Of a stretch of DNA of 61,359 nt, positions 1 through 61,359 are shown one piece after another. The notes beneath the pieces are model-generated. The model did not search any database. It had not been told where the DNA came from and saw only the letters and a list, made by a program, of their open reading frames with translations. The position numbers and the translations under genes were made by a program. The stretch is from Verrucomicrobiota bacterium (GTDB lineage Bacteria > Verrucomicrobiota > Verrucomicrobiia > Palsa-1439). How positions within the stretch are numbered: the first letter of the stretch is position 1; each line of letters starts with the position of its first letter. The stretch lies in NCBI GenBank assembly GCA_003152315.1, contig PLZV01000039.1, positions 152-61,510 of the forward strand. The letters are read 5' to 3'.

Positions 1-179
1 GCGCCGTGGTAACAGGCGGAATACGCGCCCGCAAACAACAGCTCGGGATTGGGACCGCGTTTCTCGGTGCCTTTCTCCAACGGATTTCCCAATGTGACAT
101 CCAGCAGTCCGTCGGGTGTCTGAATGGTTCCCGAACGTCCGCCCTTGGAAATCGCTTCCGCCGTAAATAAAGTTTTCAT
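1..179 (-). CDS. ohr: Ohr/OsmC-family organic hydroperoxide reductase, N-terminal part (runs off the window)
   Basis: Only the first 59 codons are in the window. The start is the ATG whose complement is at 177-179. The protein begins MKTLFTAEAISKGGRSG, the usual opening of Ohr proteins, continues with a conserved NPELLFAGAYSAC segment, and reaches the reactive cysteine in SACYHGA just before the window edge. Ohr enzymes reduce organic hydroperoxides in the cytoplasm using a cysteine pair; the second cysteine would lie outside the window. No strong ribosome binding site is visible. A CCTATGGGGT-type repeat lies 35-60 bp upstream (214-239) and resembles sites in front of other stress genes here. 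The gene is probably monocistronic, because the next gene upstream ends inside that repeat. Confidence 0.85.
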   Translation of the reverse strand, partial: MKTLFTAEAISKGGRSGTIQTPDGLLDVTLGNPLEKGTEKRGPNPELLFAGAYSACYHG

Positions 180-213
180 AATGGAGTAACGCTACGCTGA
201 GTATCGAGGCTTT

Positions 214-239
214 CCTATGGGGTATAATCCTACCTATGG
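214..239 (-). promoter_or_regulatory. Candidate operator upstream of ohr
   Basis: Half-sites CTATGGGGT (215-223) and ACCTATGG (232-239) face each other 8 bp apart, between ohr and the stop codon of the flavoprotein gene. The same half-sites with a tighter 4-bp spacer occur at 4207-4229 and 34333-34354. A regulatory role is inferred from position and recurrence only. Confidence 0.35.
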
Positions 240-1637
240 TGCCGGGATTCGCTCCGCCAATGCTTTCGCCGGGTACGTCCAGATTTCCGCCAGTGTGGGA
301 TGGTAGTGCGGCAGGGCCGCGAGTTCATGGACGGTCATCCTTTTCGCCAGCGCCGCGACGATTTCATGGATCAACTCGCCGCCGACCGGGCCGACGCACG
401 CACCGCCGAAGATTTCACCCGACTGCGGATCGGCCAGGAGTTTCACGTAGCCGTCCCTGACGTCCATAATGAGCGATTTGCCATGGTCACTAAAGGGATA
501 GCGGGCGGTCAGGTACGGAACGCCGCGGGTCGTCGCGGTTTTCTCGGTCAGGCCGACAAACGCCGCTAGCGGCTCGGTAAAAATCACCGCCATCAAAAGC
601 CGGTAATCCATCCGCCGCGGCGCATTCGGGTGCGCGATGTTGTGCGCCGCAATCTCGCTCTGCTGCACGGCGAGATGCAAGATCTCGTGCGGCCCGGTGC
701 AATCGCCGGCGGTGTAAATATGCGGCGCGCTGGTTTGCATGAATTCGTTCGCCACGATGCGCCCGCGTTCGGTAGCGACGCCGGCTTTATCGAGGTCAAG
801 CGATGCGGTGTTCGGTAGGCGACCCATGGCGAGAAAGATTTCTTCAGCGGAGACGGACACGGGCTGGCCGTGATGCTGGAACGAAATGGTTTTGAGCTGA
901 CCGTCGCGCCGCGCGTCGGTTAGCTCCGTATTCGTGAAAATTTCGATGCCGTCGCGACGTAAGACTTTCTCAATTTCCATCGCCGCATCGGTGTCGAACT
1001 CGCGCAGGATGTGCTCGCCGCGCTGGAGAAGCGTGACGTGGACGCCGAACCGCGCGAAGAACTGCGCAAATTCCACCGCCACCGCGCCGCCGCCGAGGAC
1101 GATCAAAGATTTTGGGAGTTGCGCCAGCTTCAGGGCGTCGTCGCTGGTGAGATAGCCGATTTCATAAAGCTGGGGCAGCGGAGGCGGTGCGACGGTTGAG
1201 CCGGTGGTGATCACGAAATGCGCAGCGGTGAGGGGCCCGATGTTGCTCACCGCGACCGAGTGCGGATCGAGAAAATTCGCGTTGGCGCGGATGAACTTGA
1301 ATTTACCACTGGCCAGTTGTTCGCGGCGATCGTCCGCGAAGCCTTTGATGAGCGTGTTCTTGCGCGCCATCACTTTCGCGAAGTCAAAACCAACATTTTC
1401 AGCACGGATGCCCCACGGCTCGGCATGGCCGGCGAGGTGCAGGACTTCGGCGGCGTAGAGGAGCGCCTTGGTGGGCATGCAGCCGCGCAGGATGCACAGG
1501 CCGCCCACTTCCGCGCCGTTTTCGATCACGACCGCCCGCAAACCGGCGGCTGCCGCCGTCCGCGCCGCCACGTACCCGGCGCTGCCGCCGCCGAGGATTG
1601 CGACATTGTATTCGAATCGGTTGCGTGTTTCGTTCAC
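234..1637 (-). CDS. Pyridine nucleotide-disulfide oxidoreductase, class I (dihydrolipoamide dehydrogenase / mercuric reductase type)
   Basis: This 467-residue protein has the full class I layout. An FAD-binding GGGSAG lies near residue 16, followed by the redox-active pair Cys48 and Cys53 in GGLCILRGCMPTKAL. A second nucleotide-binding GGGAVAVEFA is near residue 182, a TAGDC FAD motif lies in the middle, and a C-terminal dimerisation domain carries His446 and Glu451 in HPTLAE. These enzymes pass electrons between NAD(P)H and a disulfide or metal substrate. The active-site spacing is canonical, but the substrate cannot be read from sequence. It lacks the N-terminal heavy-metal domain and the C-terminal cysteine pair of typical MerA. 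It starts 2 bp after the RNB gene stop, so the two are surely cotranscribed. Confidence 0.92.
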   Translation of the reverse strand: MNETRNRFEYNVAILGGGSAGYVAARTAAAAGLRAVVIENGAEVGGLCILRGCMPTKALLYAAEVLHLAGHAEPWGIRAENVGFDFAKVMARKNTLIKGFADDRREQLASGKFKFIRANANFLDPHSVAVSNIGPLTAAHFVITTGSTVAPPPLPQLYEIGYLTSDDALKLAQLPKSLIVLGGGAVAVEFAQFFARFGVHVTLLQRGEHILREFDTDAAMEIEKVLRRDGIEIFTNTELTDARRDGQLKTISFQHHGQPVSVSAEEIFLAMGRLPNTASLDLDKAGVATERGRIVANEFMQTSAPHIYTAGDCTGPHEILHLAVQQSEIAAHNIAHPNAPRRMDYRLLMAVIFTEPLAAFVGLTEKTATTRGVPYLTARYPFSDHGKSLIMDVRDGYVKLLADPQSGEIFGGACVGPVGGELIHEIVAALAKRMTVHELAALPHYHPTLAEIWTYPAKALAERIPAP

Positions 1638-1639
1638 GG

Positions 1640-3112
1640 TCAGTCGCAGGCGAAGTCGATGAAACCGCGCTCAACGTCGGTGTGGATGAGTTTGACGCGA
1701 ACGTGATCGCCCACGTCGAGACCTTGGAACCCGCCCTCCAGCCGGCCTTCGGTCGGTGGTTGGAAGAGCCGGACCCACGTACCCTTGTCCGATGCGCCGG
1801 TGACGATGGCATCGAACTGCTCCCCGATCCTTGATTCCAGCAGCATCGCGGCGGCGGATTTTGTGACCTGACGCTCAACTTTTTTCGCTGCGTCTTCCTG
1901 TTCGGTACAATGTGTTGCGAGCGCTTCCAAGTCATCGTTCTCGTAAGGCACGGAACGTCCTCCCGCTGCAGCTTTGAGCAACCGCTGGGTAATCACATCG
2001 GGGTATCGGCGGTTCGGGGCGGTGGAGTGAGCGTAATCCTCAACCGCGAGCCCGAAGTGCCCGGCGACACTGCCTCCCGGAAGTTCGACGACGTATTCCC
2101 CCGCGCCCATGAGCTTGATGACGCTCAGAGAGAGATCGGGGAAACGGAGAGGATCGGCGGCTTTTGCTGATACCAGGAACTGCTCCAGCGCTTTTGCATC
2201 CGGTGCCTTGGGCAACGTCGAGCCCCGCTTTGCGGCAAGCTCGATGATCTGGTCCCAGTGCTTGGGTACACGGACTACCCGTCGCAGTGACGGAAACTTT
2301 TTCGCCGCGAGGTATCGTGCGGTAACTCCATTGGCGGCGATCATGAAGTCCTCAATAATGTCCTTAGCACTATTCGCCTTGTCGACTTCCAAGTCCTTGA
2401 GCTCATCTCCATCAAAGACCGGACGGGCTTCGATTGTTTCGAGATCAAGCGCACCATGCTGGTGCCGGAGCGCTTTCAGTTTTTGGGCCACGCGGCCCTG
2501 GAGTCGAAGGTTCTCGTCGAGACCGCTGACCTTGCCGATCCCTGGTGGTATCGGCCCATTCCCCTCCAGCCAGCCGGCAACGTTGTTATAGGCGAGCTTT
2601 GCACGATTACGCACCGTCGCTCGATAAAGGTCCGAACTCTGAAGCGATCCATCTCCGGCCAGAACCATTTCAATGACGATGGCCAGGCGGTCTGATTCAT
2701 AGTTAAGAGAGGTCAGATTCGTGGAGAGTTTCTCCGGCAGCATCGGAAAGATCTCGGCAACCGTGTAGACCGAGGTGGTGTTTTGGCGTGCGTGATCGTC
2801 AAGTGCCGATCCCTTTTTGACAAGAGCGTCAACGTCAGCTATGGCGACAAGCACCTTTGCGGCCCCGTCGGGCATAGCTTCGGCAACGGTAAGCTGATCC
2901 AGATCGCGGGAATCATCGTTGTCGATGGAGCACCAGAGAAGGTTTCTGAGATCGCGCACAGATTCCTCAGCTCCCGTCGCTGGCCCGTGGATTCCATCGA
3001 GCTCAGCAAGCGCCTGAGGCGGAAACTCTGGAACCAGTCCTCTTTCAAGCATCACCCGATGGGCGATTCTTTGCAGAATAGCACGGTGTTGTCCGTCGAC
3101 TGTATCGGTCAT
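1640..3112 (-). CDS. RNB-domain 3'-5' exoribonuclease (RNase II/R family)
   Basis: The protein has 490 residues. An RNB catalytic domain fills most of it, with the acidic metal-binding cluster SIDNDDSRDLDQ at about residues 62-73. Conserved RNB segments follow (VADVDALV, FPMLPEKLSTNLTSL, YAHSTAPNRRYPDVITQRLL). The last 55 residues look like an S1-type RNA-binding barrel. No N-terminal cold-shock domains are present, so this is the short RNase II-like form. An upstream in-frame ATG at 3232 exists, but the ATG at 3112 is preceded by AAGGTGAC at good spacing and is chosen. The enzyme would degrade single-stranded RNA processively in the cytoplasm. The flavoprotein gene follows 2 bp downstream. 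Confidence 0.92.
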   Translation of the reverse strand: MTDTVDGQHRAILQRIAHRVMLERGLVPEFPPQALAELDGIHGPATGAEESVRDLRNLLWCSIDNDDSRDLDQLTVAEAMPDGAAKVLVAIADVDALVKKGSALDDHARQNTTSVYTVAEIFPMLPEKLSTNLTSLNYESDRLAIVIEMVLAGDGSLQSSDLYRATVRNRAKLAYNNVAGWLEGNGPIPPGIGKVSGLDENLRLQGRVAQKLKALRHQHGALDLETIEARPVFDGDELKDLEVDKANSAKDIIEDFMIAANGVTARYLAAKKFPSLRRVVRVPKHWDQIIELAAKRGSTLPKAPDAKALEQFLVSAKAADPLRFPDLSLSVIKLMGAGEYVVELPGGSVAGHFGLAVEDYAHSTAPNRRYPDVITQRLLKAAAGGRSVPYENDDLEALATHCTEQEDAAKKVERQVTKSAAAMLLESRIGEQFDAIVTGASDKGTWVRLFQPPTEGRLEGGFQGLDVGDHVRVKLIHTDVERGFIDFACD

Positions 3113-3318
3113 AAAGTCACCTTGTTGGAACCGCCCTGTCTTTGCCCATGTTGGGATGCCAAATCGAGACTGTGAACGGTTCGTGCCCCGTCGGCTTAAC
3201 GAGAGGCTGAATGGAGACTGAATCGGATCCATTTTAGATCAGCGCTAATGGCAGTCTTGGCCTCCTGCGGCGATCCATCGCGTGCGGGCGTTTTTTTCAG
3301 ATAGCGGCATGGCGAAAC

Positions 3319-3444
3319 TTATTTACCGAATAGTTTTGCTATGAAGAAAATGACAACGGCTCCAAAAAGGCCTCCGCCTCCGAGGAGATATATCAAGGAG
3401 TAACCTGCAGCGGCTAACATGGGATGCATTATCATTGCAATCAT
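3319..3444 (-). CDS. 41-residue glycine-rich small membrane protein, copy A
   Basis: This short reading frame opens with ATG at 3444 behind a good AAAGGA site and ends TAA. The product is one hydrophobic helix with a glycine run (AAAGYSLIYLLGGGGLFG), then a second hydrophobic stretch and a C-terminal AKLFGK. It is 63% identical (26 of 41 residues) to the product of 33199-33324, with no gaps and the same length, which argues strongly that both are real genes. Function is unknown. It lies downstream of a YtxH relic and a DUF3309 gene, as its paralogue lies downstream of BON and DUF5670 genes, so a role in envelope or osmotic stress is inferred. Confidence 0.65.
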   Translation of the reverse strand: MIAMIMHPMLAAAGYSLIYLLGGGGLFGAVVIFFIAKLFGK

Positions 3445-3552
3445 GTGTCCTTTCACGATTCTACTTGTGTTGCTCTGCAACCGTCTCGCGACGGCAGCAG
3501 AGCCATTGCTGTTAGCGTGACATCGAACCCTTGCGATTGCGGCTAACTTACG

Positions 3553-3822
3553 TCATGACCGTTTGTGCTTGGCGTGGTCGACGACTTCCTTACCGGAATC
3601 AATAACGGCGGCGAGATCGGCTTTCCGGTCTTGAAGGAATTCCTGCGCGCTCTCGACCGTATCTTGGGCCTTGGTTTTGAGCTGCTTGGCCTTCTTGGCT
3701 ATCAGCTTTCACGTTTCTTTCCCGGACTGGGGTGCATATAGCAGCGCGATGCTAGCGCCAATAAGGGCGCCGACGGCGAAGATGGTGAATCCACTTCGTG
3801 GGGATGGTTGATCGTCGGACAT
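3553..3822 (-). pseudogene. YtxH-family general stress protein interrupted by an in-frame stop
   Basis: Reading from ATG 3822, behind a strong AGGAGGT site, the product starts MSDDQPSPRSGFTIFAVGAL and has the YtxH signature: a short hydrophobic helix followed by ALLYAPQSGKET. A TGA then falls at 3709-3711 where the family normally has arginine (APxSGKETR). The same frame continues for 51 more codons as a lysine- and glutamine-rich helix (KLIAKKAKQLKTKAQD) to a TGA at 3553, as expected for the family. A CGA to TGA transition explains it. Full length would be 89 residues. It could be a recent pseudogene, a sequencing error, or a read-through gene. Confidence 0.8.
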
Positions 3823-3995
3823 ATTTTACCTCCTGTTACTGGTTTATTTGATTGTGTTTGGTGCCCGGCGAGCCGGCGTATTATGTTCTTGAAACTTCGG
3901 CGGACTTCCGACCTTTGCCGTGCTGAGTCTCTTTAGCCACTTTCTCGTCGTCCTCTACTCTTATGTCCGCTGACGTTCTTCGTCGTGTTTGCCCT

Positions 3996-4148
3996 TCAAA
4001 TCCGACCCATCAGAATCAATATGAGCAGGATCAGGACGACCAGTCCAAGCCCACCGCTCGGAAAGTAACCCCAATTTTTGCTGTGAGGCCAGGTGGGCAA
4101 TGCGCCCACGAGGAAGAGAATAAGCACGATCAATAGGACTAATCCCAT
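3996..4148 (-). CDS. DUF3309 family small hydrophobic protein
   Basis: This 50-residue product has two hydrophobic segments around a conserved polar loop, GALPTWPHSKNWGYFPSGG, which is the hallmark of DUF3309 (LGALPTWPHSxxWGYxPSGG). The start at 4148 has an AAAGGAG site. DUF3309 proteins are small inner-membrane proteins of unknown function, often found among stress genes. This is the first gene of a minus-strand cluster (DUF3309, YtxH relic, 41-residue protein), with a candidate operator 58 bp upstream at 4207-4229. Confidence 0.85.
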   Translation of the reverse strand: MGLVLLIVLILFLVGALPTWPHSKNWGYFPSGGLGLVVLILLILILMGRI

Positions 4149-4206
4149 ACGGTTGCTCCTTTCTTTATCGCTGGCGGTATGCTACGCCAAAAGCTGATTC
4201 GCCTTC

Positions 4207-4229
4207 TATAGGGTCAACACCCCATAGGC
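4207..4229 (-). promoter_or_regulatory. Dyad operator upstream of the DUF3309/YtxH cluster
   Basis: CTATAGGGT and ACCCCATAG form an inverted repeat of 9-bp arms with one mismatch around a 4-bp spacer. The site lies 59-81 bp upstream of the DUF3309 start. An equivalent site with the same arm and spacer lengths occurs at 34333-34354. Probably bound by a dimeric regulator; the regulator is not identified. Confidence 0.5.
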
Positions 4230-4431
4230 GGCTTGCTTCACTTCTGACAATCCCACCCATGCAATCGCCGAGCCTTCAGTGACAACCACGCCATCGATAC
4301 ATTCTGTTACGTCCCGTTACGAGAGCCGAGAGGTAAAAACGGGTGTGCAGACCTTTGGGCAGACCCGAGCGGTTTTTGGGGCATGTTGGCGAACTGAGGA
4401 TTGCGTAAGTCTTTGCTATGCAAGGGGAGTT

Positions 4432-4476
4432 TGGTGCGCCATGTAGGAATCGAACCTACAACCTCGTGATTAAGAG
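4432..4476 (-). other. 3' fragment of a tRNA-Lys(CTT) gene, probable integration scar
   Basis: On the minus strand the segment starts in an anticodon loop CTCTTAA (anticodon CTT) and contains the 3' anticodon strand and a perfect T-arm (GTAGG, TTCGATT, CCTAC). It ends with acceptor strand ATGGCGC, discriminator A and CCA. The 5' half is not tRNA-like: the bases preceding the loop do not pair with the 3' anticodon strand, and no D-arm or 5' acceptor strand is present. A fragment beginning at the anticodon loop and ending at CCA is what tRNA-targeting integrases duplicate as an att site. It cannot be a working tRNA. Confidence 0.7.
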
Positions 4477-4590
4477 TCGGTTTTGCCTTATGCACGGCTT
4501 TGGTTGGTCCCGTGGGGTAAAGATACTCATTCACAACCAGTACCCGCTGAATGACCAGATGCCGGAATCGTGGCTGGTGGGATTGGCATA

Positions 4591-4650
4591 GCTCACGTTG
4601 CCGCTGCCGGTGATGTAGGCATTCGCTTCCAAGGCATGGGATCCTCCTCG
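4591..4650 (-). mobile_element. Relic of a transposase gene start (copy 1 of 4)
   Basis: On the minus strand the sequence around ATG 4637 matches the opening of the transposase relic at 8175: a purine-rich site, ATG, then codons for a WKRM...YITG segment. Similarity stops after about 50 bp, and downstream frames do not look like a transposase. Short relics of the same start also occur near 31262 (plus) and 43671 (plus). Confidence 0.5.
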
Positions 4651-4880
4651 CCGCGATGCTCCCCGAGGAAATTGAGCAAGGGTGAGTTGTTTGATCGCGC
4701 GGGTAGCAGCGGGCAGCCGAGGTAGTTGGTGACCTCGGTACCGCTGAGTCGCCTTGGATGTCAGTAAAAATTAGGCTTCTGGCTTGACCACCGTCGTTAG
4801 TTGCTTTATCAATGACCCCGCAGTGTCTACAGGTTGGGTTGGCAAGGGCGATGCTCCCAAACTGAACGAATGCGAGAATC

Positions 4881-5240
4881 GTGCAATCAACAGCCATAGA
4901 AGGACCTTACAGCCTCACCGCGCAGAAGATCGCGGAAGTTGTAACAAGAACTTCTGCTGGGAATTATGCGCTGGGGCGTGTCGAGAAAAACGGATTCTGC
5001 GTCCTATACATTGGCCGCTCCGATGATGACCTAGCCAAACAACTGTGTTCCTGGGCAAGGCAACATACGCGCTACAAGGCGTTCGTGTTCAGCTTTGCGC
5101 CCAATCCACGGGCAGCCTTCGACAAGGAATGCGAAGATTTCCACGATCTTGGGGGCACCGAGAGATTGGATAATGCGGAGCACCCGAAACGTCCCGCCAA
5201 GACCGATTGGTTCTGTCCTCGGTGCGATTTTTACGGTTGA
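4881..5240 (+). CDS. Small GIY-YIG-like protein
   Basis: The predicted 119-residue protein uses a GTG start and has no convincing ribosome binding site. It contains NYALGR and, 11 residues on, VLYIGRSDDDL, which resemble the two GIY-YIG nuclease strands. Then come AAFDKECEDFHDLGGTE and a C-terminal WFCPRCDF zinc-ribbon-like pair of cysteines. I recognise the overall pattern (YIGRSDD, ECxxxHDxGG, DWxCPRC) as a family of uncharacterised small proteins, but cannot confirm catalytic residues. It stands alone between mobile-element scars, which suggests acquired DNA. The start could lie elsewhere. Confidence 0.55.
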   Translation: MQSTAIEGPYSLTAQKIAEVVTRTSAGNYALGRVEKNGFCVLYIGRSDDDLAKQLCSWARQHTRYKAFVFSFAPNPRAAFDKECEDFHDLGGTERLDNAEHPKRPAKTDWFCPRCDFYG

Positions 5241-5478
5241 ACCGACTCCTTGAATCCGCTGGCAAGCTGTCGGGGAGACACCGGTGTTTGGTTGACTGCA
5301 AACGAAAGGAATTTCAACTCCGCTACTGTTCAGGCTCCCTCAAAAGCATATATGTGATTCACAGCGAGGAAATGCCCGCGATGACATTTGCCGAAACACT
5401 TCGCCAACTCTACTCCAACGCCAACGTCCGCGTGCCGGATTTCAAAGTGTCAGTGGAACCTAAACCGGTTCCACCCAC
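5241..5478 (+). other. Region without a convincing gene; possible truncated ORF
   Basis: One frame reads from ATG 5372 as MPAMTFAETLRQLYSNANVR and remains open through the HU terminator to 5554. The first 40 residues look protein-like and the remainder does not. It is probably the 5' part of a gene cut off by the HU remnant, but similarity to a known family was not recognised. Confidence 0.25.
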
Positions 5479-5509
5479 AAAAAAAGAGCCCCGCCGTAGC
5501 GCGGCTCTT
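5479..5509 (-). terminator. Rho-independent terminator of the HU remnant
   Basis: Reading on the minus strand, a GC-rich stem (AGAGCC-GC ... GC-GGCTCT) with a TACG tetraloop is followed by seven T residues. It sits 29 bp after the TAG stop of the HU-like fragment. Confidence 0.8.
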
Positions 5510-5537
5510 CCGAATCGTCAACGATGCGTGTCGTCGC

Positions 5538-5687
5538 CTACAGGCTTTCTTTGAGGCCCTGACCCGCGCTGAAACGCATGGTCTTGGAAGCCTTGATCTG
5601 GATCGGCGCGCCCGTCTTCGGGTTGCGGCCCATTCGCGCGGCACGCAACCAGATGGCCGAGCGGTTGCCAGTTCCTTCCAGACTGTT
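5538..5687 (-). pseudogene. C-terminal fragment of an HU/IHF-family DNA-binding protein
   Basis: The minus strand encodes [20 protein letters not shown] followed by [14 protein letters not shown] and TAG. This is the C-terminal arm and helix of HU proteins (GRNPxTGxxIxIxASK.xxFxxGxxLK). About 49 residues are readable; the N-terminal helices and start codon are absent, and upstream sequence is unrelated. The terminator is still in place downstream. The missing 5' half suggests deletion at an insertion boundary. Confidence 0.75.
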
Positions 5688-5835
5688 GCGAGTCGTAACG
5701 CGTCTCCAATTCTATCGGGGTTGAAATTACCCATGCTTGATTAAGCACAGTGGCTAGGGTAGTGATGAAGCAGGTTGCAGTAGCGGCGCGCCCGCGGAGT
5801 CATATGGACGTTCGCTGATCAAACCCAAGGCCTCA

Positions 5836-7881
5836 ATGAATCACCACGTCAGCCAGACTCGGATGCCCTTGGAGGAGAATGGCACAGTGGTCGTCATCGG
5901 TGGGGGGCCCGCGGGGGCTTTCTTCTCCATTCATCTGCTCCGGCGATCTCGAGAGTTGAACCGCAAGGTGAGAGTTTTGGTCATCGAGCGGCGACGCCAA
6001 GGCATCGGCAAGGCTGGGTGCGGCTTCGTTGAAGGCTGGCGAGGCTGCAGCTATTGCGCCGGGGGACTTTCCCCTAGACTGAATGACGTGCTGAAGAGCC
6101 TGCGCCTGCGGTTGCCTGTCGAGGTGATTCAGAGCCGGATTCATTTGATCACGATTCAGGGCTATTGGAAGAACATCGAACTCGAGGTGCCCGATGATCG
6201 GGAGATCCTGTCGGTGTTTCGCGGCGTGCGTCCCGTCCCTCGGCCTGACCGGCAGTACAATTTTGATGCCGTGTTGCTGGACCGGGCGGTGGAGGAAGGA
6301 GCGGAATTGGTCAGCGGCGAGGTGTTTGATGCAGCCTATTCGGCGTCGGGCCGGCCGGTCGTGAGCTACCGTGCGGACGGATTAGAGGCGAAACTGGAAG
6401 CGGACTTTGCCGTGTTTGCGGCGGGGGTTAATGACGGAGCCGTGATTCGCCCGGGGAGTTCACCGCTGGTTGTGATGTTCCGACGACTGGCACCCAATTA
6501 TCAGCCTCCCCGACTGCGCCCGGCCCTGATCTTTGAATTGGAGTCGCCAGCGGGTGTCGTGACGAACCTGGAGGGCCACTTGCACTTCGTGGAATACGGT
6601 TCGGCGACGTTGCAGCTTGAGATGTGTTCGTTGCTGCCGAAGCGAGGCTACATCACTACGGTTCTGGTGGGTCCGAGCATCGACGCCTCCACCGGCCCAG
6701 CAGAGAACACTAGGATCATCAACGAATTTCTCCAACTCCCCCATGTGCGTAAATTGCTTTTGCCCGGCATGCGGTTGCGCACGGCCTGCGTCTGCAATCC
6801 CCGGTTGGTGGTCGGGTCGGCCACGCACCCGTTCGCCGAGCGGGTGGCCGCGGTCGGGGACATGGTGACCTCCCGCCTCTACAAGGACGGAATTCTGTCG
6901 GCCTACCACACCGGTTGCGCCTTGGCGGAGACGCTGCTCGTGCGGGGCGTGGACCGGCGTAGTCTCCAGGCGGGATATACGCCCACCATCCAAAGCTTTC
7001 GGCGGGATAACCGATTCGCAGCGCTGGTCTTCCTGTTGCACCGGTTTGTGTTCAGGTCATCGGTGCTGAGCCGGATCCTCTACCAGGCCGTCATCACGGA
7101 ACGGAAACGTAACATCGCAGTGCGGCGGCGTCTGGAGAAGATCCTCTGGAAGATCGCCAGTGGCGACGATCCGTATGAGGTCACCTTTCTAGCGATGATC
7201 CATCCGGCGACATTGTGGCTGATCCTAAGCGGCGGGGGATGGATCACCTTGCGCAATTATCTCACCGAACAGTTCTTCAATCTAAGCTGGGAGGGTTTCG
7301 GCCGATTCACGACGGGCGTGGCGAAGGAACAACTCGAAACCAAGCGCGCGGTCTTCAGGCGTGAGCTGGTCGAGGCTGGCGTGGCGGTGCCCGACCGCTT
7401 GGAATTCGAGCGGATGTATACGATCCGCATCCGGGCACCGGCCACCAAAGTCCTGCACCAACTTGGCCGTTTTGGGGAAGCCGACCGGGGTTATATTCGT
7501 CCCCGCTGGGTGCAGATCCAGCGCACGGAAGGTCTGCCGAATGAACTGGGCTGTGTAATCCGTTACGAAATCTTCAGCCATCGGATCTCCTTCTGTCTGG
7601 AGTTGGAACGGATCTTGGCAGGGCATCTGGTGGTGTACCGGGTCCGCGACGGCTTCGCCCGTGGCGGCGTGCTGCTCTTCGAAATCGAGCCGGCAACCAC
7701 GGAAATCTGCAATCTGTCGATTTACGTGGCCGTCAACTTCGTGCGCGGGAGGACCGCGATGACGCGGCCGCTGTGGTGGTTATTTCGGCACGTGTTTCCC
7801 GCCTTTGTGCATGATGTCCTCTGGAACCATTCGCTCTGCCAGTTGAGGAGCATCGCCGAAGCAGAAGACCCCGTAACATGA
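5836..7881 (+). CDS. FAD-dependent oxidoreductase (geranylgeranyl-reductase-like) with a C-terminal extension
   Basis: The protein has 681 residues. It opens with an FAD-binding Rossmann motif VVVIGGGPAGAFF at residues 18-30. Near residue 340 is the second flavin-binding region (AAVGDMVTSRLYKDGILSAY), the pattern of the geranylgeranyl reductase / halogenase superfamily. Typical members are about 400 residues; here roughly 280 more follow. Residues 480-680 contain alternating strands and helices (YTIRIRAPATKVLHQLGRFG, RWVQIQRTEGLPNELG) that read like a lipid-binding START/SRPBCC-type domain, an inference not confirmed by motif. A conserved CxYCAGG-like cluster (GCSYCAGGLSP, residues 72-82) is unusual. 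Substrate unknown. The start ATG has no clear ribosome binding site. Confidence 0.88.
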   Translation: MNHHVSQTRMPLEENGTVVVIGGGPAGAFFSIHLLRRSRELNRKVRVLVIERRRQGIGKAGCGFVEGWRGCSYCAGGLSPRLNDVLKSLRLRLPVEVIQSRIHLITIQGYWKNIELEVPDDREILSVFRGVRPVPRPDRQYNFDAVLLDRAVEEGAELVSGEVFDAAYSASGRPVVSYRADGLEAKLEADFAVFAAGVNDGAVIRPGSSPLVVMFRRLAPNYQPPRLRPALIFELESPAGVVTNLEGHLHFVEYGSATLQLEMCSLLPKRGYITTVLVGPSIDASTGPAENTRIINEFLQLPHVRKLLLPGMRLRTACVCNPRLVVGSATHPFAERVAAVGDMVTSRLYKDGILSAYHTGCALAETLLVRGVDRRSLQAGYTPTIQSFRRDNRFAALVFLLHRFVFRSSVLSRILYQAVITERKRNIAVRRRLEKILWKIASGDDPYEVTFLAMIHPATLWLILSGGGWITLRNYLTEQFFNLSWEGFGRFTTGVAKEQLETKRAVFRRELVEAGVAVPDRLEFERMYTIRIRAPATKVLHQLGRFGEADRGYIRPRWVQIQRTEGLPNELGCVIRYEIFSHRISFCLELERILAGHLVVYRVRDGFARGGVLLFEIEPATTEICNLSIYVAVNFVRGRTAMTRPLWWLFRHVFPAFVHDVLWNHSLCQLRSIAEAEDPVT

Positions 7882-7901
7882 CGTTCCCTCGCGGCGATGT
7901 T

Positions 7902-8190
7902 TCAAGTGGCAGCGAGACCCGGCGAATTATTATGCCACACGGAGAAGGGTTCTTGTTCTGAGATCCTCTTGTCGGCCCCACCAGTATCATGTCGATGAAC
8001 TTGCGGAATTTGGTTCCTCCGCCCCCCCGCCGCACGCGTCGGTGGCGGGGAGGATGTCGGGGGCTCTTGCGGCTGGTTGCGCAGGACGCGGTTCTCCCCG
8101 AGTGGGTACTCGATTCTGTGTAACAGGTCTTCGTTGACGTTGCCGGTGATGTAGGCCAGCATTCGTTTCCAACGCATGGGATGTTCCTGA
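7902..8190 (-). mobile_element. Relic of an integrase-core transposase gene, N-terminal part (copy 2 of 4, longest)
   Basis: On the minus strand an ATG at 8175 opens a frame reading MRWKRMLAYITGNVNEDLL then HRIEYPLGENRVLRNQ. This matches the start of a transposase family common in Verrucomicrobia and Acidobacteria (RWxRMLAYITGSVxxELLxRxEYLxxENRILRxQ). After about 36 codons the reading frame loses similarity and ends at 7902; no integrase catalytic core follows. It is a truncated, frameshifted relic, the longest of four copies of the same gene start in this window. Confidence 0.6.
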
Positions 8191-8387
8191 TGGTAATGCT
8201 AGCCGAGGACATTCAGCCAGGACGAGTTTTTTGGATCACAGGGGATGCCTACAACCGCACCACTGGATTGTGGCGTTCGCCCCGATCCGCGGCAGGTCCT
8301 GGCTTCTACCATCTGAAACTTGGGCGGCGACTGCCGATCACTCTGCCGTGGCGGGCGGACAGAAGAAATTCTTTGCGAAACAATTAG

Positions 8388-8518
8388 GTTATTCCCCAAC
8401 GAGGTGTATGGTTGGATTGGTCTCAGCGAGTTGCTTCTCTCCGACCAAACCTCGCAGCACTGCGGCGCAGCAAGGCAGCACAGCGAAACATCAACCAGCG
8501 CTGCTAAGGGAAACTTTT
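8388..8518 (+). repeat. Conserved leader, copy 1
   Basis: About 130 bp directly upstream of the ATG at 8519 is similar, I estimate around 70%, to 9182-9311 directly upstream of the GTG at 9312. Shared landmarks in order are GTTATyCC, TCAGCGAG, CTCCGACCAAA, CAGCA.TGCGGC, AAGGCAG, ATCAACC and CGCTGCT. The two start codons line up exactly. It could be a promoter plus untranslated leader that was duplicated. Confidence 0.6.
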
Positions 8519-8914
8519 ATGACAATTAACAAGTTCAGCGGAGAGAATTTCGGCCAGTTCTGCAGCAAACAGTATGAACTCGCCTGTGCGTTGTTGGATT
8601 GCGAGGCGTTCAAATCACGGCAAGCACCGTCACGGAACGAGTGGAGTGAGGTGCTCGCCTCGACAAAAACGATGGTGAAACAGTACGACTGGCCGTTGTA
8701 TGAAGTCACCTGCGATGGCGACGACGCGTCATCCGCGCGCATCATGAATACCGGTTTAATGTTAAACGCCATTCATAAATTGCTGGGTGTATTTCACGGT
8801 CACGATGTGAGTTCCGTGCCGTCGCGAGAGCAGTGGGGCGACATCATGCGGGTGGTGGATGAAACCACCCAGCGTCGCGCCGTGGTTGACCAGGCGGCGA
8901 AACTCCAACATTGA
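8519..8914 (+). CDS. Uncharacterised 131-residue protein
   Basis: The start chosen is the ATG at 8519 (MTINKFSGENFGQFCSKQYE), preceded by AAGGGA and aligned with the start of the gene at 9312 through the shared leader. An open frame continues upstream to 8231, but that part is the leader repeat. The product is soluble, mildly acidic and helical, with no signal peptide or membrane segment and no motif that I recognise. The gene at 8970 follows after 55 bp with its own ribosome binding site, so the two may form an operon. Confidence 0.65.
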   Translation: MTINKFSGENFGQFCSKQYELACALLDCEAFKSRQAPSRNEWSEVLASTKTMVKQYDWPLYEVTCDGDDASSARIMNTGLMLNAIHKLLGVFHGHDVSSVPSREQWGDIMRVVDETTQRRAVVDQAAKLQH

Positions 8915-8969
8915 CGACTTGTCCGACCCAGACCGACCCGGAGGAAGAGGCTTGACCGAAAGGAATCGA

Positions 8970-9170
8970 ATGACCAAAGAACCTAATGTCACCGAAACAG
9001 CTTTCCGTTTCACAACAATCGGCGGAGGCGTCCTCATTAATCGAATTGATGAGATCGAAAAGTTGGCACTGAGCAATCTCCAAAGCGGGAAATCTCTTGA
9101 TCGTGTTGTCACGGGTGCGCTGGTGTCGTTAAAAGATGCTTGCAACGATGCGCGGGCCAGCGTCGCATAG
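8970..9170 (+). CDS. Uncharacterised 66-residue protein
   Basis: The ATG at 8970 follows AAAGGA at ideal spacing, giving MTKEPNVTETAFRFTTIGGG and a helical C-terminal half (LSNLQSGKSLDRVVTGALVS). The protein is soluble with no recognisable domain. Upstream in-frame sequence to 8859 overlaps the preceding gene and is not protein-like. It probably belongs with the 8519 gene in a small operon. Confidence 0.6.
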   Translation: MTKEPNVTETAFRFTTIGGGVLINRIDEIEKLALSNLQSGKSLDRVVTGALVSLKDACNDARASVA

Positions 9171-9181
9171 GAATGGGCGGC

Positions 9182-9311
9182 GTTATCCCAGAATGAGGCT
9201 TATGTTTGTTTCGGTCGTCAGCGAGCTGTCCCACTCCGACCAAATCCTACAGCAATGCGGCCCCAAGGCAGCCGAACCCAATATCAACCTTCGCTGCTGG
9301 AGGGGGCGTCT
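9182..9311 (+). repeat. Conserved leader, copy 2
   Basis: Second copy of the leader described at 8388-8518, ending immediately before the GTG start at 9312. The copy lies about 794 bp from the first and in the same orientation. Confidence 0.6.
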
Positions 9312-9623
9312 GTGGCAATCAAGAGCATAGGTAGACATGAGTTCAACCAGTTGCTACCACATCATCTTGTCTTGGAGAGTCTAATGGGGGAGCAAGTCGA
9401 ATGGTTCGCCAACAAGGCGAAAAACCTCATCGGCACTATTGCCTTGACCAAGACAGGGAAGAGTTGGAATTTTGTCGTTTTGAGGCGGAACAAGCTGGGC
9501 AACTTCCAGATCTGCGACAGCGGAAAGAACTTTTTTAACCTCAGGCAAACAATGGTTCAGTTTAGGTATGCGATGGCAGCGGCCAAGAATAGCCGACAGG
9601 AGGTCTTGCCCAGCTCAGATTGA
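9312..9623 (+). CDS. Uncharacterised 103-residue protein (GTG start)
   Basis: The GTG at 9312 is supported in two ways: a GGAGGGGG site precedes it, and it aligns with the ATG of the 8519 gene through the shared leader (MTIN against VAIK). The product reads IGRHEFNQLLPHHLVLESLM followed by GEQVEWFANKAKNLIGTIAL, then WNFVVLRRNKLGNFQ. This strand-rich pattern with conserved EWFA and W-x-x-VxLRR looks like a family of small proteins of unknown function in Verrucomicrobia. No signal peptide or membrane helix. Confidence 0.65.
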   Translation: MAIKSIGRHEFNQLLPHHLVLESLMGEQVEWFANKAKNLIGTIALTKTGKSWNFVVLRRNKLGNFQICDSGKNFFNLRQTMVQFRYAMAAAKNSRQEVLPSSD

Positions 9624-9648
9624 AGCTGTACCGTCTCTTGAGGTCAGG

Positions 9649-10006
9649 ATGCCCGACATTTTCTTCAAATGCGGGTCATGCGGCAACCATCTCGTTGCCG
9701 ATGATGCGGGGGCTGGGCAGACAATCGACTGTCCCGACTGCAACACCCCCACGACGATCCCCGAAATATCAACGACCCATCAATGTCCTCAATATCGGCA
9801 ACGACTGAAGTTCTCTCCTGAGATGAAAGGAGAGTTGGTGCTAATGTCCGGCCTGTCATGGAGAAGTTCGTCTGCCAGGACAGCATTATCCAGAAACCTG
9901 TCCAAAATGCGGAGCGGGTTGGGTTAAGCCATTACACCGTTGCCCAAGTTGTTCCTACAGCATGGACACCCCGCCGCCGCCACCCCCGGCGAAGCCCAAG
10001 AAGTAA
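9649..10006 (+). pseudogene. Multi-zinc-ribbon protein split by a one-base frameshift
   Basis: From ATG 9649 the frame encodes MPDIFFKCGSCGNHLVADDA with a CxxC pair, then IDCPDCNTPTTIPE (second pair) and HQCPQYRQRLKFSPEMKGE. Near 9840 the reading jumps by one base. The next frame carries CPACHGEVRLPGQHYPETCP, then CGAGWVKPLHRCPSCSYSM, and ends in a proline-rich DTPPPPPPAKPKK tail with TAA at 10004-10006. Removing one A at about 9841-9843 restores a 118-residue protein with five CxxC-type knuckles. One knuckle already has Tyr in place of its second Cys (CPQY). It is either a decaying gene or a single-base sequence error. Confidence 0.72.
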
Positions 10007-10195
10007 CCAACAAGCGCCGTGCAGCGGCTCATTTGGCATAGGTTGAAGCACGTTTGGTTTTAACCCGAATTACCCCAGCATCGCAGATAGTGCTGAAATC
10101 CGCCAGTTCATCCTCAACGGCTGCGACAGACCCGGCAGCTTTGCCATTTAAGACCAATGGGATCACTGATTTAGTTTGCCTAAACAAATCGCATA

Positions 10196-10216
10196 TTGTA
10201 TCGTACTGCGATACAA
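10196..10216 (+). promoter_or_regulatory. Perfect palindromic operator of the MarR-type gene
   Basis: TTGTATCG and CGATACAA form a perfect inverted repeat of 8-bp arms around TACTG. It ends 13 bp before the ATG of the MarR-DUF488 gene. MarR-family dimers typically bind such 16-21-bp palindromes over their own promoters, so autoregulation is the natural reading. Confidence 0.78.
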
Positions 10217-10229
10217 CTTGAAATAAACG

Positions 10230-11300
10230 ATGACTTCAAATGCACGACCGTTAAACTCACGAGTGATGGCGAGACCCAGGCAACTTATCAAGTCGCAGTA
10301 TGAAACACTCGCAGCGTTTCGTTACACGCTTCGGCAGTTTATCTGCTTCAGTGAACAGGCGGCACAGGCTGCCGGCATCACGGCGCAACAGCATCAGGCG
10401 TTGCTGGCCATCAAAGGGTTCCCTGGGCGCGATAGTGTCACGGTGGGCGAATTGGCGGAACGATTGCAGCTTCGCCATCACAGCTCCGTTGGACTGATTG
10501 ACCGGCTGGTGGCGGAGAAGTTGGTGGCACGCGCGCCGTCGGCAGAAGACCACCGGCAGGTTTTCGTTCGACTCACCAGCCGCGGCGAAAATGTGCTGGA
10601 GAAGCTTACGTCGGCCCACGAGGAACAACTGAAGCGAATTGGCCCTGGACTCAACCTGCTGCTCAAGCGGCTTGCTTGCGTCGATGAAGAGAAAATGGAG
10701 CCAATGCAATCGTGTAAACCAAACGCACACATAGGTCTTTTGCCTACTGTACTAACGATCGGCCATTCCACGCGCACGCTCGCTGAATTCATTCGCTTGC
10801 TTCGGGCACACGGTGCAACTCGCGTGGTGGACGTACGGACGGTGCCACGTTCGTGGCACAACCCACAATTCAACAAGACTTCCCTGCCGGGTTCGTTGAA
10901 GAAAGCGGGTCTGCGATATGTCCACATGCCGGGACTAGGCGGCCTGCGTCACGCTCAGCGCGATTCGCCCAACGTGGGCTGGCGAAATGCCTCCTTTCGA
11001 GGTTACGCGGATTACATGCAGACGCCGGAATTTGATCAGAGCCTCGAAGAATTGATCCAGTTGGCGAATCAAGACCGGATCGCCTTGATGTGCGCTGAAG
11101 CGGTGCCCTGGCGCTGTCATCGTTCGCTCATCGCCGATGCCTTGCTGGTTCATGGAATCCGCACGGAGGACATCATGAGTCCAACTCGCCGCCAGGTTCA
11201 TACTCTTACTCCTTTCGCCAAAGTTCGGGGCATCACAATTACCTATCCGACCGTGGCCTCACGGAGCGCTCAAAAGAAGCCATCGGCCAAACGCATATGA
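10230..11300 (+). CDS. MarR-family regulator fused to a DUF488 domain
   Basis: The protein has 356 residues. Residues 15-150 are a MarR winged helix: helical dimer segments, then QQHQALLAIKGFPGRDSVTV, recognition region LAERLQLRHHSSVGLIDRLV and wing region EKLVARAPSAEDHRQVFVRL. Residues 165-335 are a DUF488 domain with VLTIGHSTRTLAEFI, RVVDVRTVPRSWHNPQFNK and the cysteine pattern ALMCAEAVPWRCHRSLIADA. DUF488 proteins are normally separate proteins of about 150-180 residues. The fusion suggests a regulator that senses a ligand or redox state through DUF488. An alternative ATG at 10266 would keep both domains. A perfect palindrome lies 13 bp upstream. The molybdopterin oxidoreductase gene follows 36 bp downstream. 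Confidence 0.9.
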   Translation: MTSNARPLNSRVMARPRQLIKSQYETLAAFRYTLRQFICFSEQAAQAAGITAQQHQALLAIKGFPGRDSVTVGELAERLQLRHHSSVGLIDRLVAEKLVARAPSAEDHRQVFVRLTSRGENVLEKLTSAHEEQLKRIGPGLNLLLKRLACVDEEKMEPMQSCKPNAHIGLLPTVLTIGHSTRTLAEFIRLLRAHGATRVVDVRTVPRSWHNPQFNKTSLPGSLKKAGLRYVHMPGLGGLRHAQRDSPNVGWRNASFRGYADYMQTPEFDQSLEELIQLANQDRIALMCAEAVPWRCHRSLIADALLVHGIRTEDIMSPTRRQVHTLTPFAKVRGITITYPTVASRSAQKKPSAKRI

Positions 11301-11336
11301 ACCTAATCATCTGTTCAAGCCTCTGAGAGTGATGGC

Positions 11337-12938
11337 GTGCGCATTCGATTGAAGACACTGTTGCTGTTGGTTTCGCCGTTCGTGCTCCTGGTTGCCGCGG
11401 CTTATTGGCAGTGGGCCATCGTCGGTCTCCCGCCGCTTCCGCACAGCTTTCAACCCCATCTGGCGGCTCAACCTCAGGGATTTCCGATATGGCTGCGCGC
11501 CACTCATTATGTGAATTTTCTCTTCTTGATTTTGCTGATCCGCAGCGGTTTGCAGATTCTCATGGATCATCCCCGGCTCTACTGGAACGTCCACTGCACG
11601 CCCCGCACGGAGTGGCTCCGGCTGACGCCAATCGAAGTGCCTCGGGATCGCGTGTGGACGGCCAAGAAGGACTCACGCTACCTATCGCCTTGGATTGGAT
11701 TGCCCGGTCGTCGGCACACGGTTGGCATGGCGCGGCATTGGCATTTCCTCAGTGCGCTGTTCTGGGTGGTCAACGGCGGAGTCTTTGTGGCCCTGCTGTT
11801 CGGCACCGAACAGTGGAGGCGTTTAGTGCCAACGTCCTGGCAAATTGTGCCGGACGCGTGGGCTTACTTCGTCCACTACGCTACTTTCCATTTGCCACCG
11901 GAGCCGGACAGTTTCCAGCACTACAACGCGCTGCAGCAACTGACGTACTTCATTGTGGTTTTCATTCTTGCGCCGCTGGCAATCTTGAGCGGCCCTTCGA
12001 TGTCGCCCGCCTTGACGAACCGGTTCCAGTGGTATCCCAGGCTGCCGGGAAACCGTCAGATTGGCCGGTCGCTGCACTTTCTGGTCATGGGCGCGTTTGT
12101 GGTGTTTCTCGTCGCGCATGTGACGATGGTGGCCGTTACGGGATTGGCTCGGAACATGAATCACATTGTGGTGGGCACAAACGACACGCGAGCAATCGGC
12201 CTGTACCTGGGAATATTGGGGCTGGCAATCGTCGTGGTCGTGAACGCGCTCGCTCACTGGATGGCGTGGAAACGCCCGCGCTTCGTCCAGCACGCCTCCA
12301 AGACCATCGTCACGCCCGTCATGAGTGTCCTGCTCGACCGCGCCGTGCCGCAAGCCGAGTTCTCCACGGAAGACATCTCGCCATTTTTCTGGGCCAACGG
12401 CAAGCTGCCCATTGGCGATGACTGGAACACACTGGCCGCCCATGGCTTCAAGGATTACCGGCTGAAAGTGTCCGGCTTGGTCGAAAACCCGGTCGAACTG
12501 TCACTGGACGACCTGCGAAGGATGAACAAGAAGACACAGATTACGCTGCACCATTGTATCCAAGGTTGGTCGGGCATTGCCCAGTGGGGCGGACTGCCCC
12601 TGATTGATTTGGTCGGATTGGTTCGACCCAAGCCAGAAGCGCGGGCCGTCGTCTTCTATTCGTTCGGCGAAGGCGCGGAAGGTGGACGGTTTTATGACAG
12701 TCTCTCGCTGGAGAACGCCCGGCACCCGCAGACCCTGCTCGCTTATGAGATGAACTCCGAATCACTCCCCGTACTGCACGGCGCACCGCTGCGATTGCGA
12801 GTCGAAAACCAACTCGGGTTCAAAATGGTGAAATGGATTCAAGCCATTGAATTTATCGAAAGCGCCAGGTCGGTCGGTAAGGGCGAAGGCGGTTACAACG
12901 AGGACAACGAATACTTCGGTGAGTTAGCCAACATATAA
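11337..12938 (+). CDS. Cytochrome b561-type membrane domain fused to a molybdopterin oxidoreductase domain
   Basis: The product has 533 residues and a GTG start. The N-terminal 300 residues hold about six membrane helices with histidines placed as haem b ligands (RATHYVNFLFLILLIRSG, RHWHFLSALFWVVNGG, RSLHFLVMGAFVVFLVAHV), as in cytochrome b561 or hydrogenase-type cytochromes. Residues 360-515 form a sulfite-oxidase-type molybdopterin domain with the Mo-ligating cysteine in TLHHCIQGWSGIAQWGG and a C-terminal GFKMVKWIQAIEFI. The fusion would let a membrane haem exchange electrons directly with a Mo site, likely facing the periplasm; the substrate is unknown. It is probably cotranscribed with the MarR-DUF488 gene. 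Confidence 0.9.
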   Translation: MRIRLKTLLLLVSPFVLLVAAAYWQWAIVGLPPLPHSFQPHLAAQPQGFPIWLRATHYVNFLFLILLIRSGLQILMDHPRLYWNVHCTPRTEWLRLTPIEVPRDRVWTAKKDSRYLSPWIGLPGRRHTVGMARHWHFLSALFWVVNGGVFVALLFGTEQWRRLVPTSWQIVPDAWAYFVHYATFHLPPEPDSFQHYNALQQLTYFIVVFILAPLAILSGPSMSPALTNRFQWYPRLPGNRQIGRSLHFLVMGAFVVFLVAHVTMVAVTGLARNMNHIVVGTNDTRAIGLYLGILGLAIVVVVNALAHWMAWKRPRFVQHASKTIVTPVMSVLLDRAVPQAEFSTEDISPFFWANGKLPIGDDWNTLAAHGFKDYRLKVSGLVENPVELSLDDLRRMNKKTQITLHHCIQGWSGIAQWGGLPLIDLVGLVRPKPEARAVVFYSFGEGAEGGRFYDSLSLENARHPQTLLAYEMNSESLPVLHGAPLRLRVENQLGFKMVKWIQAIEFIESARSVGKGEGGYNEDNEYFGELANI

Positions 12939-13013
12939 TCCATGGCCGCGCCGGTGCGATAAAATGATGTAATCGATATTGATTCCGATGAAGAGAAGAC
13001 AATGGCATCTTGA

Positions 13014-13214
13014 GGACATGTCCCGCCATCAGAACCGTGGCCGATCCCGAAGATTGTGGATTACAACGAGCAGGAGCACCGGTTTTACTGCGACGAAAAG
13101 CAGATGTACAAGAATCCTGAATGGACGTACTCGGTGCCGTCTGCCGTCAAGTTGCAGACCAGCAGGTACACCAGTGAACGAGCAGCGGCTTTACGAGTTG
13201 GCTGGAAAAAGTAG
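13014..13214 (+). pseudogene. Open frame of an unrecognised small protein lacking a start
   Basis: This frame is open between TGA 13011 and TAG 13212 and reads EPWPIPKIVDYNEQEHRFYC then DEKQMYKNPEWTYSVPSAVK. The composition is protein-like and the third codon positions favour G/C, but no start codon lies before the conserved-looking part. Either a truncated gene or a gene with an upstream frameshift. No family recognised. Confidence 0.3.
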
Positions 13215-13241
13215 AGTGAATCAGAACCAAAGGAGGATGCC

Positions 13242-13625
13242 ATGCATGTGTATAAGCGGTACGATAGCGGGAAACGACGACTGGCGGGGCCACAGCTGTT
13301 CTTCAATCTGGACGAGGAGTTCACTCAATTAAAAGAGGACCCTGAGTGGAGCGCGCGGCACCGCAACGCGGTCACGCTGCTCAAGGAGCCACACTTGAGC
13401 GTCGTATTGGTGGGTCTGCAGAAAGGAGCGGCATTGAGTAAGCACAAGGCGCAAGGACCGGTGACGATTTGCGTTTTGATCGGTGCCGTATGCGTCAAGA
13501 CGGAACACGAATCGCGGACATTACACAGTCACGGGATGCTGTCGCTGGAAAAGGACATTCCGCATGAGGTTGAGGCGCTGGAGGAAAGTGCCGTGCTGGT
13601 GACGATTGCCGAACCTAAGCCGTGA
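13242..13625 (+). CDS. Cupin-domain protein
   Basis: This 127-residue protein is well supported by an AAAGGAGG site before ATG 13242. The C-terminal 80 residues follow the double-stranded beta-helix pattern: VVLVGLQKGAALSKHKAQGP, GAVCVKTEHESRTLHSHGML and EKDIPHEVEALEESAVLVTI. Histidines in SKHKA and PHEVEA sit where cupins bind metal, although motif 1 lacks the usual second histidine. Cupins of this kind are often small sensors or dioxygenase-like enzymes; the function is not determined. A DUF488 remnant follows immediately, a pairing common in stress or detoxification clusters. Confidence 0.82.
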   Translation: MHVYKRYDSGKRRLAGPQLFFNLDEEFTQLKEDPEWSARHRNAVTLLKEPHLSVVLVGLQKGAALSKHKAQGPVTICVLIGAVCVKTEHESRTLHSHGMLSLEKDIPHEVEALEESAVLVTIAEPKP

Positions 13626-13640
13626 GGTGGAGATGTCATC

Positions 13641-13784
13641 CTGATTCATATTAAACGCACTTACGAAACACCGGCGCGAGAGGACGGCGCGCGGTTTCTG
13701 GTCGAGCGCCTGGCAGTAATTGGATCGCGACGGCGTCAATCAGCCTGCTGGCTGACGACGTGCGGGATTGAGGAGAGTCGTTAA
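13641..13784 (+). pseudogene. N-terminal remnant of a DUF488 protein
   Basis: The frame reads LIHIKRTYETPAREDGARFL then VERLAVIGSRRRQ and stops at TAA 13782-13784. The first 25 residues match the usual DUF488 opening (IxIKRxYExPxxxDGxRxLVDRLWPRG), after which similarity ends. No standard start codon is in place: the upstream ATG at 13633 is in another frame. It is a stub following the cupin gene by 15 bp. Confidence 0.6.
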
Positions 13785-13878
13785 CGTCAGCAACCCCTGT
13801 ATGGTGTAAAAAGTCGTACGCTCAAATTCGACGCGATTATCGTGAGCTTTTCCCATCTTCGGGGTAGAATTTCGTATA

Positions 13879-15135
13879 ATGAATGCGACATCTTTTTACG
13901 ATACCATTATTATTGGGGGCGGGCCGGGCGGCAGCACCGCCGGTGCATTCCTGGGCAAAGCTGGGCAGCGGGTATTGCTGTTGGAGCGCGAGATGTTTCC
14001 GCGATTTCACATTGGGGAATCGTTGCTCCCCTTTGGTAACGACGTATTGAAGGACAGTGGCGCATGGGCGAAAATCGATGGGGCCGGGTTCCAACGAAAA
14101 TATGGCGCGGAGTTCGTTGTTGCCAATGGTTCCCGTTGGCAGCGATTTTGGTTCGCTCGCGGCCTGGTAGCCGGGTACGGCGAGACCTTCCAGGTGGAGC
14201 GGGCGAAATTCGATCATGTGTTACTCGACCACGCGGCCAGTTGCGGGTGCGAAGTGCGCCAGGGCTGTGCCGCCAAGGTCATAACGCGAGATGGAGACGA
14301 GTGGTGCGTAAGGCTGGAACAGGGGGAAGTGCGTGGGCGCTGGTTAATCGACGCGAGTGGGCGCGATTCTTTTTTGGGACGAACCCTGGGGTTTGCGAAG
14401 AAACCGATGAATCTCACCAAACGCATCGCGGTGTACGCACATTTCAAAGGTGTGTACCGCAACCCAGGTGACGCAGAGGGACACATCACGATTGTGCGGT
14501 TGGAGGATGGCTGGTTTTGGTTGATACCGTTGGCGGAAGGAAAGATGTCGGTTGGCATGGTGCGGACACTGGAGGACTTGAAGAGGTCGGGCGGTACGGC
14601 GGAGGAGTGGTTCGCAAAGACCGTGGCTTCGAGCAGCGAATTGACGCGTCGAATGAACGGGGCGAAACAGATTGGGCAGTTTTACAAGACAAGCGACTAC
14701 AGCTATCACCACGAGCAAATGGCGATCGACCGCGCCATCATGGTGGGAGACGCGGCGGGATTTATCGACCCGATTTTCTCGTCGGGAGTACACATTGCGA
14801 CGAAGTCAGGTCAAATTGCTGCCGGATTGATTCAGCAGGCGGAGGCAAGAAAACGCGGACTGACAGTGGCCGAGCAACGGCGCTATTCCCGCGACGTGTA
14901 TCGGTACATGGAAGTGTATCGGGAGATGATTTCGATGTACTACGACAACCGTTCCTTTGAAGTGCTGATGCATCCAGAAGGACGGTTCGGTATCGTGCCG
15001 GCGGTGACCTCGATCCTGGCGGGAAACTTTCATCCGTCGTTCAAGATGTGGTGGCGGGTGAAATTGTTTCGGCTCGTTTGCGCCATTCATCGTCGCGTGC
15101 CGATTGTGCCGCGGCTAGATTATTCGGAAGCCTGA
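13879..15135 (+). CDS. Flavin-dependent halogenase-like / geranylgeranyl-reductase-family oxidoreductase
   Basis: The protein has 418 residues. FAD-binding GGGPGGSTAGAFLGKAG occurs at about residues 13-29, followed by PRFHIGESLLP, which is typical of FADH2-dependent halogenases. The central GWFWLIPL matches the GWxWxIP signature, and FIDPIFSSGVHIA matches the FxxPxxSxG motif that marks flavin halogenases. AIMVGDAAGFIDP is the second FAD motif. Related non-halogenating oxidoreductases share some of these, so chlorination of a substrate is an inference. It is cytosolic with no signal peptide. TATAAT at 13875-13880 overlaps the ATG; I do not take it as a promoter. No partner flavin reductase or biosynthetic cluster is visible nearby. 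Confidence 0.85.
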   Translation: MNATSFYDTIIIGGGPGGSTAGAFLGKAGQRVLLLEREMFPRFHIGESLLPFGNDVLKDSGAWAKIDGAGFQRKYGAEFVVANGSRWQRFWFARGLVAGYGETFQVERAKFDHVLLDHAASCGCEVRQGCAAKVITRDGDEWCVRLEQGEVRGRWLIDASGRDSFLGRTLGFAKKPMNLTKRIAVYAHFKGVYRNPGDAEGHITIVRLEDGWFWLIPLAEGKMSVGMVRTLEDLKRSGGTAEEWFAKTVASSSELTRRMNGAKQIGQFYKTSDYSYHHEQMAIDRAIMVGDAAGFIDPIFSSGVHIATKSGQIAAGLIQQAEARKRGLTVAEQRRYSRDVYRYMEVYREMISMYYDNRSFEVLMHPEGRFGIVPAVTSILAGNFHPSFKMWWRVKLFRLVCAIHRRVPIVPRLDYSEA

Positions 15136-15771
15136 AACGGCGCTAGTTACCAATCTCGAGGACGGTTCATATGAGAATGGCGATACCGTGGCGTTTCCGC
15201 TTCTACCGCGTGCGACTGGTGCCGTAAGAAACGAAAACCCAATCCGCTTTACATCTTGCAGGATCGGCGGGATGGGGAACAGCGCCAAAAACAAAGGCAA
15301 CGGCAATCGCAGCATTTGGAGGTTCATCCCCATGCGGCCTTGTTAGGAGCGCATTTTGTCAGAACCTGCTGCTCAGCCGTTGCAAGTCAATGTACAACCA
15401 AATGCTCATAGCACAATTTGAAACATTTCTGATTCGCGTCTAGGAAATCCGCCGAGAACGCCACCAAGTTCTCCAACTTCAACTATCACGTGCGGCTGGT
15501 GCCGTAGCCGCCGACAAAGCGGGCACCAGAAGCTGAGCGACATACCTCGATAGGTATTCAAGCCCCGGCAGTTCGATTCGAAGGCACCGATGAGGATGAG
15601 GAGGCCTGAATCTCGAACTGCTAAAAAACAGCCTCGGACACAAACCATGGCTCGAAAACAGTGGGCCGGTCACCCGCAACGGCTATTGAATCAAACAGCG
15701 GGGGGTGCTATTGTCTCGCTCATGCGAGGCAGTTTTTTTGGGGTCGCTCAACTGCCGCCCTTCATTTTTCT
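15136..15771 (+). other. Gene-free stretch with relic protein tails
   Basis: No complete gene is seen. Two short relics of the C-terminal tail found on secreted proteins here are readable: FYRVRLVP with TAA near 15228, and NFNYHVRLVP with TAG at 15504-15506. They match the ends of the 28211 and 22335 proteins and suggest deleted or decayed copies of such genes. Confidence 0.5.
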
Positions 15772-18341
15772 ATGGGCAGGTTTTGTATCGCAATTGCCGT
15801 GCTCCTCTTCGCCTCGGCCAGCCCTGCGGCAATCGGCGCTCAGGTCATTCATCGTCATTTGCCCGCAGCGGCAATGAGCCTGCAACCTTTCGGACGCCTT
15901 GCGGCCACAGACCGATTGGATCTGATTATCGGGCTGCCATTGCGCAATCAGGGATTGCTTTAACCAATCTCCTACAACACCTCAACGATCCCAGCAGTCC
16001 CCAATCCCATCGATACCTCACTCCCGAACAGTTCGCGCAACAGTTTGGGCCGAAGGAACAGGACTACCTGGCCGTTGTCGTGTTCGCGAAGGCCAATGGG
16101 TTTATTGTGACCGGCACGCATCGCAATCGCACGCTGGTCGACATTAATGGATCAGTCGCCGACATCGAACGCGTGTTTCATGTCACTATGCGAACGTATC
16201 AGCATCCCACGGAAGCCCGAACGTTTTTCGCACTCGACACGGACCCTTCGATTGACCTTACCGTTCCGGTACTGAGCATCAAGGGGTTGAATAATTACTC
16301 GCTGCCACACCCCATGGGTCATCACGTGGCAGTTTCATCCGCCCAAGCGCAGCCTTATGCGACCGGCACGGGACCGGGCGGCTGGTTCATCGGGAGCGAT
16401 TACCGTCATGCCTATGCACCGGGGGTGACTCTCACGGGTACCGGGCAGTCGGTCGCATTGTTTGAGTTGGATGGTTACTACGACAGCGACATTACCAACT
16501 ATGAGGGGCTGGCCGGGCTGCCCAACGTAACCTTGACGAACGTGCTAATCGATGGATTCGATGGCAGCCCGGGGTCGGGCAATGACGAGGTGGCCCTGGA
16601 CATTGAAATCGTCATCTCTATGGCACCCGGTTTGTCCAAGGTGCTCGTATACGAGGGCAATTCCAATCCCGACGATATCCTGAACCAAATCGCGACGGAC
16701 AATCTAGCGAAGCAAATCAGCAGTTCCTGGGGCTACACTATCGACGCAACCACGGAACAGATCTTCCAGCAGTACGCCGCACAGGGACAATCGTTCTTTG
16801 AGGCATGCGGCGACTCGGGCGCTTATCCTGGAGCCATCAATACGCCGGCGGACGATCCCCTGGTGACTTCCGTCGGCGAGACGGTGTTGACGACAAGCAC
16901 GAACGGCGGGCCATGGTCGTCCGAAACCACTTGGCAGAGCGGTAGCGGCGGGATCAGCACGGTGTACGCGATTCCGTCTTGGCAACAAGGGGTCAGCATG
17001 GCCAGCAATCAAGGGTCGACATACAGCCGCAATGTCCCCGACGTTTCCATGATCGCTGCCGACTGCTGGGCCATAGCTAACGATGGGGTGGGCGCGATTT
17101 ACTTCGGTACCAGCATTTCCGCGCCCATGTGGGCGGGTTTCATCGCCCTGGCCAATCAGCAGGCCGCAGCTAACGGTCGGCCGCCGCTCGGCCTGATCAA
17201 CCCGCTCATTTACACGATTGGCACCAACCCGACGTACGGTGCGGCGTTACACGACATCACAACCGGCAACAACACCAACACCAGCAGTCCTACCCGGTTT
17301 TTCGCCGTGCCCGGCTACGATCTCTGTACCGGCTGGGGCACACCGACCGGCAGCAATCTGATCAATGCCCTGGTCGCTTTGGATGTCGTTAAACCCACGC
17401 CGGTGCCGTTTACGATCACGAGCGTCGCCCGTACGAACAAGAACATCCTGATCACCTGGGAAACGGCTGGCGGCACGACCAATGTGGTGCAGGTCAGCCA
17501 GGGCGGTGCCGGCGGCGCGTACTCCACCAACTTTGCCAACCTCAGCACGCTGATCGTCCCGCCAGGGAGCGGGTTCGTCAGCACCAACTACCTTGATGTC
17601 AACGGGGCGACCAATGCGCCTTCACGGTATTATCGGGTCAAGATCACGGCTCCTCCGCCGTCCGATAGCGCGGCTGATCCGGTTTACGCTGGTGGCTGAT
17701 TCTACGGCGACAATGGCGGGACAGGCTTTGGTCCGTGGGTGTTCACGGGGATCGGCGCGATTAACAGCCAGTGGAACGGATTCTACATTGGCTCGTCCAC
17801 CAACAACGGGGGCGGCGGCGGACCGGGGATTGACGTGAATGGGAAATCATGGGGGATTTACGCCAACAAGGGTAACTATGCGGCCGCGTATCGATCGTTT
17901 GCCTACGGGCCGCTGCAGGTGGACCAATCTCTGTCGCTCAGCATGGACAATGGCTACATTGACAGCGGTCGCTATGTTGGATTTGTGCTTCGCAGCGGCG
18001 ACGCGACGGACGGCCCGTTCGATTACGATACCGGGGCGCGTCTTCAATTTATCTTCTTCGGCGGCGGCAACGATTACCAAATCTACGACAACGCCGGCCA
18101 GCAGGACAGCGGTATTTTCTTTACGGACACGGGGCTGCGGTTCGTGTTCACCCTGACGGCGGCTGATACATACTCGTTGCAGGTGATTAACAACAGCAGC
18201 GGCACGACCAACTCATACAACGGCACACTCAGCGGCACAGCGGGCAGTGGCATCAACAGCATCGCTATATTTAACTTCAGCGCCGGTACCAGCCCGAATA
18301 ACGACTGCTTCTTCAACTCGCTCAAGATCACCGGTCCGTGA
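15772..18341 (+). pseudogene. Secreted sedolisin (S53) protease, inactivated by a frameshift and an in-frame stop
   Basis: From ATG 15772 a signal peptide (MGRFCIAIAVLLFASASPAA) leads into a pro-kumamolisin domain. Near 15955 the frame shifts: DLIIGLPLRNQGLL then stop, continuing in another frame as ALTNLLQHLNDPSSPQ. The protease domain keeps its catalytic residues in EVALDIE (Glu, Asp), ACGDSGAY (Asp) and GTSISAPMWAG (Ser), and the calcium site GYDLCTGWG. A TGA at 17697-17699 interrupts VYAGG-FYGDNGGTGFG, where a Trp codon is expected. The same frame runs on for 214 codons of a beta-rich C-terminal domain to 18341. Both lesions together make it a pseudogene unless they are sequence errors. 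It is a paralogue of the intact protein at 28211. Confidence 0.85.
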
Positions 18342-18476
18342 GTTAACGACGACTGCGCGGTAGCCATCCAAATATCCGTCCGACGGGAGAGCGCGCAACC
18401 ATCATGCAGCAGAACTTGTAACCGTGAGGTTGAACTCGACCGGCTGCCTACTTGGCTATCGTAGGGATCCCAACGC

Positions 18477-18889
18477 ATGAACCAGCCCCACGTCATCGGC
18501 GTCATTTCTGATACGCACGGGCTGCTGCGTCCCGAAGCCGTCGATGCGCTTCAAGGCTCCGAATTGATCATCCATGCAGGCGATGTAGGCAAACCAGAGA
18601 TATTCGATGAAGTCCGCAAGATTGCACCTATCGTGGCGATTCGGGGAAATGTCGACGATGGCATCTGGGCTCAAGAGTTGCCCCAGACCCGAACAGTGGA
18701 ATTTGGCGGGGTTCGTATTTACGTCATACACAACATCGATGACCTCTCTGGTGCTCCCGCTGCTGGTTGCGCCGTCATCATCAGCGGTCATTCGCATCGA
18801 CCATCGGCAGTTCCCAAGAATGGCATATTGTTTCTGAATCCAGGTAGCGCTGGCCCGAGGCGGTTTGATTTGCCTATCAGCCTGGCATT
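18477..18889 (+). pseudogene. YfcE/MJ0936-type metallophosphoesterase, 3'-truncated
   Basis: The N-terminal 137 residues carry the calcineurin-like metal-binding motifs: IGVISDTHG, IIHAGDVGKPEI, AIRGNVDD, VIHN and ISGHSHRPS, followed by NPGSAGPRRFDLPISLAL. After that the family should have a final strand and about 15 residues. Instead, at about 18889 the sequence passes into GTSGGGTVFKL, the end of a GloVer-repeat protein, in another reading frame. The phosphoesterase frame runs to 19019 as non-homologous sequence. All catalytic residues survive, so the product might still be active, but the gene end is a fusion junction. Confidence 0.75.
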
Positions 18890-19465
18890 GGGACTAGCGG
18901 CGGTGGCACCGTGTTCAAGCTCGCTGTCGGCGGTGGCGATGGCGGCTCCGGACCTTGCACGTACACACTGGGCGCGACGGATGTCAACCTCCTGGCCAAG
19001 GGCGGATCGAAAAACGTGAGCGTAAGGGTCACAGGCACCGACTGCTCATGGATCGCCGTGAGTAACGATCCCTTCATCACGATCACCTCCGGCAGCAGCG
19101 GCACGGGCAACGGCAAGGTCCAGTACACCGTCCCCGGCAACACCAACACCACACCCCTGATCGGCACGATGACGATAGCGGGGCAGACGTTCACCGTCAA
19201 TCAGGCGCCGGGAGGATGCACCTTCAAGCTGAGCCCCAAGGCCGCCAAATTGAAGGCCACCGGCAGAGCCAAGACTGTAAGAGTTAACCCCAACTTCAGC
19301 GACTGTGACTGGACCGCTGTCAGCAACGATCCGTTTATTACGATCACAAGTGGCGCTAGTGGCACTGGCAAGGGAACGGTCAGTTACACCGTCGCGGCCA
19401 ACACCAACACCACGGCGGTTACCGGTTCCATCACGATTGGCGGCGAGACGTTCACGGTAACCTAG
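18890..19465 (+). pseudogene. C-terminal fragment of a secreted GloVer/BACON-type protein
   Basis: The frame enters from the junction with GTSGGGTVFKLAVGGG, the usual end of a GloVer tandem repeat. It continues into two BACON-like repeats of about 85 residues (each with CxW-x-AVSNDPFITITSG and TNTTxxxGTxTIxGxTFTV) and ends with a stop after ETFTVT. No signal peptide or start belongs to it; the GTG at 18911 is internal. It is the tail of a larger exported protein whose front has been lost and replaced by the phosphoesterase. Confidence 0.62.
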
Positions 19466-19543
19466 GCGGGAGCAAAGTGACGTGTGCCATACCGCCGGCG
19501 AATTGAGCAGGAGCAGCGACAAACAGAGAAGAAGAGAAACATC

Positions 19544-20362
19544 ATGAAGATCCTTCGCATTCCATTGGTCATTGTGCTGGTCATTCTGGCGGGTCGAACT
19601 TTCCACGCCAACGCACAGACGGAGTCCAGTCTTTACTCGTTTGGCAGTTCCCTCACTGATGGGGGCAATCCGCAAGCCGGGCTAGTGCAGGGCAGGGATG
19701 GCAATTTCTACGGCACGACCTCCGGCGGCGGGACGATTGGGCAGGAAAATGACCGGTGGGGCACCGTCTTTCGGATCAGTCCCAGTGGCAGCGAAACGAT
19801 TCTTCACTCCTTTCCCAGTTTCCCCACCGACGGATCCGTTCCATATGGCGGACTAGTGCAGGGCAGCGACGGGAATTTCTATGGGACGACCGAGTATGGC
19901 GGGAATCTCAACCGGGGCACCCTATTTCGGATCAGTCCCAGCGGCACCTACACGAACCTTTACTCGTTTGGTAGCTCCCCCAACGATGGAAGCAATCCAA
20001 CTGCCGGATTGGTGCAGGGCAATGACGGGAATTTCTACGGAACGACCAGCGGTGGCGGGACGAACGGCGAGGGCACCGTGTTCAAACTGATAGTTCCCCC
20101 CAACCCTGTCGCTCTCATCGCTCCGCCCTATCCGATCAATCAAATCACCAACGTCCAGGTTGCAGCCACGAACATCATCGTTTCCCTCCCGTCCATAGCT
20201 GGCGAGACCTATCAATTGCAATTTAGTAGCTCGATGAACCCCACCAACTGGGTCGATCTCCCTGTATCGGTCACCAACAGCATCGGGGCTCTACTGACGT
20301 TGACCAATTTTGGCGGAGCGTCCCAGCCGCAAGGGTTCTATCGGTTCGATATAACGCCATAG
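19544..20362 (+). CDS. Secreted GloVer tandem-repeat protein (272 residues)
   Basis: ATG 19544 opens a signal peptide (MKILRIPLVIVLVILAGRTF) with cleavage likely after HANAQ. Residues 30-185 hold four repeats of about 40-50 residues with the pattern LYSFGS...DGxxPxAGLVQGxDGNFYGTTSGGG...GTVFRISPSG. This is the 'choice-of-anchor tandem repeat GloVer' type, thought to form a beta-propeller. The last 85 residues are a beta domain (GETYQLQFSSSMNPTNW ... QGFYRFDITP) shared with the next gene. The earlier frame start at 19484 gives no signal peptide. It is exported; its partner is unknown. It was probably duplicated together with the 20439 gene. Confidence 0.82.
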   Translation: MKILRIPLVIVLVILAGRTFHANAQTESSLYSFGSSLTDGGNPQAGLVQGRDGNFYGTTSGGGTIGQENDRWGTVFRISPSGSETILHSFPSFPTDGSVPYGGLVQGSDGNFYGTTEYGGNLNRGTLFRISPSGTYTNLYSFGSSPNDGSNPTAGLVQGNDGNFYGTTSGGGTNGEGTVFKLIVPPNPVALIAPPYPINQITNVQVAATNIIVSLPSIAGETYQLQFSSSMNPTNWVDLPVSVTNSIGALLTLTNFGGASQPQGFYRFDITP

Positions 20363-20438
20363 GAATTCAGCATGAGTAGGACGGTGGATTATCAATTCAA
20401 AAGAACTTGGAGTCGATAAAAACGGAAAAGGAGAAGCC

Positions 20439-21587
20439 ATGAAGATCCTTCGCATTCCAATGGTCATTGTCCTGTTGGTTGTGGCGGGACGGGTGACGGC
20501 GCAAACCTTCACGAACCTGCATACGTTCGCGGCAGCGGATATCAATGGCAACAACAGCGACGGAGTTGGGCCTGGTGCTCCTATTTTGTCGGGCAACATT
20601 CTGTATGGGACGGCTAGTGGTGGTGGCACGAACGGCAATGGCACGTTCTTTTCCGTCAAAACCAATGGTACGGATTTTACGGCCCTGTATACTTTCATGG
20701 CAACGAATGCTAACGGCAACAACAGCGATGGAATTGGGCCTAGTATTTCAGTTTTGTCGGGCAACACACTGTATGGGGCGGCGTTTGATGGCGGCACGAA
20801 CGGCAATGGCACGATTTTCGCCGTCAAAACCAATGGCACGGGATTTACGACACTGCATGATTTTACATCAGTCTCTGTTGGTTTTCCTTCTACCAATAGT
20901 GACGGGATTGGGCCGAATCCTTTGAGTTTATCGGGAACTATCCTGTATGGAACGACGCAGGTCGGCGGCAGGTCGGGCGCTGGCACATTGTTCTCCATCA
21001 ACACCAATGGCCTGAGCTTTGCGAGTTTATTTAGTTTTCCGGAAGACTACGACAATGCTCTGCCGGAAGGTCCTTTGATATTATCGGGCAACATCCTGTA
21101 TGGGACGTTCGATCTGGGGGGCGATTCGGGCAACGGCAACCCATTCGCCATCAACATCAATGGCCTGGGTTTTACGAATCTCTATAGTTTCACGGCAACC
21201 GATGCCAACGGCAACAACAGGGACGGGGCCAACCCGGTTGAGGGCTTGGTTTTATCAGGAAGTACCCTATATGGGCCGGCCTCGGCTGGTGGCACGAACG
21301 GCAATGGCACAGTGTTCAGTCTTACGCTGGGGGCAGTCAGCCAGCCACCCTTTCCAACGAATCAGATTACTAAAATCCAGTTATCGGGCACGAATGTCGT
21401 GCTTACCATCCCCTCGGTAGCCGGTGAGACGTATCAACTGCAATTTAGCAGTTCACTGAACCCTACCAACTGGTCGAATGTCCCGGGCGCGTCGGTGACC
21501 AACAGCATCGGCGGTGTTCTGACGCTCACCAACTTCGGTGGGGCTTTGGCCCCGCAAAGGTTCTATCGGCTTGATATTACGCCGTGA
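20439..21587 (+). CDS. Secreted GloVer-like tandem-repeat protein (382 residues)
   Basis: The start is supported by AAAAGGAGAAG. The signal peptide MKILRIPMVIVLLVVAGRVT is nearly the same as that of the upstream gene. It is followed by six repeats of about 45-50 residues with LYGTASGGGTNGNGTFFSVK and ANGNNSDGxGP motifs, a variant of GloVer repeats. The C-terminal beta domain (GETYQLQFSSSLNPTNW ... QRFYRLDITP) matches that of the 19544 protein closely. The TGA stop is followed at once by an inverted-repeat element (21602-21685). The likely location is the cell surface or outside the cell. Confidence 0.82.
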   Translation: MKILRIPMVIVLLVVAGRVTAQTFTNLHTFAAADINGNNSDGVGPGAPILSGNILYGTASGGGTNGNGTFFSVKTNGTDFTALYTFMATNANGNNSDGIGPSISVLSGNTLYGAAFDGGTNGNGTIFAVKTNGTGFTTLHDFTSVSVGFPSTNSDGIGPNPLSLSGTILYGTTQVGGRSGAGTLFSINTNGLSFASLFSFPEDYDNALPEGPLILSGNILYGTFDLGGDSGNGNPFAININGLGFTNLYSFTATDANGNNRDGANPVEGLVLSGSTLYGPASAGGTNGNGTVFSLTLGAVSQPPFPTNQITKIQLSGTNVVLTIPSVAGETYQLQFSSSLNPTNWSNVPGASVTNSIGGVLTLTNFGGALAPQRFYRLDITP

Positions 21588-21601
21588 GCATTCAGAATCG
21601 G

Positions 21602-21685
21602 GAGCGCAGCCGTGAGGACGAAACGGCAACGAAAGAACAACCGATGCCTCGTTCACGACTCGGTGAACAATCCCCCGCTGCGCTC
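21602..21685 (+). repeat. Short inverted-repeat element, copy 1 (MITE/REP-like)
   Basis: This 84-bp unit begins GAGCGCAGC and ends GCTGCGCTC, a perfect terminal inverted repeat. Its interior (GACGAAACGGCAACGAAA, TTCACGACTCGGTG) is shared with 23237-23318. It starts 14 bp after a stop codon. No coding capacity. Confidence 0.6.
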
Positions 21686-21703
21686 TTCCTCATTATAACA
21701 CGG

Positions 21704-21764
21704 CCCTGACCTCGCCACCACCAACTTCCCCACCCGCTACTACCGCGAGCGGTTGGTGCCATAG
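21704..21764 (+). pseudogene. Relic C-terminal tail of a secreted protein
   Basis: The frame reads DLATTNFPTRYYRERLVP then TAG at 21762-21764, matching the ends of the intact proteins at 28211 (ATNAPARYYRVRLVP) and 22335. Nothing upstream in this frame is homologous. Confidence 0.45.
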
Positions 21765-21828
21765 CTGGCTTTCAATCCTGATTCTTGCCGAAGCTGTTGC
21801 CTGCCGGTTGTAGTCATCCGCAAGGAGT

Positions 21829-22029
21829 TTATTCATCGGACTCGTCCTTCGTTGTTGGTTCCTTTTCCGACAGGGGGTTCAAGTACGCTCGAACGCTGGC
21901 CACATCAACCAGTCGGACGCTGAAGCTTTGACCGGGACGCCGCAAGCTAACTGTCCGAATCTTGCCATCGTTCATAAGCAGGTAGCCCATGCCCCGCGTC
22001 ATGCCGGTAAGAATTCGCAAGTCAGCCAT
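21829..22029 (-). CDS. Excisionase-like small DNA-binding protein
   Basis: This 66-residue protein reads MADLRILTGMTRGMGYLLMN then DGKIRTVSLRRPGQSFSVRL and VDVASVRAYLNPL. The pattern (LTGLSRGxxYxLIxxGxIRxVSLRRPGQxxGxRLVDVxSLxxYL) is that of MerR/Xis-type helix-turn-helix proteins found beside integrases. Two glycines (MTRGMGYL) in the helix region are unusual. The frame stays open upstream without another standard start. It is isolated from any intact integrase; the nearest integrase relic is at 23339. It may regulate excision or be a leftover. Confidence 0.62.
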   Translation of the reverse strand: MADLRILTGMTRGMGYLLMNDGKIRTVSLRRPGQSFSVRLVDVASVRAYLNPLSEKEPTTKDESDE

Positions 22030-22258
22030 GCGGCAGAATTCAGGCGTGAACGGAATCTTGGGTCGGTTTTGACCGGGTTGAGTATATAGAGCTGGGGTTG
22101 ATTCGGTTTAGCTGGCGATTTTGGGTTGTTCATGCTTTGATGCCACGGTGGTTGCCGCCGTCCACTAAATCAAGGCGGGTTCAGGCAGGAAATTGGTTTG
22201 AAATCAATGTCGGACGTGGCATGCTGGCAACTGGTCAGGCGTGAGGCATACCAAGACG

Positions 22259-22291
22259 GTCGTGGGGCGTACGTCATATGGGAAATGTCGG
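22259..22291 (+). repeat. Upstream element shared with 27001-27033, copy 1
   Basis: These 33 bp (GTCGTGGGGCGTACGTCATA...) differ from 27001-27033 at 4 positions. Each copy ends about 40-45 bp before the start of a secreted-protein gene (22335 and 27072). Confidence 0.5.
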
Positions 22292-22334
22292 GTGAAAATA
22301 GCCTGATTGAAAGAATCGACCGACGAGAACGTGC

Positions 22335-23198
22335 ATTAAACATCTGTTCCTCCTGCCCGCGCTGATATCCGGTCTCGGCTTGATTCTGGCTGGACGAGTA
22401 ACGGCGCAGAGTGCCGCACCGATTCCAACACTCTTTAATACTGGCGTTTCTGCCAACAACTCCAATGGAAGTCCGGCCACATTGACTGCGGACGGGGCGA
22501 ACGACCAGCATTACTCTATTATTGCCGGTGTTGACGGAGCCATTTCTCCATTTGTCACGGAGAGCGGGTCATATCCGTTTCCGTACGGGAGTCAAGATAC
22601 CGCGACATCCAAGTGGATATCCCCGCAAGCAATGTATGCTGGATTTCTACAAGATCCTGTGGGAATCTATACTTACAGGACGACGTTCGACCTGACCAGC
22701 TTCGATATTACTACAGCGTCTATCTCCGGTCAGCTTGCGGTAGACAACGCTATCACTGCCGTCAGAATCAACGGCTTCGATATAGGGTATTCATATATTC
22801 CGTCCACTTTCAACCTGCACACTTTCTCGCTGCCGAATGGTCATTACATCAGCGGGGTTAATGCCATTGAATTTGACGTGACCAACTATGTTGCCAATGG
22901 GGGCAATCCAAGCGGTTTTCGAGTTGAACTAAATGGAACTGCTTCGCCCGTGACCGCGTTTCAGATTACGTCGATCGTGCTCACCAACGCCAAGGACCTG
23001 TTGATCACGTGGAACACCAGTGGAACCAACAACATCGTCCAGGTCAGCGCGGGTATGGGAGCCAAGGGCAGTTTCTCGACCAATGGCTTCACCGACCTGA
23101 CCAATATCGTCGTCACGACCACCACGACGAACTTTTGGGATGTGGGCGCGACCACCAACAGACCAGCGCGGTACTACCGGATTCGCTCGCCGCAATGA
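22335..23198 (+). CDS. Secreted beta-rich protein, probable ATT start
   Basis: The mature part is clear: SAAPIPTLFNTGVSANNSNG, a jelly-roll-like middle (FDLTSFDITTASISGQLAVD, INAIEFDVTNYVANGG) and a C-terminal fibronectin-like domain (FQITSIVLTNAKDLLITWNT ... ATTNRPARYYRIRSPQ) shared with the S53 proteases. A normal signal peptide (KHLFLLPALISGLGLILAG) is in frame only if translation starts at the ATT codon at 22335. The first TTG (22380) would cut into that signal peptide. So either ATT is used, or an ATG has mutated and the gene is failing. A 33-bp element 44 bp upstream recurs before the gene at 27072. Confidence 0.62.
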   Translation: MKHLFLLPALISGLGLILAGRVTAQSAAPIPTLFNTGVSANNSNGSPATLTADGANDQHYSIIAGVDGAISPFVTESGSYPFPYGSQDTATSKWISPQAMYAGFLQDPVGIYTYRTTFDLTSFDITTASISGQLAVDNAITAVRINGFDIGYSYIPSTFNLHTFSLPNGHYISGVNAIEFDVTNYVANGGNPSGFRVELNGTASPVTAFQITSIVLTNAKDLLITWNTSGTNNIVQVSAGMGAKGSFSTNGFTDLTNIVVTTTTTNFWDVGATTNRPARYYRIRSPQ

Positions 23199-23236
23199 TG
23201 GCCAGAACAATTGTACAACGAACCTGAAGAATGATC

Positions 23237-23318
23237 AGCGCAGCCGTGGGACGAAACGGCACCGAAACAACAACCGATGCCGCGTTCACGACTCGGTGGA
23301 CTGACTCGCGGCTGCGCT
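23237..23318 (+). repeat. Short inverted-repeat element, copy 2 (MITE/REP-like)
   Basis: The unit begins AGCGCAGCCG and ends CGGCTGCGCT, with the same interior as 21602-21685 (GACGAAACGGCACCGAAA, TTCACGACTCGGTG). It lies between the stop of the secreted protein and the integrase relic. Confidence 0.6.
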
Positions 23319-23338
23319 CTTCTCCATCGTTTCTCGGC

Positions 23339-23611
23339 TTGGACAAGTTACGTCGCTTCTGCCGTTCATCGAAAACGCGATACGTAACTCTCCACGGGTT
23401 GCGTAGTTTCTTCGTAACAAAATGTCGCGAATCTGGACTGCCTGACACTGAGATCGCCGCGTTGATTGGGGATAAGACCGGTCCGGCGATCATTGCGCGG
23501 ACGTATGGCGACGTGCTGCCCGAGCACTTGCTTCGTCAAGCCAAGCGAGTACGCTTCCCGATCCGTGAAAAAGGACAAACCTATGGCTCCAAAATGGCGG
23601 CAGGCGCATGA
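23339..23611 (+). pseudogene. Tyrosine recombinase (phage-type integrase), C-terminal fragment
   Basis: The readable part is LDKLRRFCRSSKTRYVTLHG then LRSFFVTKCRESGLPDTEIA, ALIGDKTGPAIIARTYGDVL and a basic tail. It keeps the HGLR arginine/histidine box, the I-GDK-TGPAI region in place of the usual H/W motif, and the putative nucleophile tyrosine in ARTYGDV. The N-terminal DNA-binding and first catalytic parts are missing; upstream is an inverted-repeat element in the same frame. It points toward a tRNA-Cys 3' end 146 bp downstream, the classic layout of an integrated element boundary. Confidence 0.75.
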
Positions 23612-23756
23612 AAAAGTGGATACCACTTGTGCTCCAGATTTCGGACTGTTCCAAGAATTGCTCGCGTTTGCGCTTCTTTCCCAACAGCTTGAAAATCAAC
23701 ATGTTTCGTGCAAACACTGCTAAAGTTGGCTAATGACAAAATACGGGTTTTCCAGC

Positions 23757-23800
23757 CTGCAAAACTCCTATCGTGAGTTCGATTCTCACACCCGCCTCCA
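23757..23800 (+). other. 3' fragment of a tRNA-Cys gene; att core 1
   Basis: The segment begins with an anticodon loop CTGCAAA (anticodon GCA, Cys). It has the 3' anticodon strand ACTCC, an intact T-arm (GTGAG, TTCGATT, CTCAC), an acceptor strand and CCA. The bases before the loop do not pair with ACTCC and no 5' half exists, so this is not a functional tRNA. The last 24 bases (23777-23800) recur at 33843-33866 and 43871-43894. Position next to an integrase C-terminus marks it as an attachment-site scar. Confidence 0.72.
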
Positions 23801-24080
23801 ATTTCATCTCCCACAACTCCAACGAGTTGCGTGAGTTATTGTTTCTAGAGAACTTCTGCGGAATGGCTGTTTGATACCCGTTTTGATACCCGGCCCGTTT
23901 TCAGAAACAGCGACAATCATGGACGAAGAGGAGCGAACGGCACGGAACCGTCGCCAGGGATTCGGGGCAATGGCGGCGTAGCGGCGGCGAGTTCAGGATG
24001 GAGATCCGGCGGCGGGAACTTTGGCGGAATGGCTCGACTTGCCTTTGCCGCAATGATAGAGAGCGGATGGAGTAGGTAGT

Positions 24081-24422
24081 ATGAGCGACCTGTTACATAG
24101 TTGCTCGGATTGCGGGCATCAAATTTCCAAGAGAGCGTCGTTATGCCCTCATTGCGGCGCACCCTCAGCGGTTGCCCCGACAGTCCCCGCCGTTGCTGTC
24201 AGGAGTGGCGTGGGGGACGGCGTGAGAATCGGAATAGGTTTATTGGCGGTCGGACTGGTGGTCGGATTGATTGTCTATATGTTCAATTCCGTCGACGCTG
24301 ACGACCGCCTTGCGGTGATGCTAACTGTCGCGGCTATCATCGGCGTGGCCCTCTTTGTGTTATATCGAAAAGGGAAGAAGGCTATGGAACGCGACAGGCA
24401 GGCGACGGGTGCATTGAAATAG
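24081..24422 (+). CDS. Zinc-ribbon membrane protein
   Basis: The 113-residue product starts at ATG 24081 behind a GGAG site. Residues 8-26 form a zinc ribbon with two CxxC pairs (CSDCG and CPHCG). Residues 48-70 (IGIGLLAVGLVVGLIVYMF) and 79-97 (VMLTVAAIIGVALFVLY) are membrane helices, and the tail is basic. Small zinc-ribbon plus two-helix proteins are widespread and uncharacterised. It is the first intact gene after the tRNA-Cys scar. Confidence 0.78.
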   Translation: MSDLLHSCSDCGHQISKRASLCPHCGAPSAVAPTVPAVAVRSGVGDGVRIGIGLLAVGLVVGLIVYMFNSVDADDRLAVMLTVAAIIGVALFVLYRKGKKAMERDRQATGALK

Positions 24423-24683
24423 TGGGGACGAGGGAACCGGGAGATACGACAGAAGCCTCCGGTACCGCTCGCGGGGAAGCCGCGCAGTGCCTACTGCTGA
24501 TGTCTTGGCACGCCGTCCCACCGGACAGAGTGGCTATCTCCCGATTTGCCCTGCGTTTGGCGGGAATTATCTCGACAGACCAACCCTTATTTGTTACTGG
24601 GAATCGTCCGCAGCAACTGGCGAGTGGCTGCATGTCTTATGCCCTGTTCCCGTCGATAGGGTCCAAATTATGGGAGGTTTGGA

Positions 24684-24962
24684 TTGGGTGCGCAATTCGA
24701 TACGACGGTCGAACAAATTAGACGGAATTATACGACAACCGTTTCCCAGATGCGGTGTCCCTACCACCATAAGGACGCCTGGGTTGAAGTCGAAGGCCGA
24801 AGAGACAATACTTTCGACATCGATATTGTCACCTGCTGCGAAGAGTTTGAACAGCGTGTTCGCAAATCGTTGATGGAGATCCCAGCCTATGCAGCATTTC
24901 AACAGGACGAGCAGATCAGGCAGTCCATTGGGACGCCGAGCCAGCAACTACGGGGGTATTGA
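24684..24962 (+). CDS. Small CxxHH-type uncharacterised protein (TTG start)
   Basis: TTG 24684 is preceded by GGGAGG at 6-bp spacing. The 92-residue product contains MRCPYHHKDAWVEVEGRRDN, then FDIDIVTCCEEFEQRVRKSL. This matches a small uncharacterised family with a CPxHH start, a beta hairpin and a CC-x2-[LF] helix. Its last 47 bp overlap the 3' end of the convergent receiver gene at 24916, which weakens the final residues. Function unknown. Confidence 0.5.
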   Translation: MGAQFDTTVEQIRRNYTTTVSQMRCPYHHKDAWVEVEGRRDNTFDIDIVTCCEEFEQRVRKSLMEIPAYAAFQQDEQIRQSIGTPSQQLRGY

Positions 24963-25338
24963 TGGCGTCCCGGATTTTTCGGGCGAGGTCTGGAAAGTCA
25001 AACGGCTTCTGTAGGTAGCCCCGCAAACCTTTCTTGAGCATTTCATCTGCTACAGATTCTTCGCAGGCTGTCAATAGAACCACCCGCACGTCTGGATTCA
25101 GACGTTGCAGGTTCTCGAAGACCGAGTCGCCTGACATTTCGGGTAGCAAGTGGTCCAACAAAACCATGCTAATCTCCCGCCAGCGTTCCCCATACAGTTT
25201 GATGGCTTCACTCGGACTGGAAGCGGTGTGGACCAGGTAGCCCTGACTTGCCAACGTCATCTTGAGGATGTCTAAGAATCCTTCCTCGTCGTCGATAGCG
25301 AGAATACATTCTTTTTTAGGGAAACTACCGGGAGTCAC
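24916..25338 (-). CDS. Single-domain response regulator (receiver only)
   Basis: The 140-residue protein is a CheY-like receiver: acidic pair in CILAIDDEEGF, phosphoacceptor Asp in VLLDHLLPEMSG, conserved Thr in VVLLTACEES and Lys in GYLQKPFDFPDL. No output domain follows, so it acts through a partner or a kinase. It is transcribed divergently from another receiver gene at 25437 with 98 bp between them. No histidine kinase is adjacent. Confidence 0.88.
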   Translation of the reverse strand: MTPGSFPKKECILAIDDEEGFLDILKMTLASQGYLVHTASSPSEAIKLYGERWREISMVLLDHLLPEMSGDSVFENLQRLNPDVRVVLLTACEESVADEMLKKGLRGYLQKPFDFPDLARKIRDAINTPVVAGSASQWTA

Positions 25339-25436
25339 GCCTTAGAATGAGCATTCAGCTTGCCAATTGGGCACGAAACCTGCCCATTTATCACTGTTTG
25401 CCATTTGAATTGATGGTCGATTGAGGAAAGAAGCAT

Positions 25437-25937
25437 ATGCGCATCTTCACCGCAGCACTCGCATTATTCAGCGATCGTGGCCTGGACCAACGGGAAAGAC
25501 TCCCGGAGCGCCCTTCCAATGACGGGGGCGAACCGAAATTCACCGTCCTGGTCATTGATGACGACCCCCTGCTGCTCCACACCGTCCAATCCTTGCTGGG
25601 CAAGCGTGGCTTCAATGTGCTGACTTCGTCTTCGGGGCCCAAGGGATTGGAGACGCTCCGCTATGCCGCAGGTGACATCCGCATCGTGGTGCTCGATTAC
25701 AGCATGCCGCAACTCAATGGTGGCGAGACGCTCACGTTCGTAAGGGAACTTAGCCCGAACGCGAAGGTCATTGGTCTCACGGCCATGAACCTCGACTCGG
25801 TTCCCAAGGCGTATCTCGACGGGGTTGACAAGTTGCTCACGAAACCGGTAATCGCCAGCCAACTGATCCGTGCCGTTTGCGAACTCCTTGGCGAGGAACA
25901 GACCGCTTCGTCGGCGAGAGGATGTGATTTAAAATGA
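25437..25937 (+). CDS. Single-domain response regulator (receiver only)
   Basis: The 166-residue protein has a 35-residue N-terminal extension, then a receiver: VLVIDDDPLLL (acidic pair), IVVLDYSMPQLNGG (phosphoacceptor Asp), VIGLTAMN (Thr) and LLTKPVIASQLI (Lys). The start is supported by GGAAAG. It is divergent from the 24916 receiver. Its 3' end abuts a truncated minus-strand gene at 25938, so the C-terminal tail may be affected by a rearrangement. Confidence 0.87.
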   Translation: MRIFTAALALFSDRGLDQRERLPERPSNDGGEPKFTVLVIDDDPLLLHTVQSLLGKRGFNVLTSSSGPKGLETLRYAAGDIRIVVLDYSMPQLNGGETLTFVRELSPNAKVIGLTAMNLDSVPKAYLDGVDKLLTKPVIASQLIRAVCELLGEEQTASSARGCDLK

Positions 25938-26107
25938 CTGGAAACACTCGCGACAATATCGGCAAGAATGTTGATGATGCTCATTTGATGGCAGTCTTTA
26001 CAGTAAGCGGGAAATCTACAGAAATTCTTAAAGTTGTTCATTCCTTCCCCAATCAGGAAGGACTTCTCGAAACCGCACTCGCAAACTGCAACTGCTGATG
26101 ATCCCAT
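25938..26107 (-). pseudogene. N-terminal part of a zinc-binding uncharacterised protein
   Basis: ATG 26107 follows GGAGG at ideal spacing and gives MGSSAVAVCECGFEKSFLIG then EGMNNFKNFCRFPAYCKDCH. CxC and CxxC cysteines are arranged as in a family of small zinc-ribbon proteins that continues with a second cysteine pair. After about 56 codons the frame enters the antisense of the receiver gene and loses similarity, so the 3' half is missing. Confidence 0.55.
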
Positions 26108-26459
26108 TGTACATCCTCCAACTAAGGTTTTGGCGCTGCTCGGAGACGCATACCCACGCTTCTTTCCCAGACGTTGCCTCACCCGCTTCTTAACAAGCCG
26201 AGTCGAGCAATCGGGTAATAGCCCGTCGACCCGTTTCCCGCCGAACCTGCCGCCAGTTCACCGTCCCGGAAATTCTTAAATCCGTTTTCGGGGATTCTCG
26301 AAGCTACGGCGATCGGGATGACGACAAAAGACGCTAGAACCGACACGTGACGCATTCTCGCAACCGTCGGGGTTTTCCATCAGGCAATGCGAGATATCGA
26401 TAGATTGCCCCCGATACCTAGTCCGACATATTTTCGGATCTGGAAGACGCCTTTGATTG

Positions 26460-26636
26460 CTGACCGTTTTGTCGGTCACCGCCATCTTCAAAGTCAGCAA
26501 CACGCCGCTGACACAAGGATACTTCGTCACCTACGACGGGATGCCAGCGGACTGGTATTTGCGTCTGACCGCCGAAGGCTCAAAAGTGCTGAGCGGCGAA
26601 CGCCCCAACTCGCCCATCATCCCCATCTCGCCGTAG
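26460..26636 (+). pseudogene. C-terminal remnant of an unidentified protein
   Basis: The frame LTVLSVTAIFKVSNTPLTQG then YFVTYDGMPADWYLRLTAEG ends with PIIPISP and TAG. It reads like the end of an exported beta-rich protein. No start. The stop is followed directly by GGAATTCGGCATGAG, the same transition seen after the 19544 gene. Confidence 0.35.
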
Positions 26637-26650
26637 GAATTCGGCATGAG

Positions 26651-26690
26651 GAGCGCAGCGGTGAGAACGAAACGGCAACGAAACAACAAC
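26651..26690 (+). repeat. Partial copy of the inverted-repeat element (copy 3)
   Basis: GAGCGCAGCGGTGAGAACG then AAACGGCAACGAAACAACAACCC matches the left half of 21602-21685. The right inverted repeat is absent. Confidence 0.5.
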
Positions 26691-27000
26691 CCAAGCCGCT
26701 CGTGGCGAGCAGCACTCGCGACGATCCCACAGGAATTGTTCCGGACCATTCTGGAAAGGATTGGGCGGCTGAGGTTGCCCACACCGCTGCCGGGCTGAGG
26801 CCCGACGAATGGAAATTGCGGGAAGAAGTGCTGGCGGCGACGCTCTGTCTGTGTCCGTTCGAAAATCGGGGCGGAGCAGGACTGATGGCAACGACCGTCT
26901 CCCCGGGAGTCAGGAAGCGGGTCTTGGAGCCGCAAAGAGGCTTGATAGCACTGTCAGAGAGGATAAAATGCCGGTCAATAAGACTGACTGTCACGCGTTG

Positions 27001-27033
27001 GTCGCGGGGCGTATGTCACATGGGAAATCTCGG
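27001..27033 (+). repeat. Upstream element shared with 22259-22291, copy 2
   Basis: Second copy of a 33-bp element ending 38 bp before the start of the secreted protein gene at 27072. Confidence 0.5.
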
Positions 27034-27071
27034 TCAATGGCACAACAGCCAAATTTCATAAAGGTGTGGAA

Positions 27072-27839
27072 ATGAATCGCGTCGTCAGATTGACGGTCAT
27101 CTTCAGTTGCGCGGTCATTCCGATGGCGACGCTTTCTGGCAAGGTGATGGTTTCGGAGGTGCCGCAACCGCCGCCGAGCAGTACCATCTTACTCGATTTT
27201 GGGAACAACCAGAGCTACCGCGGTACCAACACGCCGAGTCCGGATATAAAGGGGAATTTCTGGAATAGCGTTTGGGCGGGCGCTCTTAATAGCCCCCTGA
27301 CGAACGCCGCCGGCGGGGTGACGACCATGAGTCTGGGATTTGACTCCACAGCCGGAACGGACTATTACAACGGTCCTTCAGGAGCGATTCAGAATCCTAG
27401 CGCCTGCGTCATTGACGCAAACGCGCTCGGCTACTTGGGCATCAATGAAGCCGTGTATGACTATTATGTCAATTCAACTTTCCAAATTCAAGGGCTGGAT
27501 CCGACGAAAGTTTACTCGCTGACCTTCTTCGGATCGCATAAATACAGCGCTAGTGATTACACGACCTACTCCATTTGCAGTGACGCAAGTTATTCGAGGG
27601 TGGTCACTTCGATCAGTCTCTATGTACAGAGTCCCGGCAACCCTGGGGCCCACAATTTGACCAAGGTAGCCACCATTGGCCGGATCTCGCCGCAGAACAA
27701 CGGCATCATGTACATCAAGTTCCAGGGAACGAACAGTGACTCCACAGTTGGTGGCTATCTGAACTGTATGCAGATCGTTGAGATTACCCCGACGAACGCC
27801 CCGCCGCCACCTCCCAAGTTGGGGAATTCGGTACAATAG
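27072..27839 (+). CDS. Secreted beta-sandwich protein of unknown function
   Basis: ATG 27072 follows AAGGTG; a GTG six bases upstream is less likely. The 255-residue product has a signal peptide (MNRVVRLTVIFSCAVIPMAT). A conserved ILLDFGNNQSYRGTNTPSPD start follows, then a middle with LDPTKVYSLTFFGSHKYS and a C-terminal NGIMYIKFQGTNSDSTVGGY. The pattern of an LDFG opening, LDPTKxYxLxFxGS and GYLNCMQI is typical of exported proteins in Verrucomicrobia and Bacteroidota with a carbohydrate-binding-like fold. It ends in a proline-rich tail. No enzymatic motif. Confidence 0.68.
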   Translation: MNRVVRLTVIFSCAVIPMATLSGKVMVSEVPQPPPSSTILLDFGNNQSYRGTNTPSPDIKGNFWNSVWAGALNSPLTNAAGGVTTMSLGFDSTAGTDYYNGPSGAIQNPSACVIDANALGYLGINEAVYDYYVNSTFQIQGLDPTKVYSLTFFGSHKYSASDYTTYSICSDASYSRVVTSISLYVQSPGNPGAHNLTKVATIGRISPQNNGIMYIKFQGTNSDSTVGGYLNCMQIVEITPTNAPPPPPKLGNSVQ

Positions 27840-28210
27840 ACTCTGACCGTGAAAGATGATGGCGTGGGCCCGACTCGCCACAAATCCTCAACTGCAGGTA
27901 CCTTCGAGCATCTGGTATCTCCGCCCGCCGACCCGCGCACGGAATGGCTGGTGCTCCACTCCCCAGAAGTTCGCCAACCGCATGGACCGGCTCATTCTAC
28001 TCTGGTGTGCCCGAGTTTCGCTGATGGTGGCCAGACCAACTCCGACCCAGTTTCTCCCTTGCGGGATCTTCAGATGAAACGCCTTGCAGTCCCGATACTC
28101 ACAGGCGTATAAGCCAAACTACACCCTGATTGTGGGGCCGCTTCTTGGCCCCAAGTGTCCAGTCTGTACGAAGCTGGGAATTCGTTGCGAATCGACTCAT
28201 GAGGCACCCT
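27840..28210. other. Intergenic region, nothing recognised
   Basis: Short open frames on the plus strand (27849-28112, 27856-28077) have no ribosome binding site, motif or protein-like composition. No terminator hairpin with a T-run was found after the preceding gene. Confidence 0.4.
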
Positions 28211-30175
28211 ATGAAGAAGCGGGAGTTGTTGGCAGCGGGCAAACTACCGATTCTCGAAGCGTTATTAACGATTTCTTGCGGTTCGTTGTTACTTCTCTTC
28301 ACGACCGTTGCAAACGCGGCGGAAGGACAGCTGTTAAACGGCCACATACCAAGAGCTGTGACCGACTTGCTCTTGCAGCCGATAGGCAGGCTTTCCGGCT
28401 CAACAAATCTATATTTGGTGATCGGATTGCCGCTGCGAAACACGGGAGCACTCACCAACCTGCTGGAGCAACTCTACGATCCATCAAGCCCCCAGTATCA
28501 TCACTGGCTGACACCGAATCAATTCGCGCAAATGTTTGGTCCGACAGAGCAGGACTATCAAGCGGTCATCGCTTACGCGGACACGAACGGCCTCACGGTG
28601 ACCGGCACGCATTCAGACCGCACGCTGGTGGATGTGAATGGAGCCGTCGCCGACATCGAGAAAATCCTCCATGTAACAATGCGGGTTTATCAACATCCGA
28701 CGGAAGCCCGTACGTTTTATGCGCCGGATGTTGAACCATCGATTGACTTGTCCGTTCCACTCCTGTACATCAGCGGCCTCAACAACTTCATCGTTCCGCA
28801 TCCAGGAGGGGCGAGAGGAACTCCGTCCGATAAGGTAGCAAGCGCCGCTTCAGGCACGGGGTCGGGTCCAGGCAACGCGTATTGGGGAAATGATTTTCGG
28901 GTTGCCTATGTTCCGGGTGTCTCGCTCACCGGCTCCGGACAGATAGTTGGACTTCTTGAGCTGGATGGCTATTACACCAATGACATAACGGCCTACGAGA
29001 CCCAGGCCGGGCTGCCGAACGTCACCGTGACGAATGTGTTGGTGGATGGATTCAGCGGGACTCCCGATGGCAATGCGAACTGGGTCGGGGAGGTGTCGCT
29101 GGACATCGAGATGGCGATCTCGATGGCACCGGGACTTTCCAAAGTAGTTGTCTATGAGTCGCCCAATTGCTGCTACTACTGGGTGGACATTCTGAAACGG
29201 ATGCAAGAGGACAATGTCGCCAAACAACTCAATTGCTCTTGGCTATTTGACTATGATGACCCGAATGCAGAACCGATTTATCAGGAATTTCAAACGCAGG
29301 GGCAATCGTTTTTCCAATGCTCGGGGGACTACCTGGCATTTTATAACGGAGTCCCGCAATGGACGGACGACGCCAATGTTACGCTTGTCGGCGGAACCAT
29401 GCTGACAACAACCGGTCCGGCCGGACCATGGGCATCAGAAACCACCTGGAACAACGGAAACGGCACTAATGGCAGCGGCGGGGGCATCAGCACCAACTAC
29501 TTGGGGAACGTTTCCATTCCAAGTTGGCAGCAAGGGGTCAGCATGAGTGTCAATCACGGTTCCACCATTATGCGGAATGTTCCGGATGTGGCGATGGTTG
29601 CGTACGACGCCTGGGTTATATGGGACAATGGATCAAGTAATTGGTGGTGGGGCACAAGCATTGCAGCACCTCTGTGGGCTGGCTTCACGGCGTTGGTCAA
29701 TCAACAGGCGGCGCTCAATGGCCAGCCAACAGTTGGCTTTATCAACCCGGCCATTTATGCGATTGGCAAAGGATCGACCTACGGTTCCGGCTTTCACGAC
29801 ATCACGACCGGCGGTAACCCCAACAGCCACAGTCCCACCCGTTTTTTTGCCGTCTCCGGTTACGACCTCTGTACCGGCTGGGGTTCTCCAACCGGCAATA
29901 ATCTGATTAATCTACTTGCGCCGTCGCCTGTTGCCTTCCAAATCACCGGCATCGCGGAGCAGGGCAACGACATTCTCATCACCTGGCAGACGTCGGTTGG
30001 CTCAACCAACGCGTTGCAAGCGACTGTTGGCGGCGCGAACGGCAGCTACAATACCAATAACTTCGCCGCCATTTTCACCGTCACCAACTCCGTCGGCACG
30101 ACGACCAACTACGTCGATGTTGGTGGCGCGACCAACGCCCCCGCCCGCTACTACCGCGTGCGGCTGGTGCCATGA
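28211..30175 (+). CDS. Secreted sedolisin-family (S53) serine-carboxyl protease
   Basis: With the ATG at 28211 the protein has 654 residues. A signal peptide (LEALLTISCGSLLLLFTTVA) leads to a pro-kumamolisin activation domain (DPSSPQYHHWLTPNQFAQMF, TLVDVNGAVADIEKIL). The S53 domain keeps Glu294 and Asp298 (GEVSLDIEM), oxyanion Asp373 (QCSGDYLAF) and nucleophile Ser483 (GTSIAAPLWAG), plus the calcium-site segment GYDLCTGWGSP. The last 85 residues are a fibronectin-like domain ending in ARYYRVRLVP. Such enzymes are exported, self-process and digest protein at acid pH. It is the intact paralogue of the broken gene at 15772. Cysteine-rich insertions (SPNCCYYW) are unusual. Confidence 0.92.
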   Translation: MKKRELLAAGKLPILEALLTISCGSLLLLFTTVANAAEGQLLNGHIPRAVTDLLLQPIGRLSGSTNLYLVIGLPLRNTGALTNLLEQLYDPSSPQYHHWLTPNQFAQMFGPTEQDYQAVIAYADTNGLTVTGTHSDRTLVDVNGAVADIEKILHVTMRVYQHPTEARTFYAPDVEPSIDLSVPLLYISGLNNFIVPHPGGARGTPSDKVASAASGTGSGPGNAYWGNDFRVAYVPGVSLTGSGQIVGLLELDGYYTNDITAYETQAGLPNVTVTNVLVDGFSGTPDGNANWVGEVSLDIEMAISMAPGLSKVVVYESPNCCYYWVDILKRMQEDNVAKQLNCSWLFDYDDPNAEPIYQEFQTQGQSFFQCSGDYLAFYNGVPQWTDDANVTLVGGTMLTTTGPAGPWASETTWNNGNGTNGSGGGISTNYLGNVSIPSWQQGVSMSVNHGSTIMRNVPDVAMVAYDAWVIWDNGSSNWWWGTSIAAPLWAGFTALVNQQAALNGQPTVGFINPAIYAIGKGSTYGSGFHDITTGGNPNSHSPTRFFAVSGYDLCTGWGSPTGNNLINLLAPSPVAFQITGIAEQGNDILITWQTSVGSTNALQATVGGANGSYNTNNFAAIFTVTNSVGTTTNYVDVGGATNAPARYYRVRLVP

Positions 30176-30291
30176 GAAGCGCCCCGGATGCGGCACACAC
30201 TAATCCTGCTCGGTGGCACCTATAGCCCCCAAGCAGCCTCCCGTCATGTGAGGCAAGTCGCGCCTGAGTTTTCCCGCATCACAAAGCGGGC

Positions 30292-30319
30292 TTGTCTGTG
30301 CCCGTCGCTGCTTTATATT
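30292..30319 (+). promoter_or_regulatory. Possible sigma-70-type promoter of the MscS gene
   Basis: TTGTCT (30292-30297) and TATATT (30314-30319) are separated by 16 bp. The -10 ends 7 bp before the ATG at 30327, so the message would be nearly leaderless, which fits the absence of a ribosome binding site. Confidence 0.4.
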
Positions 30320-30326
30320 CTTTCCA

Positions 30327-31157
30327 ATGGATACCAATACGGCCCAACAAGTCACAAGCGGTTTGATCGATCTCCCTTGGTTGTACTGGGAACTTTGGGG
30401 AAATCAAGTGTGGCATTACCTAGTGTTTTTCGGATACGTGATCGCCGCCGTGTTCTTATCGAAGCTGGCCGATGTGTTGATGTCCCGACATTTCAAGAGG
30501 GTCGGGCAGGCCCAGCAGACCGCAATCGCCGACAGACTGCTCAGGTTGTGGCGCAGGCCGCTCAAACTGGCCGTATTCATCATGCTCTTGCATATCGGTC
30601 TCAAACCGATGAACAAACCCGCCTGGATGCAGGAATATTTGGATCATGGTTTCGGCATGTTGGTCGCCATTGCTGTTACCTATGCGCTGGTGAAGGCCGT
30701 CGATTTGGGCTTCGAGGTTGCCCATGAGCGATTCCATCAGCGGGATCCGCATAGTAAGCACCAAATCCTGCATTTGCTGGCGAAGGCGGCTCGAATCTTT
30801 GTCATTGTCACGGCAGTTCTCGTCACAGCCGAAAATAACGGGATCAAAGTTGGTGGAGTCCTCGCCAGCTTGGGACTTACGGGTTTGGCTGTGGCCTTGG
30901 CCGCTCAGGAGACCCTATCGAATCTCCTCGGTTCCATCGTCATTCTGGCTGACCGACCATTGTTTTTGGGTGACCGGGTAAAAATCGACGCCTACGAAGG
31001 AGTGGTGGAACACATCGGGATCCGCAACACTCGCTTGCGGACGACCAACGGCGACGTTGTTACCATTCCTAACCGCACGGTTGCTAGCTCCGCCGTAATC
31101 AACTACACGAAGACGACCGAACAATTGACGCACCCAAATCCGAATTCTCAAGCCTAA
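30327..31157 (+). CDS. MscS-family mechanosensitive channel, short form
   Basis: The 276-residue protein has four predicted membrane helices. The last is the glycine/alanine-rich pore helix VGGVLASLGLTGLAVALAAQ followed by ETLSNLLGSIVILADRPLFL. The beta domain follows (GDRVKIDAYEGVVEHIGIRN, TRLRTTNGDVVTIPN). MscS proteins normally continue with a C-terminal alpha/beta cage of about 80 residues; here the sequence ends soon after ASSAVINYTKTTEQL. Either this is a natural short form or the 3' end was lost, as relic transposase sequence lies 100 bp downstream. It would release solutes on osmotic downshock. Confidence 0.88.
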   Translation: MDTNTAQQVTSGLIDLPWLYWELWGNQVWHYLVFFGYVIAAVFLSKLADVLMSRHFKRVGQAQQTAIADRLLRLWRRPLKLAVFIMLLHIGLKPMNKPAWMQEYLDHGFGMLVAIAVTYALVKAVDLGFEVAHERFHQRDPHSKHQILHLLAKAARIFVIVTAVLVTAENNGIKVGGVLASLGLTGLAVALAAQETLSNLLGSIVILADRPLFLGDRVKIDAYEGVVEHIGIRNTRLRTTNGDVVTIPNRTVASSAVINYTKTTEQLTHPNPNSQA

Positions 31158-31254
31158 TTGACCTCCGCCGAGAAGAGCTTCAGCTCCTTCATCTAATTGT
31201 GTTCGGGGTGCTCGTAGGATTAAAAACTCGTCCTGGCTGAATTTCCTGGGGGGA

Positions 31255-31300
31255 GCATCGCAGTGAGGAACCTCTCCTGCCTTGGAAGCGAAGGCTGGAA
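31255..31300 (+). mobile_element. Relic of a transposase gene start (copy 3 of 4)
   Basis: GAGGAACCTCTCCTGCCTTGG then AAGCGAAGGCTGG resembles the opening of the transposase relics at 8175 (minus) and 43671 (plus). Only about 40 bp are alignable. Confidence 0.35.
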
Positions 31301-31330
31301 CCGCTTTCGGGAAGCACCTCCAATCACTCA

Positions 31331-31351
31331 CGGTAGGGTTTTACCTCATGG
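31331..31351 (+). promoter_or_regulatory. Weak dyad upstream of the second stress cluster
   Basis: CGGTAGGGT and ACCTCATGG are separated by TTT, about 83 bp upstream of the 31434 start. The pattern resembles the CTATrGGGT / ACCCCATAG dyads at 4207 and 34333 but is degenerate. Confidence 0.3.
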
Positions 31352-31433
31352 CGTAGGGCCAGCCCACCACATACGATTTAATGGGTGCACCAGCCGGTAG
31401 TGGAATCCAAGGCAAATTGAAAGGAAAACAGAG

Positions 31434-32009
31434 ATGAAGACAACACAGCCAGGGATGATGGAAACGGTCAAAAATGGGATTGTTACCTCGGTCAAAGGGG
31501 GCGGTGACATCGCCAAAGTGACGGCGGATACAGTCGGCAGCACGCTCTCCACAACCCTCAAGGATGCTAGCAAGGTGGGCACGTCGGCGACCGAAGCCAT
31601 TGGCCACGTTGCAGGCGGAGCGATCCAAGGCGCCGCAGAAGTCGGCGCCCACTTGGGGCATGCCGCGAAAGGAACCGTAGTCGGCGTGCTGCGCGGCACC
31701 AAACACGTCGGTAGCGAAGCCATTGACACCATCGGCCATACGGCCGGGGCGGTGATCCACCACACGGCCGCGGTCGGCGGTAAACTCGAACACGCCGCAA
31801 CCGGTTTGGTGGAAGGGGCAATCCAATCCGCCAAAGGCATCGGCGTGAGCGCAGAAGACGCCGCTTCGGCCGCGGCCCATGGGGCATTGAAAGCCGCCGA
31901 GAAGGTGAGCTCCACCGCATTGGACACGGTCCGCAACGCCGTGACCCAGAGCATCTCCGGCGTCAAAGCCGTGCTGAAAGAACCGTTCAAAGGCAAAGGA
32001 GAGAAATAA
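31434..32009 (+). CDS. Amphipathic alanine/glycine-rich repeat protein (LEA-like)
   Basis: The 191-residue product follows an AAAGGA site. It is built from degenerate repeats of about 20-25 residues such as VGTSATEAIGHVAGGAIQGA, EVGAHLGHAAKGTVVGVLRG and KHVGSEAIDTIGHTAGAVIH. It is rich in Ala, Gly, Thr, Val and His, with no signal peptide and no cysteine. Repeats of this sort form long amphipathic helices like those in late-embryogenesis-abundant and other desiccation proteins. Function is inferred only. It is the first gene of a plus-strand cluster with BON, DUF5670 and a 41-residue membrane protein. Confidence 0.78.
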   Translation: MKTTQPGMMETVKNGIVTSVKGGGDIAKVTADTVGSTLSTTLKDASKVGTSATEAIGHVAGGAIQGAAEVGAHLGHAAKGTVVGVLRGTKHVGSEAIDTIGHTAGAVIHHTAAVGGKLEHAATGLVEGAIQSAKGIGVSAEDAASAAAHGALKAAEKVSSTALDTVRNAVTQSISGVKAVLKEPFKGKGEK

Positions 32010-32075
32010 CAGCTTTGCCGTGAACGTTCGCAAACTACGATCCAAACCTCGGTGGAATGAAATGAAAGGAGTACA

Positions 32076-32855
32076 ATGAGAGCAATGTGTTCATTGGTGC
32101 TGAAGGCAGTTGCGGTTATTGTGTTAGTCACCTCCGTGTCCGTGCAGGCGTCCGAGATGGACGCCCGTATCAAATCATCCGCCAAGAAGTCCTATGTGTT
32201 CAAAACGTACCTCAAAGGCGATGACATTAAGATCGAGTCCAACGATGGCGTCGTCGCCTTGACGGGGACGGTCGCCGAGGAGTCTCACAAATCACTGGCC
32301 CAGGACACCGTGGCGGGTCTGCCCGGCGTCAAGAGCGTGGACAATCGCCTGGAAGTCAAAGGCGAACGCCCCGCTGAGAACTCGGATACATGGGTCAGCA
32401 TGAAAGTGAAAGGCGCGCTGTTGTTTCATCGCAACGTCAGCGCCAGCCAGACTGACGTTTCTGTCACAGATGGCTTTGTGACCCTGCGAGGCGAAGCCAT
32501 CAGCCAAGCTCAAAAGGAATTGACCACCGAATACGCCAAGGACGTCGAAGGCGTCAAAGACGTAAAGAACGAAATGACGGTGGCGAAGGCCTCGAAGAAG
32601 TCGGGAGAAACGATGGGCGAAAAAATCGATGACGCGTCCATCACCGCTCAGGTCAAGATGGCCTTGCTGTCCCATCGCTCGACCAGCCCACTCAACACCA
32701 CGGTCACGACGACCGAGGGCGTGGTCACCTTGGGTGGTAAGGCGAAGAACGCTGCCGAAAAGGACCTGGTCACCAAGCTCGTCACCGACATCAACGGCGT
32801 GAAGAGTGTCGTCAACAACATGAGCATCGAGCCGACCGTGCCCAGTAACAACTAG
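32076..32855 (+). CDS. Periplasmic protein with three BON domains (OsmY-like)
   Basis: ATG 32076 follows AAAGGAG. The 259-residue product has a signal peptide (AVIVLVTSVSVQASE) and three BON domains at about residues 28-95, 103-170 and 186-255. Each has the pattern I-x-S-x-DG-x-V-x-L-x-G-x-V and LPGVKSV or INGVKSV near the end. BON proteins such as OsmY bind phospholipid and help the envelope survive osmotic stress. The domain count matches many Gram-negative OsmY relatives, which usually have two. Likely cotranscribed with the 31434 gene, 66 bp upstream. Confidence 0.9.
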   Translation: MRAMCSLVLKAVAVIVLVTSVSVQASEMDARIKSSAKKSYVFKTYLKGDDIKIESNDGVVALTGTVAEESHKSLAQDTVAGLPGVKSVDNRLEVKGERPAENSDTWVSMKVKGALLFHRNVSASQTDVSVTDGFVTLRGEAISQAQKELTTEYAKDVEGVKDVKNEMTVAKASKKSGETMGEKIDDASITAQVKMALLSHRSTSPLNTTVTTTEGVVTLGGKAKNAAEKDLVTKLVTDINGVKSVVNNMSIEPTVPSNN

Positions 32856-32938
32856 ACGTTAACTCATTGCTGGCTGGTGCGGGGGCAAAGGGCGCGCCAG
32901 CTGACAGTGAAACCAAGGCAGAAGGAAAGGAGAATCAT

Positions 32939-33088
32939 ATGTTGTACACAATTGCCGTAGTGCTAATCATTCTGTGGCTGCTGGGACTGGTGACCAGTTA
33001 CACGATGGGCGGGTTAATTCACGTCCTGCTGGTGATTGCCGTGATTATGATCCTAGTCAACGTCATTCAGGGCCGACGACCGGTGTAA
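32939..33088 (+). CDS. DUF5670 / Lmo0937-family small membrane protein
   Basis: The 49-residue product starts at ATG 32939 behind GAAAGGAG. It has two membrane helices, MLYTIAVVLIILWLLGLVTS and HVLLVIAVIMILVNVIQGRR, with YTMGGLIH between. The opening MLYTIAVVLIILWLLG and the GLIHxLLVIAxIxxLxxxI pattern are the family signature. Members are tiny stress-associated membrane proteins of unknown mechanism. A frame upstream to 32867 has no ribosome binding site. Confidence 0.85.
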   Translation: MLYTIAVVLIILWLLGLVTSYTMGGLIHVLLVIAVIMILVNVIQGRRPV

Positions 33089-33198
33089 GAAGCGGTTATG
33101 CTGACAACAACCGAAACGAACCCACCAGGCCCAACGTCGTGGCCTTGTGTAAGAACTGTATGGCCATGATTGCTGGCCAAAGAACGGGAGATTAGCCA

Positions 33199-33324
33199 AT
33201 GATTATCGCATTGTTCACACCAATTATTGCCGCTGCAGGATATTCTTTAATTTATCTTCTTTTAGGCGGAGGGTTTGGCGGTGCAATTGTAATTTTTATT
33301 GTTGCGAAAATGTTGGGCAAATAG
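33199..33324 (+). CDS. 41-residue glycine-rich small membrane protein, copy B
   Basis: The frame ATG 33199 to TAG 33324 follows GGGAG at 8 bp. The product reads MIIALFTPIIAAAGYSLIYL then LLGGGFGGAIVIFIVAKMLG and K, two hydrophobic stretches around a glycine zipper. It is 63% identical over its whole length to copy A (3319-3444). Its codons are distinctly A/T-ending (ATT, TTA, TTT), unlike most neighbours, which suggests recent acquisition. It closes the second stress cluster as copy A closes the first. Confidence 0.65.
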   Translation: MIIALFTPIIAAAGYSLIYLLLGGGFGGAIVIFIVAKMLGK

Positions 33325-33419
33325 TCGGTCAGCGAGCGCTGCGGGTTAAAGAACGCAATCCGAACGCCTGTTTGGATCGATAGGCTGACATGGAAGACCA
33401 CAATTGGAAGACAACCGTG

Positions 33420-33614
33420 CTAGCGGCGGACTTGTTTTCGTCCACGAAGGAAAGCGCCGTGACCGGTTCCCATGGCAACGAGCGCCCATGTGCCGGGTTC
33501 GGGAACCGTTAGTGGAACGGGAACTTGTTGACCATTGGGGAATGAAGACCACGGGGAGGGCGGGTTTGCATCCTGCGCATTCGCATTACCCGCTCCCGGC
33601 GGCAGATCTGATTG
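33420..33614 (-). pseudogene. C-terminal remnant of a PEP-CTERM sorted protein
   Basis: The minus strand ends with VPLTVPEPGTWALVAMGTG then HGAFLRGRKQVRR and a stop. This is a PEP motif, a hydrophobic stretch and an arginine-rich tail, the exosortase-recognised PEP-CTERM signal. Upstream residues (DLPPGAGNANAQDANPPSP) are low complexity. No start or signal peptide belongs to it, and its upstream side runs into the direct-repeat region. Confidence 0.5.
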
Positions 33615-33700
33615 AAACGACAATCCCCTGTACTGTGTAAAAACTCGTCCACCCTGATTTAACGCGTTCGTCACAAGCATAAGCAGAAGGATTGCCGTAT

Positions 33701-33866
33701 CTGGATGGGCAGCACTGCCAGTAGAATTGCCAGTAAAGGTGTGGTGAACGTGCAGTAACCGAGTAGAGCCGGATTGTGCTTGAGTAGTCTGTAAGTTGTT
33801 GTTTATAAGGTTTCAGAACCCTAACAAAATCGAGGGTAAGGCGTTCGATTCTCACACCCGCCTCCA
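33701..33866 (+). repeat. 166-bp direct repeat copy 1, containing tRNA 3' core (att core 2)
   Basis: I count 15 differences against 43729-43894 over 166 aligned positions without gaps (about 91% identity). The last 24 bases (33843-33866) are the T-loop, acceptor strand and CCA of a tRNA, GTTCGATTCTCACACCCGCC then TCCA, identical to 23777-23800. Inside is a tandem TGCCAGTA motif (two copies at 33716-33733) that could be integrase arm sites. Confidence 0.78.
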
Positions 33867-33873
33867 ATTTCAT

Positions 33874-33911
33874 CTCGCGTGAGTCCAACGACTTGCGCGA
33901 GTTTTGTTTTT
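33874..33911 (+). terminator. Terminator hairpin behind the tRNA-like core
   Basis: CTCGCGTGAGTC pairs with GACTTGCGCGAG (10 of 12 positions) around CAAC, followed by TTTTGTTTTT. This is the normal position of a tRNA-gene terminator, so the sequence downstream of the core is a genuine former tRNA 3' flank. Confidence 0.65.
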
Positions 33912-34035
33912 GCGGAGCAAAACGGGTAGAGGGGCTGTGATACTCGGGCCGTTTCAGATTTCTCTACGCGAGAGTTGAAATCGCAATGCTGAACTGACGT
34001 GTAAAGACGGACAGCCCCCATGTGCGGGACCGGCG

Positions 34036-34269
34036 CTAGCGGATGGTCAATTGGACACTGCTCTCGATGATTCCCACGCCGATGGCATAGCGGGTGAGAC
34101 CGGAGATCTCGTGGATATTGAGCTTTGCCATGAGATTCTGCCGATGTTTTTCGACCGTTTTAACGCTGATGTTGAGTTCCGCCGCAGTCCCATTGTTGGC
34201 CCTGCCTTGGGCAATCAGTTGGAGCATCTCCATCTCGCGCGAACTCAGTTGGGCAACTTTCTTCCTCAG
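34036..34269 (-). pseudogene. LuxR/NarL-type HTH remnant of a response regulator
   Basis: The minus strand encodes VAQLSSREMEMLQLIAQGRA then NNGTAAELNISVKTVEKHRQ and NLMAKLNIHEISGLTRYAIG. This is the complete four-helix LuxR DNA-binding domain of NarL/FixJ regulators. The receiver domain is missing: upstream the frame is open only to a TAG at 34333-34335, with no good start and no receiver motifs. ATG 34233 lies inside helix 1. It is truncated at its 5' side next to a dyad operator. Confidence 0.78.
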
Positions 34270-34332
34270 GGGACCGCGAAAGTGCTGCTTATGTTTTATG
34301 GGAAAACAATAGGCAGGTGGACCAAGCGGGCG

Positions 34333-34354
34333 CTATGGGGTGTTCACCGTATGG
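34333..34354 (-). promoter_or_regulatory. Dyad operator upstream of the LuxR-type remnant
   Basis: CTATGGGGT and ACCGTATGG flank a 4-bp spacer. Read against 4207-4229 on the opposite strand, the central CTATGGGGTGTT is shared exactly. It lies about 65 bp upstream of the HTH coding segment. Confidence 0.45.
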
Positions 34355-34639
34355 AATAAATGCCAGCGGTTCGCTTAGCCTATGGTAGTGACCAAACCAG
34401 ACCAACCAACGTCCACCCACTCCTCTGACCGACTCCCGGGGTAACTCGAACCGATGAAGCCGGTCAATGACCTGGGTCAAATCGTCTCGGTCGAGCAGAA
34501 CCACGCGCGGCCTGAGCGCGGGCCTGCCGGCATCGATTGCGACTGGGGAGCCGGTCGTCGCTCCACCGGATGAATTGCGGTGTTATTATTATGTTGAGGA
34601 CAGGAATCGTGGTCGGACAACGCGAAAAATAGACAGACG

Positions 34640-37600
34640 GTGTCATTGCGCTACCACAACTGGTGGGCCAGTCAGACGCGTTCACGCCCGCGCGCCAGCG
34701 AGGCGCCATTGCGAGCCGAGTTGTTCAGCGGCGAGCAGTTGCAGCGGCATGCCGTCGCGCTGGCGGGACAGCATCTGATCGACCCGAAACACGGCCCGAA
34801 TCGGTTGCTGCTGCGGTTGGCGGACAACGAACAGGTTCTAATTCAAGCCTACGATCTGGTGACGGTCGCGGAGTCCGAAGGCCGGCGCGTCGCCCCGGCG
34901 GGCGAATGGCTGCTGGATAACTTTTATCTGATCGAGCAGCAAATCCGCCTGACGCGACTGCATTTGCCGCGGACCTACAGCCGCGAGTTGCCGCGTCTCT
35001 TGAATGGCGCATCGGCAGGGTTTCCCCGCGTGTATGATATCGCCCTGGAGTTGATCGCCCATGTGGACGCCCGCGTGGACGCGGAAAACGTCAGTCACTT
35101 CGTCACCGCCTATCAGTCGGTCACTCCGCTGACGCTCGGCGAACTGTGGGCCGTGCCGATCATGCTCCGTTTGGGGCTGATCGAGAACCTGCGGCGCGTG
35201 TCGGCGCACATTGCTCGGCGGCGACGAGATCGGAATCTGGCCAACCTGTGGGCCGGTCGCCTATTGGCGGCGGTAGAGAAAGAGCCGGAAATGGTCCTTC
35301 ATCTGTTGGCGGAGATGGCCCAGTCCGATCCTCCGTTCAGCAACCAGTTCGTGGAGGAATTCTGCGGACGCTTGCAGGGACAGGGCCCAACACTGGCAAC
35401 TGTCCAGAGCTGGGTCCAACACCGGCTCGCCGAACAAGGCCTGACTCGCGAGCAATTGCAGCGGGCCGAGAACCAGAACCAAGCGGCCGATCAGGTCTCT
35501 ATCGGCAACAGCATCGGCAGTCTTCGCTTTCTGAGCGCGATGGACTGGCGGAAATTTGTCGAGACGATGAGCATCGTCGAGAAGACGTTGCGTACGGATC
35601 CAGCCGACGTGTATGCCAACATGGATTTCGTCACGCGCGACCGCTATCGCCACTGCGTGGAAGCCATGTCGCGACAGTCCGGGGTCGCCGAGGAGGCGGT
35701 GGCTCGCGCTGCGATCCAACTCGCGACGGAAGCGGTCCCCCACGACGGCACGTCGGCGCGCACCGCCCATGTGGGGTTCTATCTCAACGACAAAGGTCGA
35801 GGACGGTTGGAGAGCGTCGTCCGCGTCCGCTGGTCACTCCGTCGGTCCTTCACGCGGACGGTCCGTCTGTATCCTATGTTTTGGTATGTCGGCTCCCTAT
35901 TGGTGATCACGGCGGCCACCGCCAGTCTGGTGCTGAAGCCGGTCTCCCCGTTCGGTTGGAATGACTGGCGGGTCTGGCTGTTGATGGTGCTGGGAATCAC
36001 GGGCGCATCGCAGATGGCGGTCGCGCTGGTGAACTTGCTGACGAATCTCATGGTCGGCCCCCGCCTGCTGCCGCGACTTGATTTCTCGGAAGGGATCCCG
36101 GCGGACGACCGCACGATGGTGGTCATCCCCACGCTCTTGACCAGTCCGCGGGCCGTCACTGATTTGCTGGAAGGCCTGGAGATCCGCTACTTGGGGAATC
36201 GCGACCCGAACCTGTTTTTCGCGCTGCTCACCGATTTCCGCGATGCGCCCGAGCCGGTGGAGTCCGACGACGCGGACCTGCTGCGGCTCGTGCGCGACGG
36301 CGTCCAGTCCTTGAATGCGCGGTACAGCCCCGAGGGCGTGACCGTCTTCCATCTGTTCCATCGGTCGCGCGTTTGGAATCCGTACGAGCGCCTCTGGATG
36401 GGCTACGAACGCAAACGCGGCAAGCTGGAGCAATTCAACGCGCTGCTGCGCGGCGGTCCGCGCGATCCGTTCTCCGAGATCATCGGCGATCTGGCACTCC
36501 TCCCCACGATCCAATACGTCCTCACGCTGGACACCGATACCGGCTTGGCTCGCGATGCCGCCCGCAAACTCATCGGCACGATGGCGCATCCGCTGAACCG
36601 GCCGCGGTTTGATCCCCCGACGGGCCGCGTGGTCGAGGGCTACGCCATTTTGCAACCGCGCACGCCCATCAGCCTGCTCTCGGCCAATCGCTCGCGGTTC
36701 GCCCAGCTCAGTGCCGGCGAAGCGGGGATCGATCCCTACACGCGCGAGGTGTCCGACGTGTATCAGGACCTGTTTGCCGAGGGGTCCTATGTCGGCAAAG
36801 GCATCTACGACGTGGACGCGTTCCGGCAGGCCACGGCTGGGCGCTTCCCGGAAAATCTCATCCTGAGTCACGATCTGGTGGAAAGCGGTTATGCCCGCTC
36901 GGGGCTGGTCTCCGATGTGGAATTGCATGAGGACCACCCCGCGAGTTTCGCCGCCGAAATGAGCCGCCGCCATCGCTGGATCCGGGGCGACTGGCAGATT
37001 GCCGGTTGGCTCTTGCCGCGCGTGCTCGGGCCGGCCAACAAGCGTCTGCCAAACACGCTGACCGCGCTCGGCTGGTGGAAAATCTTCGACAATCTGCGCC
37101 GCAGCCTCGTGCCGCCCGCCCTGTTGCTGCTGTTGCTCGGTGGCTGGATGATGGCGCCGGAGCCGACGGGTTTCTGGACGCGGTTCGTGCTCCTGTTGCT
37201 TTTACTGCCCGTGCTGTTGGCGACGCTGGTGGAAGTGGTTCGCAAACCCCGGGAACGGGCGGGGGCGGTTCATCTGGACACCGCTCTGAAATCGCTGGGC
37301 CGGCAGTTGGCGGAGGCCGGTCTAACGCTGTGTACCCTGCCGTATCGCGCGGTCACCAATTTGGATGCGATCCTCGATTCCGGCGGGCGTAGGCTGTTCA
37401 CCCGGCGCGGGCTGCTGCTCTGGCACACGCCGCGTTATGCGAAGCGCAACAATTGCACCACACTGGCCGAATTCCTTCAAGAGATGTGGGTCGCGCCGTT
37501 GTTCGCCGTGGCCGGTATCACGTGGCTCGCGCTGACACATCCCGGTGAACTGGTCGTCAGCGGGCCGGTGTTGCTGATGTGGCTGGTGTCCCCGGTCGTC

Positions 37601-40600
37601 GGCTGGTGGATCAGCCGGCCACTCGTGGCCGACAAGCCAGTATTGTCCGACGCGCAACAAACGTTTCTGCGCGGTTTGTCCCGGCAAACATGGCGCTACT
37701 TCGAAGTGCTGGTCAACGCGGGAGAAAATTGGCTGCCGCCCGATAATTTTCAGGAAGTCCCGACACCCGTGGTCGCCTCACGCACCTCTCCAACCAACAT
37801 CGGTATGGCCTTGCTGGCCAATCTGGCAGCGGGCGACTTCGGCTACCTCTCCGCCGGCCAACTGCTCGACCGCACGGACAAAACCATCACCACGATGGAA
37901 CAACTCGAACGCTACCGGGGTCATCTCTACAACTGGTACGACACGCGCACGCTAAAACCGCTGCGCCTGTTCTACGTGTCGAGTGTCGATAGCGGCAATC
38001 TGGCCGGGGCGTTGTACACCTTGCGTGCCGGACTTCTGGAATTGAAAAGCCAGCCAATCGTTTCGCCACGCGTTTTTACAGGGCTTCGTGATACCTTGGA
38101 AATGTTATCGTCTTCGTCAATCGACCGGCTCCGAGAAAAAGTGCAATCTCCGCCGCCGCCCAATCTCCCGGCAACATTGGCGTTGCTCCAGGAACTCAGC
38201 CGTGATGTCGCCGCGCTGCCCGCCAGCGGCGACGCGGAACAGCAATGGTGGGCGCACGCTCTCGTCCGGCAATGCAACGCCGCGCGGGACGATTTGCAGT
38301 TCCTCATTCCCGATCCCCAGCAGTTCGATCACGTGCCAACATTGCAGGAGTTGGCCGCCGCGCCCGCGGCGGGCGAGCGCGCCGCCGCGCGCATCCGGCA
38401 AATCGACAAACTCGCCCAGCGTTGCACCGAGCAGGCGGCGATGGATTTCACCTTCCTGTACGATCCCGCCTGCGACTTGTTGTCGATCGGTTACAACGTC
38501 AGCGACCGCCGACGCGATCCGTCGTATTACGACCTGCTCGCCTCGGAGGCGCGGCTGGCCAGTTTCATCCTCATCGCCCAGGATCAGTTGCCGCAGGACC
38601 ATTGGTTTGCCTTGGGCCGGCAGTTGACCACCCACGCTGGCGCGATGGCGTTGTTGTCGTGGAGCGGCTCGATGTTCGAGTACCTGATGCCGCTGCTGGT
38701 AATGCCGACCTACGAGCACACGCTGCTCGATCAGACCTACCGGGCGGTCGTGGCCCGCCAGATCGAATACGGCCGCCAGCGCGGCGTGCCGTGGGGCATT
38801 TCCGAGTCGTGCTACAACACCACCGACGCCCACGGCATTTATCAATATGGTGCGTTCGGCGTGCCGGGGTTGGGGTTCAAGCGCGGCCTCGCCGACGATC
38901 TGGTCGTCGCGCCGTACGCGTCGGTGCTGGCGTTGATGGTCGCGCCCCGGGAGGCGTGCGAGAATCTGGAACTGCTTGCGGCAGGTGGCTACCATGGCGC
39001 GTACGGATTTTATGAAGCGATCGATTTCACACCCACGCGCGTGCCCCGCGGCAAGACCAACGTTCCACTCCGCAGTTACATGGCGCATCACCAAGGGATG
39101 AGCCTGCTGGCGCTCACGTACCTGCTGTTGAATCGGCCCATGCAACGACGGTTCCTGTCGGACCCGTCCTTCAAGGCGTCGGAGTTGCTACTATGCGAGC
39201 GCGTTCCCAAGGTCGCTTCTCCGTTACAGCCACATGCGGCCGAGGTCAGCGCCGCGCGCACACCGCCGGCGACAGCGGCCTCCAGCATGCGCGTGTTTCC
39301 AACGCCGCACACTCCGATTCCCGAGGTGCACCTGCTGTCCAACGGCCGCTATCACGTTATGATGACCAACGCGGGCGGGGGGTACAGCCGGTGGAAGGAT
39401 TTGGCGGTCACGCGCTGGCGCGAGGACGCGACATGCGACGGGTGGGGCATGTTCTGCTATCTGTGCGATGCCGCCACGGGCGCGGTCTGGTCGTCGGCCT
39501 ATCAACCGACACGGCGTTCGTCGAAGAACTACGAGGCGATCTTCGTGCAGGGCCGCGCCGAATATCGCCGCCGCGACGAAGACATCGATGCGCACACGGA
39601 GATCGCCGTGTCGCCCGAAGACGACGTCGAAGTCCGCCGCGTCACGCTGACCAATCTCTCGCCCAAGATCCGCACCATCGAGCTGACCAGCTACGCCGAA
39701 GTCGTCCTCGCTCCGCTGAACGCCGACCTCGCGCACCCGGCGTTCAGCAATCTGTTCGTGCAGACCGAGATCCTCCGTAATTCTCAGGCCATACTATGCA
39801 CGCGCCGGCCGCGCGCGCCCGGCGAGGAACCGCCATGGATGTTTCATCTGATGACCATGCAAGGGACACCGGCGGGCGACACGTCCTACGAAACAGACCG
39901 CGCCAAATTTATTGGCCGCAGCCGCTCCGTCGCCAACCCGGCCGCGTTGGACGAGGCCGCTCCGCTTTCCAACACGGATGGCGCGGTGCTCGATCCGATT
40001 GTCGCGATTCGCCGTGGCGTCGTCATCCAACCCGACACCTCCGCCAACTGGCACATCATCTCCGGCATGGCCGAAACGCGCGCGGCAGCCTTGGCGTTGA
40101 TCGATAAGTATCGCGAACCCAGCTTCGCCGCGCGCGCGTTCGACATGGCCTGGTCGCACAGCCAGATGGTGCTGCGGCAGTTGCAGGCAACCGAGGCGGA
40201 GGCGCAAGTGTATGCGCAGTTGGCCAGCTCGGTGATCTACGCCAACCCGCTGCACCGCGCTGGCGCTGGCATCCTTACGCGTAACCGGCTCGGCCAATCC
40301 GGCCTATGGGGGTTCGGGATATCGGGCGACCTGCCGATCCTCCTGATGCGCATCGCAGACGTGCACCGGATCGATCTAGTCAAACAGGTTCTCCAAGCCC
40401 ACGCCTACTGGCGCGAAAAAGGATTGGAAGCTGATCTGGTCATCCTCAACGAAGATTTTTCAGGGTATCGTCAGGTCTTACAGGACCGCATCTTGGGCTT
40501 GATCGCCGCAGGCGCGGAAGCGCATCGCGTGGATAAACCCGGTGGGATTTTTCTGCGGCGCAGCGAACAGTTGTCGGAGGAAGACCGGGTCCTGCTGCAA

Positions 40601-43147
40601 ACGGTCGCGCGAGTGATCCTCACCGACAGCGCTGAGACCCTGGCCGAGCAGGTCGAACGGCGGGCGCCGGTCGAGCGAAAGAGTCCGCGCTTCACCCCGA
40701 CCCGATCGCCGTGGCCGGCCACCGCCCCCGCGCCGGCCCCGCGCGAGCGTCTCTTCTTTAACGGTCTGGGCGGGTTCACGCCCGACGGACGCGAGTACGT
40801 GATCTCGCTTCCCCCGGGTCGGGCCACGCCCGCGCCGTGGGCGAACGTGCTGGCCAACGCGCAAATCGGCACGGTGATCTCGGAAAGCGGCGGGGCGTAC
40901 ACGTGGGTGGACAACGCCCACGAATTCCGACTGACCCCCTGGCACAACGATCCCGTGGGCGACACCAGCGGCGAGGCTTTTTACATCCGTGACGAGGAAA
41001 CCGGGCAGTTCTGGTCGCCGACGCCGCTGCCTACGCGCGGGAACGGCACCTACGTCTGCCGACACGGGTTTGGCTATAGCGTGTTTGAATACACGCAACT
41101 GGGGATCAGCTCGGAACTGTGGACCTACGTCGCGCCGGACGCACCCGTGAAACTGGTGGTGGTGAAAGTGCGCAACCGCTCGGGCCGGGCCCGGCGCCTG
41201 TCGGTAACGGGTTACTGGGAGTTGGTCCTCGGCCAGTGGCGGCACGCGAACCTGATGCACGTGGTCACCGAGATCGACCCGACCACGGGCGCACTGTTCG
41301 CCCGCAACGTGTACAACCGTGAGTTTGCCGGCAAGACCGTCTTCTTCAACGTCAGCGACGCCGCGCGGACCATCACCGGCAGCCGCACGGAGTTTCTTGG
41401 ACGCAACGGCACGCCGGCCAGTCCCACCGCGATGCGCCACACGCAACTTTCCGGCAAGACGGGCGCGAGCCTAGACCCCTGCGCGGCGCTGCAGGTGCCG
41501 TTTGACCTGGCCGACGGCCAGGAGCGCGAACTGGTCTTCGTGCTGGGCGCCGGTAACAATGCCGACGAGGCCCAGCAACTGGTCCGGCGGTTCAACGGCC
41601 CGGCCAGTGCGCGGCTGGCCTTGGAGAGCGTCTGGGAATTCTGGAAACGGACGCTGGGCGTGGTGTACGCCGAGACGCCGGACCCCGCCTTGAACCTGCT
41701 GGTCAACGGCTGGCTGGAGTACCAGACGCTGGCCGGTCGCTATTGGGGACGGAGCGGGTATTACCAATCCGGCGGCGCGTACGGGTTCCGCGACCAACTC
41801 CAGGACACGGCGGCGTTGCTTCACGCCGCGCCATGGACAGCCCGCGAGCATTTATTGCGCTGCGCCAGCCGCCAGTTCCGCGAAGGCGACGTGCAACACT
41901 GGTGGCATCCGCCCACCGGCCGCGGCGTGCGCACGCATTGCTCCGACGATTACCTCTGGCTGCCGTACGCGACCTGCCGGTATGTGAAGACGACCGGCGA
42001 CACCGGTGTGCTCGATGAGCGCGTGCCGTTCCTCGAAGGCCGGCCGGTGAACCCCGACGAGGAATCGTACTACGATCTGCCGCAGCGCTCGGGGGAAGAC
42101 GGCACGCTCTACGAGCACTGCGTGCGGGCGATCAAACACGGACTCCGATTCGGCGCGCACGGGCTGCCGTTGATCGGCTGCGGTGACTGGAACGACGGGA
42201 TGAACCTCATCGGCGAGAGAGGCAAGGGCGAGAGCGTGTGGCTGGCGTTCTTCCTGTGCCACGTGTTGCAGCGCTTCGCGGACCTGGCCCGACGGCGGGG
42301 CGATTCCGAGTTTGCCGACCAATGCACCAACCAGGCGGCGCTATTGCAGCAGAACATCGAACTACATGGGTGGGATGGCGATTGGTACCGGCGCGCGTAC
42401 TTCGACGACGGCACACCGCTCGGCTCGGCCACGAACGAGGAATGCCAGATCGACTCCATCGCCCAGAGTTGGGCGGTGCTGTCGGGCGCCGCGGATCCGG
42501 CGCGGGCGCGGCTGGCCATGGATCAAGTGGATCAACGTCTGGTCCGACGCGACCAGCGGCTGATCCAGCTCTTCGATCCGCCGTTCGACAAATCTGCACT
42601 TGAACCCGGCTACATCAAAGGCTACGCGCCCGGCGTGCGCGAAAATGGCGGACAGTACACACATGGCGCGATCTGGGCCGTCATGGCGTTCGCGGAACTG
42701 GGCGAGACCGAGCGGGCGTGGGAACTGTTCTCGCTGCTCAACCCGATCCGTCACGCGATGGACTTGACGGAGGTCAACCGCTATAAGGTCGAGCCATACG
42801 TCGTCGTCGCCGACATCTACGCCGTCGGGCCGCACACCGGCCGTGGCGGCTGGACCTGGTACACGGGCTCCGCGGGCTGGATGTACCGGCTGATCGTCGA
42901 GACGCTGCTCGGTCTGCGGCTCGAAGCGGACCAACTGTGGGTGAGCCCGCGGCTGCCACGCGCCTGGGAGTCGCTCAAGCTGCACTACCGCTACCGCGAC
43001 ACGTTTTACCACATCACCGTGAAACGGGCCGGAGTGGAAGTTGCCCAGCCGGTCCGCGTGATCGTGGATGGCACGGAACAACCCGATGCCGCCATACGGC
43101 TCGTCGACGACCGCCGTGAGCATGCCGTCGAAATGACCGTCCGCTGA
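34640..43147 (+). CDS. ndvB: Cyclic beta-1,2-glucan synthase (NdvB/ChvB type), 2835 residues
   Basis: Length and layout match NdvB (about 2,830 residues). Residues 1-400 form the N-terminal region (PLRAELFSGEQLQRHAVALA). Membrane helices are near 410-460, 830-870 and 945-990. Between them is the GT84 glycosyltransferase with LTLDTDTGLARD (near 629) and RRHRWIRGDWQ (near 777, QxxRW-like). Residues 1010-1520 are a glycoamylase-like domain (SVDSGNLAGALYTL, ESCYNTTDAHGIYQYGAFG). Two GH94-type beta domains start near 1553 and 2038, and the GH94 catalytic (alpha/alpha)6 domain includes IGCGDWNDGMNLIG (near 2513). The enzyme polymerises UDP-glucose at the inner membrane, trims and cyclises the glucan, and exports it for osmoprotection. 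GTG start without a clear ribosome binding site. It lies between two 166-bp direct repeats, so it appears to be island cargo. Confidence 0.95.
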   Translation: MSLRYHNWWASQTRSRPRASEAPLRAELFSGEQLQRHAVALAGQHLIDPKHGPNRLLLRLADNEQVLIQAYDLVTVAESEGRRVAPAGEWLLDNFYLIEQQIRLTRLHLPRTYSRELPRLLNGASAGFPRVYDIALELIAHVDARVDAENVSHFVTAYQSVTPLTLGELWAVPIMLRLGLIENLRRVSAHIARRRRDRNLANLWAGRLLAAVEKEPEMVLHLLAEMAQSDPPFSNQFVEEFCGRLQGQGPTLATVQSWVQHRLAEQGLTREQLQRAENQNQAADQVSIGNSIGSLRFLSAMDWRKFVETMSIVEKTLRTDPADVYANMDFVTRDRYRHCVEAMSRQSGVAEEAVARAAIQLATEAVPHDGTSARTAHVGFYLNDKGRGRLESVVRVRWSLRRSFTRTVRLYPMFWYVGSLLVITAATASLVLKPVSPFGWNDWRVWLLMVLGITGASQMAVALVNLLTNLMVGPRLLPRLDFSEGIPADDRTMVVIPTLLTSPRAVTDLLEGLEIRYLGNRDPNLFFALLTDFRDAPEPVESDDADLLRLVRDGVQSLNARYSPEGVTVFHLFHRSRVWNPYERLWMGYERKRGKLEQFNALLRGGPRDPFSEIIGDLALLPTIQYVLTLDTDTGLARDAARKLIGTMAHPLNRPRFDPPTGRVVEGYAILQPRTPISLLSANRSRFAQLSAGEAGIDPYTREVSDVYQDLFAEGSYVGKGIYDVDAFRQATAGRFPENLILSHDLVESGYARSGLVSDVELHEDHPASFAAEMSRRHRWIRGDWQIAGWLLPRVLGPANKRLPNTLTALGWWKIFDNLRRSLVPPALLLLLLGGWMMAPEPTGFWTRFVLLLLLLPVLLATLVEVVRKPRERAGAVHLDTALKSLGRQLAEAGLTLCTLPYRAVTNLDAILDSGGRRLFTRRGLLLWHTPRYAKRNNCTTLAEFLQEMWVAPLFAVAGITWLALTHPGELVVSGPVLLMWLVSPVVGWWISRPLVADKPVLSDAQQTFLRGLSRQTWRYFEVLVNAGENWLPPDNFQEVPTPVVASRTSPTNIGMALLANLAAGDFGYLSAGQLLDRTDKTITTMEQLERYRGHLYNWYDTRTLKPLRLFYVSSVDSGNLAGALYTLRAGLLELKSQPIVSPRVFTGLRDTLEMLSSSSIDRLREKVQSPPPPNLPATLALLQELSRDVAALPASGDAEQQWWAHALVRQCNAARDDLQFLIPDPQQFDHVPTLQELAAAPAAGERAAARIRQIDKLAQRCTEQAAMDFTFLYDPACDLLSIGYNVSDRRRDPSYYDLLASEARLASFILIAQDQLPQDHWFALGRQLTTHAGAMALLSWSGSMFEYLMPLLVMPTYEHTLLDQTYRAVVARQIEYGRQRGVPWGISESCYNTTDAHGIYQYGAFGVPGLGFKRGLADDLVVAPYASVLALMVAPREACENLELLAAGGYHGAYGFYEAIDFTPTRVPRGKTNVPLRSYMAHHQGMSLLALTYLLLNRPMQRRFLSDPSFKASELLLCERVPKVASPLQPHAAEVSAARTPPATAASSMRVFPTPHTPIPEVHLLSNGRYHVMMTNAGGGYSRWKDLAVTRWREDATCDGWGMFCYLCDAATGAVWSSAYQPTRRSSKNYEAIFVQGRAEYRRRDEDIDAHTEIAVSPEDDVEVRRVTLTNLSPKIRTIELTSYAEVVLAPLNADLAHPAFSNLFVQTEILRNSQAILCTRRPRAPGEEPPWMFHLMTMQGTPAGDTSYETDRAKFIGRSRSVANPAALDEAAPLSNTDGAVLDPIVAIRRGVVIQPDTSANWHIISGMAETRAAALALIDKYREPSFAARAFDMAWSHSQMVLRQLQATEAEAQVYAQLASSVIYANPLHRAGAGILTRNRLGQSGLWGFGISGDLPILLMRIADVHRIDLVKQVLQAHAYWREKGLEADLVILNEDFSGYRQVLQDRILGLIAAGAEAHRVDKPGGIFLRRSEQLSEEDRVLLQTVARVILTDSAETLAEQVERRAPVERKSPRFTPTRSPWPATAPAPAPRERLFFNGLGGFTPDGREYVISLPPGRATPAPWANVLANAQIGTVISESGGAYTWVDNAHEFRLTPWHNDPVGDTSGEAFYIRDEETGQFWSPTPLPTRGNGTYVCRHGFGYSVFEYTQLGISSELWTYVAPDAPVKLVVVKVRNRSGRARRLSVTGYWELVLGQWRHANLMHVVTEIDPTTGALFARNVYNREFAGKTVFFNVSDAARTITGSRTEFLGRNGTPASPTAMRHTQLSGKTGASLDPCAALQVPFDLADGQERELVFVLGAGNNADEAQQLVRRFNGPASARLALESVWEFWKRTLGVVYAETPDPALNLLVNGWLEYQTLAGRYWGRSGYYQSGGAYGFRDQLQDTAALLHAAPWTAREHLLRCASRQFREGDVQHWWHPPTGRGVRTHCSDDYLWLPYATCRYVKTTGDTGVLDERVPFLEGRPVNPDEESYYDLPQRSGEDGTLYEHCVRAIKHGLRFGAHGLPLIGCGDWNDGMNLIGERGKGESVWLAFFLCHVLQRFADLARRRGDSEFADQCTNQAALLQQNIELHGWDGDWYRRAYFDDGTPLGSATNEECQIDSIAQSWAVLSGAADPARARLAMDQVDQRLVRRDQRLIQLFDPPFDKSALEPGYIKGYAPGVRENGGQYTHGAIWAVMAFAELGETERAWELFSLLNPIRHAMDLTEVNRYKVEPYVVVADIYAVGPHTGRGGWTWYTGSAGWMYRLIVETLLGLRLEADQLWVSPRLPRAWESLKLHYRYRDTFYHITVKRAGVEVAQPVRVIVDGTEQPDAAIRLVDDRREHAVEMTVR

Positions 43148-43670
43148 ACGGGGAGTAGATGGTCACTTGGCTGATTGCATTGCATAGTAACAGCGGCAAA
43201 TAGTTCAGCGGCGGAATCAGGCTATTCGGTGGCACGTTCCGAATCGATATGGATAGACGCACGGTCGCGGAAGGTAAGAAGATCCGTATAAAAAGACGGC
43301 TGGAATGCACTCTAATGCATCATCAAATACAACTTCTTCCGCTAATAGGGCTTTAAGAGGAAATATTCTCCACACCACACGCACACCCTATTCGGCTCAG
43401 CAAGCCTGAACTCACGGTTCACATTATGCGCGTGATGAAAGAGTGGACGCCTCACCCCTAAGCTGGGCTTAGAAGTTTTTGGTGCGGCAATCGCTGACGC
43501 TTTCGCAGAACAAACGCTGCTCCTTCGCAGCTGCAACGCAGTTACAACACTGGTATTTCGATGATACAATGCTGAACTACCGATGAGCCTACGCAGAACC
43601 GATTCGCGTCCCTTCCGAGAGAGAAGCGTCGGGGATGAAGAGACGGAGTTCGGTCGGGCTGACGACGGCG
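43148..43670. other. Intergenic region, nothing recognised
   Basis: No gene, terminator or RNA is supported downstream of the glucan synthase. A minus-strand open frame over 43342-43836 has no motif and crosses the repeat. Confidence 0.4.
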
Positions 43671-43735
43671 AGGAACATCCCCTGCCTTGGAAGCGAATGC
43701 CCACATCACCGGCAGGGTCAACGAAGACCTGGATG
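43671..43735 (+). mobile_element. Relic of a transposase gene start (copy 4 of 4)
   Basis: AGGAACATCCCCTGCCTTGG then AAGCGAATGCCCACATCACC and AACGAAGACCTGGA matches the relic at 8175 (minus) over about 60 bp, here on the plus strand. It has lost the ATG (now CTG) and a codon. It runs directly into the direct repeat at 43729. Confidence 0.5.
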
Positions 43736-43894
43736 AGCAGCACTGCCAGTAGAATTGCCAGTAAATGTGTACTGAATGTGCAGTGATCGAGTAGGGCCGG
43801 ATTGTGCTTGAGTAGTCTACAAGTTGTTGTATACAAGAGTTCAGAACCCTAACAAAATCGAGGGTAAGGCGTTCGATTCTCATACCCGCCTCCA
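43729..43894 (+). repeat. 166-bp direct repeat copy 2, containing tRNA 3' core (att core 3)
   Basis: Second copy of 33701-33866 in the same orientation, 10,028 bp away. The core 43871-43894 has one change (CTCATACCC for CTCACACCC). Directly downstream are sequences different from those after copy 1, as expected for an attachment site. Confidence 0.78.
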
Positions 43895-43904
43895 ATTTCT
43901 GTCC

Positions 43905-43941
43905 CCTGCATTTCCAAGGAGTTGCACAGGTTTTCTTTTTT
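43905..43941 (+). terminator. Possible terminator hairpin behind the third tRNA-like core
   Basis: CCTGCA and TGCACAGG can pair imperfectly and are followed by TTTTCTTTTTT. Same relative position as the hairpin at 33874. Confidence 0.35.
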
Positions 43942-44044
43942 GCAGCCAGATTACGAAACCGGTGCTGGACACCACTTCCTATTTCTGGTCGCAGGGCTAT
44001 GTGGTGCAACGGAGACGACCGTGTAGAAAGTTCTTGGGCCTCTC

Positions 44045-44491
44045 ATGCTATCGCGGAAAGCACGATGCAACTTGGTGAACGCGAAGGCATACTTCGAGGA
44101 ACACCCACCTACAGAGGATTATTACAGCGAGGGAGAAACGGTCGCAGATCAGTGGTTCGGTGAAGGCGCTGAGACGCCCCGACTGTCAGGTGTGGTCAAG
44201 CGCGACGAGTTTTTGCGCCTCTGTGACAATCTGGACCCGCGCAATGGCGAACTGCTCACGCAACGGCTCAAGACCACCTGAAACGAGGTCGATGAGGACG
44301 GCAAGACGCGTGACGTGGCGGATCGCCGTGTGTTTTACGATTTCACCTTCTCCCCGCCCAAATCGCTGTCGATTACAGCACTTTTCGGCAATGACAGCCG
44401 TATCCTAGGGGCCCACAACCGTGCCGTGGTTGTGACATTACGGGAACTGGAACGGCTCGCAGCGACCGTGCGATCAAACTCGAGAATGTGA
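44045..44491 (+). pseudogene. MobF-type conjugative relaxase (TrwC/TraI), N-terminal remnant with a stop
   Basis: From ATG 44045 the frame reads AKAYFEEHPPTEDYYSEGET then VADQWFGEGAETPRLSGVVK and LDPRNGELLTQRLKTT. A TGA at 44279-44281 follows where the family has Arg. The same frame continues EVDEDGKTRDVADRRVFYDF then TFSPPKSLSITALFGNDSRI and LGAHNRAVVVTLRELERLAA before losing similarity at 44491. This is the start of a TrwC-type relaxase domain (AxxYY, FDxTFSxPKSVS). The catalytic histidine triad and helicase are missing. It lies 150 bp after the third tRNA core, consistent with an integrated conjugative element. Confidence 0.8.
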
Positions 44492-44572
44492 AAATTGAAA
44501 CGGACACTGTGGGCGAAGGATGGGAACAACAAACAAGCAAGCCACAGCCATAAAGGCTCTGGGAATTGGGGG

Positions 44573-44962
44573 CTACCCACCCGCGAGCCGCGCCAGCAGG
44601 GCCAGTAACCCCGCGAAATCAAGGCTCTTATCGAGAAAGTGTGTGGCGCCGGCGGCGAGACAAGCCTCCCGATAGGTGTTCAGAGGGTCGTTCGTTATGA
44701 CGATGGAGAGCGGGCAATGCGCATCGCCTTGAAGGGTTTGTAGCACCTGCGGTGCGTTCCCATCACGCAGGTGGAAATCCAGGATCAAGACATCCGGTTT
44801 GATCTCGCGCACAGCCACATTCGCTTCCGCCACGCTGTCGGTTTCTCCGACAATCTCAAGGCCGGCGATCTGTTTGAACTCATGAATCAAAGCGCGGCGC
44901 AAGGGGATGGAGTCTTCCACAACGTAAACGCGTAGCGGCCCGGTGCGACTCAAACCATTCAT
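44573..44962 (-). CDS. Single-domain response regulator
   Basis: The protein has 129 residues from ATG 44962 (MNGLSRTGPLRVYVVEDSIP); an ATG 24 bp upstream is also possible. Receiver features are VYVVEDSIPLRR (acidic residues), VLILDFHLRDGNAPQVLQTL (phosphoacceptor Asp), IVITNDP (a Thr followed by Asn) and THFLDKSLDFAGLLALL (Lys). No output domain. It lies 87 bp downstream of flgL in the same direction, so it may be read with the flagellar operon or act in motility or envelope control. Confidence 0.85.
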   Translation of the reverse strand: MNGLSRTGPLRVYVVEDSIPLRRALIHEFKQIAGLEIVGETDSVAEANVAVREIKPDVLILDFHLRDGNAPQVLQTLQGDAHCPLSIVITNDPLNTYREACLAAGATHFLDKSLDFAGLLALLARLAGG

Positions 44963-45049
44963 ACGGGCAGCCCACTCCCATGGCACGCGACTGATGTTGC
45001 ACGCATGCCAGATATATCGGCAGAAAACCCGCCGGACCGCAGTTTTTCC

Positions 45050-45985
45050 CTACTGCAGGTAATCCAGCAGCGATTGCTTCAAAATCGTCGCCCCGCTTTG
45101 GAGTGCCGCTTGGTACGCGTACTGCGCCTGGCTCAGACTCGTAATCGTTTGCGCGAGATCAGCGTCGGCATCGTTCGAGATCAGTGTGGTCAGCGAGGCT
45201 TGCTGGGTCTGGGCCGCAGTTGTGGCCGTCGTGAGGCGCCCCTCGGCCACATTGATGTTCGTGGAGTAAAGAATTTGGTTTTGTTGGTCGGCCTGCAGTG
45301 CCGGAAGATCGGTATTGGTAATCGACTGCACGTCGCCGGACAGGAGATGATCGCGGAGCGAGATCATATGCGCGAAGAGATCCGCGCCCGTTCGCGAGTC
45401 GGCGATCAGTCCACCAGCGCCACTGCCCGAAGTGTTGGCCCCCGGTGACACGACGCTGAGCGTGACACCCTGGGCGATTTCAGCGCTCGCCACGGATGTG
45501 TTTCCCTGGTAGGCAACGGACGTAATTTGCCCATCCGAGTCGGTCGTCGCAACAAACGGTGATTGGTTGCTGAGTGTGCCGCCAAACAGATAGTCGCCGT
45601 TATACTGCGTGTTGGTCGTGCTCACGGCTTCGCTGATCAGTTGTGAGACTTCCGTGGCATAGGCGTCGAGATCCTGCTGTGATACGGCGCCGCCGGCGGA
45701 CGTGGCGATGTCGGAAACCCGTGTCACAATTTGCTGCAGCGCGCTGACCGCACTGCCGGCGGCAGTGGCCGTTCCCTGCAACGTCGCGATATTGCTTTGG
45801 TATTGCTGCAACTCGCTCGATTCGCTTTGCATGTTCAATACCTGCTGCACGGCGCTCGGATCGTCTTCGGGATTCTGAATGCGCTGCCCCGTTGCCGACT
45901 CGGTCTGCAATTGCATCAGCCTCCGCGACAGCACTCCCAATTCCTGACTCAGCATATTGGGGAACATTGAACTGGATACACGCAT
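45050..45985 (-). CDS. flgL: Flagellar hook-filament junction protein FlgL (HAP3)
   Basis: The 311-residue protein has flagellin-like ends. The N-terminal helix MRVSSSMFPNMLSQELGVLS continues with LQTESATGQRIQNPEDDPSA, the typical GxRIxxPsDDP signature. The C-terminal helix is DLAQTITSLSQAQYAYQAAL then QSGATILKQSLLDYL. The middle (YNGDYLFGGTLSNQSPF) is as in FlgL. It joins the hook to the filament and is exported by the flagellar type III apparatus, so no signal peptide is expected. It starts 3 bp after flgK ends. Confidence 0.95.
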   Translation of the reverse strand: MRVSSSMFPNMLSQELGVLSRRLMQLQTESATGQRIQNPEDDPSAVQQVLNMQSESSELQQYQSNIATLQGTATAAGSAVSALQQIVTRVSDIATSAGGAVSQQDLDAYATEVSQLISEAVSTTNTQYNGDYLFGGTLSNQSPFVATTDSDGQITSVAYQGNTSVASAEIAQGVTLSVVSPGANTSGSGAGGLIADSRTGADLFAHMISLRDHLLSGDVQSITNTDLPALQADQQNQILYSTNINVAEGRLTTATTAAQTQQASLTTLISNDADADLAQTITSLSQAQYAYQAALQSGATILKQSLLDYLQ

Positions 45986-45988
45986 GGG

Positions 45989-47410
45989 TTATGGCACTCC
46001 GGTTCCCAGACCGATCAACGTCGTCAATATTTCGTCAACAACGCTGATCACCCGCGCGTTCGCCTCGTACGCGCGTTGATAGACCGTGAGGTTGCTCACC
46101 TCTTCGTCGATCGAAACACCGCTAACTGACTCCCGCTGCTGAGTTAGCATGTTCTGGATCGCTTGTTGGCTGTTCACCTGATCGTTGACGTTGGACAATG
46201 CCTGTCCCATGTTGGCTACGGTCTGGTTGTAACTTTGATTGAACGTCATGTTGTTTAACCCCGACTGTTGCGTGTCGGCCAGTTGTGCCAGCGCGAGTGC
46301 CACCTGGTTGTCGCCTGTAACGCCGTCGGTGCCGCTGGCCTGAACCAGGGACGGATCGGTCAACAGCGCGCTGTTCACGCCGATGTCGGAGGCGTCGGTC
46401 CCGGTGAAAAACGGGGCCTTGGTGGTGCCGTTCAGACCGTATCCTTTTGCATGAACCGCGTTCACTGTGGTAATCAGGGTCGACGCGAGGGTGTTGAGGT
46501 CGTCGGATAAGGACTGCACTTCCCCGTCACGCACATCGATTCGCGCCTGGATCGAGCCGCCCGTGGTCAAGGTTGTGCCGGCAGTCTTCGCCTGCACCAG
46601 ATTCTGACCCGCGCTGTTGGTGAATACCTGGAGCGTGTCCGATACCTGGTTGCCGGAAACCATCGTCACCCCGCCAATCGACAAGGTCAGGCTTCCATCG
46701 GATTGGGTCGTTGTGGTAACACTCGCCAACTGGGACAGCTGCTCGATGTCCGCCTGTCGCTGATCCCGCAGATCGTTGGCCGTCGAGTGCGTAGTCAACT
46801 CCGTGACCGAGATGCTCTTGTTCAGGGTGGCGATCTCGCCCAGCAGTTCGTTGGCGTTCGTGACGTCGCTCTGCAGCCCGGAGTTGATCGAATCGTGCAA
46901 GCTCGATATGCCGGAGGAAAGCTGATTGAACTCCGTCGCTAGGCTCGAGGCGTTCAGCATCAGCGCCTGGCGGTTCGCCAACGATGTCGGGTCGGTCGAC
47001 AATGTCTGAAACGCGTTGAACAGGTTCGAGATGTAGTCGCCCAATCCTCCCTCGTTGGTGGAGCCTGTGGTGGACGAACTGCTGGTGTCGACTACCTGCC
47101 CCAGGGTCGCCTCAAGGTTCTGCAGGGTCGTCTGCGCCGTTCCCACGTAGCTCGTTGTGCTGTTCTCAGACTGGATTTGCGTATCCAGCAGCGCGTCGCG
47201 GATTTGCTGGATCGACACCACTTGGGCGCCCGTGCCTTGCACCCCAATCGGGGTAACAAGGGTTGGACTGCTCGCGACGATGACCCGCTGGCGTGCATAC
47301 GCCGGATTGGTCATATTCGCCAGGTTCTGGCCCGTGATTTCAATGGCTTCCTGCTGCACCTGCAGCGCGCGCGTTGCCATATCCATCGTGCCGATTGGGC
47401 CGAGACTCAT
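45989..47410 (-). CDS. flgK: Flagellar hook-associated protein FlgK (HAP1)
   Basis: The start at 47410 has an AAGGAGAT site. The 473-residue protein opens MSLGPIGTMDMATRALQVQQ then EAIEITGQNLANMTNPAYAR, the conserved N-terminal helix with the ANxxxPxYxR signature of rod/hook proteins. It ends with SGVSIDEEVSNLTVYQRAYE then ANARVISVVDEILTTLIGLG, the conserved C-terminal helix. A longer frame to 47524 overlaps flgN and is not used. It forms the first junction ring on the hook. Confidence 0.95.
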   Translation of the reverse strand: MSLGPIGTMDMATRALQVQQEAIEITGQNLANMTNPAYARQRVIVASSPTLVTPIGVQGTGAQVVSIQQIRDALLDTQIQSENSTTSYVGTAQTTLQNLEATLGQVVDTSSSSTTGSTNEGGLGDYISNLFNAFQTLSTDPTSLANRQALMLNASSLATEFNQLSSGISSLHDSINSGLQSDVTNANELLGEIATLNKSISVTELTTHSTANDLRDQRQADIEQLSQLASVTTTTQSDGSLTLSIGGVTMVSGNQVSDTLQVFTNSAGQNLVQAKTAGTTLTTGGSIQARIDVRDGEVQSLSDDLNTLASTLITTVNAVHAKGYGLNGTTKAPFFTGTDASDIGVNSALLTDPSLVQASGTDGVTGDNQVALALAQLADTQQSGLNNMTFNQSYNQTVANMGQALSNVNDQVNSQQAIQNMLTQQRESVSGVSIDEEVSNLTVYQRAYEANARVISVVDEILTTLIGLGTGVP

Positions 47411-47423
47411 GTCGTATCTCCTT

Positions 47424-47924
47424 CTACGCGACGGTGCTCCACAGCGACCGCTGCCCGATCGCTTGTTTGGCCAGTTGCCCGCTGTCGTCGTACATCGACA
47501 TGCGCACCGTGGAAAGCAGACCATCGAGCAAGCGCTGTATCAGTTCCACGGAACGCGCCAGCATTAGATGATTCTGGCGTGCCCGTTGCCGGACACGTCC
47601 CAATAATTTGTTGTTCTCTTCGACGAGGGCGTTGATCTGTAACCGATACTCGTCGGATACGAACCGGCTCAATTCCACCAGCGTGTTGTTCTGTCCGTCC
47701 ATCTGGAGCAGGCCGGCCAATTCGCGCTGGCGTGACGTGCGAAACTCACGGGCCTGGCGAATGGTTTCCATTTGGCGATTGATGGCTTGGACAACTTCCG
47801 CCAGTCGCGGCACCGTGTGGGACTTGATGAGTTCCTGTTGCTGATCGAGTAACGCCAACGCTTCGCCATATTGCTGGAGTTCCTCGCGTAACGCGTCGAC
47901 AAGTTGCTGTAGTTTCTCGGTCAT
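47424..47924 (-). CDS. flgN: FlgN-type flagellar export chaperone
   Basis: The 166-residue protein is almost entirely helical: MTEKLQQLVDALREELQQYG, EALALLDQQQELIKSHTVPR, RLQINALVEENNKLLGRVRQ. It has the heptad pattern and length of FlgN chaperones, which bind FlgK and FlgL before export. It lies directly upstream of flgK and overlaps the end of flgJ by 4 bp, which supports the assignment more strongly than sequence alone. Confidence 0.85.
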   Translation of the reverse strand: MTEKLQQLVDALREELQQYGEALALLDQQQELIKSHTVPRLAEVVQAINRQMETIRQAREFRTSRQRELAGLLQMDGQNNTLVELSRFVSDEYRLQINALVEENNKLLGRVRQRARQNHLMLARSVELIQRLLDGLLSTVRMSMYDDSGQLAKQAIGQRSLWSTVA

Positions 47925-48295
47925 CGTGGATTATCCGTCTTGAGTTGCATTTGCGGCGACGATTGCGAGGCCCTGGGCTCTTTGCCTGCCAACTGTCGCG
48001 TCAATTGGCTGCTCAAACTGTCCGCCAAGCCAAATCCCCCGCCCCGGCTGATACGATCCGCCAGTTGCGAGGTGGTCATGTCCTGATAAATCGCATTGGC
48101 TGTTGAACTGCTGGTGTACTTCGAGACAATCACGGGTTTCAGCGCCTCATGGAGAATCTGTCGCGTGACAAGCGCTTCAAACTGGCGGCTTAACTCTCCA
48201 ATCTTCGCGGGCTCGGACAATTGCTGATTGCCTGCCAGATTTTCCAGCGGCAAATCCGCGGCCTGCACCGGGCGTTCCAATGGGGACACGTTCAT
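47921..48295 (-). CDS. flgJ: FlgJ-type rod-binding protein, muramidase-free form
   Basis: The 124-residue protein contains the rod-binding domain: ELSRQFEALVTRQILHEALK, then YTSSSTANAIYQDMTTSQLA and DRISRGGGFGLADSLSSQLT. The signature A-x-x-FE-x-x-x-x-x-x-L and the IYxDMxxxxLA segment are clear. There is no C-terminal muramidase domain, unlike E. coli FlgJ, a common arrangement outside gamma-proteobacteria. It caps the growing rod in the periplasm. It sits between flgI (2 bp gap) and flgN (overlap). Confidence 0.88.
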   Translation of the reverse strand: MNVSPLERPVQAADLPLENLAGNQQLSEPAKIGELSRQFEALVTRQILHEALKPVIVSKYTSSSTANAIYQDMTTSQLADRISRGGGFGLADSLSSQLTRQLAGKEPRASQSSPQMQLKTDNPR

Positions 48296-48297
48296 GG

Positions 48298-49419
48298 TTA
48301 CCGAATCACCAGTTCTGCTTGAAGGGCTCCTGCCTGTTTCATTGCCTGGAAAATCGCCATCATGTCGCGCGGCGTGACGCCCAGCGAGTTGAGCGCCGCC
48401 GCGACCTTCTCCACGGTCGGCATCTCGGGCAAGGGGACCATGAAGGCCTTCGCTTCGGTGACTTTCGTGTCCGTACGCGGGGTGACCACAGTTTCACCGG
48501 TCTGACTGAATGCGTTGGGCTGTGAGACGTCCAGCGAGGAAGCAATCGTGATAGTCAGGTTGCCGTGCGACACCGCACAACTCGAAATGTGAATGCGCGA
48601 CGAAGCGACGATCGTTCCCGTCCGCTCGTTGATGATAATGCGCGCGGGCACATCCGGCGAAACTTCCACGGCCTGAACCAGCGCTACGAAATCAACCGTT
48701 GAACTCTGAAACGCTTCGGGAATCCGAACGCGCACGGCCGTCGCATCGAGCGCCTGCGCGCTCTGGGGAAACCGTTCGTTGATGGCCGCGGCCACGCGAG
48801 AAGCTGATGTGAAATCTGGCTCCCGCAGCAACACGTCGATCATATTGTCATGCACCACCGTGGCAGGGATTTCCCGTTCGACCAACGCACCGCCGATGAT
48901 TTGCCCGACCGTCGGGTGATTCTTTTGTACGGTCGCCCCGCCCGCACCCTCGGCACCGGCGGTGAAACCACCGATGGACACCGCGCCTTGCGCGACGGCA
49001 TACACTTTTCCATCAGCACCCTGCAAGGGCGTCTGCAACAACATTCCTCCCTGCAAAGTGTCCGCGTCGCCCATCGAAGATACTGCCACGTCGAGCCGCT
49101 CGCCGGGCTTCACGAACGCGGGAATGTCCGCGGTGACCATCACTACGGCAACGTTCTTCGACTGGATGGTGGACGAAGGAATGCTGACGCCGAATCGCTG
49201 CAGCACGTTGGCCATCGTCTGAATCGTATAGGTGGGGTTCTTGTCGCCATTACCCGCGAGACCGGCAACCAAGCCGTATCCGACCAACTGATTGTCTCGC
49301 GCGCCAGCGAGTACCGAGAGATCTTTTACGCGTACTCCAGCGGCAAAACCGCTGGGAATCCCCGCCAGGAGTGTCAACACGATGTGCAATAGCAGCTTGA
49401 GCTTGCGTAGCATGGTCAT
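48298..49419 (-). CDS. flgI: Flagellar P-ring protein FlgI
   Basis: The product has 373 residues from ATG 49419 (MTMLRKLKLLLHIVLTLLAG), with a Sec signal peptide cleaved after GFAA. The family opening VRVKDLSVLAGARDNQLVGY then GLVAGLAGNGDKNPTYTIQT is well conserved, as are IPSSTIQSKNVAVVMVTADI and AKAFMVPLPEMPTVEKVAAA near the C-terminus. It forms the ring in the peptidoglycan layer, implying a Gram-negative envelope. An ATG at 49449 would overlap flgH and is not used. Confidence 0.95.
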   Translation of the reverse strand: MTMLRKLKLLLHIVLTLLAGIPSGFAAGVRVKDLSVLAGARDNQLVGYGLVAGLAGNGDKNPTYTIQTMANVLQRFGVSIPSSTIQSKNVAVVMVTADIPAFVKPGERLDVAVSSMGDADTLQGGMLLQTPLQGADGKVYAVAQGAVSIGGFTAGAEGAGGATVQKNHPTVGQIIGGALVEREIPATVVHDNMIDVLLREPDFTSASRVAAAINERFPQSAQALDATAVRVRIPEAFQSSTVDFVALVQAVEVSPDVPARIIINERTGTIVASSRIHISSCAVSHGNLTITIASSLDVSQPNAFSQTGETVVTPRTDTKVTEAKAFMVPLPEMPTVEKVAAALNSLGVTPRDMMAIFQAMKQAGALQAELVIR

Positions 49420-49424
49420 CAATC

Positions 49425-50051
49425 TTAGAAGGGAGTGAGCTTGTCCCAAATCTTCGTGAACCAGCCCTTCTTCTCGGTGTCACTGATGGGTCCCTTGCCG
49501 ATGAACTTGATGGTCGCATCAGCAACATTGTAACTGTAGACGGTGTTATTGGGTGCGATGTCTTCGACGCGGACAACCCCGCGCAACACGGCCTTTTGCA
49601 TTTCTCCGCCGAATTCGGTCTCGCGAGTGCCTTCAACGACAAGATTGTGGTTGGGGAGAACATCCACGACCCGGACAGGAATCATGGCAATAATCTTCTC
49701 ATCAGAACTGACCGTGCCGCCACCTTGGAAGCTGTTGTTTTGGCTGGCGCTAATCGCGGGTAATTGACCTTTGTGGGTCAGAAGACCGCTGGCCGCAGGC
49801 GTATACAAGAAAGCCGCGATACTGGCATCGATGCTCGATTTCTTTGCCGTTTGTGTGTTGCGATCCTTACTGGCTGTGCTGGTTTCCTGGACAGCGATCG
49901 TAAGGATATCGCCTACCGCCCCCGCCTTTTTGTCCGCAAACATCGATTTCGGTTCCGAAGCCTGCCAAAGGCTGTCAGCCCTCGTGGCCAATGGCCAGAC
50001 CAGGGCGATGGACGGCAATAGGCTAGAAAGCAACCAGAATCGTTTGTTCAT
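49425..50051 (-). CDS. flgH: Flagellar L-ring protein FlgH, without a lipobox cysteine
   Basis: The start at 50051 has an AAGGTG site and gives 208 residues. The conserved core is present: SLWQASEPKSMFADKKAGAV then GDILTIAVQETSTASKDRNT, IPVRVVDVLPNHNLVVEGTR and FGGEMQKAVLRGVVRVEDIA. FlgH is normally a lipoprotein, but this signal peptide (LLSSLLPSIALVWPLATRAD) contains no cysteine, so it would be cleaved by signal peptidase I. It forms the outer-membrane bushing of the flagellum. Its first 29 bp overlap the end of flgA. Confidence 0.94.
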   Translation of the reverse strand: MNKRFWLLSSLLPSIALVWPLATRADSLWQASEPKSMFADKKAGAVGDILTIAVQETSTASKDRNTQTAKKSSIDASIAAFLYTPAASGLLTHKGQLPAISASQNNSFQGGGTVSSDEKIIAMIPVRVVDVLPNHNLVVEGTRETEFGGEMQKAVLRGVVRVEDIAPNNTVYSYNVADATIKFIGKGPISDTEKKGWFTKIWDKLTPF

Positions 50052-50802
50052 TCTGCACCTTGCCATGGAATATGGTTCTCGAGCGAGGATTGCGAACGCG
50101 CACGGTCTGTCCGGACGCGCCATCCTCGAGTACCTCAACCTCCAACGACACCAGCAACGCTCCATCCTGGAACAAAGCTTCCGCCAACTGGCCGCGCCTT
50201 ATGAGTGTCCGAGGCTTTACCGAACTGGCGTATAGTGGCCCGCCCGCGGGAAGATTGACGGCCAACTCGTTTGTCGCTTCCTCAATTTCGGTTCCGTCCC
50301 AGCAGGCCTCGCGCAGAACCAAGACATCGCGCTGTTCCCGCTTGAGATCAGCTTTGGCGATCAGTTGACCGCGGGTCAGGGGGCTTTGTGCGACCCACAC
50401 CTCACGAAATACCCTGGCTTGAGCAGGCATTTGCCACGTGCCCAGAGAGGCGTTGGCCGTGCGGATCTCGAATCGAACAATGAAATTGGGAGTCACGCCG
50501 AGGGAGGGCAGTTCCAGAACCTTGAACGTCAGCGGTTCATTCGGAACCGTCAACGGACGCCAGGGGTGCGTGAACCGCACTTCCAGTTCGCCTTTCTCGC
50601 CGACGTAGTTGGCCTGCAGCGTGGTGCGGAGCATTTGTCGCAATTCTTCTTCTCCAAGCACGCGCGTTTGTCGATTGGTTTCCGCCGCCGGTTCTGGAGC
50701 AAGGAGGGCGGAGGAGAAGCTGGTGGGTTCGGACAGCGCGAGTCCTCCGCGTGGTCTGGCCAGCAGAATCAGACAACCGAGTGTGAGAAGCAGCGATCTC
50801 AT
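50023..50802 (-). CDS. flgA: Flagellar P-ring assembly chaperone FlgA
   Basis: The 259-residue protein has a signal peptide (MRSLLLTLGCLILLARPRGG). The C-terminal half is the SAF-type domain of FlgA: VWVAQSPLTRGQLIAKADLK then REQRDVLVL, SVKPRTLIRRGQLAEALFQD, VEVLEDGASGQTVRVRNPRS and VQNEQTILVAF at the end. It is longer than E. coli FlgA (219) because of an N-terminal extension. It helps FlgI assemble in the periplasm. It overlaps the flgG stop by 4 bp. Confidence 0.92.
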   Translation of the reverse strand: MRSLLLTLGCLILLARPRGGLALSEPTSFSSALLAPEPAAETNRQTRVLGEEELRQMLRTTLQANYVGEKGELEVRFTHPWRPLTVPNEPLTFKVLELPSLGVTPNFIVRFEIRTANASLGTWQMPAQARVFREVWVAQSPLTRGQLIAKADLKREQRDVLVLREACWDGTEIEEATNELAVNLPAGGPLYASSVKPRTLIRRGQLAEALFQDGALLVSLEVEVLEDGASGQTVRVRNPRSRTIFHGKVQNEQTILVAF

Positions 50803-51434
50803 GTGCGCCGTAAGTTGTTGCTCATTTGCATCATTTCGTCCGAGGCTTGCACGGCCTTGGCGTTGACCTCATAGGCCCGTTGGGCCATGATCATGTTGAC
50901 CATTTCCTCGACGACCGTGACATTGGACAGTTCGAGGTAGCCTTGCTCCAGTTGGCCGAAGCCATTCTGGTTGGGGTTGCCAAGCTCCGCGGCCCCCGAG
51001 GCGGGCGTCTCGCGGTACAGATTCCCCCCAAGGCTGTCCAAACCGCTGGGGTTCGCGAAACGCGCGAGTTGAACTTGAAAACTTGTCGTGCCGTTTGCGC
51101 CGGTGTAGCTGACAACTCCATTGGTCGAGATGTTGATGCTGGTCGTGCCGGTTGGCACGGGTTGAAAGCCGCTTTGCACGACAAGACCGTCGCTCGTCGT
51201 GATACGGCCATCGGCCCCGGCCTTCAGCGCGCCATCACGCGTGTACGCCTTGGTGCCGTCGGCAAGTTGCACTTCCAGGAATCCGTCACCCTGGATCGCG
51301 ACATCGAGGCTTTCGCCGGTGTGCGTAAGTTCGCCATTCGTGAAAATCTTGGACGTCGCCACCGCTTGCGAGCCATGGCCCATTTGCATTCCCGTCGGCA
51401 GTTGGTTGCCGGAGCCCTGGTCGGCGCCCGCACG
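50799..51434 (-). CDS. flgG: Flagellar distal rod protein FlgG, N-terminus lost at a junction
   Basis: The readable part covers about 211 residues: RAGADQGSGNQLPTGMQMGH, ESLDVAIQGDGFLEVQLADG then TKAYTRDGALKAGADGRITT, and the C-terminal helix ELSNVTVVEEMVNMIMAQRA then YEVNAKAVQASDEMMQMSNN. The N-terminal 45-50 residues (the rod helix with SNNLANVNTTGFK) should precede RAGADQG but are absent. At 51434-51437 the sequence becomes the antisense of a histidine kinase gene. The minus frame stays open to 52160 by chance. It is probably non-functional as it stands; flgF is also missing. Confidence 0.88.
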   Translation of the reverse strand, partial: RAGADQGSGNQLPTGMQMGHGSQAVATSKIFTNGELTHTGESLDVAIQGDGFLEVQLADGTKAYTRDGALKAGADGRITTSDGLVVQSGFQPVPTGTTSINISTNGVVSYTGANGTTSFQVQLARFANPSGLDSLGGNLYRETPASGAAELGNPNQNGFGQLEQGYLELSNVTVVEEMVNMIMAQRAYEVNAKAVQASDEMMQMSNNLRRT

Positions 51435-52652
51435 GTCGAACTGAAGTCGGCCAATGAGAAGTTGCGCGCCGAGATCGCCAAACGTAAGGAGATCGAAACC
51501 GAACTGGTTCAGGCGCAAAAGATGGAGGCGGTCGGCCGGCTCGCTGGTGGCGTCGCGCATGACTTTAACAACATTCTGACGGCCATCATGGGGTACAGTG
51601 AATTGATTCTGGCGGACGCGACTTCGAACAGCACGCTGCATGGTAATGCCGAGGAGATCTTCAAGTCGGCACAACGGGCCGCGGAGTTGACGCGGCGGCT
51701 CCTGGCCTTCAGCCGTCGCCAGATTCTGGAACTGAAGGTTGTGAATCTGGGCAACCTGGTGAACGACCTGCTGAAGATGCTGCGTCATATGATCAGCGAA
51801 AATGTGGAACCGATTACCATCAACACCGCGGATTTGTGGCTGGTCAACGTTGATCCTCACCAGATCGAACAGGTCATCCTCAATCTGGCCATCAATGCAC
51901 ACGACGCGATGCCGAAGGGTGGGAAGCTGACGATTGAAACCGCCAACATCGTGCTCCAGGACGCAGACCGCGCCGTTACTCACGAAGGTGTCTCGCCCGG
52001 TGGGTACGTTGTGCTCTCGGTGAGCGACACGGGCGTCGGCATGACGCCCGAAGTGCAAGAGCGCCTCTTCGAACCGTTCTTCACCACGAAGGAATTCGGC
52101 AAGGGCACCGGCTTGGGGTTGGCCACGTGTTATGGCATTATCAAACAAAGCGGTGGTCATATCGCCGTGTCCAGCACGCCGGGACAGGGTTCAACGTTTC
52201 GAGTTTATCTGCCTCGCGTGACAGCCGTTGACGCGCAACTCGCCAGGCAACGCCAGGCACAAATTCAGCCCGGCGGCGCGGAAACGATCCTGCTTGTGGA
52301 AGATGAATCGTCCCTCCGACATCTGGCCACCAAGATCCTGTGCAATCTCGGTTATAATGTGTTGGCGGCTGAGAACGGGGTCGAGGCGTTGCAGGTGATC
52401 GAACAGCGGAGGGAACAGAAGGTCAACTTGTTATTGACCGACGTGGTGATGCCGAAACTCGGGGGCAGGGAATTGGCCGACCAGCTACACGCCAAACGTC
52501 CCGACGTGAAGGTACTATTCACGTCTGGTTGGACAGGGGACGCTATCGTGCATCACGGAATTCTGGACGAAGGCGTGGCGTTCCTAGCCAAACCATACAC
52601 TCCTGACGTACTGGCCCGCAAAGTGCGCGAAGTTCTCGACGCAACGGCCTGA
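51429..52652 (+). CDS. Hybrid histidine kinase with receiver, N-terminus lost at a junction
   Basis: The kinase begins at the junction with RTVELKSANEKLRAEIAKRK then EIETELVQAQKMEAVGRLAG, a coiled-coil linker. Next are the phosphoacceptor His in GGVAHDFNNILTAIMGYSEL, and the N, G1 and G2 boxes (LNLAINAHDAMPKGG, VSDTGVGM, GKGTGLGLATCYGIIKQSGG). A C-terminal receiver follows with LLVEDESSL, phosphoacceptor Asp in LLLTDVVMPKLGG, TSGW and a conserved Lys in FLAKPYTPDVL. Sensor domains that usually precede the linker are missing. The frame is open upstream to 50826, but that stretch is antisense to flgG. Confidence 0.88.
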   Translation, partial: RTVELKSANEKLRAEIAKRKEIETELVQAQKMEAVGRLAGGVAHDFNNILTAIMGYSELILADATSNSTLHGNAEEIFKSAQRAAELTRRLLAFSRRQILELKVVNLGNLVNDLLKMLRHMISENVEPITINTADLWLVNVDPHQIEQVILNLAINAHDAMPKGGKLTIETANIVLQDADRAVTHEGVSPGGYVVLSVSDTGVGMTPEVQERLFEPFFTTKEFGKGTGLGLATCYGIIKQSGGHIAVSSTPGQGSTFRVYLPRVTAVDAQLARQRQAQIQPGGAETILLVEDESSLRHLATKILCNLGYNVLAAENGVEALQVIEQRREQKVNLLLTDVVMPKLGGRELADQLHAKRPDVKVLFTSGWTGDAIVHHGILDEGVAFLAKPYTPDVLARKVREVLDATA

Positions 52653-52719
52653 ATCTACTTCCCGCAGTGAAGGTTGGGGGAATACTCCAAGTGACACGAG
52701 ACCTCGCCCATGTCGAATT

Positions 52720-55524
52720 CTATTGAGTCCTGACGGAACCGGAATCGATGAACTGAACAGGACGGTGACGGGGCAGGATGCGGATGGTAGCGAGCTGCTT
52801 GCCGCCAGGGGATACCTCCAGGACGCTTTCCGGGGCCTCGAGGTAATGGTGCGGTGGGAGGTTGTCGCCGTAAACCTTGACGGTCCAGCGGCCTGGACGA
52901 ATGTGGTCGAATGAAACTGAGCCACTGTTGTCGGTCGTGCGGCGGAATGTTTCCGTGCCGTTGCTGATTTCAGTCAACGCTCCTTCCAGGCCGGCAACTT
53001 CGGTGAAACTGTCTTTTGCCGTGTCCTTGTCGTCGGTCGTGATGTTTCCAGTTGAAGCTCCATAAACTACGACTTTGGCCGATAAGCTGGCGGCCCGCAC
53101 GACGCCAATGTCCACTACGGTCGTCTCCCCTTTTCGCACCTCGACCAATACCGGAAACACCTGGGTGGTCACCCGGTCGAAGCCGATCGATTCCTGTTGA
53201 ATACGCACCAGGTGGCGGCCGGGTTTGAGGGACGGAAAAACGAACTCGCCATTGCGGTCGGTCACGGCGGTCGCATCACCTGCCGTCAGCACAGCCCGAC
53301 TCACGGGGGCGGCCGAAGGATCCTCAACGTCATGGACACGCCCCTTCAACACCCCGACACCGGTCCTCCGTCCCACGGGGAGGCCGAAAGGAATTGAGTA
53401 CGTGACCATCACCGATTCTTCTGTTTGGTCCGGGTCGTTGTGTTTGGCAACACGGGCCGTCAACGCCAGTTCGTTGCCCCGCGAACTGGTGTAGGCGACC
53501 GTCGAATAGATGCTGTCGATGTGTCGTCCCGTGTCTGTTTCCGTTACGTTGCGGCTGAGTTGCACGTTCATGCGCAGGCCGCGGCCCACGATCCATTGTG
53601 CGGAACCACCAAAACTTTGCGAACGGCCCGGCGACGCGGTCAGCAATCCCTGGCCCGTGCTGGCAAAGAGCGAATACGTTTGCTTGGGTGTTGCCCGGAA
53701 GAAGAGGAACGTGCTGTACCGCTCGATCAGGTGCTCGTGGTGGATCAGATAATCGTACAGCGTTCCTCGTTCCGCGTAGACCTGCGCGCTGAGCCGGCCA
53801 ATGTTCTGGCCGACGCCCAGCTTCGCCGAGTGTTCGGTAAAGTCGTAATCGGCGGGCAGCATCACATCCTGACGTCGCAGGTTGGTGTAATCGAGCAACA
53901 ACTCCGTGTCGCGAAACAGGGCGTATCGCAGGCCGGGGCGATACGTGGTCTCGCGGGTGGCAACGGGGCCGCGCGCCGGGTTGCGGTCGAGGTTGTTGGC
54001 GTAATCCTGGAAATTGAAATTGCCGCGCAACCTCGCATAAATCGGAAAGGTCACCGAACCTTGCGCGAAATCTGAATCATTGTAATACCCGAAGAACCGT
54101 GGCCCCGCGTAGACCTTCTCGAGTGAATAGAAGATGTCGCGGGCCAGTTCGCCGCTCGCCTGTGCCCGATACCCGAAGTTATTGCCCTGGTGATAGTGAT
54201 CTTCCTCACCGCCGCCGCCCTCCAGGTTGATGTCGACCGCCTTCCCGAAAACCAAATGGGATTCAAGACTGACCAGATCCTGTGAAACACCGTTCGTGAG
54301 CGCTGTCCGATCCGATCCATCCCGGTGCAACATATTCGCCTTGAGGCCGAACCATGGGGTGAATTGCTGCTGCACATGGGCGCCGACTTCACTGAAATCA
54401 GACGGTTGCAGACGGCTGTCCATATAGAATGCTCCGAAGCCGGTGGGGCCGTGATGCGCGTCCAGCTCGACGCCGCGACCGTAGGAGTTCCGTTCGGTCA
54501 ACGGGGACAGTGCGTAGCTTCGGTCGCCCAGATAGGCGTCGAAGGACTTGTCCAGGTAGTTGACCCAGAACTCGTCAGGCGTTCCAAACACGCTGTCGTG
54601 CTGTGTATTCGGTGACCGGGCAAGGAAGTACAGTTTACGGTCGCCGTCTTCGTCCAAATTGCCGCCTCCTGAGTATTGCGTCTGGAATGCCGCTGACTTT
54701 CCCGAGTCCTTTACGGCGGTGAAACTCAGCCGCGTTGGCAAACGATAGTAAGGATCGGAGTCGCCCGTCACCTGGGGGAGGACCTCCACAACAGCGCTCT
54801 TGGAGGCGACGACGGCCCCACTCTCCGTAACGGCCTTGATAGTGAGAACATGCAGAATTCGCTTGTGGTTGGCGCCATCAGTGGAAACAGTCAGTCGCAC
54901 GGACTGCGAAGCGCCAGGAGCCAACTCCAGGGAGGCATGCTCGTAGGTCACCGGGTAATCGGGCATGCTCTCCACTTGCAACCGCAGGACGGCACGCTTG
55001 TTTCCGCGGTTCATGACCCGCAATAACACGTCGTAGCTTTCGCCGGCCAGGACGACCGGCGGTTGCTCGTCGACCAGCAACTCGGTCTTGTACACCGTTT
55101 GCACCGCCACCGTAAACCCAACGCTGTCCGCCAGGGCCAGATTGCGTTGACCGTGCATCGAATAGCCGACCTCGAAGCGTCCCGCCGGCGAGGCGGCAGG
55201 CACGAACAACGCAACTACGCGAACCTGCTGCGAGTTTGCTTTGACGATAAAAAACGGATCTGTCGGGGCGACTTGCTGCCATCCCGGTGGCAGGGCCAGC
55301 GCCTCCGTCAGTTGTTGATCGTGGTCGGTGTCGTTGGATACGAGAAGACCAGCCGTGACGATTTTACCCGGCGCGGTCTCGACCAGGCTGGGCGAGATGA
55401 GCCGAACCTGGTAATTGCCGGCGATCGCGTCGCGCAGACTGAACAAGAACAGGAAGCCCGCCAGCAGCAGGCGAAGATCAGCGCGGAATCGCCATGTCGT
55501 ATTGGGCCCCCATAACATGATCAT
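52720..55524 (-). CDS. Usher-like outer-membrane beta-barrel protein (934 residues)
   Basis: A signal peptide lies in residues 10-36 (LLLAGFLFLFSLRDAIAGNY). Residues 40-260 hold two Ig-like/NEW3-type domains (TAGLLVSNDTDHDQQLTEAL, LLRVMNRGNKRAVLRLQVES). Residues 270-680 are alternating amphipathic strands ending in aromatics (YMDSRLQPSDFSEVGAHVQQ, YRPGLRYALFRDTELLLDYT), as in an outer-membrane barrel. Residues 695-760 and 830-905 are carboxypeptidase-regulatory-like beta folds (TDRNGEFVFPSLKPGRHLVR, DNSGSVSFDHIRPGRWTVKV), like the C-terminal domains of ushers. I do not see a PapC-type plug or canonical usher motifs. It follows a chaperone-like gene (47 bp overlap) and two secreted subunit genes, so it probably secretes or anchors them. 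Confidence 0.7.
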   Translation of the reverse strand: MIMLWGPNTTWRFRADLRLLLAGFLFLFSLRDAIAGNYQVRLISPSLVETAPGKIVTAGLLVSNDTDHDQQLTEALALPPGWQQVAPTDPFFIVKANSQQVRVVALFVPAASPAGRFEVGYSMHGQRNLALADSVGFTVAVQTVYKTELLVDEQPPVVLAGESYDVLLRVMNRGNKRAVLRLQVESMPDYPVTYEHASLELAPGASQSVRLTVSTDGANHKRILHVLTIKAVTESGAVVASKSAVVEVLPQVTGDSDPYYRLPTRLSFTAVKDSGKSAAFQTQYSGGGNLDEDGDRKLYFLARSPNTQHDSVFGTPDEFWVNYLDKSFDAYLGDRSYALSPLTERNSYGRGVELDAHHGPTGFGAFYMDSRLQPSDFSEVGAHVQQQFTPWFGLKANMLHRDGSDRTALTNGVSQDLVSLESHLVFGKAVDINLEGGGGEEDHYHQGNNFGYRAQASGELARDIFYSLEKVYAGPRFFGYYNDSDFAQGSVTFPIYARLRGNFNFQDYANNLDRNPARGPVATRETTYRPGLRYALFRDTELLLDYTNLRRQDVMLPADYDFTEHSAKLGVGQNIGRLSAQVYAERGTLYDYLIHHEHLIERYSTFLFFRATPKQTYSLFASTGQGLLTASPGRSQSFGGSAQWIVGRGLRMNVQLSRNVTETDTGRHIDSIYSTVAYTSSRGNELALTARVAKHNDPDQTEESVMVTYSIPFGLPVGRRTGVGVLKGRVHDVEDPSAAPVSRAVLTAGDATAVTDRNGEFVFPSLKPGRHLVRIQQESIGFDRVTTQVFPVLVEVRKGETTVVDIGVVRAASLSAKVVVYGASTGNITTDDKDTAKDSFTEVAGLEGALTEISNGTETFRRTTDNSGSVSFDHIRPGRWTVKVYGDNLPPHHYLEAPESVLEVSPGGKQLATIRILPRHRPVQFIDSGSVRTQ

Positions 55525-56290
55525 CTCCGTTGTCCAGGATCACCAACGCGGTGTACTGGCCTGGGGGGACCTTGCTCACGTCGACGTGATAGCGGACCGA
55601 GCACGCCGGATAGACGCGTAACCGTTCTCCCTCAAATTTCCCAACGGATATCCCCTCCTTGTTGAACAACTCCACCCAGATGGCCGGGATCGTCACCCGG
55701 TCGCTGGCGTTTTCCGCATCGAGCAGAAACAGCCGCTTGGGGCCCTCCAGCGAGAGCCGTTTGTCCGTCACGCGCAACGTTCCGCCGCCTCCGTTGCCGA
55801 CCTCCGTGACGATTTGCACGGCAAAGCGAACGATGGTCTGCACGCGCATGCCGGTATCCTCGTTCGCCGCCCGCACCACGGGGAGCGCCACCGGCTCGAT
55901 CATCAGCATGCTCCAGTACGTGCCCGCAAGATCGTCCTGCGGCGGCACGGTCACCCGGTACGAGACCCCGGCGATTTCGTGCGCCGGAATCGTCACCTGC
56001 GACGGCGCCACGCTGATCCAGCGGGCGTTCGACCGTGGTGTCGTGCCGGGCTCACCGTACAGATCGCGGCCGTCGGCATGGAAAACGTAATCAGTTTGCG
56101 ACATTTTGACTTCCGCCGGTTCGCCTCCGGTGTTTTTCAGCAGAACCATGTCCTCGAAAGTCTCGCCCGGTCGCACGTTCTTGTTGCGCACGAGGCTGCC
56201 GATCACCACAACGCCGGCCGTGGCGGAAGCGTGAATCCCGGCGAGACCGCACGCCAGGAGCGCCAGGCTCTTCAAGCGGATATTTCTCAT
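55478..56290 (-). CDS. Periplasmic chaperone-like Ig-domain protein
   Basis: The 270-residue protein has a signal peptide (LKSLALLACGLAGIHASATA). Two Ig-like folds follow: VRNKNVRPGETFEDMVLLKN, then TGGEPAEVKMSQTDYVFHAD, IPAHEIAGVSYRVTVPPQDD, and a second half with LRVTDKRLSLEGPKRLFLLD and VYPACSVRYHVDVSKVPPGQ. This resembles pilus chaperones in size and domain count, but I do not see the conserved Arg/Lys cleft signature clearly. Its start overlaps the stop of the upstream subunit gene by 4 bp. Best guess: it folds or delivers the two small subunits to the usher-like protein. Confidence 0.72.
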   Translation of the reverse strand: MRNIRLKSLALLACGLAGIHASATAGVVVIGSLVRNKNVRPGETFEDMVLLKNTGGEPAEVKMSQTDYVFHADGRDLYGEPGTTPRSNARWISVAPSQVTIPAHEIAGVSYRVTVPPQDDLAGTYWSMLMIEPVALPVVRAANEDTGMRVQTIVRFAVQIVTEVGNGGGGTLRVTDKRLSLEGPKRLFLLDAENASDRVTIPAIWVELFNKEGISVGKFEGERLRVYPACSVRYHVDVSKVPPGQYTALVILDNGDDHVMGAQYDMAIPR

Positions 56291-56748
56291 GGTGTCACCG
56301 TGTAGATCACCGAAGAAACGTAGGTGTCGGGAGTCACGTTCTTTGACATGCCCGTCACTCGAAATTGCAGCGCCACATTGTCGCGGGTTTCCGTCCCCGA
56401 AAACACGTCCGTGTCGAGTGCGCTAATCTCGACAAACGCCGCGCCGCCGGAAATTGAGCCGGTGCCACTTCCATCGGACGTGCGGCGCACCCACAAATGA
56501 AGTCCCGCGGGCCAGGTGCCGGTATCTCGACGCGCGCTCACGTGCCAGGTTCCCGACACATTGGAGATGTTGATCGTGGCGATCCCGACCGGGCTGTCAT
56601 ACTGGCTGTTGAGATCGGTGCCGGCGCCCCCCGTCAAATCAGCAGCCGTAATCGTCTGGGTCCAATCCCCGCTGGACGCAATATCCACCGCGCTGGCTCT
56701 CACGACGAGAAGCGCGATGGCGGCGGTAAACCAATATCGGCCTTTCAT
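56287..56748 (-). CDS. Secreted pilin-like subunit B (153 residues)
   Basis: It has a signal peptide MKGRYWFTAAIALLVVRASA, then DIASSGDWTQTITAADLTGG and a beta-rich body (VGIATINISNVSGTWHVSAR, LWVRRTSDGSGTGSISGGAA). The C-terminus is DTYVSSVIYTVTP, a strand pattern like the donor/acceptor region of fimbrial subunits. No cysteines, unlike most CU pilins. The gene lies 39 bp after subunit A and overlaps the chaperone-like gene by 4 bp. Confidence 0.65.
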   Translation of the reverse strand: MKGRYWFTAAIALLVVRASAVDIASSGDWTQTITAADLTGGAGTDLNSQYDSPVGIATINISNVSGTWHVSARRDTGTWPAGLHLWVRRTSDGSGTGSISGGAAFVEISALDTDVFSGTETRDNVALQFRVTGMSKNVTPDTYVSSVIYTVTP

Positions 56749-56787
56749 GATTGAAAGTTGATGATCGGGCGGCGGCCGCGCCGCGAA

Positions 56788-57291
56788 TTACGACCCCGAC
56801 GTAATCGTCAGGGTCACTGTCCGCGTATCGGAGGCCATCGAACCAGCGGCGGGCGTAGCCGAAAGCTTGTAGGTAATCCCCAGTCCCGATTGGTTCAATG
56901 TCGAGATGCCGGTTACGACGTCAGCCGCTGATGCGCCCAACGTCACCAGACCCGCGCTGGTTGCACCGGCGGGCGCTGTCAATTGGACTTTCAAAGTCAC
57001 TCCGGCCGGCATCCCCGAATCAATCGCGGCGGTGATCTTCTGCCCGGATTGGTTGGTGGTGATGTCGTATGTCGTGCTGGAATCTGTCGCCGTGTCCGGG
57101 ACGGATCCGGGCGTGGCCGTGGATACCGTCAACGCACCCGGGTTGCCGCTGACGGCGATCTCATTGATGGCATTGACTGAAAAAGTGATCGTTTGGGTGG
57201 TGCTGCTGCCCGCGAACAATGGAGCCGCGATGACTACGAGAGCCACCGAGGCAGCGATTCCAACCAGTTGTCTGATTCCGATGTGCTTCAT
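56788..57291 (-). CDS. Secreted pilin-like subunit A (167 residues)
   Basis: ATG 57291 follows GAGGGAG; an earlier in-frame ATG at 57351 would extend past this site and is rejected. A signal peptide (IRQLVGIAASVALVVIAAPL) is followed by FAGSSTTQTITFSVNAINEI and a threonine/serine-rich beta body (TATPGSVPDTATDSSTTYDI), ending with SDTRTVTLTITSGS. It is hydrophobic, cysteine-free and strand-rich, as expected of a secreted structural subunit. First gene of the four-gene operon, likely made in the largest amount. Confidence 0.68.
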   Translation of the reverse strand: MKHIGIRQLVGIAASVALVVIAAPLFAGSSTTQTITFSVNAINEIAVSGNPGALTVSTATPGSVPDTATDSSTTYDITTNQSGQKITAAIDSGMPAGVTLKVQLTAPAGATSAGLVTLGASAADVVTGISTLNQSGLGITYKLSATPAAGSMASDTRTVTLTITSGS

Positions 57292-58091
57292 GGGAACACT
57301 CCCTCTGTTTACTATTTGCAGTCTTGCTGCCGGGGCGGCTGTTTCATGCACCTGCCCTGTACATATATATGTCGGCTGTTTCTGGGGTTTGCTGAAGGAA
57401 GGAATTGGCCCTCCAGCCCATCCAACACGTCGATAAACACCTTGGAATCAATAACTTCGTGGAATGGAACTACGAGCGCCCTGAAAACCAAAGCCACCAC
57501 CCAATTCACCTCCCATTTTGGGTTCGTTTTCGCCAAACACCCCCTTTTAGGCCCCCAAATTGGGTTCGTTTTCCAAAACGAACCCAAATATTTTGACCAC
57601 ATTCTAGGAGTATAACTAATTGCGATTACCATGGTTAGGAGCCATTTTCCACGCGAAGTAATTTGGGTTCGTTTCGCAGAAACGTATATAGGCCCCCCTG
57701 TCGCGCCATCGTGTCCGCCGAAGCTGTAGCGAAGGAGGCGGGTTTGCTGGAGAGAAGAAAGCGATCACGCCGCCACTCAACCGCTTCTTCTCCCCGTTAG
57801 AGAACATGCCCACACTATACTATTATCGTAAACCGATGTCCAGAAGAAAATGTGTTATTAACACCCGATTCCCGGGTGTTGTCATCCTGAGCAGAGCGAA
57901 GGATCTTGCCCGCCCACCACGAAGACCCCTCAGAGAATAGCGCCCGCGCAGTCCGGTTGTAGCGGCGGTCTATGACCGCCGTCCGTCTACGGTGGACTTA
58001 CCTGGCTCAATATTCCCCAGCCTGTCAACCGCCGGCGAATTCACCTCACGCGACACCGGATAGAATTCCATCTCGTCGGTCAAGCAATTGG
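57292..58091. other. Gene-free region rich in palindromic intergenic repeats
   Basis: It contains four copies of TTGGGTTCGTTT(T) (57518, 57560, 57575 inverted, 57663) and a palindromic GTACATATATATGT-type segment near 57360. An AACACCC/GGGTGTT hairpin lies near 57861-57880, followed by a GTCATCCTGAGC...GAAGGATCTT motif (57881-57907) seen between genes in many phyla. A GGCGGTC-TAT-GACCGCC hairpin is at 57964-57980. Minus-strand open frames here are translations of repeats and are not called. Confidence 0.6.
57560..57587. repeat. Perfect palindrome of the GGGTTCGTTTT repeat
   Basis: TTGGGTTCGTTTT and AAAACGAACCCAA are 13-bp perfect arms around CC. Additional single copies lie at 57518-57530 and 57663-57674. 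Likely a REP-type element. Confidence 0.65.
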
Positions 58092-58196
58092 TCAAGCCTT
58101 CCCCTTACCCCTCTCCGCTTGCCCCTCCGGCATCGGTGCGCCGAACCGGTCAGCCACTTTCTTCAGGTCAGCAGTTAGGGTGTATCGCCCGCACAT
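58092..58196 (-). pseudogene. N-terminal remnant of an SRAP (HMCES/YedK) protein
   Basis: ATG 58196 opens MCGRYTLTADLKKVADRFGA, the invariant start of SRAP proteins, in which Cys2 crosslinks to abasic sites in single-stranded DNA. After about 21 residues the frame becomes low complexity (PEGQAERGKGKA) and stops at 58092. The rest of the roughly 220-residue domain is missing. Confidence 0.65.
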
Positions 58197-58518
58197 GGCG
58201 TCTGTTTGATAGTCGTACGCGTGTTCGAGGGCAATGTTAAGGCCCGTCACGTGAAATGCATAATGGATAGACCTAAGCCCAAGTGGTTCCTAAAAGCGCA
58301 CCCATTGTTCAACAGCCTACTAAGCCCAATTCACGGTGTGAAATTAGAAGCCTGGCCAAGTCTGTATCGGAAAAGTTATTGGGCGGCGGAGATCGCCGGT
58401 TGCAGCCCTCGCAAGGAGAAGAGTCCAACGGTGGTGAAAGTCGTCTTGGTGTACCAATTTTTGGGGTCACATCTCAACATTGTAACATTTGCCAGTTCCG
58501 CTGCCGGCAGCGCGCTTC
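58197..58518. other. Intergenic region, nothing recognised
   Basis: Plus-strand open frames starting here (58206, 58283, 58489) run into the antisense of the molybdenum hydroxylase gene and have no motif. Confidence 0.4.
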
Positions 58519-60690
58519 TCAAGCTTCCGACTTCAGCCCGTTGGGTATCATCGGCAGCGAACGCAGGCGAATGCCGGTCGCATCGAAAATCGCATTTCCC
58601 ACCGCGGGGGCCAGGGTCAAAATCGGAGTCTCTCCCGCGCCGGCCGATGGCAGGTCTTTGCGGTCAATCAGGATGGTTTCGAGGACGGGGACGTCATTGA
58701 AACGCGGGACCCGATAGGTCGAGAAATGCGGATTGAGGACCCGGCCATTCTCAAACTCGATGGCTTCGAACAGCGCGCCTCCAATTCCCATGATCACCGC
58801 GCCCTCAATCTGATTCTTCAAATTGTCGGGATTGATAATGGCGCCGCATTCGAACGCCGTCACGACCCGCACGAGTTTTACCGTGCTGTTCGCGCGATCC
58901 ACGGAGACCTCGGCACAGGTTACGACGTATCCGCTTTTCTCAGTTCCGCCGGCGATTCCGAACCCCTGTCCGGGCGAAGCTTTCGTTTTACCCCAGCCGA
59001 AGGACTTGGCCGCCGCGTCGAGGACGGCGCCGAGTCGCGCGTCTTTCAAGTTCTTCCGCCGAAACTCCAAAGGATCCATCTTCACGAGGCGCGCCAATTC
59101 GTCCATGTGCGTCTCCCGCGCGAAATGGTTGGCGGTCGCCGCCAGCGCACGATACGAGCCCTGCCGCAAGGGCGACTCGACCGGATGAAACTCGATCCGC
59201 TGGTTCGCCACTTCGTACGGAGTGCGGATACCGGAACCCCCGGAATTGTAATTGTGGAACTCCCACGCCGTAATGGTCCCGTCGTTGCGTGCGCCGCTGG
59301 AGATATCGATCACGCCGGCGGGACGGAAATACGCCCAGGTGAATTCCTCCTCACGCGTCCACACGACTTTCACGGGTTTGCCGGCCGCCTTTGCCAGTCG
59401 CGCCGCTTCAACCGCCGTTTCGCCGGAATGTTTGCCGCCGTATCCCGCGCCGGTATCCGGAACGATGACCTGGACATTCGTTTCGGGGATCCGGAGTGCG
59501 TTCGCGAGTTCGGAGCGGACCCCGAAAGGACGCTGTGAGCCAGTCCACACGGTCAACTTATCGTCCTTCCACTCGGCAACCGCTGCGCGTGGTTCCAGCG
59601 GTGCGTGGGCAATGTAGGCCACCGTGTAGTTCTGTGTCAGTTTCTTGTCGGCGGCCGCAAGTCCTTCCTCCATGGAACCAACCGAATGACCGGAGCGACT
59701 GTCGCCGCCCGTGGAATTCTTCTTCAAATAATCGAAGATCTCCCGTCCCGCAGGCTGGGGCTGGGTTTTCCATTCCGCTCGAATCGCGGCCATGGCCCGC
59801 TTCGCGTCGCTTTCGCTGGGAGCCGCCACGCCCACGAAGTTGCCGTCGTGAACGACCGTGACGCCCGGCATACTCTCAGCCTCTTTTGTATCCACTGAAT
59901 CGAGCGTCGCTCGAAAGGCCGCGGGCCGGAGCACCTTCCCACAGAGCATGCCGGCAAGCTTCATGTCGGAAACGTATTTGTGCTGACCAGTCACAAAATT
60001 GCGTCCATCAATTTTTGGAACGGATTGTCCTTCGATTTTCCATTGGTCGGCCGGAGTTGTGGAAAGGTCGTCCGGAATCGCCGTGGTGATCTTCTGGCCT
60101 TTTGAGAGCTGGCCATAGTCGAATGACCGTTTACTGGAAGGATGGGTGACCTTCCCATCCGCCACAACGAGTTCCTTACGGTCCACGCTCCAGGCTGCGG
60201 CTGCCAAATCGATCAGGACTTCCCGCGCTGCGGCAGCCGCCCGCCGCAATCGCGGAACCATTTGCGGCGTCGTTTGGCTGCCGAACGTTCCCATGTCGAA
60301 CGGCACAAGATCGGTGTCGCCCATGACCATGCGGACAGAGCCGACAGGAATGCGAAGTTCTTCGGCGACCACTTGCGTCAACTCGGTGCGACTGCCCTGG
60401 CCGACGTCCACCTTTCCCGTGTACGCGGTCACGATGCCGTCTTCTCCGATGTGCAACCACGCGCCGATTTCTTGCGGCACCGGTTGGCCACGTCCGCCGG
60501 CGCGGCGGTCCCGCGCTCCGGATTCTTGGCCGAGAACCTCACCGTGAGGCAGCAATAGGAAGACGACGATACCCCCGCCAACCGCCTTGAAAAACTGCCG
60601 CCGATTCAGATCGAAACGATACTGGGAGGCAACCTGCAATTCGTACCGCTCCGGCTCCAGCCCGATCTCGAAAGTCCGTTCTTCATTCAT
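58519..60690 (-). CDS. Molybdenum hydroxylase large subunit (xanthine dehydrogenase / isoquinoline 1-oxidoreductase type), Tat-exported
   Basis: The start at 60690 overlaps the stop of the small-subunit gene. The 723-residue product begins with a Tat signal (DLNRRQFFKAVGGGIVVFLL), so it works in the periplasm. Molybdopterin-binding motifs are GKVDVGQGSRTELTQVVAEE, TGAGYGGKHSGETAVEAARL and GSYRALAATANHFARETHMD. The C-terminal catalytic glutamate is in SAGAGETPILTLAPAVGNAI. Layout and length match IorB-type subunits of aldehyde or N-heterocycle oxidoreductases. Electrons would leave through the 2Fe-2S subunit next door. The substrate cannot be read from sequence. No FAD subunit is adjacent. Confidence 0.93.
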   Translation of the reverse strand: MNEERTFEIGLEPERYELQVASQYRFDLNRRQFFKAVGGGIVVFLLLPHGEVLGQESGARDRRAGGRGQPVPQEIGAWLHIGEDGIVTAYTGKVDVGQGSRTELTQVVAEELRIPVGSVRMVMGDTDLVPFDMGTFGSQTTPQMVPRLRRAAAAAREVLIDLAAAAWSVDRKELVVADGKVTHPSSKRSFDYGQLSKGQKITTAIPDDLSTTPADQWKIEGQSVPKIDGRNFVTGQHKYVSDMKLAGMLCGKVLRPAAFRATLDSVDTKEAESMPGVTVVHDGNFVGVAAPSESDAKRAMAAIRAEWKTQPQPAGREIFDYLKKNSTGGDSRSGHSVGSMEEGLAAADKKLTQNYTVAYIAHAPLEPRAAVAEWKDDKLTVWTGSQRPFGVRSELANALRIPETNVQVIVPDTGAGYGGKHSGETAVEAARLAKAAGKPVKVVWTREEEFTWAYFRPAGVIDISSGARNDGTITAWEFHNYNSGGSGIRTPYEVANQRIEFHPVESPLRQGSYRALAATANHFARETHMDELARLVKMDPLEFRRKNLKDARLGAVLDAAAKSFGWGKTKASPGQGFGIAGGTEKSGYVVTCAEVSVDRANSTVKLVRVVTAFECGAIINPDNLKNQIEGAVIMGIGGALFEAIEFENGRVLNPHFSTYRVPRFNDVPVLETILIDRKDLPSAGAGETPILTLAPAVGNAIFDATGIRLRSLPMIPNGLKSEA

Positions 60691-61166
60691 TTGCCGGCCT
60701 CCTTCAACACCTTTGCCGCCTTGCCGATGGCGGCGACGATCCGTGGATAGGTGCCGCATCGACAAATGTTGCCCTCCATGAATCGGCTGATCTCGGCCGG
60801 TGTCGGACTCGGATTCCGTCGCAAGAGGCCGACGCTCGACATGATCATACCCGAGGTGCAAAAAGCGCACTGCATCGCGCCCACGTCGAGGAACGCCTGT
60901 TGCAGGGGATGCAGCTTGTCGTCTCGTTCGAGGCCTTCGATGGTCGTGATCTGCTTGCCAACGACATCGCCGGCCTGTGTCTGGCAGGAACGTTGCGGGA
61001 AACCATCAATCAACACCGTGCACGCGCCGCATTGCCCTTCACCACACCCGTACTTGGTGCCCGTCAGATCGAGGTCGTCGCGCAGGACGCTGAGCAAACT
61101 GCGCGGTGGATCGGCACTGGCACGAAGTTTCTTTCCGTTCACCTGAAGTTCAATGGTTGCGGCCAT
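60687..61166 (-). CDS. 2Fe-2S small subunit of the molybdenum hydroxylase
   Basis: The 159-residue protein has the plant-ferredoxin-type cluster site CGEGQCGACTVLIDG with its downstream Cys (RSCQTQ). The second, helical cluster site CAFCTSGM ... GNICRCGTYPRI is as in CoxS/IorA subunits. It carries two 2Fe-2S clusters that pass electrons from the Mo centre. No signal peptide of its own, so it is probably exported as a complex with the Tat-tagged large subunit. The two genes overlap by 4 bp. Nothing is recognised between its start and the window end. Confidence 0.95.
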   Translation of the reverse strand: MAATIELQVNGKKLRASADPPRSLLSVLRDDLDLTGTKYGCGEGQCGACTVLIDGFPQRSCQTQAGDVVGKQITTIEGLERDDKLHPLQQAFLDVGAMQCAFCTSGMIMSSVGLLRRNPSPTPAEISRFMEGNICRCGTYPRIVAAIGKAAKVLKEAGK

Positions 61167-61359
61167 CTGCCCTCCTCACGATGGATCGCTTGCTTCGGAG
61201 AAATCCAGAGCCATTCAAAACAGCCCCTCCAATGAAATCCGCACGCTCGCCATACGCTGAAGTTCAGTGTACGTCCGCCTCCATCAGCCGCAAGCAAAAA
61301 GCCAAGGTTCGTGGTGACAGGTTCAAGGCGTCGGCTCAAAGACCACAAAACCGCTGGCG

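Follow-up and report, generated by a model that had tools for sequence, protein, structure and literature searches.

A MarR-DUF488 fusion in one Verrucomicrobiota genome, probably derived from two neighbouring genes, with a predicted MarR operator upstream

Does a polypeptide that joins a MarR domain to a DUF488 domain tell us what DUF488 does, or rather how two genes became one? The question is raised by an open frame in a 61,359-nucleotide stretch of a Verrucomicrobiota MAG (hereafter the window), for which an earlier note had proposed that fusion to MarR ties DUF488 to transcriptional sensing. The frame occupies positions 10230-11300 of the forward strand and encodes 356 aa with both domains complete. 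MarR_2 (PF12802) is matched at fusion residues 49-110 (1.1e-14; 54.7 bits versus a Pfam cut-off of 27) and DUF488 (PF04343) at residues 184-305 (1.4e-35; 123 bits versus a cut-off of 22.2), and both halves are conserved, so the fused frame described in the note is real. The MarR_2 winged helix is accompanied by a complete MarR helix pattern; the fusion scores below cut-off against every named NCBIfam MarR equivalog. The features discussed below are as follows, where L012 is the locus of Limisphaerales bog_1460, the closest relative found among the best 80 of 301 DUF488 loci.

10086-10178, reverse strand: stump of a divergent ClC channel gene (clc), lying at 10237-10329 of the window's own contig (C45) and corresponding to residues 2-32 of the L012 protein at 84% identity.
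10196-10216, no strand: perfect 8-5-8 palindrome of the TTRTATCG-N5-CGATAYAA class, a predicted MarR operator.
10230-11300, forward strand: fused MarR-DUF488 gene, 356 aa; the homologue-supported start may be ATG 10266.
10266-10692, forward strand: MarR part (Pfam MarR_2), complete to the last helix and ending at the deletion point; aligned with the separate marR genes of L012, L007 and L047.
10692-10693, forward strand: deletion junction, at which 68 bp of L012 are absent from the window in a pairwise DNA alignment.
10704-11297, forward strand: DUF488 part; ATG 10704 corresponds to the start of the separate L012 DUF488 gene, and another in-frame ATG lies at 10695.
11094-11126, forward strand: conserved DUF488 motif CAEAVPWRCHR, fusion residues 288-298, in columns invariant or nearly invariant among 38 homologues.
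11337-12938, forward strand: downstream gene with a cytochrome b561-like membrane part and a molybdopterin oxidoreductase domain, a possible operon partner.

In L012, marR and DUF488 are separate genes in the same order, 50 bp apart (marR TAA at 5492, DUF488 start at 5543). The DNA of the window is 82-84% identical to that of L012 across both genes, with a single clean gap of 68 bp that comprises the L012 marR tail, its TAA stop and the spacer. At the protein level the MarR part matches the separate L012 marR product at 82% aa identity over the blast match, and the start codon of the L012 DUF488 gene is still kept as Met159 of the fusion. L012 also encodes a full-length ClC channel with CBS domains, divergent from marR, of which the window keeps only about the first 31 codons, and L007 has marR and a divergent clc without DUF488. 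The simplest history that we infer from these arrangements is that clc/marR came first, that DUF488 was then placed behind marR, and that clc loss and the 68-bp deletion followed in the lineage of the window. Relative to L012, dN/dS is low in both halves (0.12 for MarR and 0.19 for DUF488); each is under purifying selection and so does not look decayed, though much of the divergence may predate the fusion. The fusion is probably functional, lineage-specific and derived from two neighbouring genes.

It could be argued that marR and DUF488 are in truth still separate, as they are in L012, and that 68 bp were lost in assembly or sequencing. The frame is known from one MAG contig only, and genomes of the same genus are without a homologue for comparison. 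The gap, however, is a clean multi-base one that removes the stop exactly and keeps the frame, with both sides uninterrupted; a frame-preserving loss of 68 bp together with a shortened spacer is unlike the typical single-base error, and no collapsible repeat was seen at the junction. We hold such an error to be very unlikely, and the event, though seen in one MAG, resembles neither a frameshift nor a join of contigs but a genuine deletion of 68 bp. The earlier note had coupled separate genes in all relatives with a fusion created by assembly; the genes are indeed separate in all relatives searched, but genuine deletion is the likelier cause.

The frame offers several start codons. Its second in-frame ATG, at 10266, coincides with the start position of MarR homologues (L007, L094). 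Further in, ATG 10695 or ATG 10704 could serve to make DUF488 mainly as a separate protein, free beside a longer MarR product. That ATG 10704 matches the L012 DUF488 start and that a purine-rich GAAGAG lies just upstream speak for this, but the distance from GAAGAG is only 3 nt for ATG 10695 and is 12 nt for ATG 10704. We regard predominant internal initiation as a possibility, if a doubtful one; it is compatible with, and not opposed to, the account of the fused protein that we prefer below.

If DUF488 were instead the sensory domain of a one-component regulator, as the earlier note implied, its cysteines or a bound small molecule would control binding of MarR to the palindrome. Both domains do lie in one conserved frame. 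Against such a role, the genes are separate in L012, and no other MarR-DUF488 fusion was found among the best 80 of 301 loci from a scan over genomes of 84,980 species, where marR stands directly before DUF488 in L012 only. A close marR homologue is present in 19 of 387 Verrucomicrobia genomes and is fused in that of the window only, and none of the 293 plasmid records matching the fusion covers 80% of it. Because the search for further fusions that the note had suggested returned none in these loci, genomes and plasmid records, the fusion is known from one MAG only. Literature searches that paired MarR with either DUF488 or ClC turned up no relevant paper.

Verrucomicrobia DUF488 frames of at least 280 aa were considered as further fusions and set aside: most have a different N-terminal region without a Pfam MarR match, and the remaining ones look like chance open frames. 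Four loci (L147, L148, L149 and L152) represent a DUF488 subtype of ~300 aa with a conserved N-terminal region of ~170 aa (KLLFL...FVPYRFGCFSF) that has no convincing Pfam match.

The palindrome reported in the earlier note is present and reads TTGTATCG-TACTG-CGATACAA (21 bp). Its distance of 13 bp from the start holds if translation begins at ATG 10230, but becomes 49 bp if the homologue-supported ATG 10266 is used. Even with 3 mismatches allowed, the window has no further match to it, and with 0.23 in shuffles a single palindrome is only moderately improbable on this measure. It is convincing because it is conserved upstream of marR homologues: ATCG-N5-CGAT occurs upstream of 17 of the 23 marR loci (window included) versus 0.175 in shuffled upstream regions. 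Aligned sites follow TTRTATCG-TANTR-CGATAYAA, in which the inner positions served to find the sites and the independent evidence is that of the outer positions and spacer only. Of six proteobacterial plasmid loci inspected, four also have a site of the ATCG-N5-CGAT type ahead of marR. Judging from this conservation, the palindrome is very probably a MarR operator.

Operator-like TTRTATCG-N5-CGATAYAA sequences were observed upstream of marR in L007, L012, L047, L094, L096, L099, L100, L107-L109, L165, L166, L169 and L170, and the loci with such sequences span Verrucomicrobia and Alphaproteobacteria. In several divergent loci (L012, L007, L047 and L094) the site lies between TTGAC(A)-like and TATAAT-like hexamers read in the clc direction. 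The first hexamer of this pair reads TTCAAG in the window, which would fit promoter decay after clc loss. The genome to which the window belongs contains 31 near-matches to the operator at up to 2 mismatches, compared with 7 for the control. The window has a second, small palindrome at 10170-10184 (TTTAG-N5-CTAAA), which L012 does not share and which was taken as chance.

The genes that adjoin these marR homologues suggest what the operator originally served. A clc gene adjoins marR in 12 of 22 relatives, an HPP membrane-protein gene (confirmed by Pfam) stands beside it in 4 others, and an annotated chloride channel is next to it in 5 of the 6 plasmid loci. Because the palindrome is conserved before marR genes that usually lie beside clc or HPP, we take it to be the operator of a MarR-ClC/HPP module, older than the fusion and existing independently of DUF488. 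Most loci with the operator and marR have no DUF488 beside them, which again counts against a sensory role for that domain. In the window, by contrast, all that remains beside the MarR half is the clc stump, and the genome contains no HPP gene; the MarR half and operator descend from the module, but the window has ceased to be a working example of it. Other ClC genes of the same genome are located on contigs C57 (47% identical), C53 and C23, and on C57 no match to the operator was found with up to 2 mismatches allowed. The predicted operator, which ties MarR to ClC and HPP genes across Verrucomicrobia and Proteobacteria, is a useful lead, and no description of TTRTATCG-N5-CGATAYAA tied to these genes was found in the literature searched.

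The cysteines of CAEAVPWRCHR, correctly noted as present, are Cys288 and Cys296 of the fusion. The earlier suggestion that they sense redox state or a small molecule does not hold up: neither varies in an alignment of 38 DUF488 sequences, of which 37 are unfused, and C-A-E-x-x-P-W-R-C-H-R-S is common to the entire set. Because unfused proteins have them too, the two cysteines belong to the signature of the family and are no redox switch peculiar to the fusion. The credible operator and two cases in which MarR and DUF488 genes occur together do lend something to the sensory proposal. In G385, a YeaO-type DUF488 gene begins 42 bp after a gene for the same MarR type, which has the palindrome, and the Paraburkholderia plasmid pBN1 has DUF488, HPP, MarR and ClC genes within about 5 kb, with MarR and DUF488 within 3 kb. 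Given the separate genes in L012, the single known fusion, the operators mostly without DUF488 and the shared cysteines, we consider it highly improbable that DUF488 acts as the sensor, and the tie to sensing drawn from the fusion is not borne out.

That DUF488 genes recur near this MarR type may nevertheless be more than accident, although the cases are few. One reading is that the DUF488 product makes or removes the ligand of MarR, as a pair in L012, G385 and pBN1; the fusion would then be a single-chain enzyme-regulator in which the DUF488 site tunes repression. We consider this unlikely.

The explanation that we favour, and think probable, is that the protein is a MarR repressor which regulates its own gene and to which DUF488 is attached as a passenger, formed by in-frame fusion of two neighbours in what was likely a single operon. 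The first of these genes would have encoded a MarR repressor of the ClC/HPP-adjoining type, predicted to bind TTRTATCG-N5-CGATAYAA, and the second DUF488, followed in the same putative operon by the molybdopterin/cytochrome-b oxidoreductase gene. The deletion took out the marR tail, stop and spacer, and the divergent clc was separately cut to its stump. Most likely the fused protein, acting as a MarR dimer, still binds the inherited operator and represses its own transcription, and this repression would extend to DUF488 and perhaps to the oxidoreductase gene until released by a ligand of the MarR domain. DUF488, on a flexible linker of about 20 residues, would keep its ancestral job, probably enzymatic. 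The structure model of the whole fusion supports this in so far as residues 150-168, between two folded parts, form a low-confidence linker. Several points weigh against this passenger account. The MarR half of that model is poor (much of it at pLDDT about 40-60, from a shallow alignment), so that the model was used for the linker only, from which the apparent independence of the domains is read. A promoter scan found no sigma-70-like promoter above threshold at the window site, and the fusion comes from one MAG. Moreover, the occurrence of this MarR close to DUF488 genes in two further lineages hints that the two work as a pair and are not just neighbours.

What DUF488 itself might do was approached through its structure and its gene neighbours. 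The model of the DUF488 half is confident (pLDDT 87); in it the first cysteine ends a strand and the second lies in a loop just before a helix, a placement typical of active sites. A sequence search of this half against solved structures gave nothing credible (best E 0.57). Foldseek matched the model to the protein tyrosine/dual-specificity phosphatase fold with probability up to 1.0, but TM was only about 0.4 and the best E 1e-3, and in VIA-align laforin (Z 9.0, 131 aligned, rmsd 3.3) was tied with diphthine synthase and CbiL (8.4-8.7). Because these weak matches tie with unrelated folds, neither a phosphatase-like nor a tetrapyrrole-methylase-like class was assigned. A defence role was also set aside: the PADLOC matches, PDC-M45B and PDC-M19A, are only candidate defence families containing DUF488, and nothing else found points to defence.

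In nine relatives DUF488 has a molybdopterin/cytochrome-b gene, most of it present, in its vicinity, as does a paralogue in the genome of the window. This unfused paralogue, on contig C11 at about 23-26 kb (L002), is 71% identical to the DUF488 half and is flanked by a YeaO-type DUF488 gene and the molybdopterin/cytochrome-b gene, so that the DUF488-oxidoreductase pairing occurs twice in the genome. HhH-GPD-type DNA glycosylase genes were observed beside or close to stand-alone DUF488 genes of several phyla (L027, L052, L067, L076 and L085), at a distance of 15-21 bp in L067 and L076. Phosphoketolase, acetate kinase and transaldolase genes recur beside stand-alone DUF488 genes of the subfamily found in the window (L015, L022-L025, L035 and others). 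Collectively, the molybdopterin/cytochrome-b, glycosylase, transaldolase, phosphoketolase and acetate kinase neighbours do no more than hint at a stress or carbon-metabolism setting. DUF488 genes recur in the vicinity of this MarR type as well as of molybdopterin/cytochrome-b genes, a second useful lead that offers a concrete setting for work on their function. The fusion is a weak clue to that function because it comes from one genome and originated from neighbouring genes.

Comparison with known systems places the fusion among autoregulated, often divergent MarR repressors of the MarR, OhrR and HpaR type, with which it shares MarR_2 and a palindrome beside its own start; a divergent partner gene is likewise present in its relatives but was lost in the window. 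It differs from these repressors by its C-terminal DUF488 and by matching no named NCBIfam equivalog at cut-off. MarR proteins encoded beside ClC/HPP in Acidiphilium pACRY02, Mesorhizobium MesoLj131a2 and Paraburkholderia pBN1 are homologous (45-52% identical), and plasmid loci of this kind have the same ATCG-N5-CGAT operator in 4 of 6 inspected; unlike in the window, their MarR is not fused, ClC is intact and DUF488 is absent or separate. Stand-alone DUF488 (PF04343) proteins of the CAE..PWRCHR type are 62-88% identical to the fusion over the domain and keep all signature residues, but comprise roughly 170-200 aa without a DNA-binding domain. An archaeal ParB-CTPase-fold protein has been described as a CTP-binding DUF488-HTH fusion (PMC12704722). 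It likewise combines DUF488 and a helix-turn-helix in one polypeptide, but it is of the ParB type and not described as MarR. Elsewhere in the window, positions 13879-15135 encode a protein, matched best in NCBIfam by CmlS at a score far below cut-off, that resembles FAD-dependent halogenases and geranylgeranyl reductases.

Follow-up and report, generated by a model that had tools for sequence, protein, structure and literature searches.

A four-gene operon of a Verrucomicrobiota bacterium (GCA_003152315.1, contig PLZV01000039.1) likely encodes a chaperone–usher-like system that assembles an Ig-fold surface fibre; fibre formation is inferred, in the absence of expression or microscopy data. Coordinates are those of the window, the whole stretch of 61,359 nucleotides that was analysed. 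The four open reading frames are all located on the minus strand, span 57291–52720 and are read along that strand in the order SubA, SubB, chaperone and a large protein of 934 residues.

56788..57291 (-), SubA, 167 aa [ORF, signal peptide and family alignment; in other phyla, relatives immediately precede the chaperone gene]
56287..56748 (-), SubB, secreted subunit of 153 aa, adjoining the chaperone
55478..56290 (-), periplasmic chaperone of 270 aa with a pair of Ig-like domains, resembling WxLIP and PapD
52720..55524 (-), usher-like outer-membrane protein, 934 aa [AlphaFold2, collinear relatives and Foldseek]

Gene order and distribution of the operon

SubA and SubB are separated by 39 bases, the genes for SubB and the chaperone overlap by 4 bases (ATGA) and those for the chaperone and the large protein by 47 bases; a GGGAG ribosome-binding site is present 5' of SubA. 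The original prediction had described four genes on one strand in a subunit–chaperone–usher-like order, with two small secreted subunits devoid of cysteine. All four open reading frames were indeed found in place, signal peptides are present in both subunits, and the number of cysteines is zero.

Genome contigs were scanned with the chaperone alignment as seed, which yielded 80 loci; these belong to at least 15 phyla and, in addition, to Deinococcus plasmids; a single-sequence scan of genome contigs with the 934-residue protein gave zero matches. A relative of the large protein follows the chaperone in 78 of the 80 loci, and in the remaining two (L019 and L020) the chaperone is present and the large protein absent downstream. 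In 78 loci the chaperone has subunit relatives upstream on its own strand, and in 53 it has SubB relatives there; in the five loci without subunits the upstream contig is only about 3-855 bases long, and wherever the contig reaches far enough upstream, the chaperone is preceded by subunit relatives. The iterated SubA profile recovers all 55 SubB matches; the SubA family is present in 1-5 or more copies per operon, SubB usually in one. On a Deinococcus deserti plasmid, a small gene annotated as hypothetical precedes the chaperone gene, which is followed by the large gene, an order identical to that of the operon described here. Relatives of the large protein are collinear over about 890 profile positions. 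Carriers of the operon include a cultured bacterium, Thiocapsa roseopersicina DSM 217. Co-occurrence of the four genes in other genomes, which had been named as a point of possible refutation, was confirmed across phyla, with the four-gene set carried by at least 16 bacterial phyla. Gene order and its conservation are demonstrated; the order far exceeds chance, being shared by unrelated phyla with homology that is collinear and full-length.

Current annotation lists the four products as unknown proteins only. NCBI naming models and Pfam detect just generic Ig or carboxypeptidase-regulatory domains in them, so that these operons have been overlooked in genome annotation. No description of the system was found in the open-licence literature searched in full text, although absence there is weak evidence.

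Chaperone and subunits

The AlphaFold2 model of the chaperone, made from the family alignment (pLDDT 90.9, pTM 0.83), has a PapD-like two-domain fold, as expected for the predicted Ig-type protein of pilus-chaperone size, with the correction that its nearest relative is WxLIP. The best structural match is WxLIP 9i25 (Z 17.3 over 232 residues), a structure solved in complex with WxL, followed by CfaA 4y2o (CfaA-CfaB; Z 13.4), FimC 3bwu (Z 13.0) and CsuC 6fq0 (Z 12.3); YadV 5ghu (Z 12.8) and Caf1M 1p5u (Z 12.1) are further matches over both domains. The chaperone profile matches EfmWxLIP1 (E 7e-5), and the Pfam family WxLIP_PGBD is matched in 5 of the 82 chaperone members (E up to 0.01); PapD_N and PapD_C are matched in none of the 82 (the FimC control matches). 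The relation of the chaperone to both WxLIP and PapD-like chaperones is demonstrated by these comparisons; the roles of the following segments are inferred.

55826..55891 (-), chaperone residues 134-155, long F1-G1 loop separating strands 123-133 and 156-164, without secondary structure and modelled at lower confidence [AlphaFold2]
55799..55849 (-), chaperone residues 148-164, candidate donor strand G1, in which hydrophobic residues alternate and Arg155 is invariant
57166..57192 (-), SubA residues 34-42 (TITFSVNAI), alternating hydrophobic N-terminal segment, candidate donor strand
56800..56820 (-), SubA residues 158-164 (TVTLTIT), alternating C-terminal strand, candidate F strand bound by the chaperone

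Chaperone residues 148, 150, 154, 156, 158 and 160 are hydrophobic in 90-100% of 82 relatives; Arg155 and Gln159 are conserved in 100% and 98%, respectively. Arg155 adjoins or falls in the G1 strand, a position taken from model and alignment and not from cleft geometry. In classical chaperones the basic carboxylate anchor is formed by Arg in A1 and Lys in G1. The carboxylate anchor of archaic chaperones consists of Arg89, Arg174 and Tyr196 (PMC4654587). Judged by motif only and without 3D comparison, Ser127 (99%) seems to occupy the place of Arg89 of archaic/alternative chaperones, and Arg225 and Tyr246, both conserved in domain 2, are possible counterparts of archaic anchor residues. The chaperone ends two residues past its last strand.

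In SubA, residues 35, 37 and 39 are hydrophobic in 98-100% of 43 relatives and residues 36 and 38 in 2-14%; at the C-terminus, residues 159, 161 and 163 are hydrophobic in 100% and residues 160 and 162 in 0%. This alternation at the subunit ends is strong yet not unique along the chain when compared with shuffles, and as a sequence pattern it supports the donor-strand reading without proving it. Together with the alternation in chaperone G1, the pattern at the two ends of the subunits would allow donor-strand complementation and exchange, a pairing inferred without a model of the complex. Pfam searches with 43 SubA and 30 SubB members gave no match to known pilin families and none of Fimbrial_CS1 or MatB type (the EcpA control matches MatB); spore coat U type was not matched in the 73 subunits (no archaic control protein was run), the WxL domain was not matched in the subunits, and PDB profile searches with them returned chance-level matches only. 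SubA is probably the major (shaft) subunit of the inferred fibre and SubB probably its tip, initiator or anchor subunit; multiple copies of SubA with a usually single SubB fit a shaft plus tip or base.

The 934-residue outer-membrane protein

The large protein is exported. Its AlphaFold2 model, again from the family alignment (pLDDT 88.3, pTM 0.69), comprises the following regions.

54778..55413 (-), residues 38-249, two Ig/NEW3-like periplasmic domains replacing the usher N-terminal domain [AlphaFold2; sialidase NEW3; Pfam]
53368..54750 (-), residues 259-719, plugless 26-stranded beta-barrel [AlphaFold2; relatives' lengths; MtrB match]
54472..54528 (-), residues 333-351, segment of highest conservation in the barrel (GD..Y.LSPLTE...YGRG), on a loop at the likely outer side
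53056..53355 (-), residues 724-823, first C-terminal beta-sandwich, CarboxypepD_reg [Pfam and AlphaFold2]
52771..53007 (-), residues 840-918, second C-terminal beta-sandwich, SdrD_B/SpaA-like [Pfam and AlphaFold2]

The original prediction had placed a barrel-like middle between NEW3-like and carboxypeptidase-regulatory-like folds, and would have been refuted by the absence of a barrel from residues 270-680. A barrel is modelled at high confidence, and the flanking folds as two Ig/NEW3-like domains and two beta-sandwiches, respectively; the 24-stranded barrel with plug that was to be looked for was not obtained, the model being plugless with 26 strands. Pfam matches at the N-terminus (Ig/NEW3) are weak, NPCBM_assoc is matched in 31 of 46 members, and CarboxypepD_reg is significant at 733-806 here and matched in 46/46 members. 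Across 64 relatives the barrel region is 423-490 residues long, and inserts do not exceed 26 residues. G333 and L342 of its conserved segment are invariant, the modelled loop comprises residues 338-346, and a gating role is inferred for this loop.

Foldseek ranked FimD first (E 8e-16), the top eight matches all being FimD, with PapC also ranked high; TM-scores to FimD were low (0.22–0.29), probably from differing domain placement. Homology to FimD is no more than suggested, by Foldseek rank only. The barrel with the two C-terminal domains aligns to PapC over 513 residues. For the barrel, the best match is MtrB 6r2q (Z 21.2, 416 residues aligned); Z 14–16 is reached by porins and TonB receptors, which tie with FimD, and scores for the barrel alone therefore do not tell ushers apart from other barrels of large size. 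The idea of a TonB-type receptor or an ordinary porin was rejected, since the barrel has no plug, is flanked by Ig and C-terminal domains and is accompanied by a conserved chaperone.

The lack of PapC motifs noted earlier is borne out by the absence of any Pfam usher match in the 934-residue protein and extends to the family: PF00577, PapC_N, PapC_C, CooC_C and TcfC are not matched in 46 members (FimD matches its three; EcpC matches CooC_C and TcfC), and no PF00577 usher was found in 289 Verrucomicrobiota genomes (0/289). Local profile comparison gave only a weak match to K-12 ushers (53%) and had little power, the positive control (classical ushers versus EcpC) failing too. A divergent or new assembly class, raised as a possibility in the original prediction, is supported by the unmatched Pfam usher and chaperone families, the PapD-like chaperone fold and the conserved gene set. 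The operon probably represents a separate fourth chaperone–usher lineage, in which the chaperone is of WxLIP type and the pore lacks a plug. We incline only slightly towards the fuller proposal that this fourth class was independently derived, with a WxLIP-type chaperone of ancestry shared with Gram-positive WxL systems and a 26-stranded plugless pore not descended from PF00577 ushers, the pair having spread as a cassette through at least 16 phyla.

A highly diverged archaic/alternative chaperone–usher branch, without a separate lineage, is unlikely but keeps some weight; it concerns descent and is compatible with the working mechanism proposed below. Such a branch would account for the high Foldseek ranks of FimD and PapC, the closeness of the chaperone fold to CfaA and CsuC, the weak C-terminal CarboxypepD_reg match also seen in the alternative usher EcpC, and the fact that published families already have little sequence in common (PMC4654587); it fits poorly with usher families that FimD and EcpC match and 46 members here do not, with a pore of 26 strands and no plug, with a chaperone nearer to WxLIP than to any chaperone–usher chaperone, and with the serine that, on motif judgement only, seems to replace Arg89.

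Proposed assembly and comparison with known systems

In the chaperone–usher-like mechanism proposed, Sec would carry SubA and SubB into the periplasm, where the chaperone would lend its G1 beta-strand and complete the unfinished Ig fold of each subunit; the complex may then dock on the outer-membrane protein at its two N-terminal Ig domains, the incoming subunit would displace the chaperone strand with its own N-terminal strand, the subunit chain would exit through the barrel, and the C-terminal beta-sandwiches would hold the base of the growing fibre. Donor-strand complementation and exchange, docking and secretion via the barrel are, like the fibre, inferred.

It is improbable that the barrel serves instead as a surface-layer or matrix exporter, secreting single Ig-like proteins that coat the cell like WxL proteins, with no donor-strand fibre. 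The chaperone is most closely related to WxLIP, whose proposed role is to stabilise WxL at the cell wall (PMC10599100) and which is not known to build fibres, and the failure of the subunits to match any known pilin family would also suit such an exporter. Against it, the alternating N-terminal strand of the subunits is a requirement of donor-strand exchange, and the copy numbers of SubA and SubB fit a shaft with tip or base. An electron-transfer or polysaccharide-export barrel (MtrB-like or YjbH-like) with unrelated neighbours, for which the MtrB match and a weak YjbH match in 1 of 46 members could be cited, can practically be dismissed, as no CxxCH haem motif was found in 65 members of the barrel family (the ground on which MtrB-like electron transfer was rejected), the chaperone and subunit genes are kept beside the barrel across phyla, and Ig and C-terminal domains do not flank the barrel of MtrB.

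The recognised chaperone–usher families number only three, and PMC4654587 assigns them to Proteobacteria, Cyanobacteria and Deinococcus-Thermus. The operon would extend fibre systems to many phyla outside this range; it links Gram-negative pilus chaperones with Gram-positive WxL-interacting proteins, and with a natural usher-like plugless pore the function of the plug becomes testable.

With classical systems (FimC/FimD, PapD/PapC) the operon shares the subunit–chaperone–usher order, the two-domain PapD-like chaperone fold, FimD as top Foldseek match and the PapC alignment; it differs in having no PF00577, PapC_N, PapC_C, PapD_N or PapD_C matches, no plug, 26 instead of 24 strands and no subunit disulphide. 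Alternative systems (CFA/I, ECP: CfaA, EcpB, EcpC) have the same gene logic, a similar chaperone fold (4y2o) and the weak C-terminal match in EcpC, whereas CooC_C, TcfC, EcpB_C, MatB and Fimbrial_CS1 are not matched here and the operon's protein is a plugless 26-strand barrel with two N-terminal Ig domains. Archaic systems (Csu, CupE) resemble it in the CsuC fold and in a range beyond Proteobacteria; they differ in that Usher and spore-coat-U are not matched here, the Arg89 signature is not seen by motif, and the nearest structure is WxLIP. MtrB provides the best barrel match, but the barrel family described here is without haem motifs and its conserved neighbours are subunits and a chaperone. 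In the Gram-positive WxL system, WxLIP has a C-terminal transmembrane helix and acts on the cell wall, whereas the chaperone described here stops after its last strand, is partnered by a barrel of the outer membrane and is encoded with subunits that have no WxL domain match; the WxLIP (DUF916-DUF3324) fold is shared in both domains, along with detectable sequence, and for WxLIP, too, a prediction has it completing the beta-sandwich of WxL by insertion of a strand (PMC10599100).

Layout and surroundings of the operon

The four ORFs of the original prediction were all recovered on the minus strand, exactly where they had been placed.

57291–56788, minus strand, SubA (secreted subunit, 167 aa)
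56748–56287, minus strand, SubB (secreted subunit, 153 aa)
56290–55478, minus strand, chaperone (270 aa)
55524–52720, minus strand, large exported protein (usher-like, 934 aa)

SubA and SubB are spaced by 39 bases, SubB overlaps the chaperone gene in ATGA, and the chaperone and large genes share 47 bases, an arrangement expected of a single transcript. The Pfam domain CarboxypepD_reg was found in the large protein, besides weaker generic folds; SubA, SubB, and the chaperone had no convincing Pfam match, none of the four products received a name from NCBIfam, and the PF00577 usher model had no match in the window's genome.

The operon faces a convergent gene for a hybrid histidine kinase with receiver domain (50826-52652, plus strand). 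At loci L006, L013, L014, and L026, too, the operon or its remnant has two-component genes beside it, so control of the fibre operon by such systems may be common. Nearby, flagellar genes FlgL, FlgK, FlgI, FlgH, FlgA, and FlgG were identified by eye (45050-52160, minus strand). Upstream of the operon, at 57450-57640, AAACGAACCCAA words are repeated, with an inverted repeat; this stretch translates to spurious 'KTNPIWGPKRG' peptides and looks like a dispersed repeat element. An ORF of 2835 residues (34640-43147, plus strand) resembles cyclic beta-1,2-glucan synthase (NdvB type).

Predicted structures of the chaperone and the large protein

The AlphaFold2 model of the chaperone (82-sequence alignment; pLDDT 90.9) has two Ig-like domains. 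Between the final two strands of domain 1 (residues 123–133 and 156–164) lie 22 unstructured residues, resembling the long F1–G1 loop of pilus chaperones. Hydrophobic positions alternate along G1 (148, 150, 154, 156, 158, and 160; hydrophobic in 90–100% of relatives), with the invariant Arg155 out of phase. The top match among solved structures is the WxLIP–WxL of Enterococcus faecium (9i25; Z 17.3, 232 residues aligned, rmsd 6.0), WxLIP being the Gram-positive WxL-interacting protein; next are CfaA (Z 13.4), FimC (Z 13.0), YadV (Z 12.8), and CsuC (Z 12.3). Kinship with WxLIP is also seen in sequence (E 7e-5); WxLIP_PGBD matches five of the 82 chaperone members, PapD_N and PapD_C none of the 82. 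WxLIP is predicted to complete the WxL β-sandwich by inserting a strand (PMC10599100), in principle the same as donor-strand complementation.

The large protein was modelled from 65 sequences (pLDDT 88.3, pTM 0.69).

Parts of the large exported protein in the AlphaFold2 model.
Residues 38–249, two Ig-like domains
Residues 259–719, 26 long strands
Residues 724–823, first C-terminal β-sandwich
Residues 840–918, second C-terminal β-sandwich

Gaps between barrel strands are longer and shorter in alternation, from which both barrel ends are inferred to lie in the periplasm of the modelled protein. The barrel model has no inserted domain, and the barrel region of 64 relatives comprises 423–490 residues with inserts never above 26; the family thus lacks a plug of the FimD kind. 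Of the 24-stranded barrel with plug once envisaged, the barrel is indeed predicted, with 26 strands instead of 24 and without plug.

Foldseek placed FimD first for the large protein (E 7.7e-16), occupying the entire top eight, with PapC high. The structural aligner, limited to re-ranking Foldseek matches, gave MtrB, a barrel of 26 strands, as first match for the barrel (Z 21.2, 416 residues); the FimD barrel stood among porins and receptors (Z 16.4), and PapC aligned over 513 residues spanning barrel and C-terminal domains (Z 15.9). By these rankings the modelled architecture is usher-like; usher descent of the barrel itself is unsupported as far as the tests show. Barrel closure is likewise only predicted, on the basis of the listed strands and the match to MtrB, without inspection of coordinates.

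Occurrence of the operon in other genomes

The large protein has full-length relatives in two other genera in one family of the same class (genomes G143 and G088), preceded as in the window by two small secreted genes and the chaperone gene; the four-gene order is also present in a genome from another family of the phylum (G396). Recurrence of the order in other Verrucomicrobiota is thereby borne out. For G101 and G458, only the large protein's C-terminal half was recovered. Of 289 genomes examined in the phylum, only 5 have a match, weak in two cases, and none has a PF00577 usher. Usher-like C-terminal halves without the rest of the operon, at L006:10736-12019 (directly 3' of a NarL-type response regulator) and L014:318-1922, look like remnants or rearranged copies.

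A scan of GTDB (one genome per species), with an alignment of four chaperones as query, found 114 relatives, with 80 loci among the matches listed. Judged by their record titles, these belong to Deltaproteobacteria, Gamma- and Betaproteobacteria; Verrucomicrobiota, Armatimonadetes, Riflebacteria, Zixibacteria, Planctomycetota, Synergistaceae; Bacteroidetes with Ignavibacteria, Schekmanbacteria, Bacillota, Atribacteria, Elusimicrobia, Aminicenantes, and Treponema. Chaperone matches are found on four Deinococcus plasmids too; in D. deserti a small hypothetical protein precedes the chaperone, which is followed by a 'carboxypeptidase regulatory-like domain-containing protein'. The label 'FimB/Mfa2 family fimbrial subunit' given to the chaperone relative on D. 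deserti plasmid 2 (L097:5965-6735) is probably mistaken. In the chaperone tree, five further loci from Verrucomicrobiota cluster with the window (local support 0.93) and larger groups are mixed, which, with the few matches within the phylum, points by inference to an accessory cassette transferred between lineages.

The ORF just 3' of the chaperone matches the large-protein profile in 78 of the 80 listed loci, mostly collinearly over ~890 positions. The two exceptions, L019 (2510-3118) and L020 (1680-3867), have other sequence there (in L019 a PAS-domain gene directly downstream), so the pairing is very strong, though not absolute. Usher-like proteins of 1095-1227 residues (L026, L032, L044, L050, L076) owe their extra length to N- or C-terminal stretches outside the shared 890 positions; in L032 the N-terminal Ig pair seems duplicated.

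An iterated SubA profile matched 217 ORFs, of which 197 are on the chaperone's strand and upstream of it. Every one of the 55 SubB-type ORFs was also recovered, so both subunit types appear to be homologous. An operon typically has between one and five subunits; at the five loci without any, the contig extends upstream by only about 3 to 855 bases. Additional SubA-like genes lie just 3' of the usher-like gene at L036:10869-11516, L062:11045-11638, L087:10956-11525, and others, mostly in Bacteroidota/Ignavibacteria.

Proposed assembly and relation to known chaperone-usher families

Export signals, predicted folds, gene order, and conservation are observed for this operon; strand donation, docking, passage through the barrel, and holding of the base are all inferred. 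The chaperone G1 strand would complete the subunits and, within the fibre, be replaced by the SubA N-terminal segment (residues 35, 37, and 39 hydrophobic in 98–100% of relatives). Subunit–chaperone complexes would dock on the large protein's Ig domains, the subunit chain would pass through the barrel, and its base would be held by the C-terminal sandwiches. A tip or anchor role for SubB fits its place beside the chaperone and its usually single copy; a shaft role for SubA fits its frequent multiplication.

As predicted originally, recognisable PapC motifs are lacking: among the families listed, Usher, PapC_N, PapC_C, CooC_C, and TcfC match none of 46 large-protein relatives. The positive controls K-12 FimD and EcpC match their own families; no archaic usher was among the controls. 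No subunit matches known pilin families. The alternative usher EcpC has a weak C-terminal CarboxypepD_reg match, which hints at an end domain common to EcpC and the large protein.

Three chaperone-usher families are recognised: classical, alternative, and archaic (PMC4654587). The operon falls outside the sequence definitions tested for the classical and alternative families, lacks subunits of the archaic type, and differs from the known families in its pore; as far as anatomy can tell, it shares their working plan, and there is a fair chance that it represents a separate fourth lineage.
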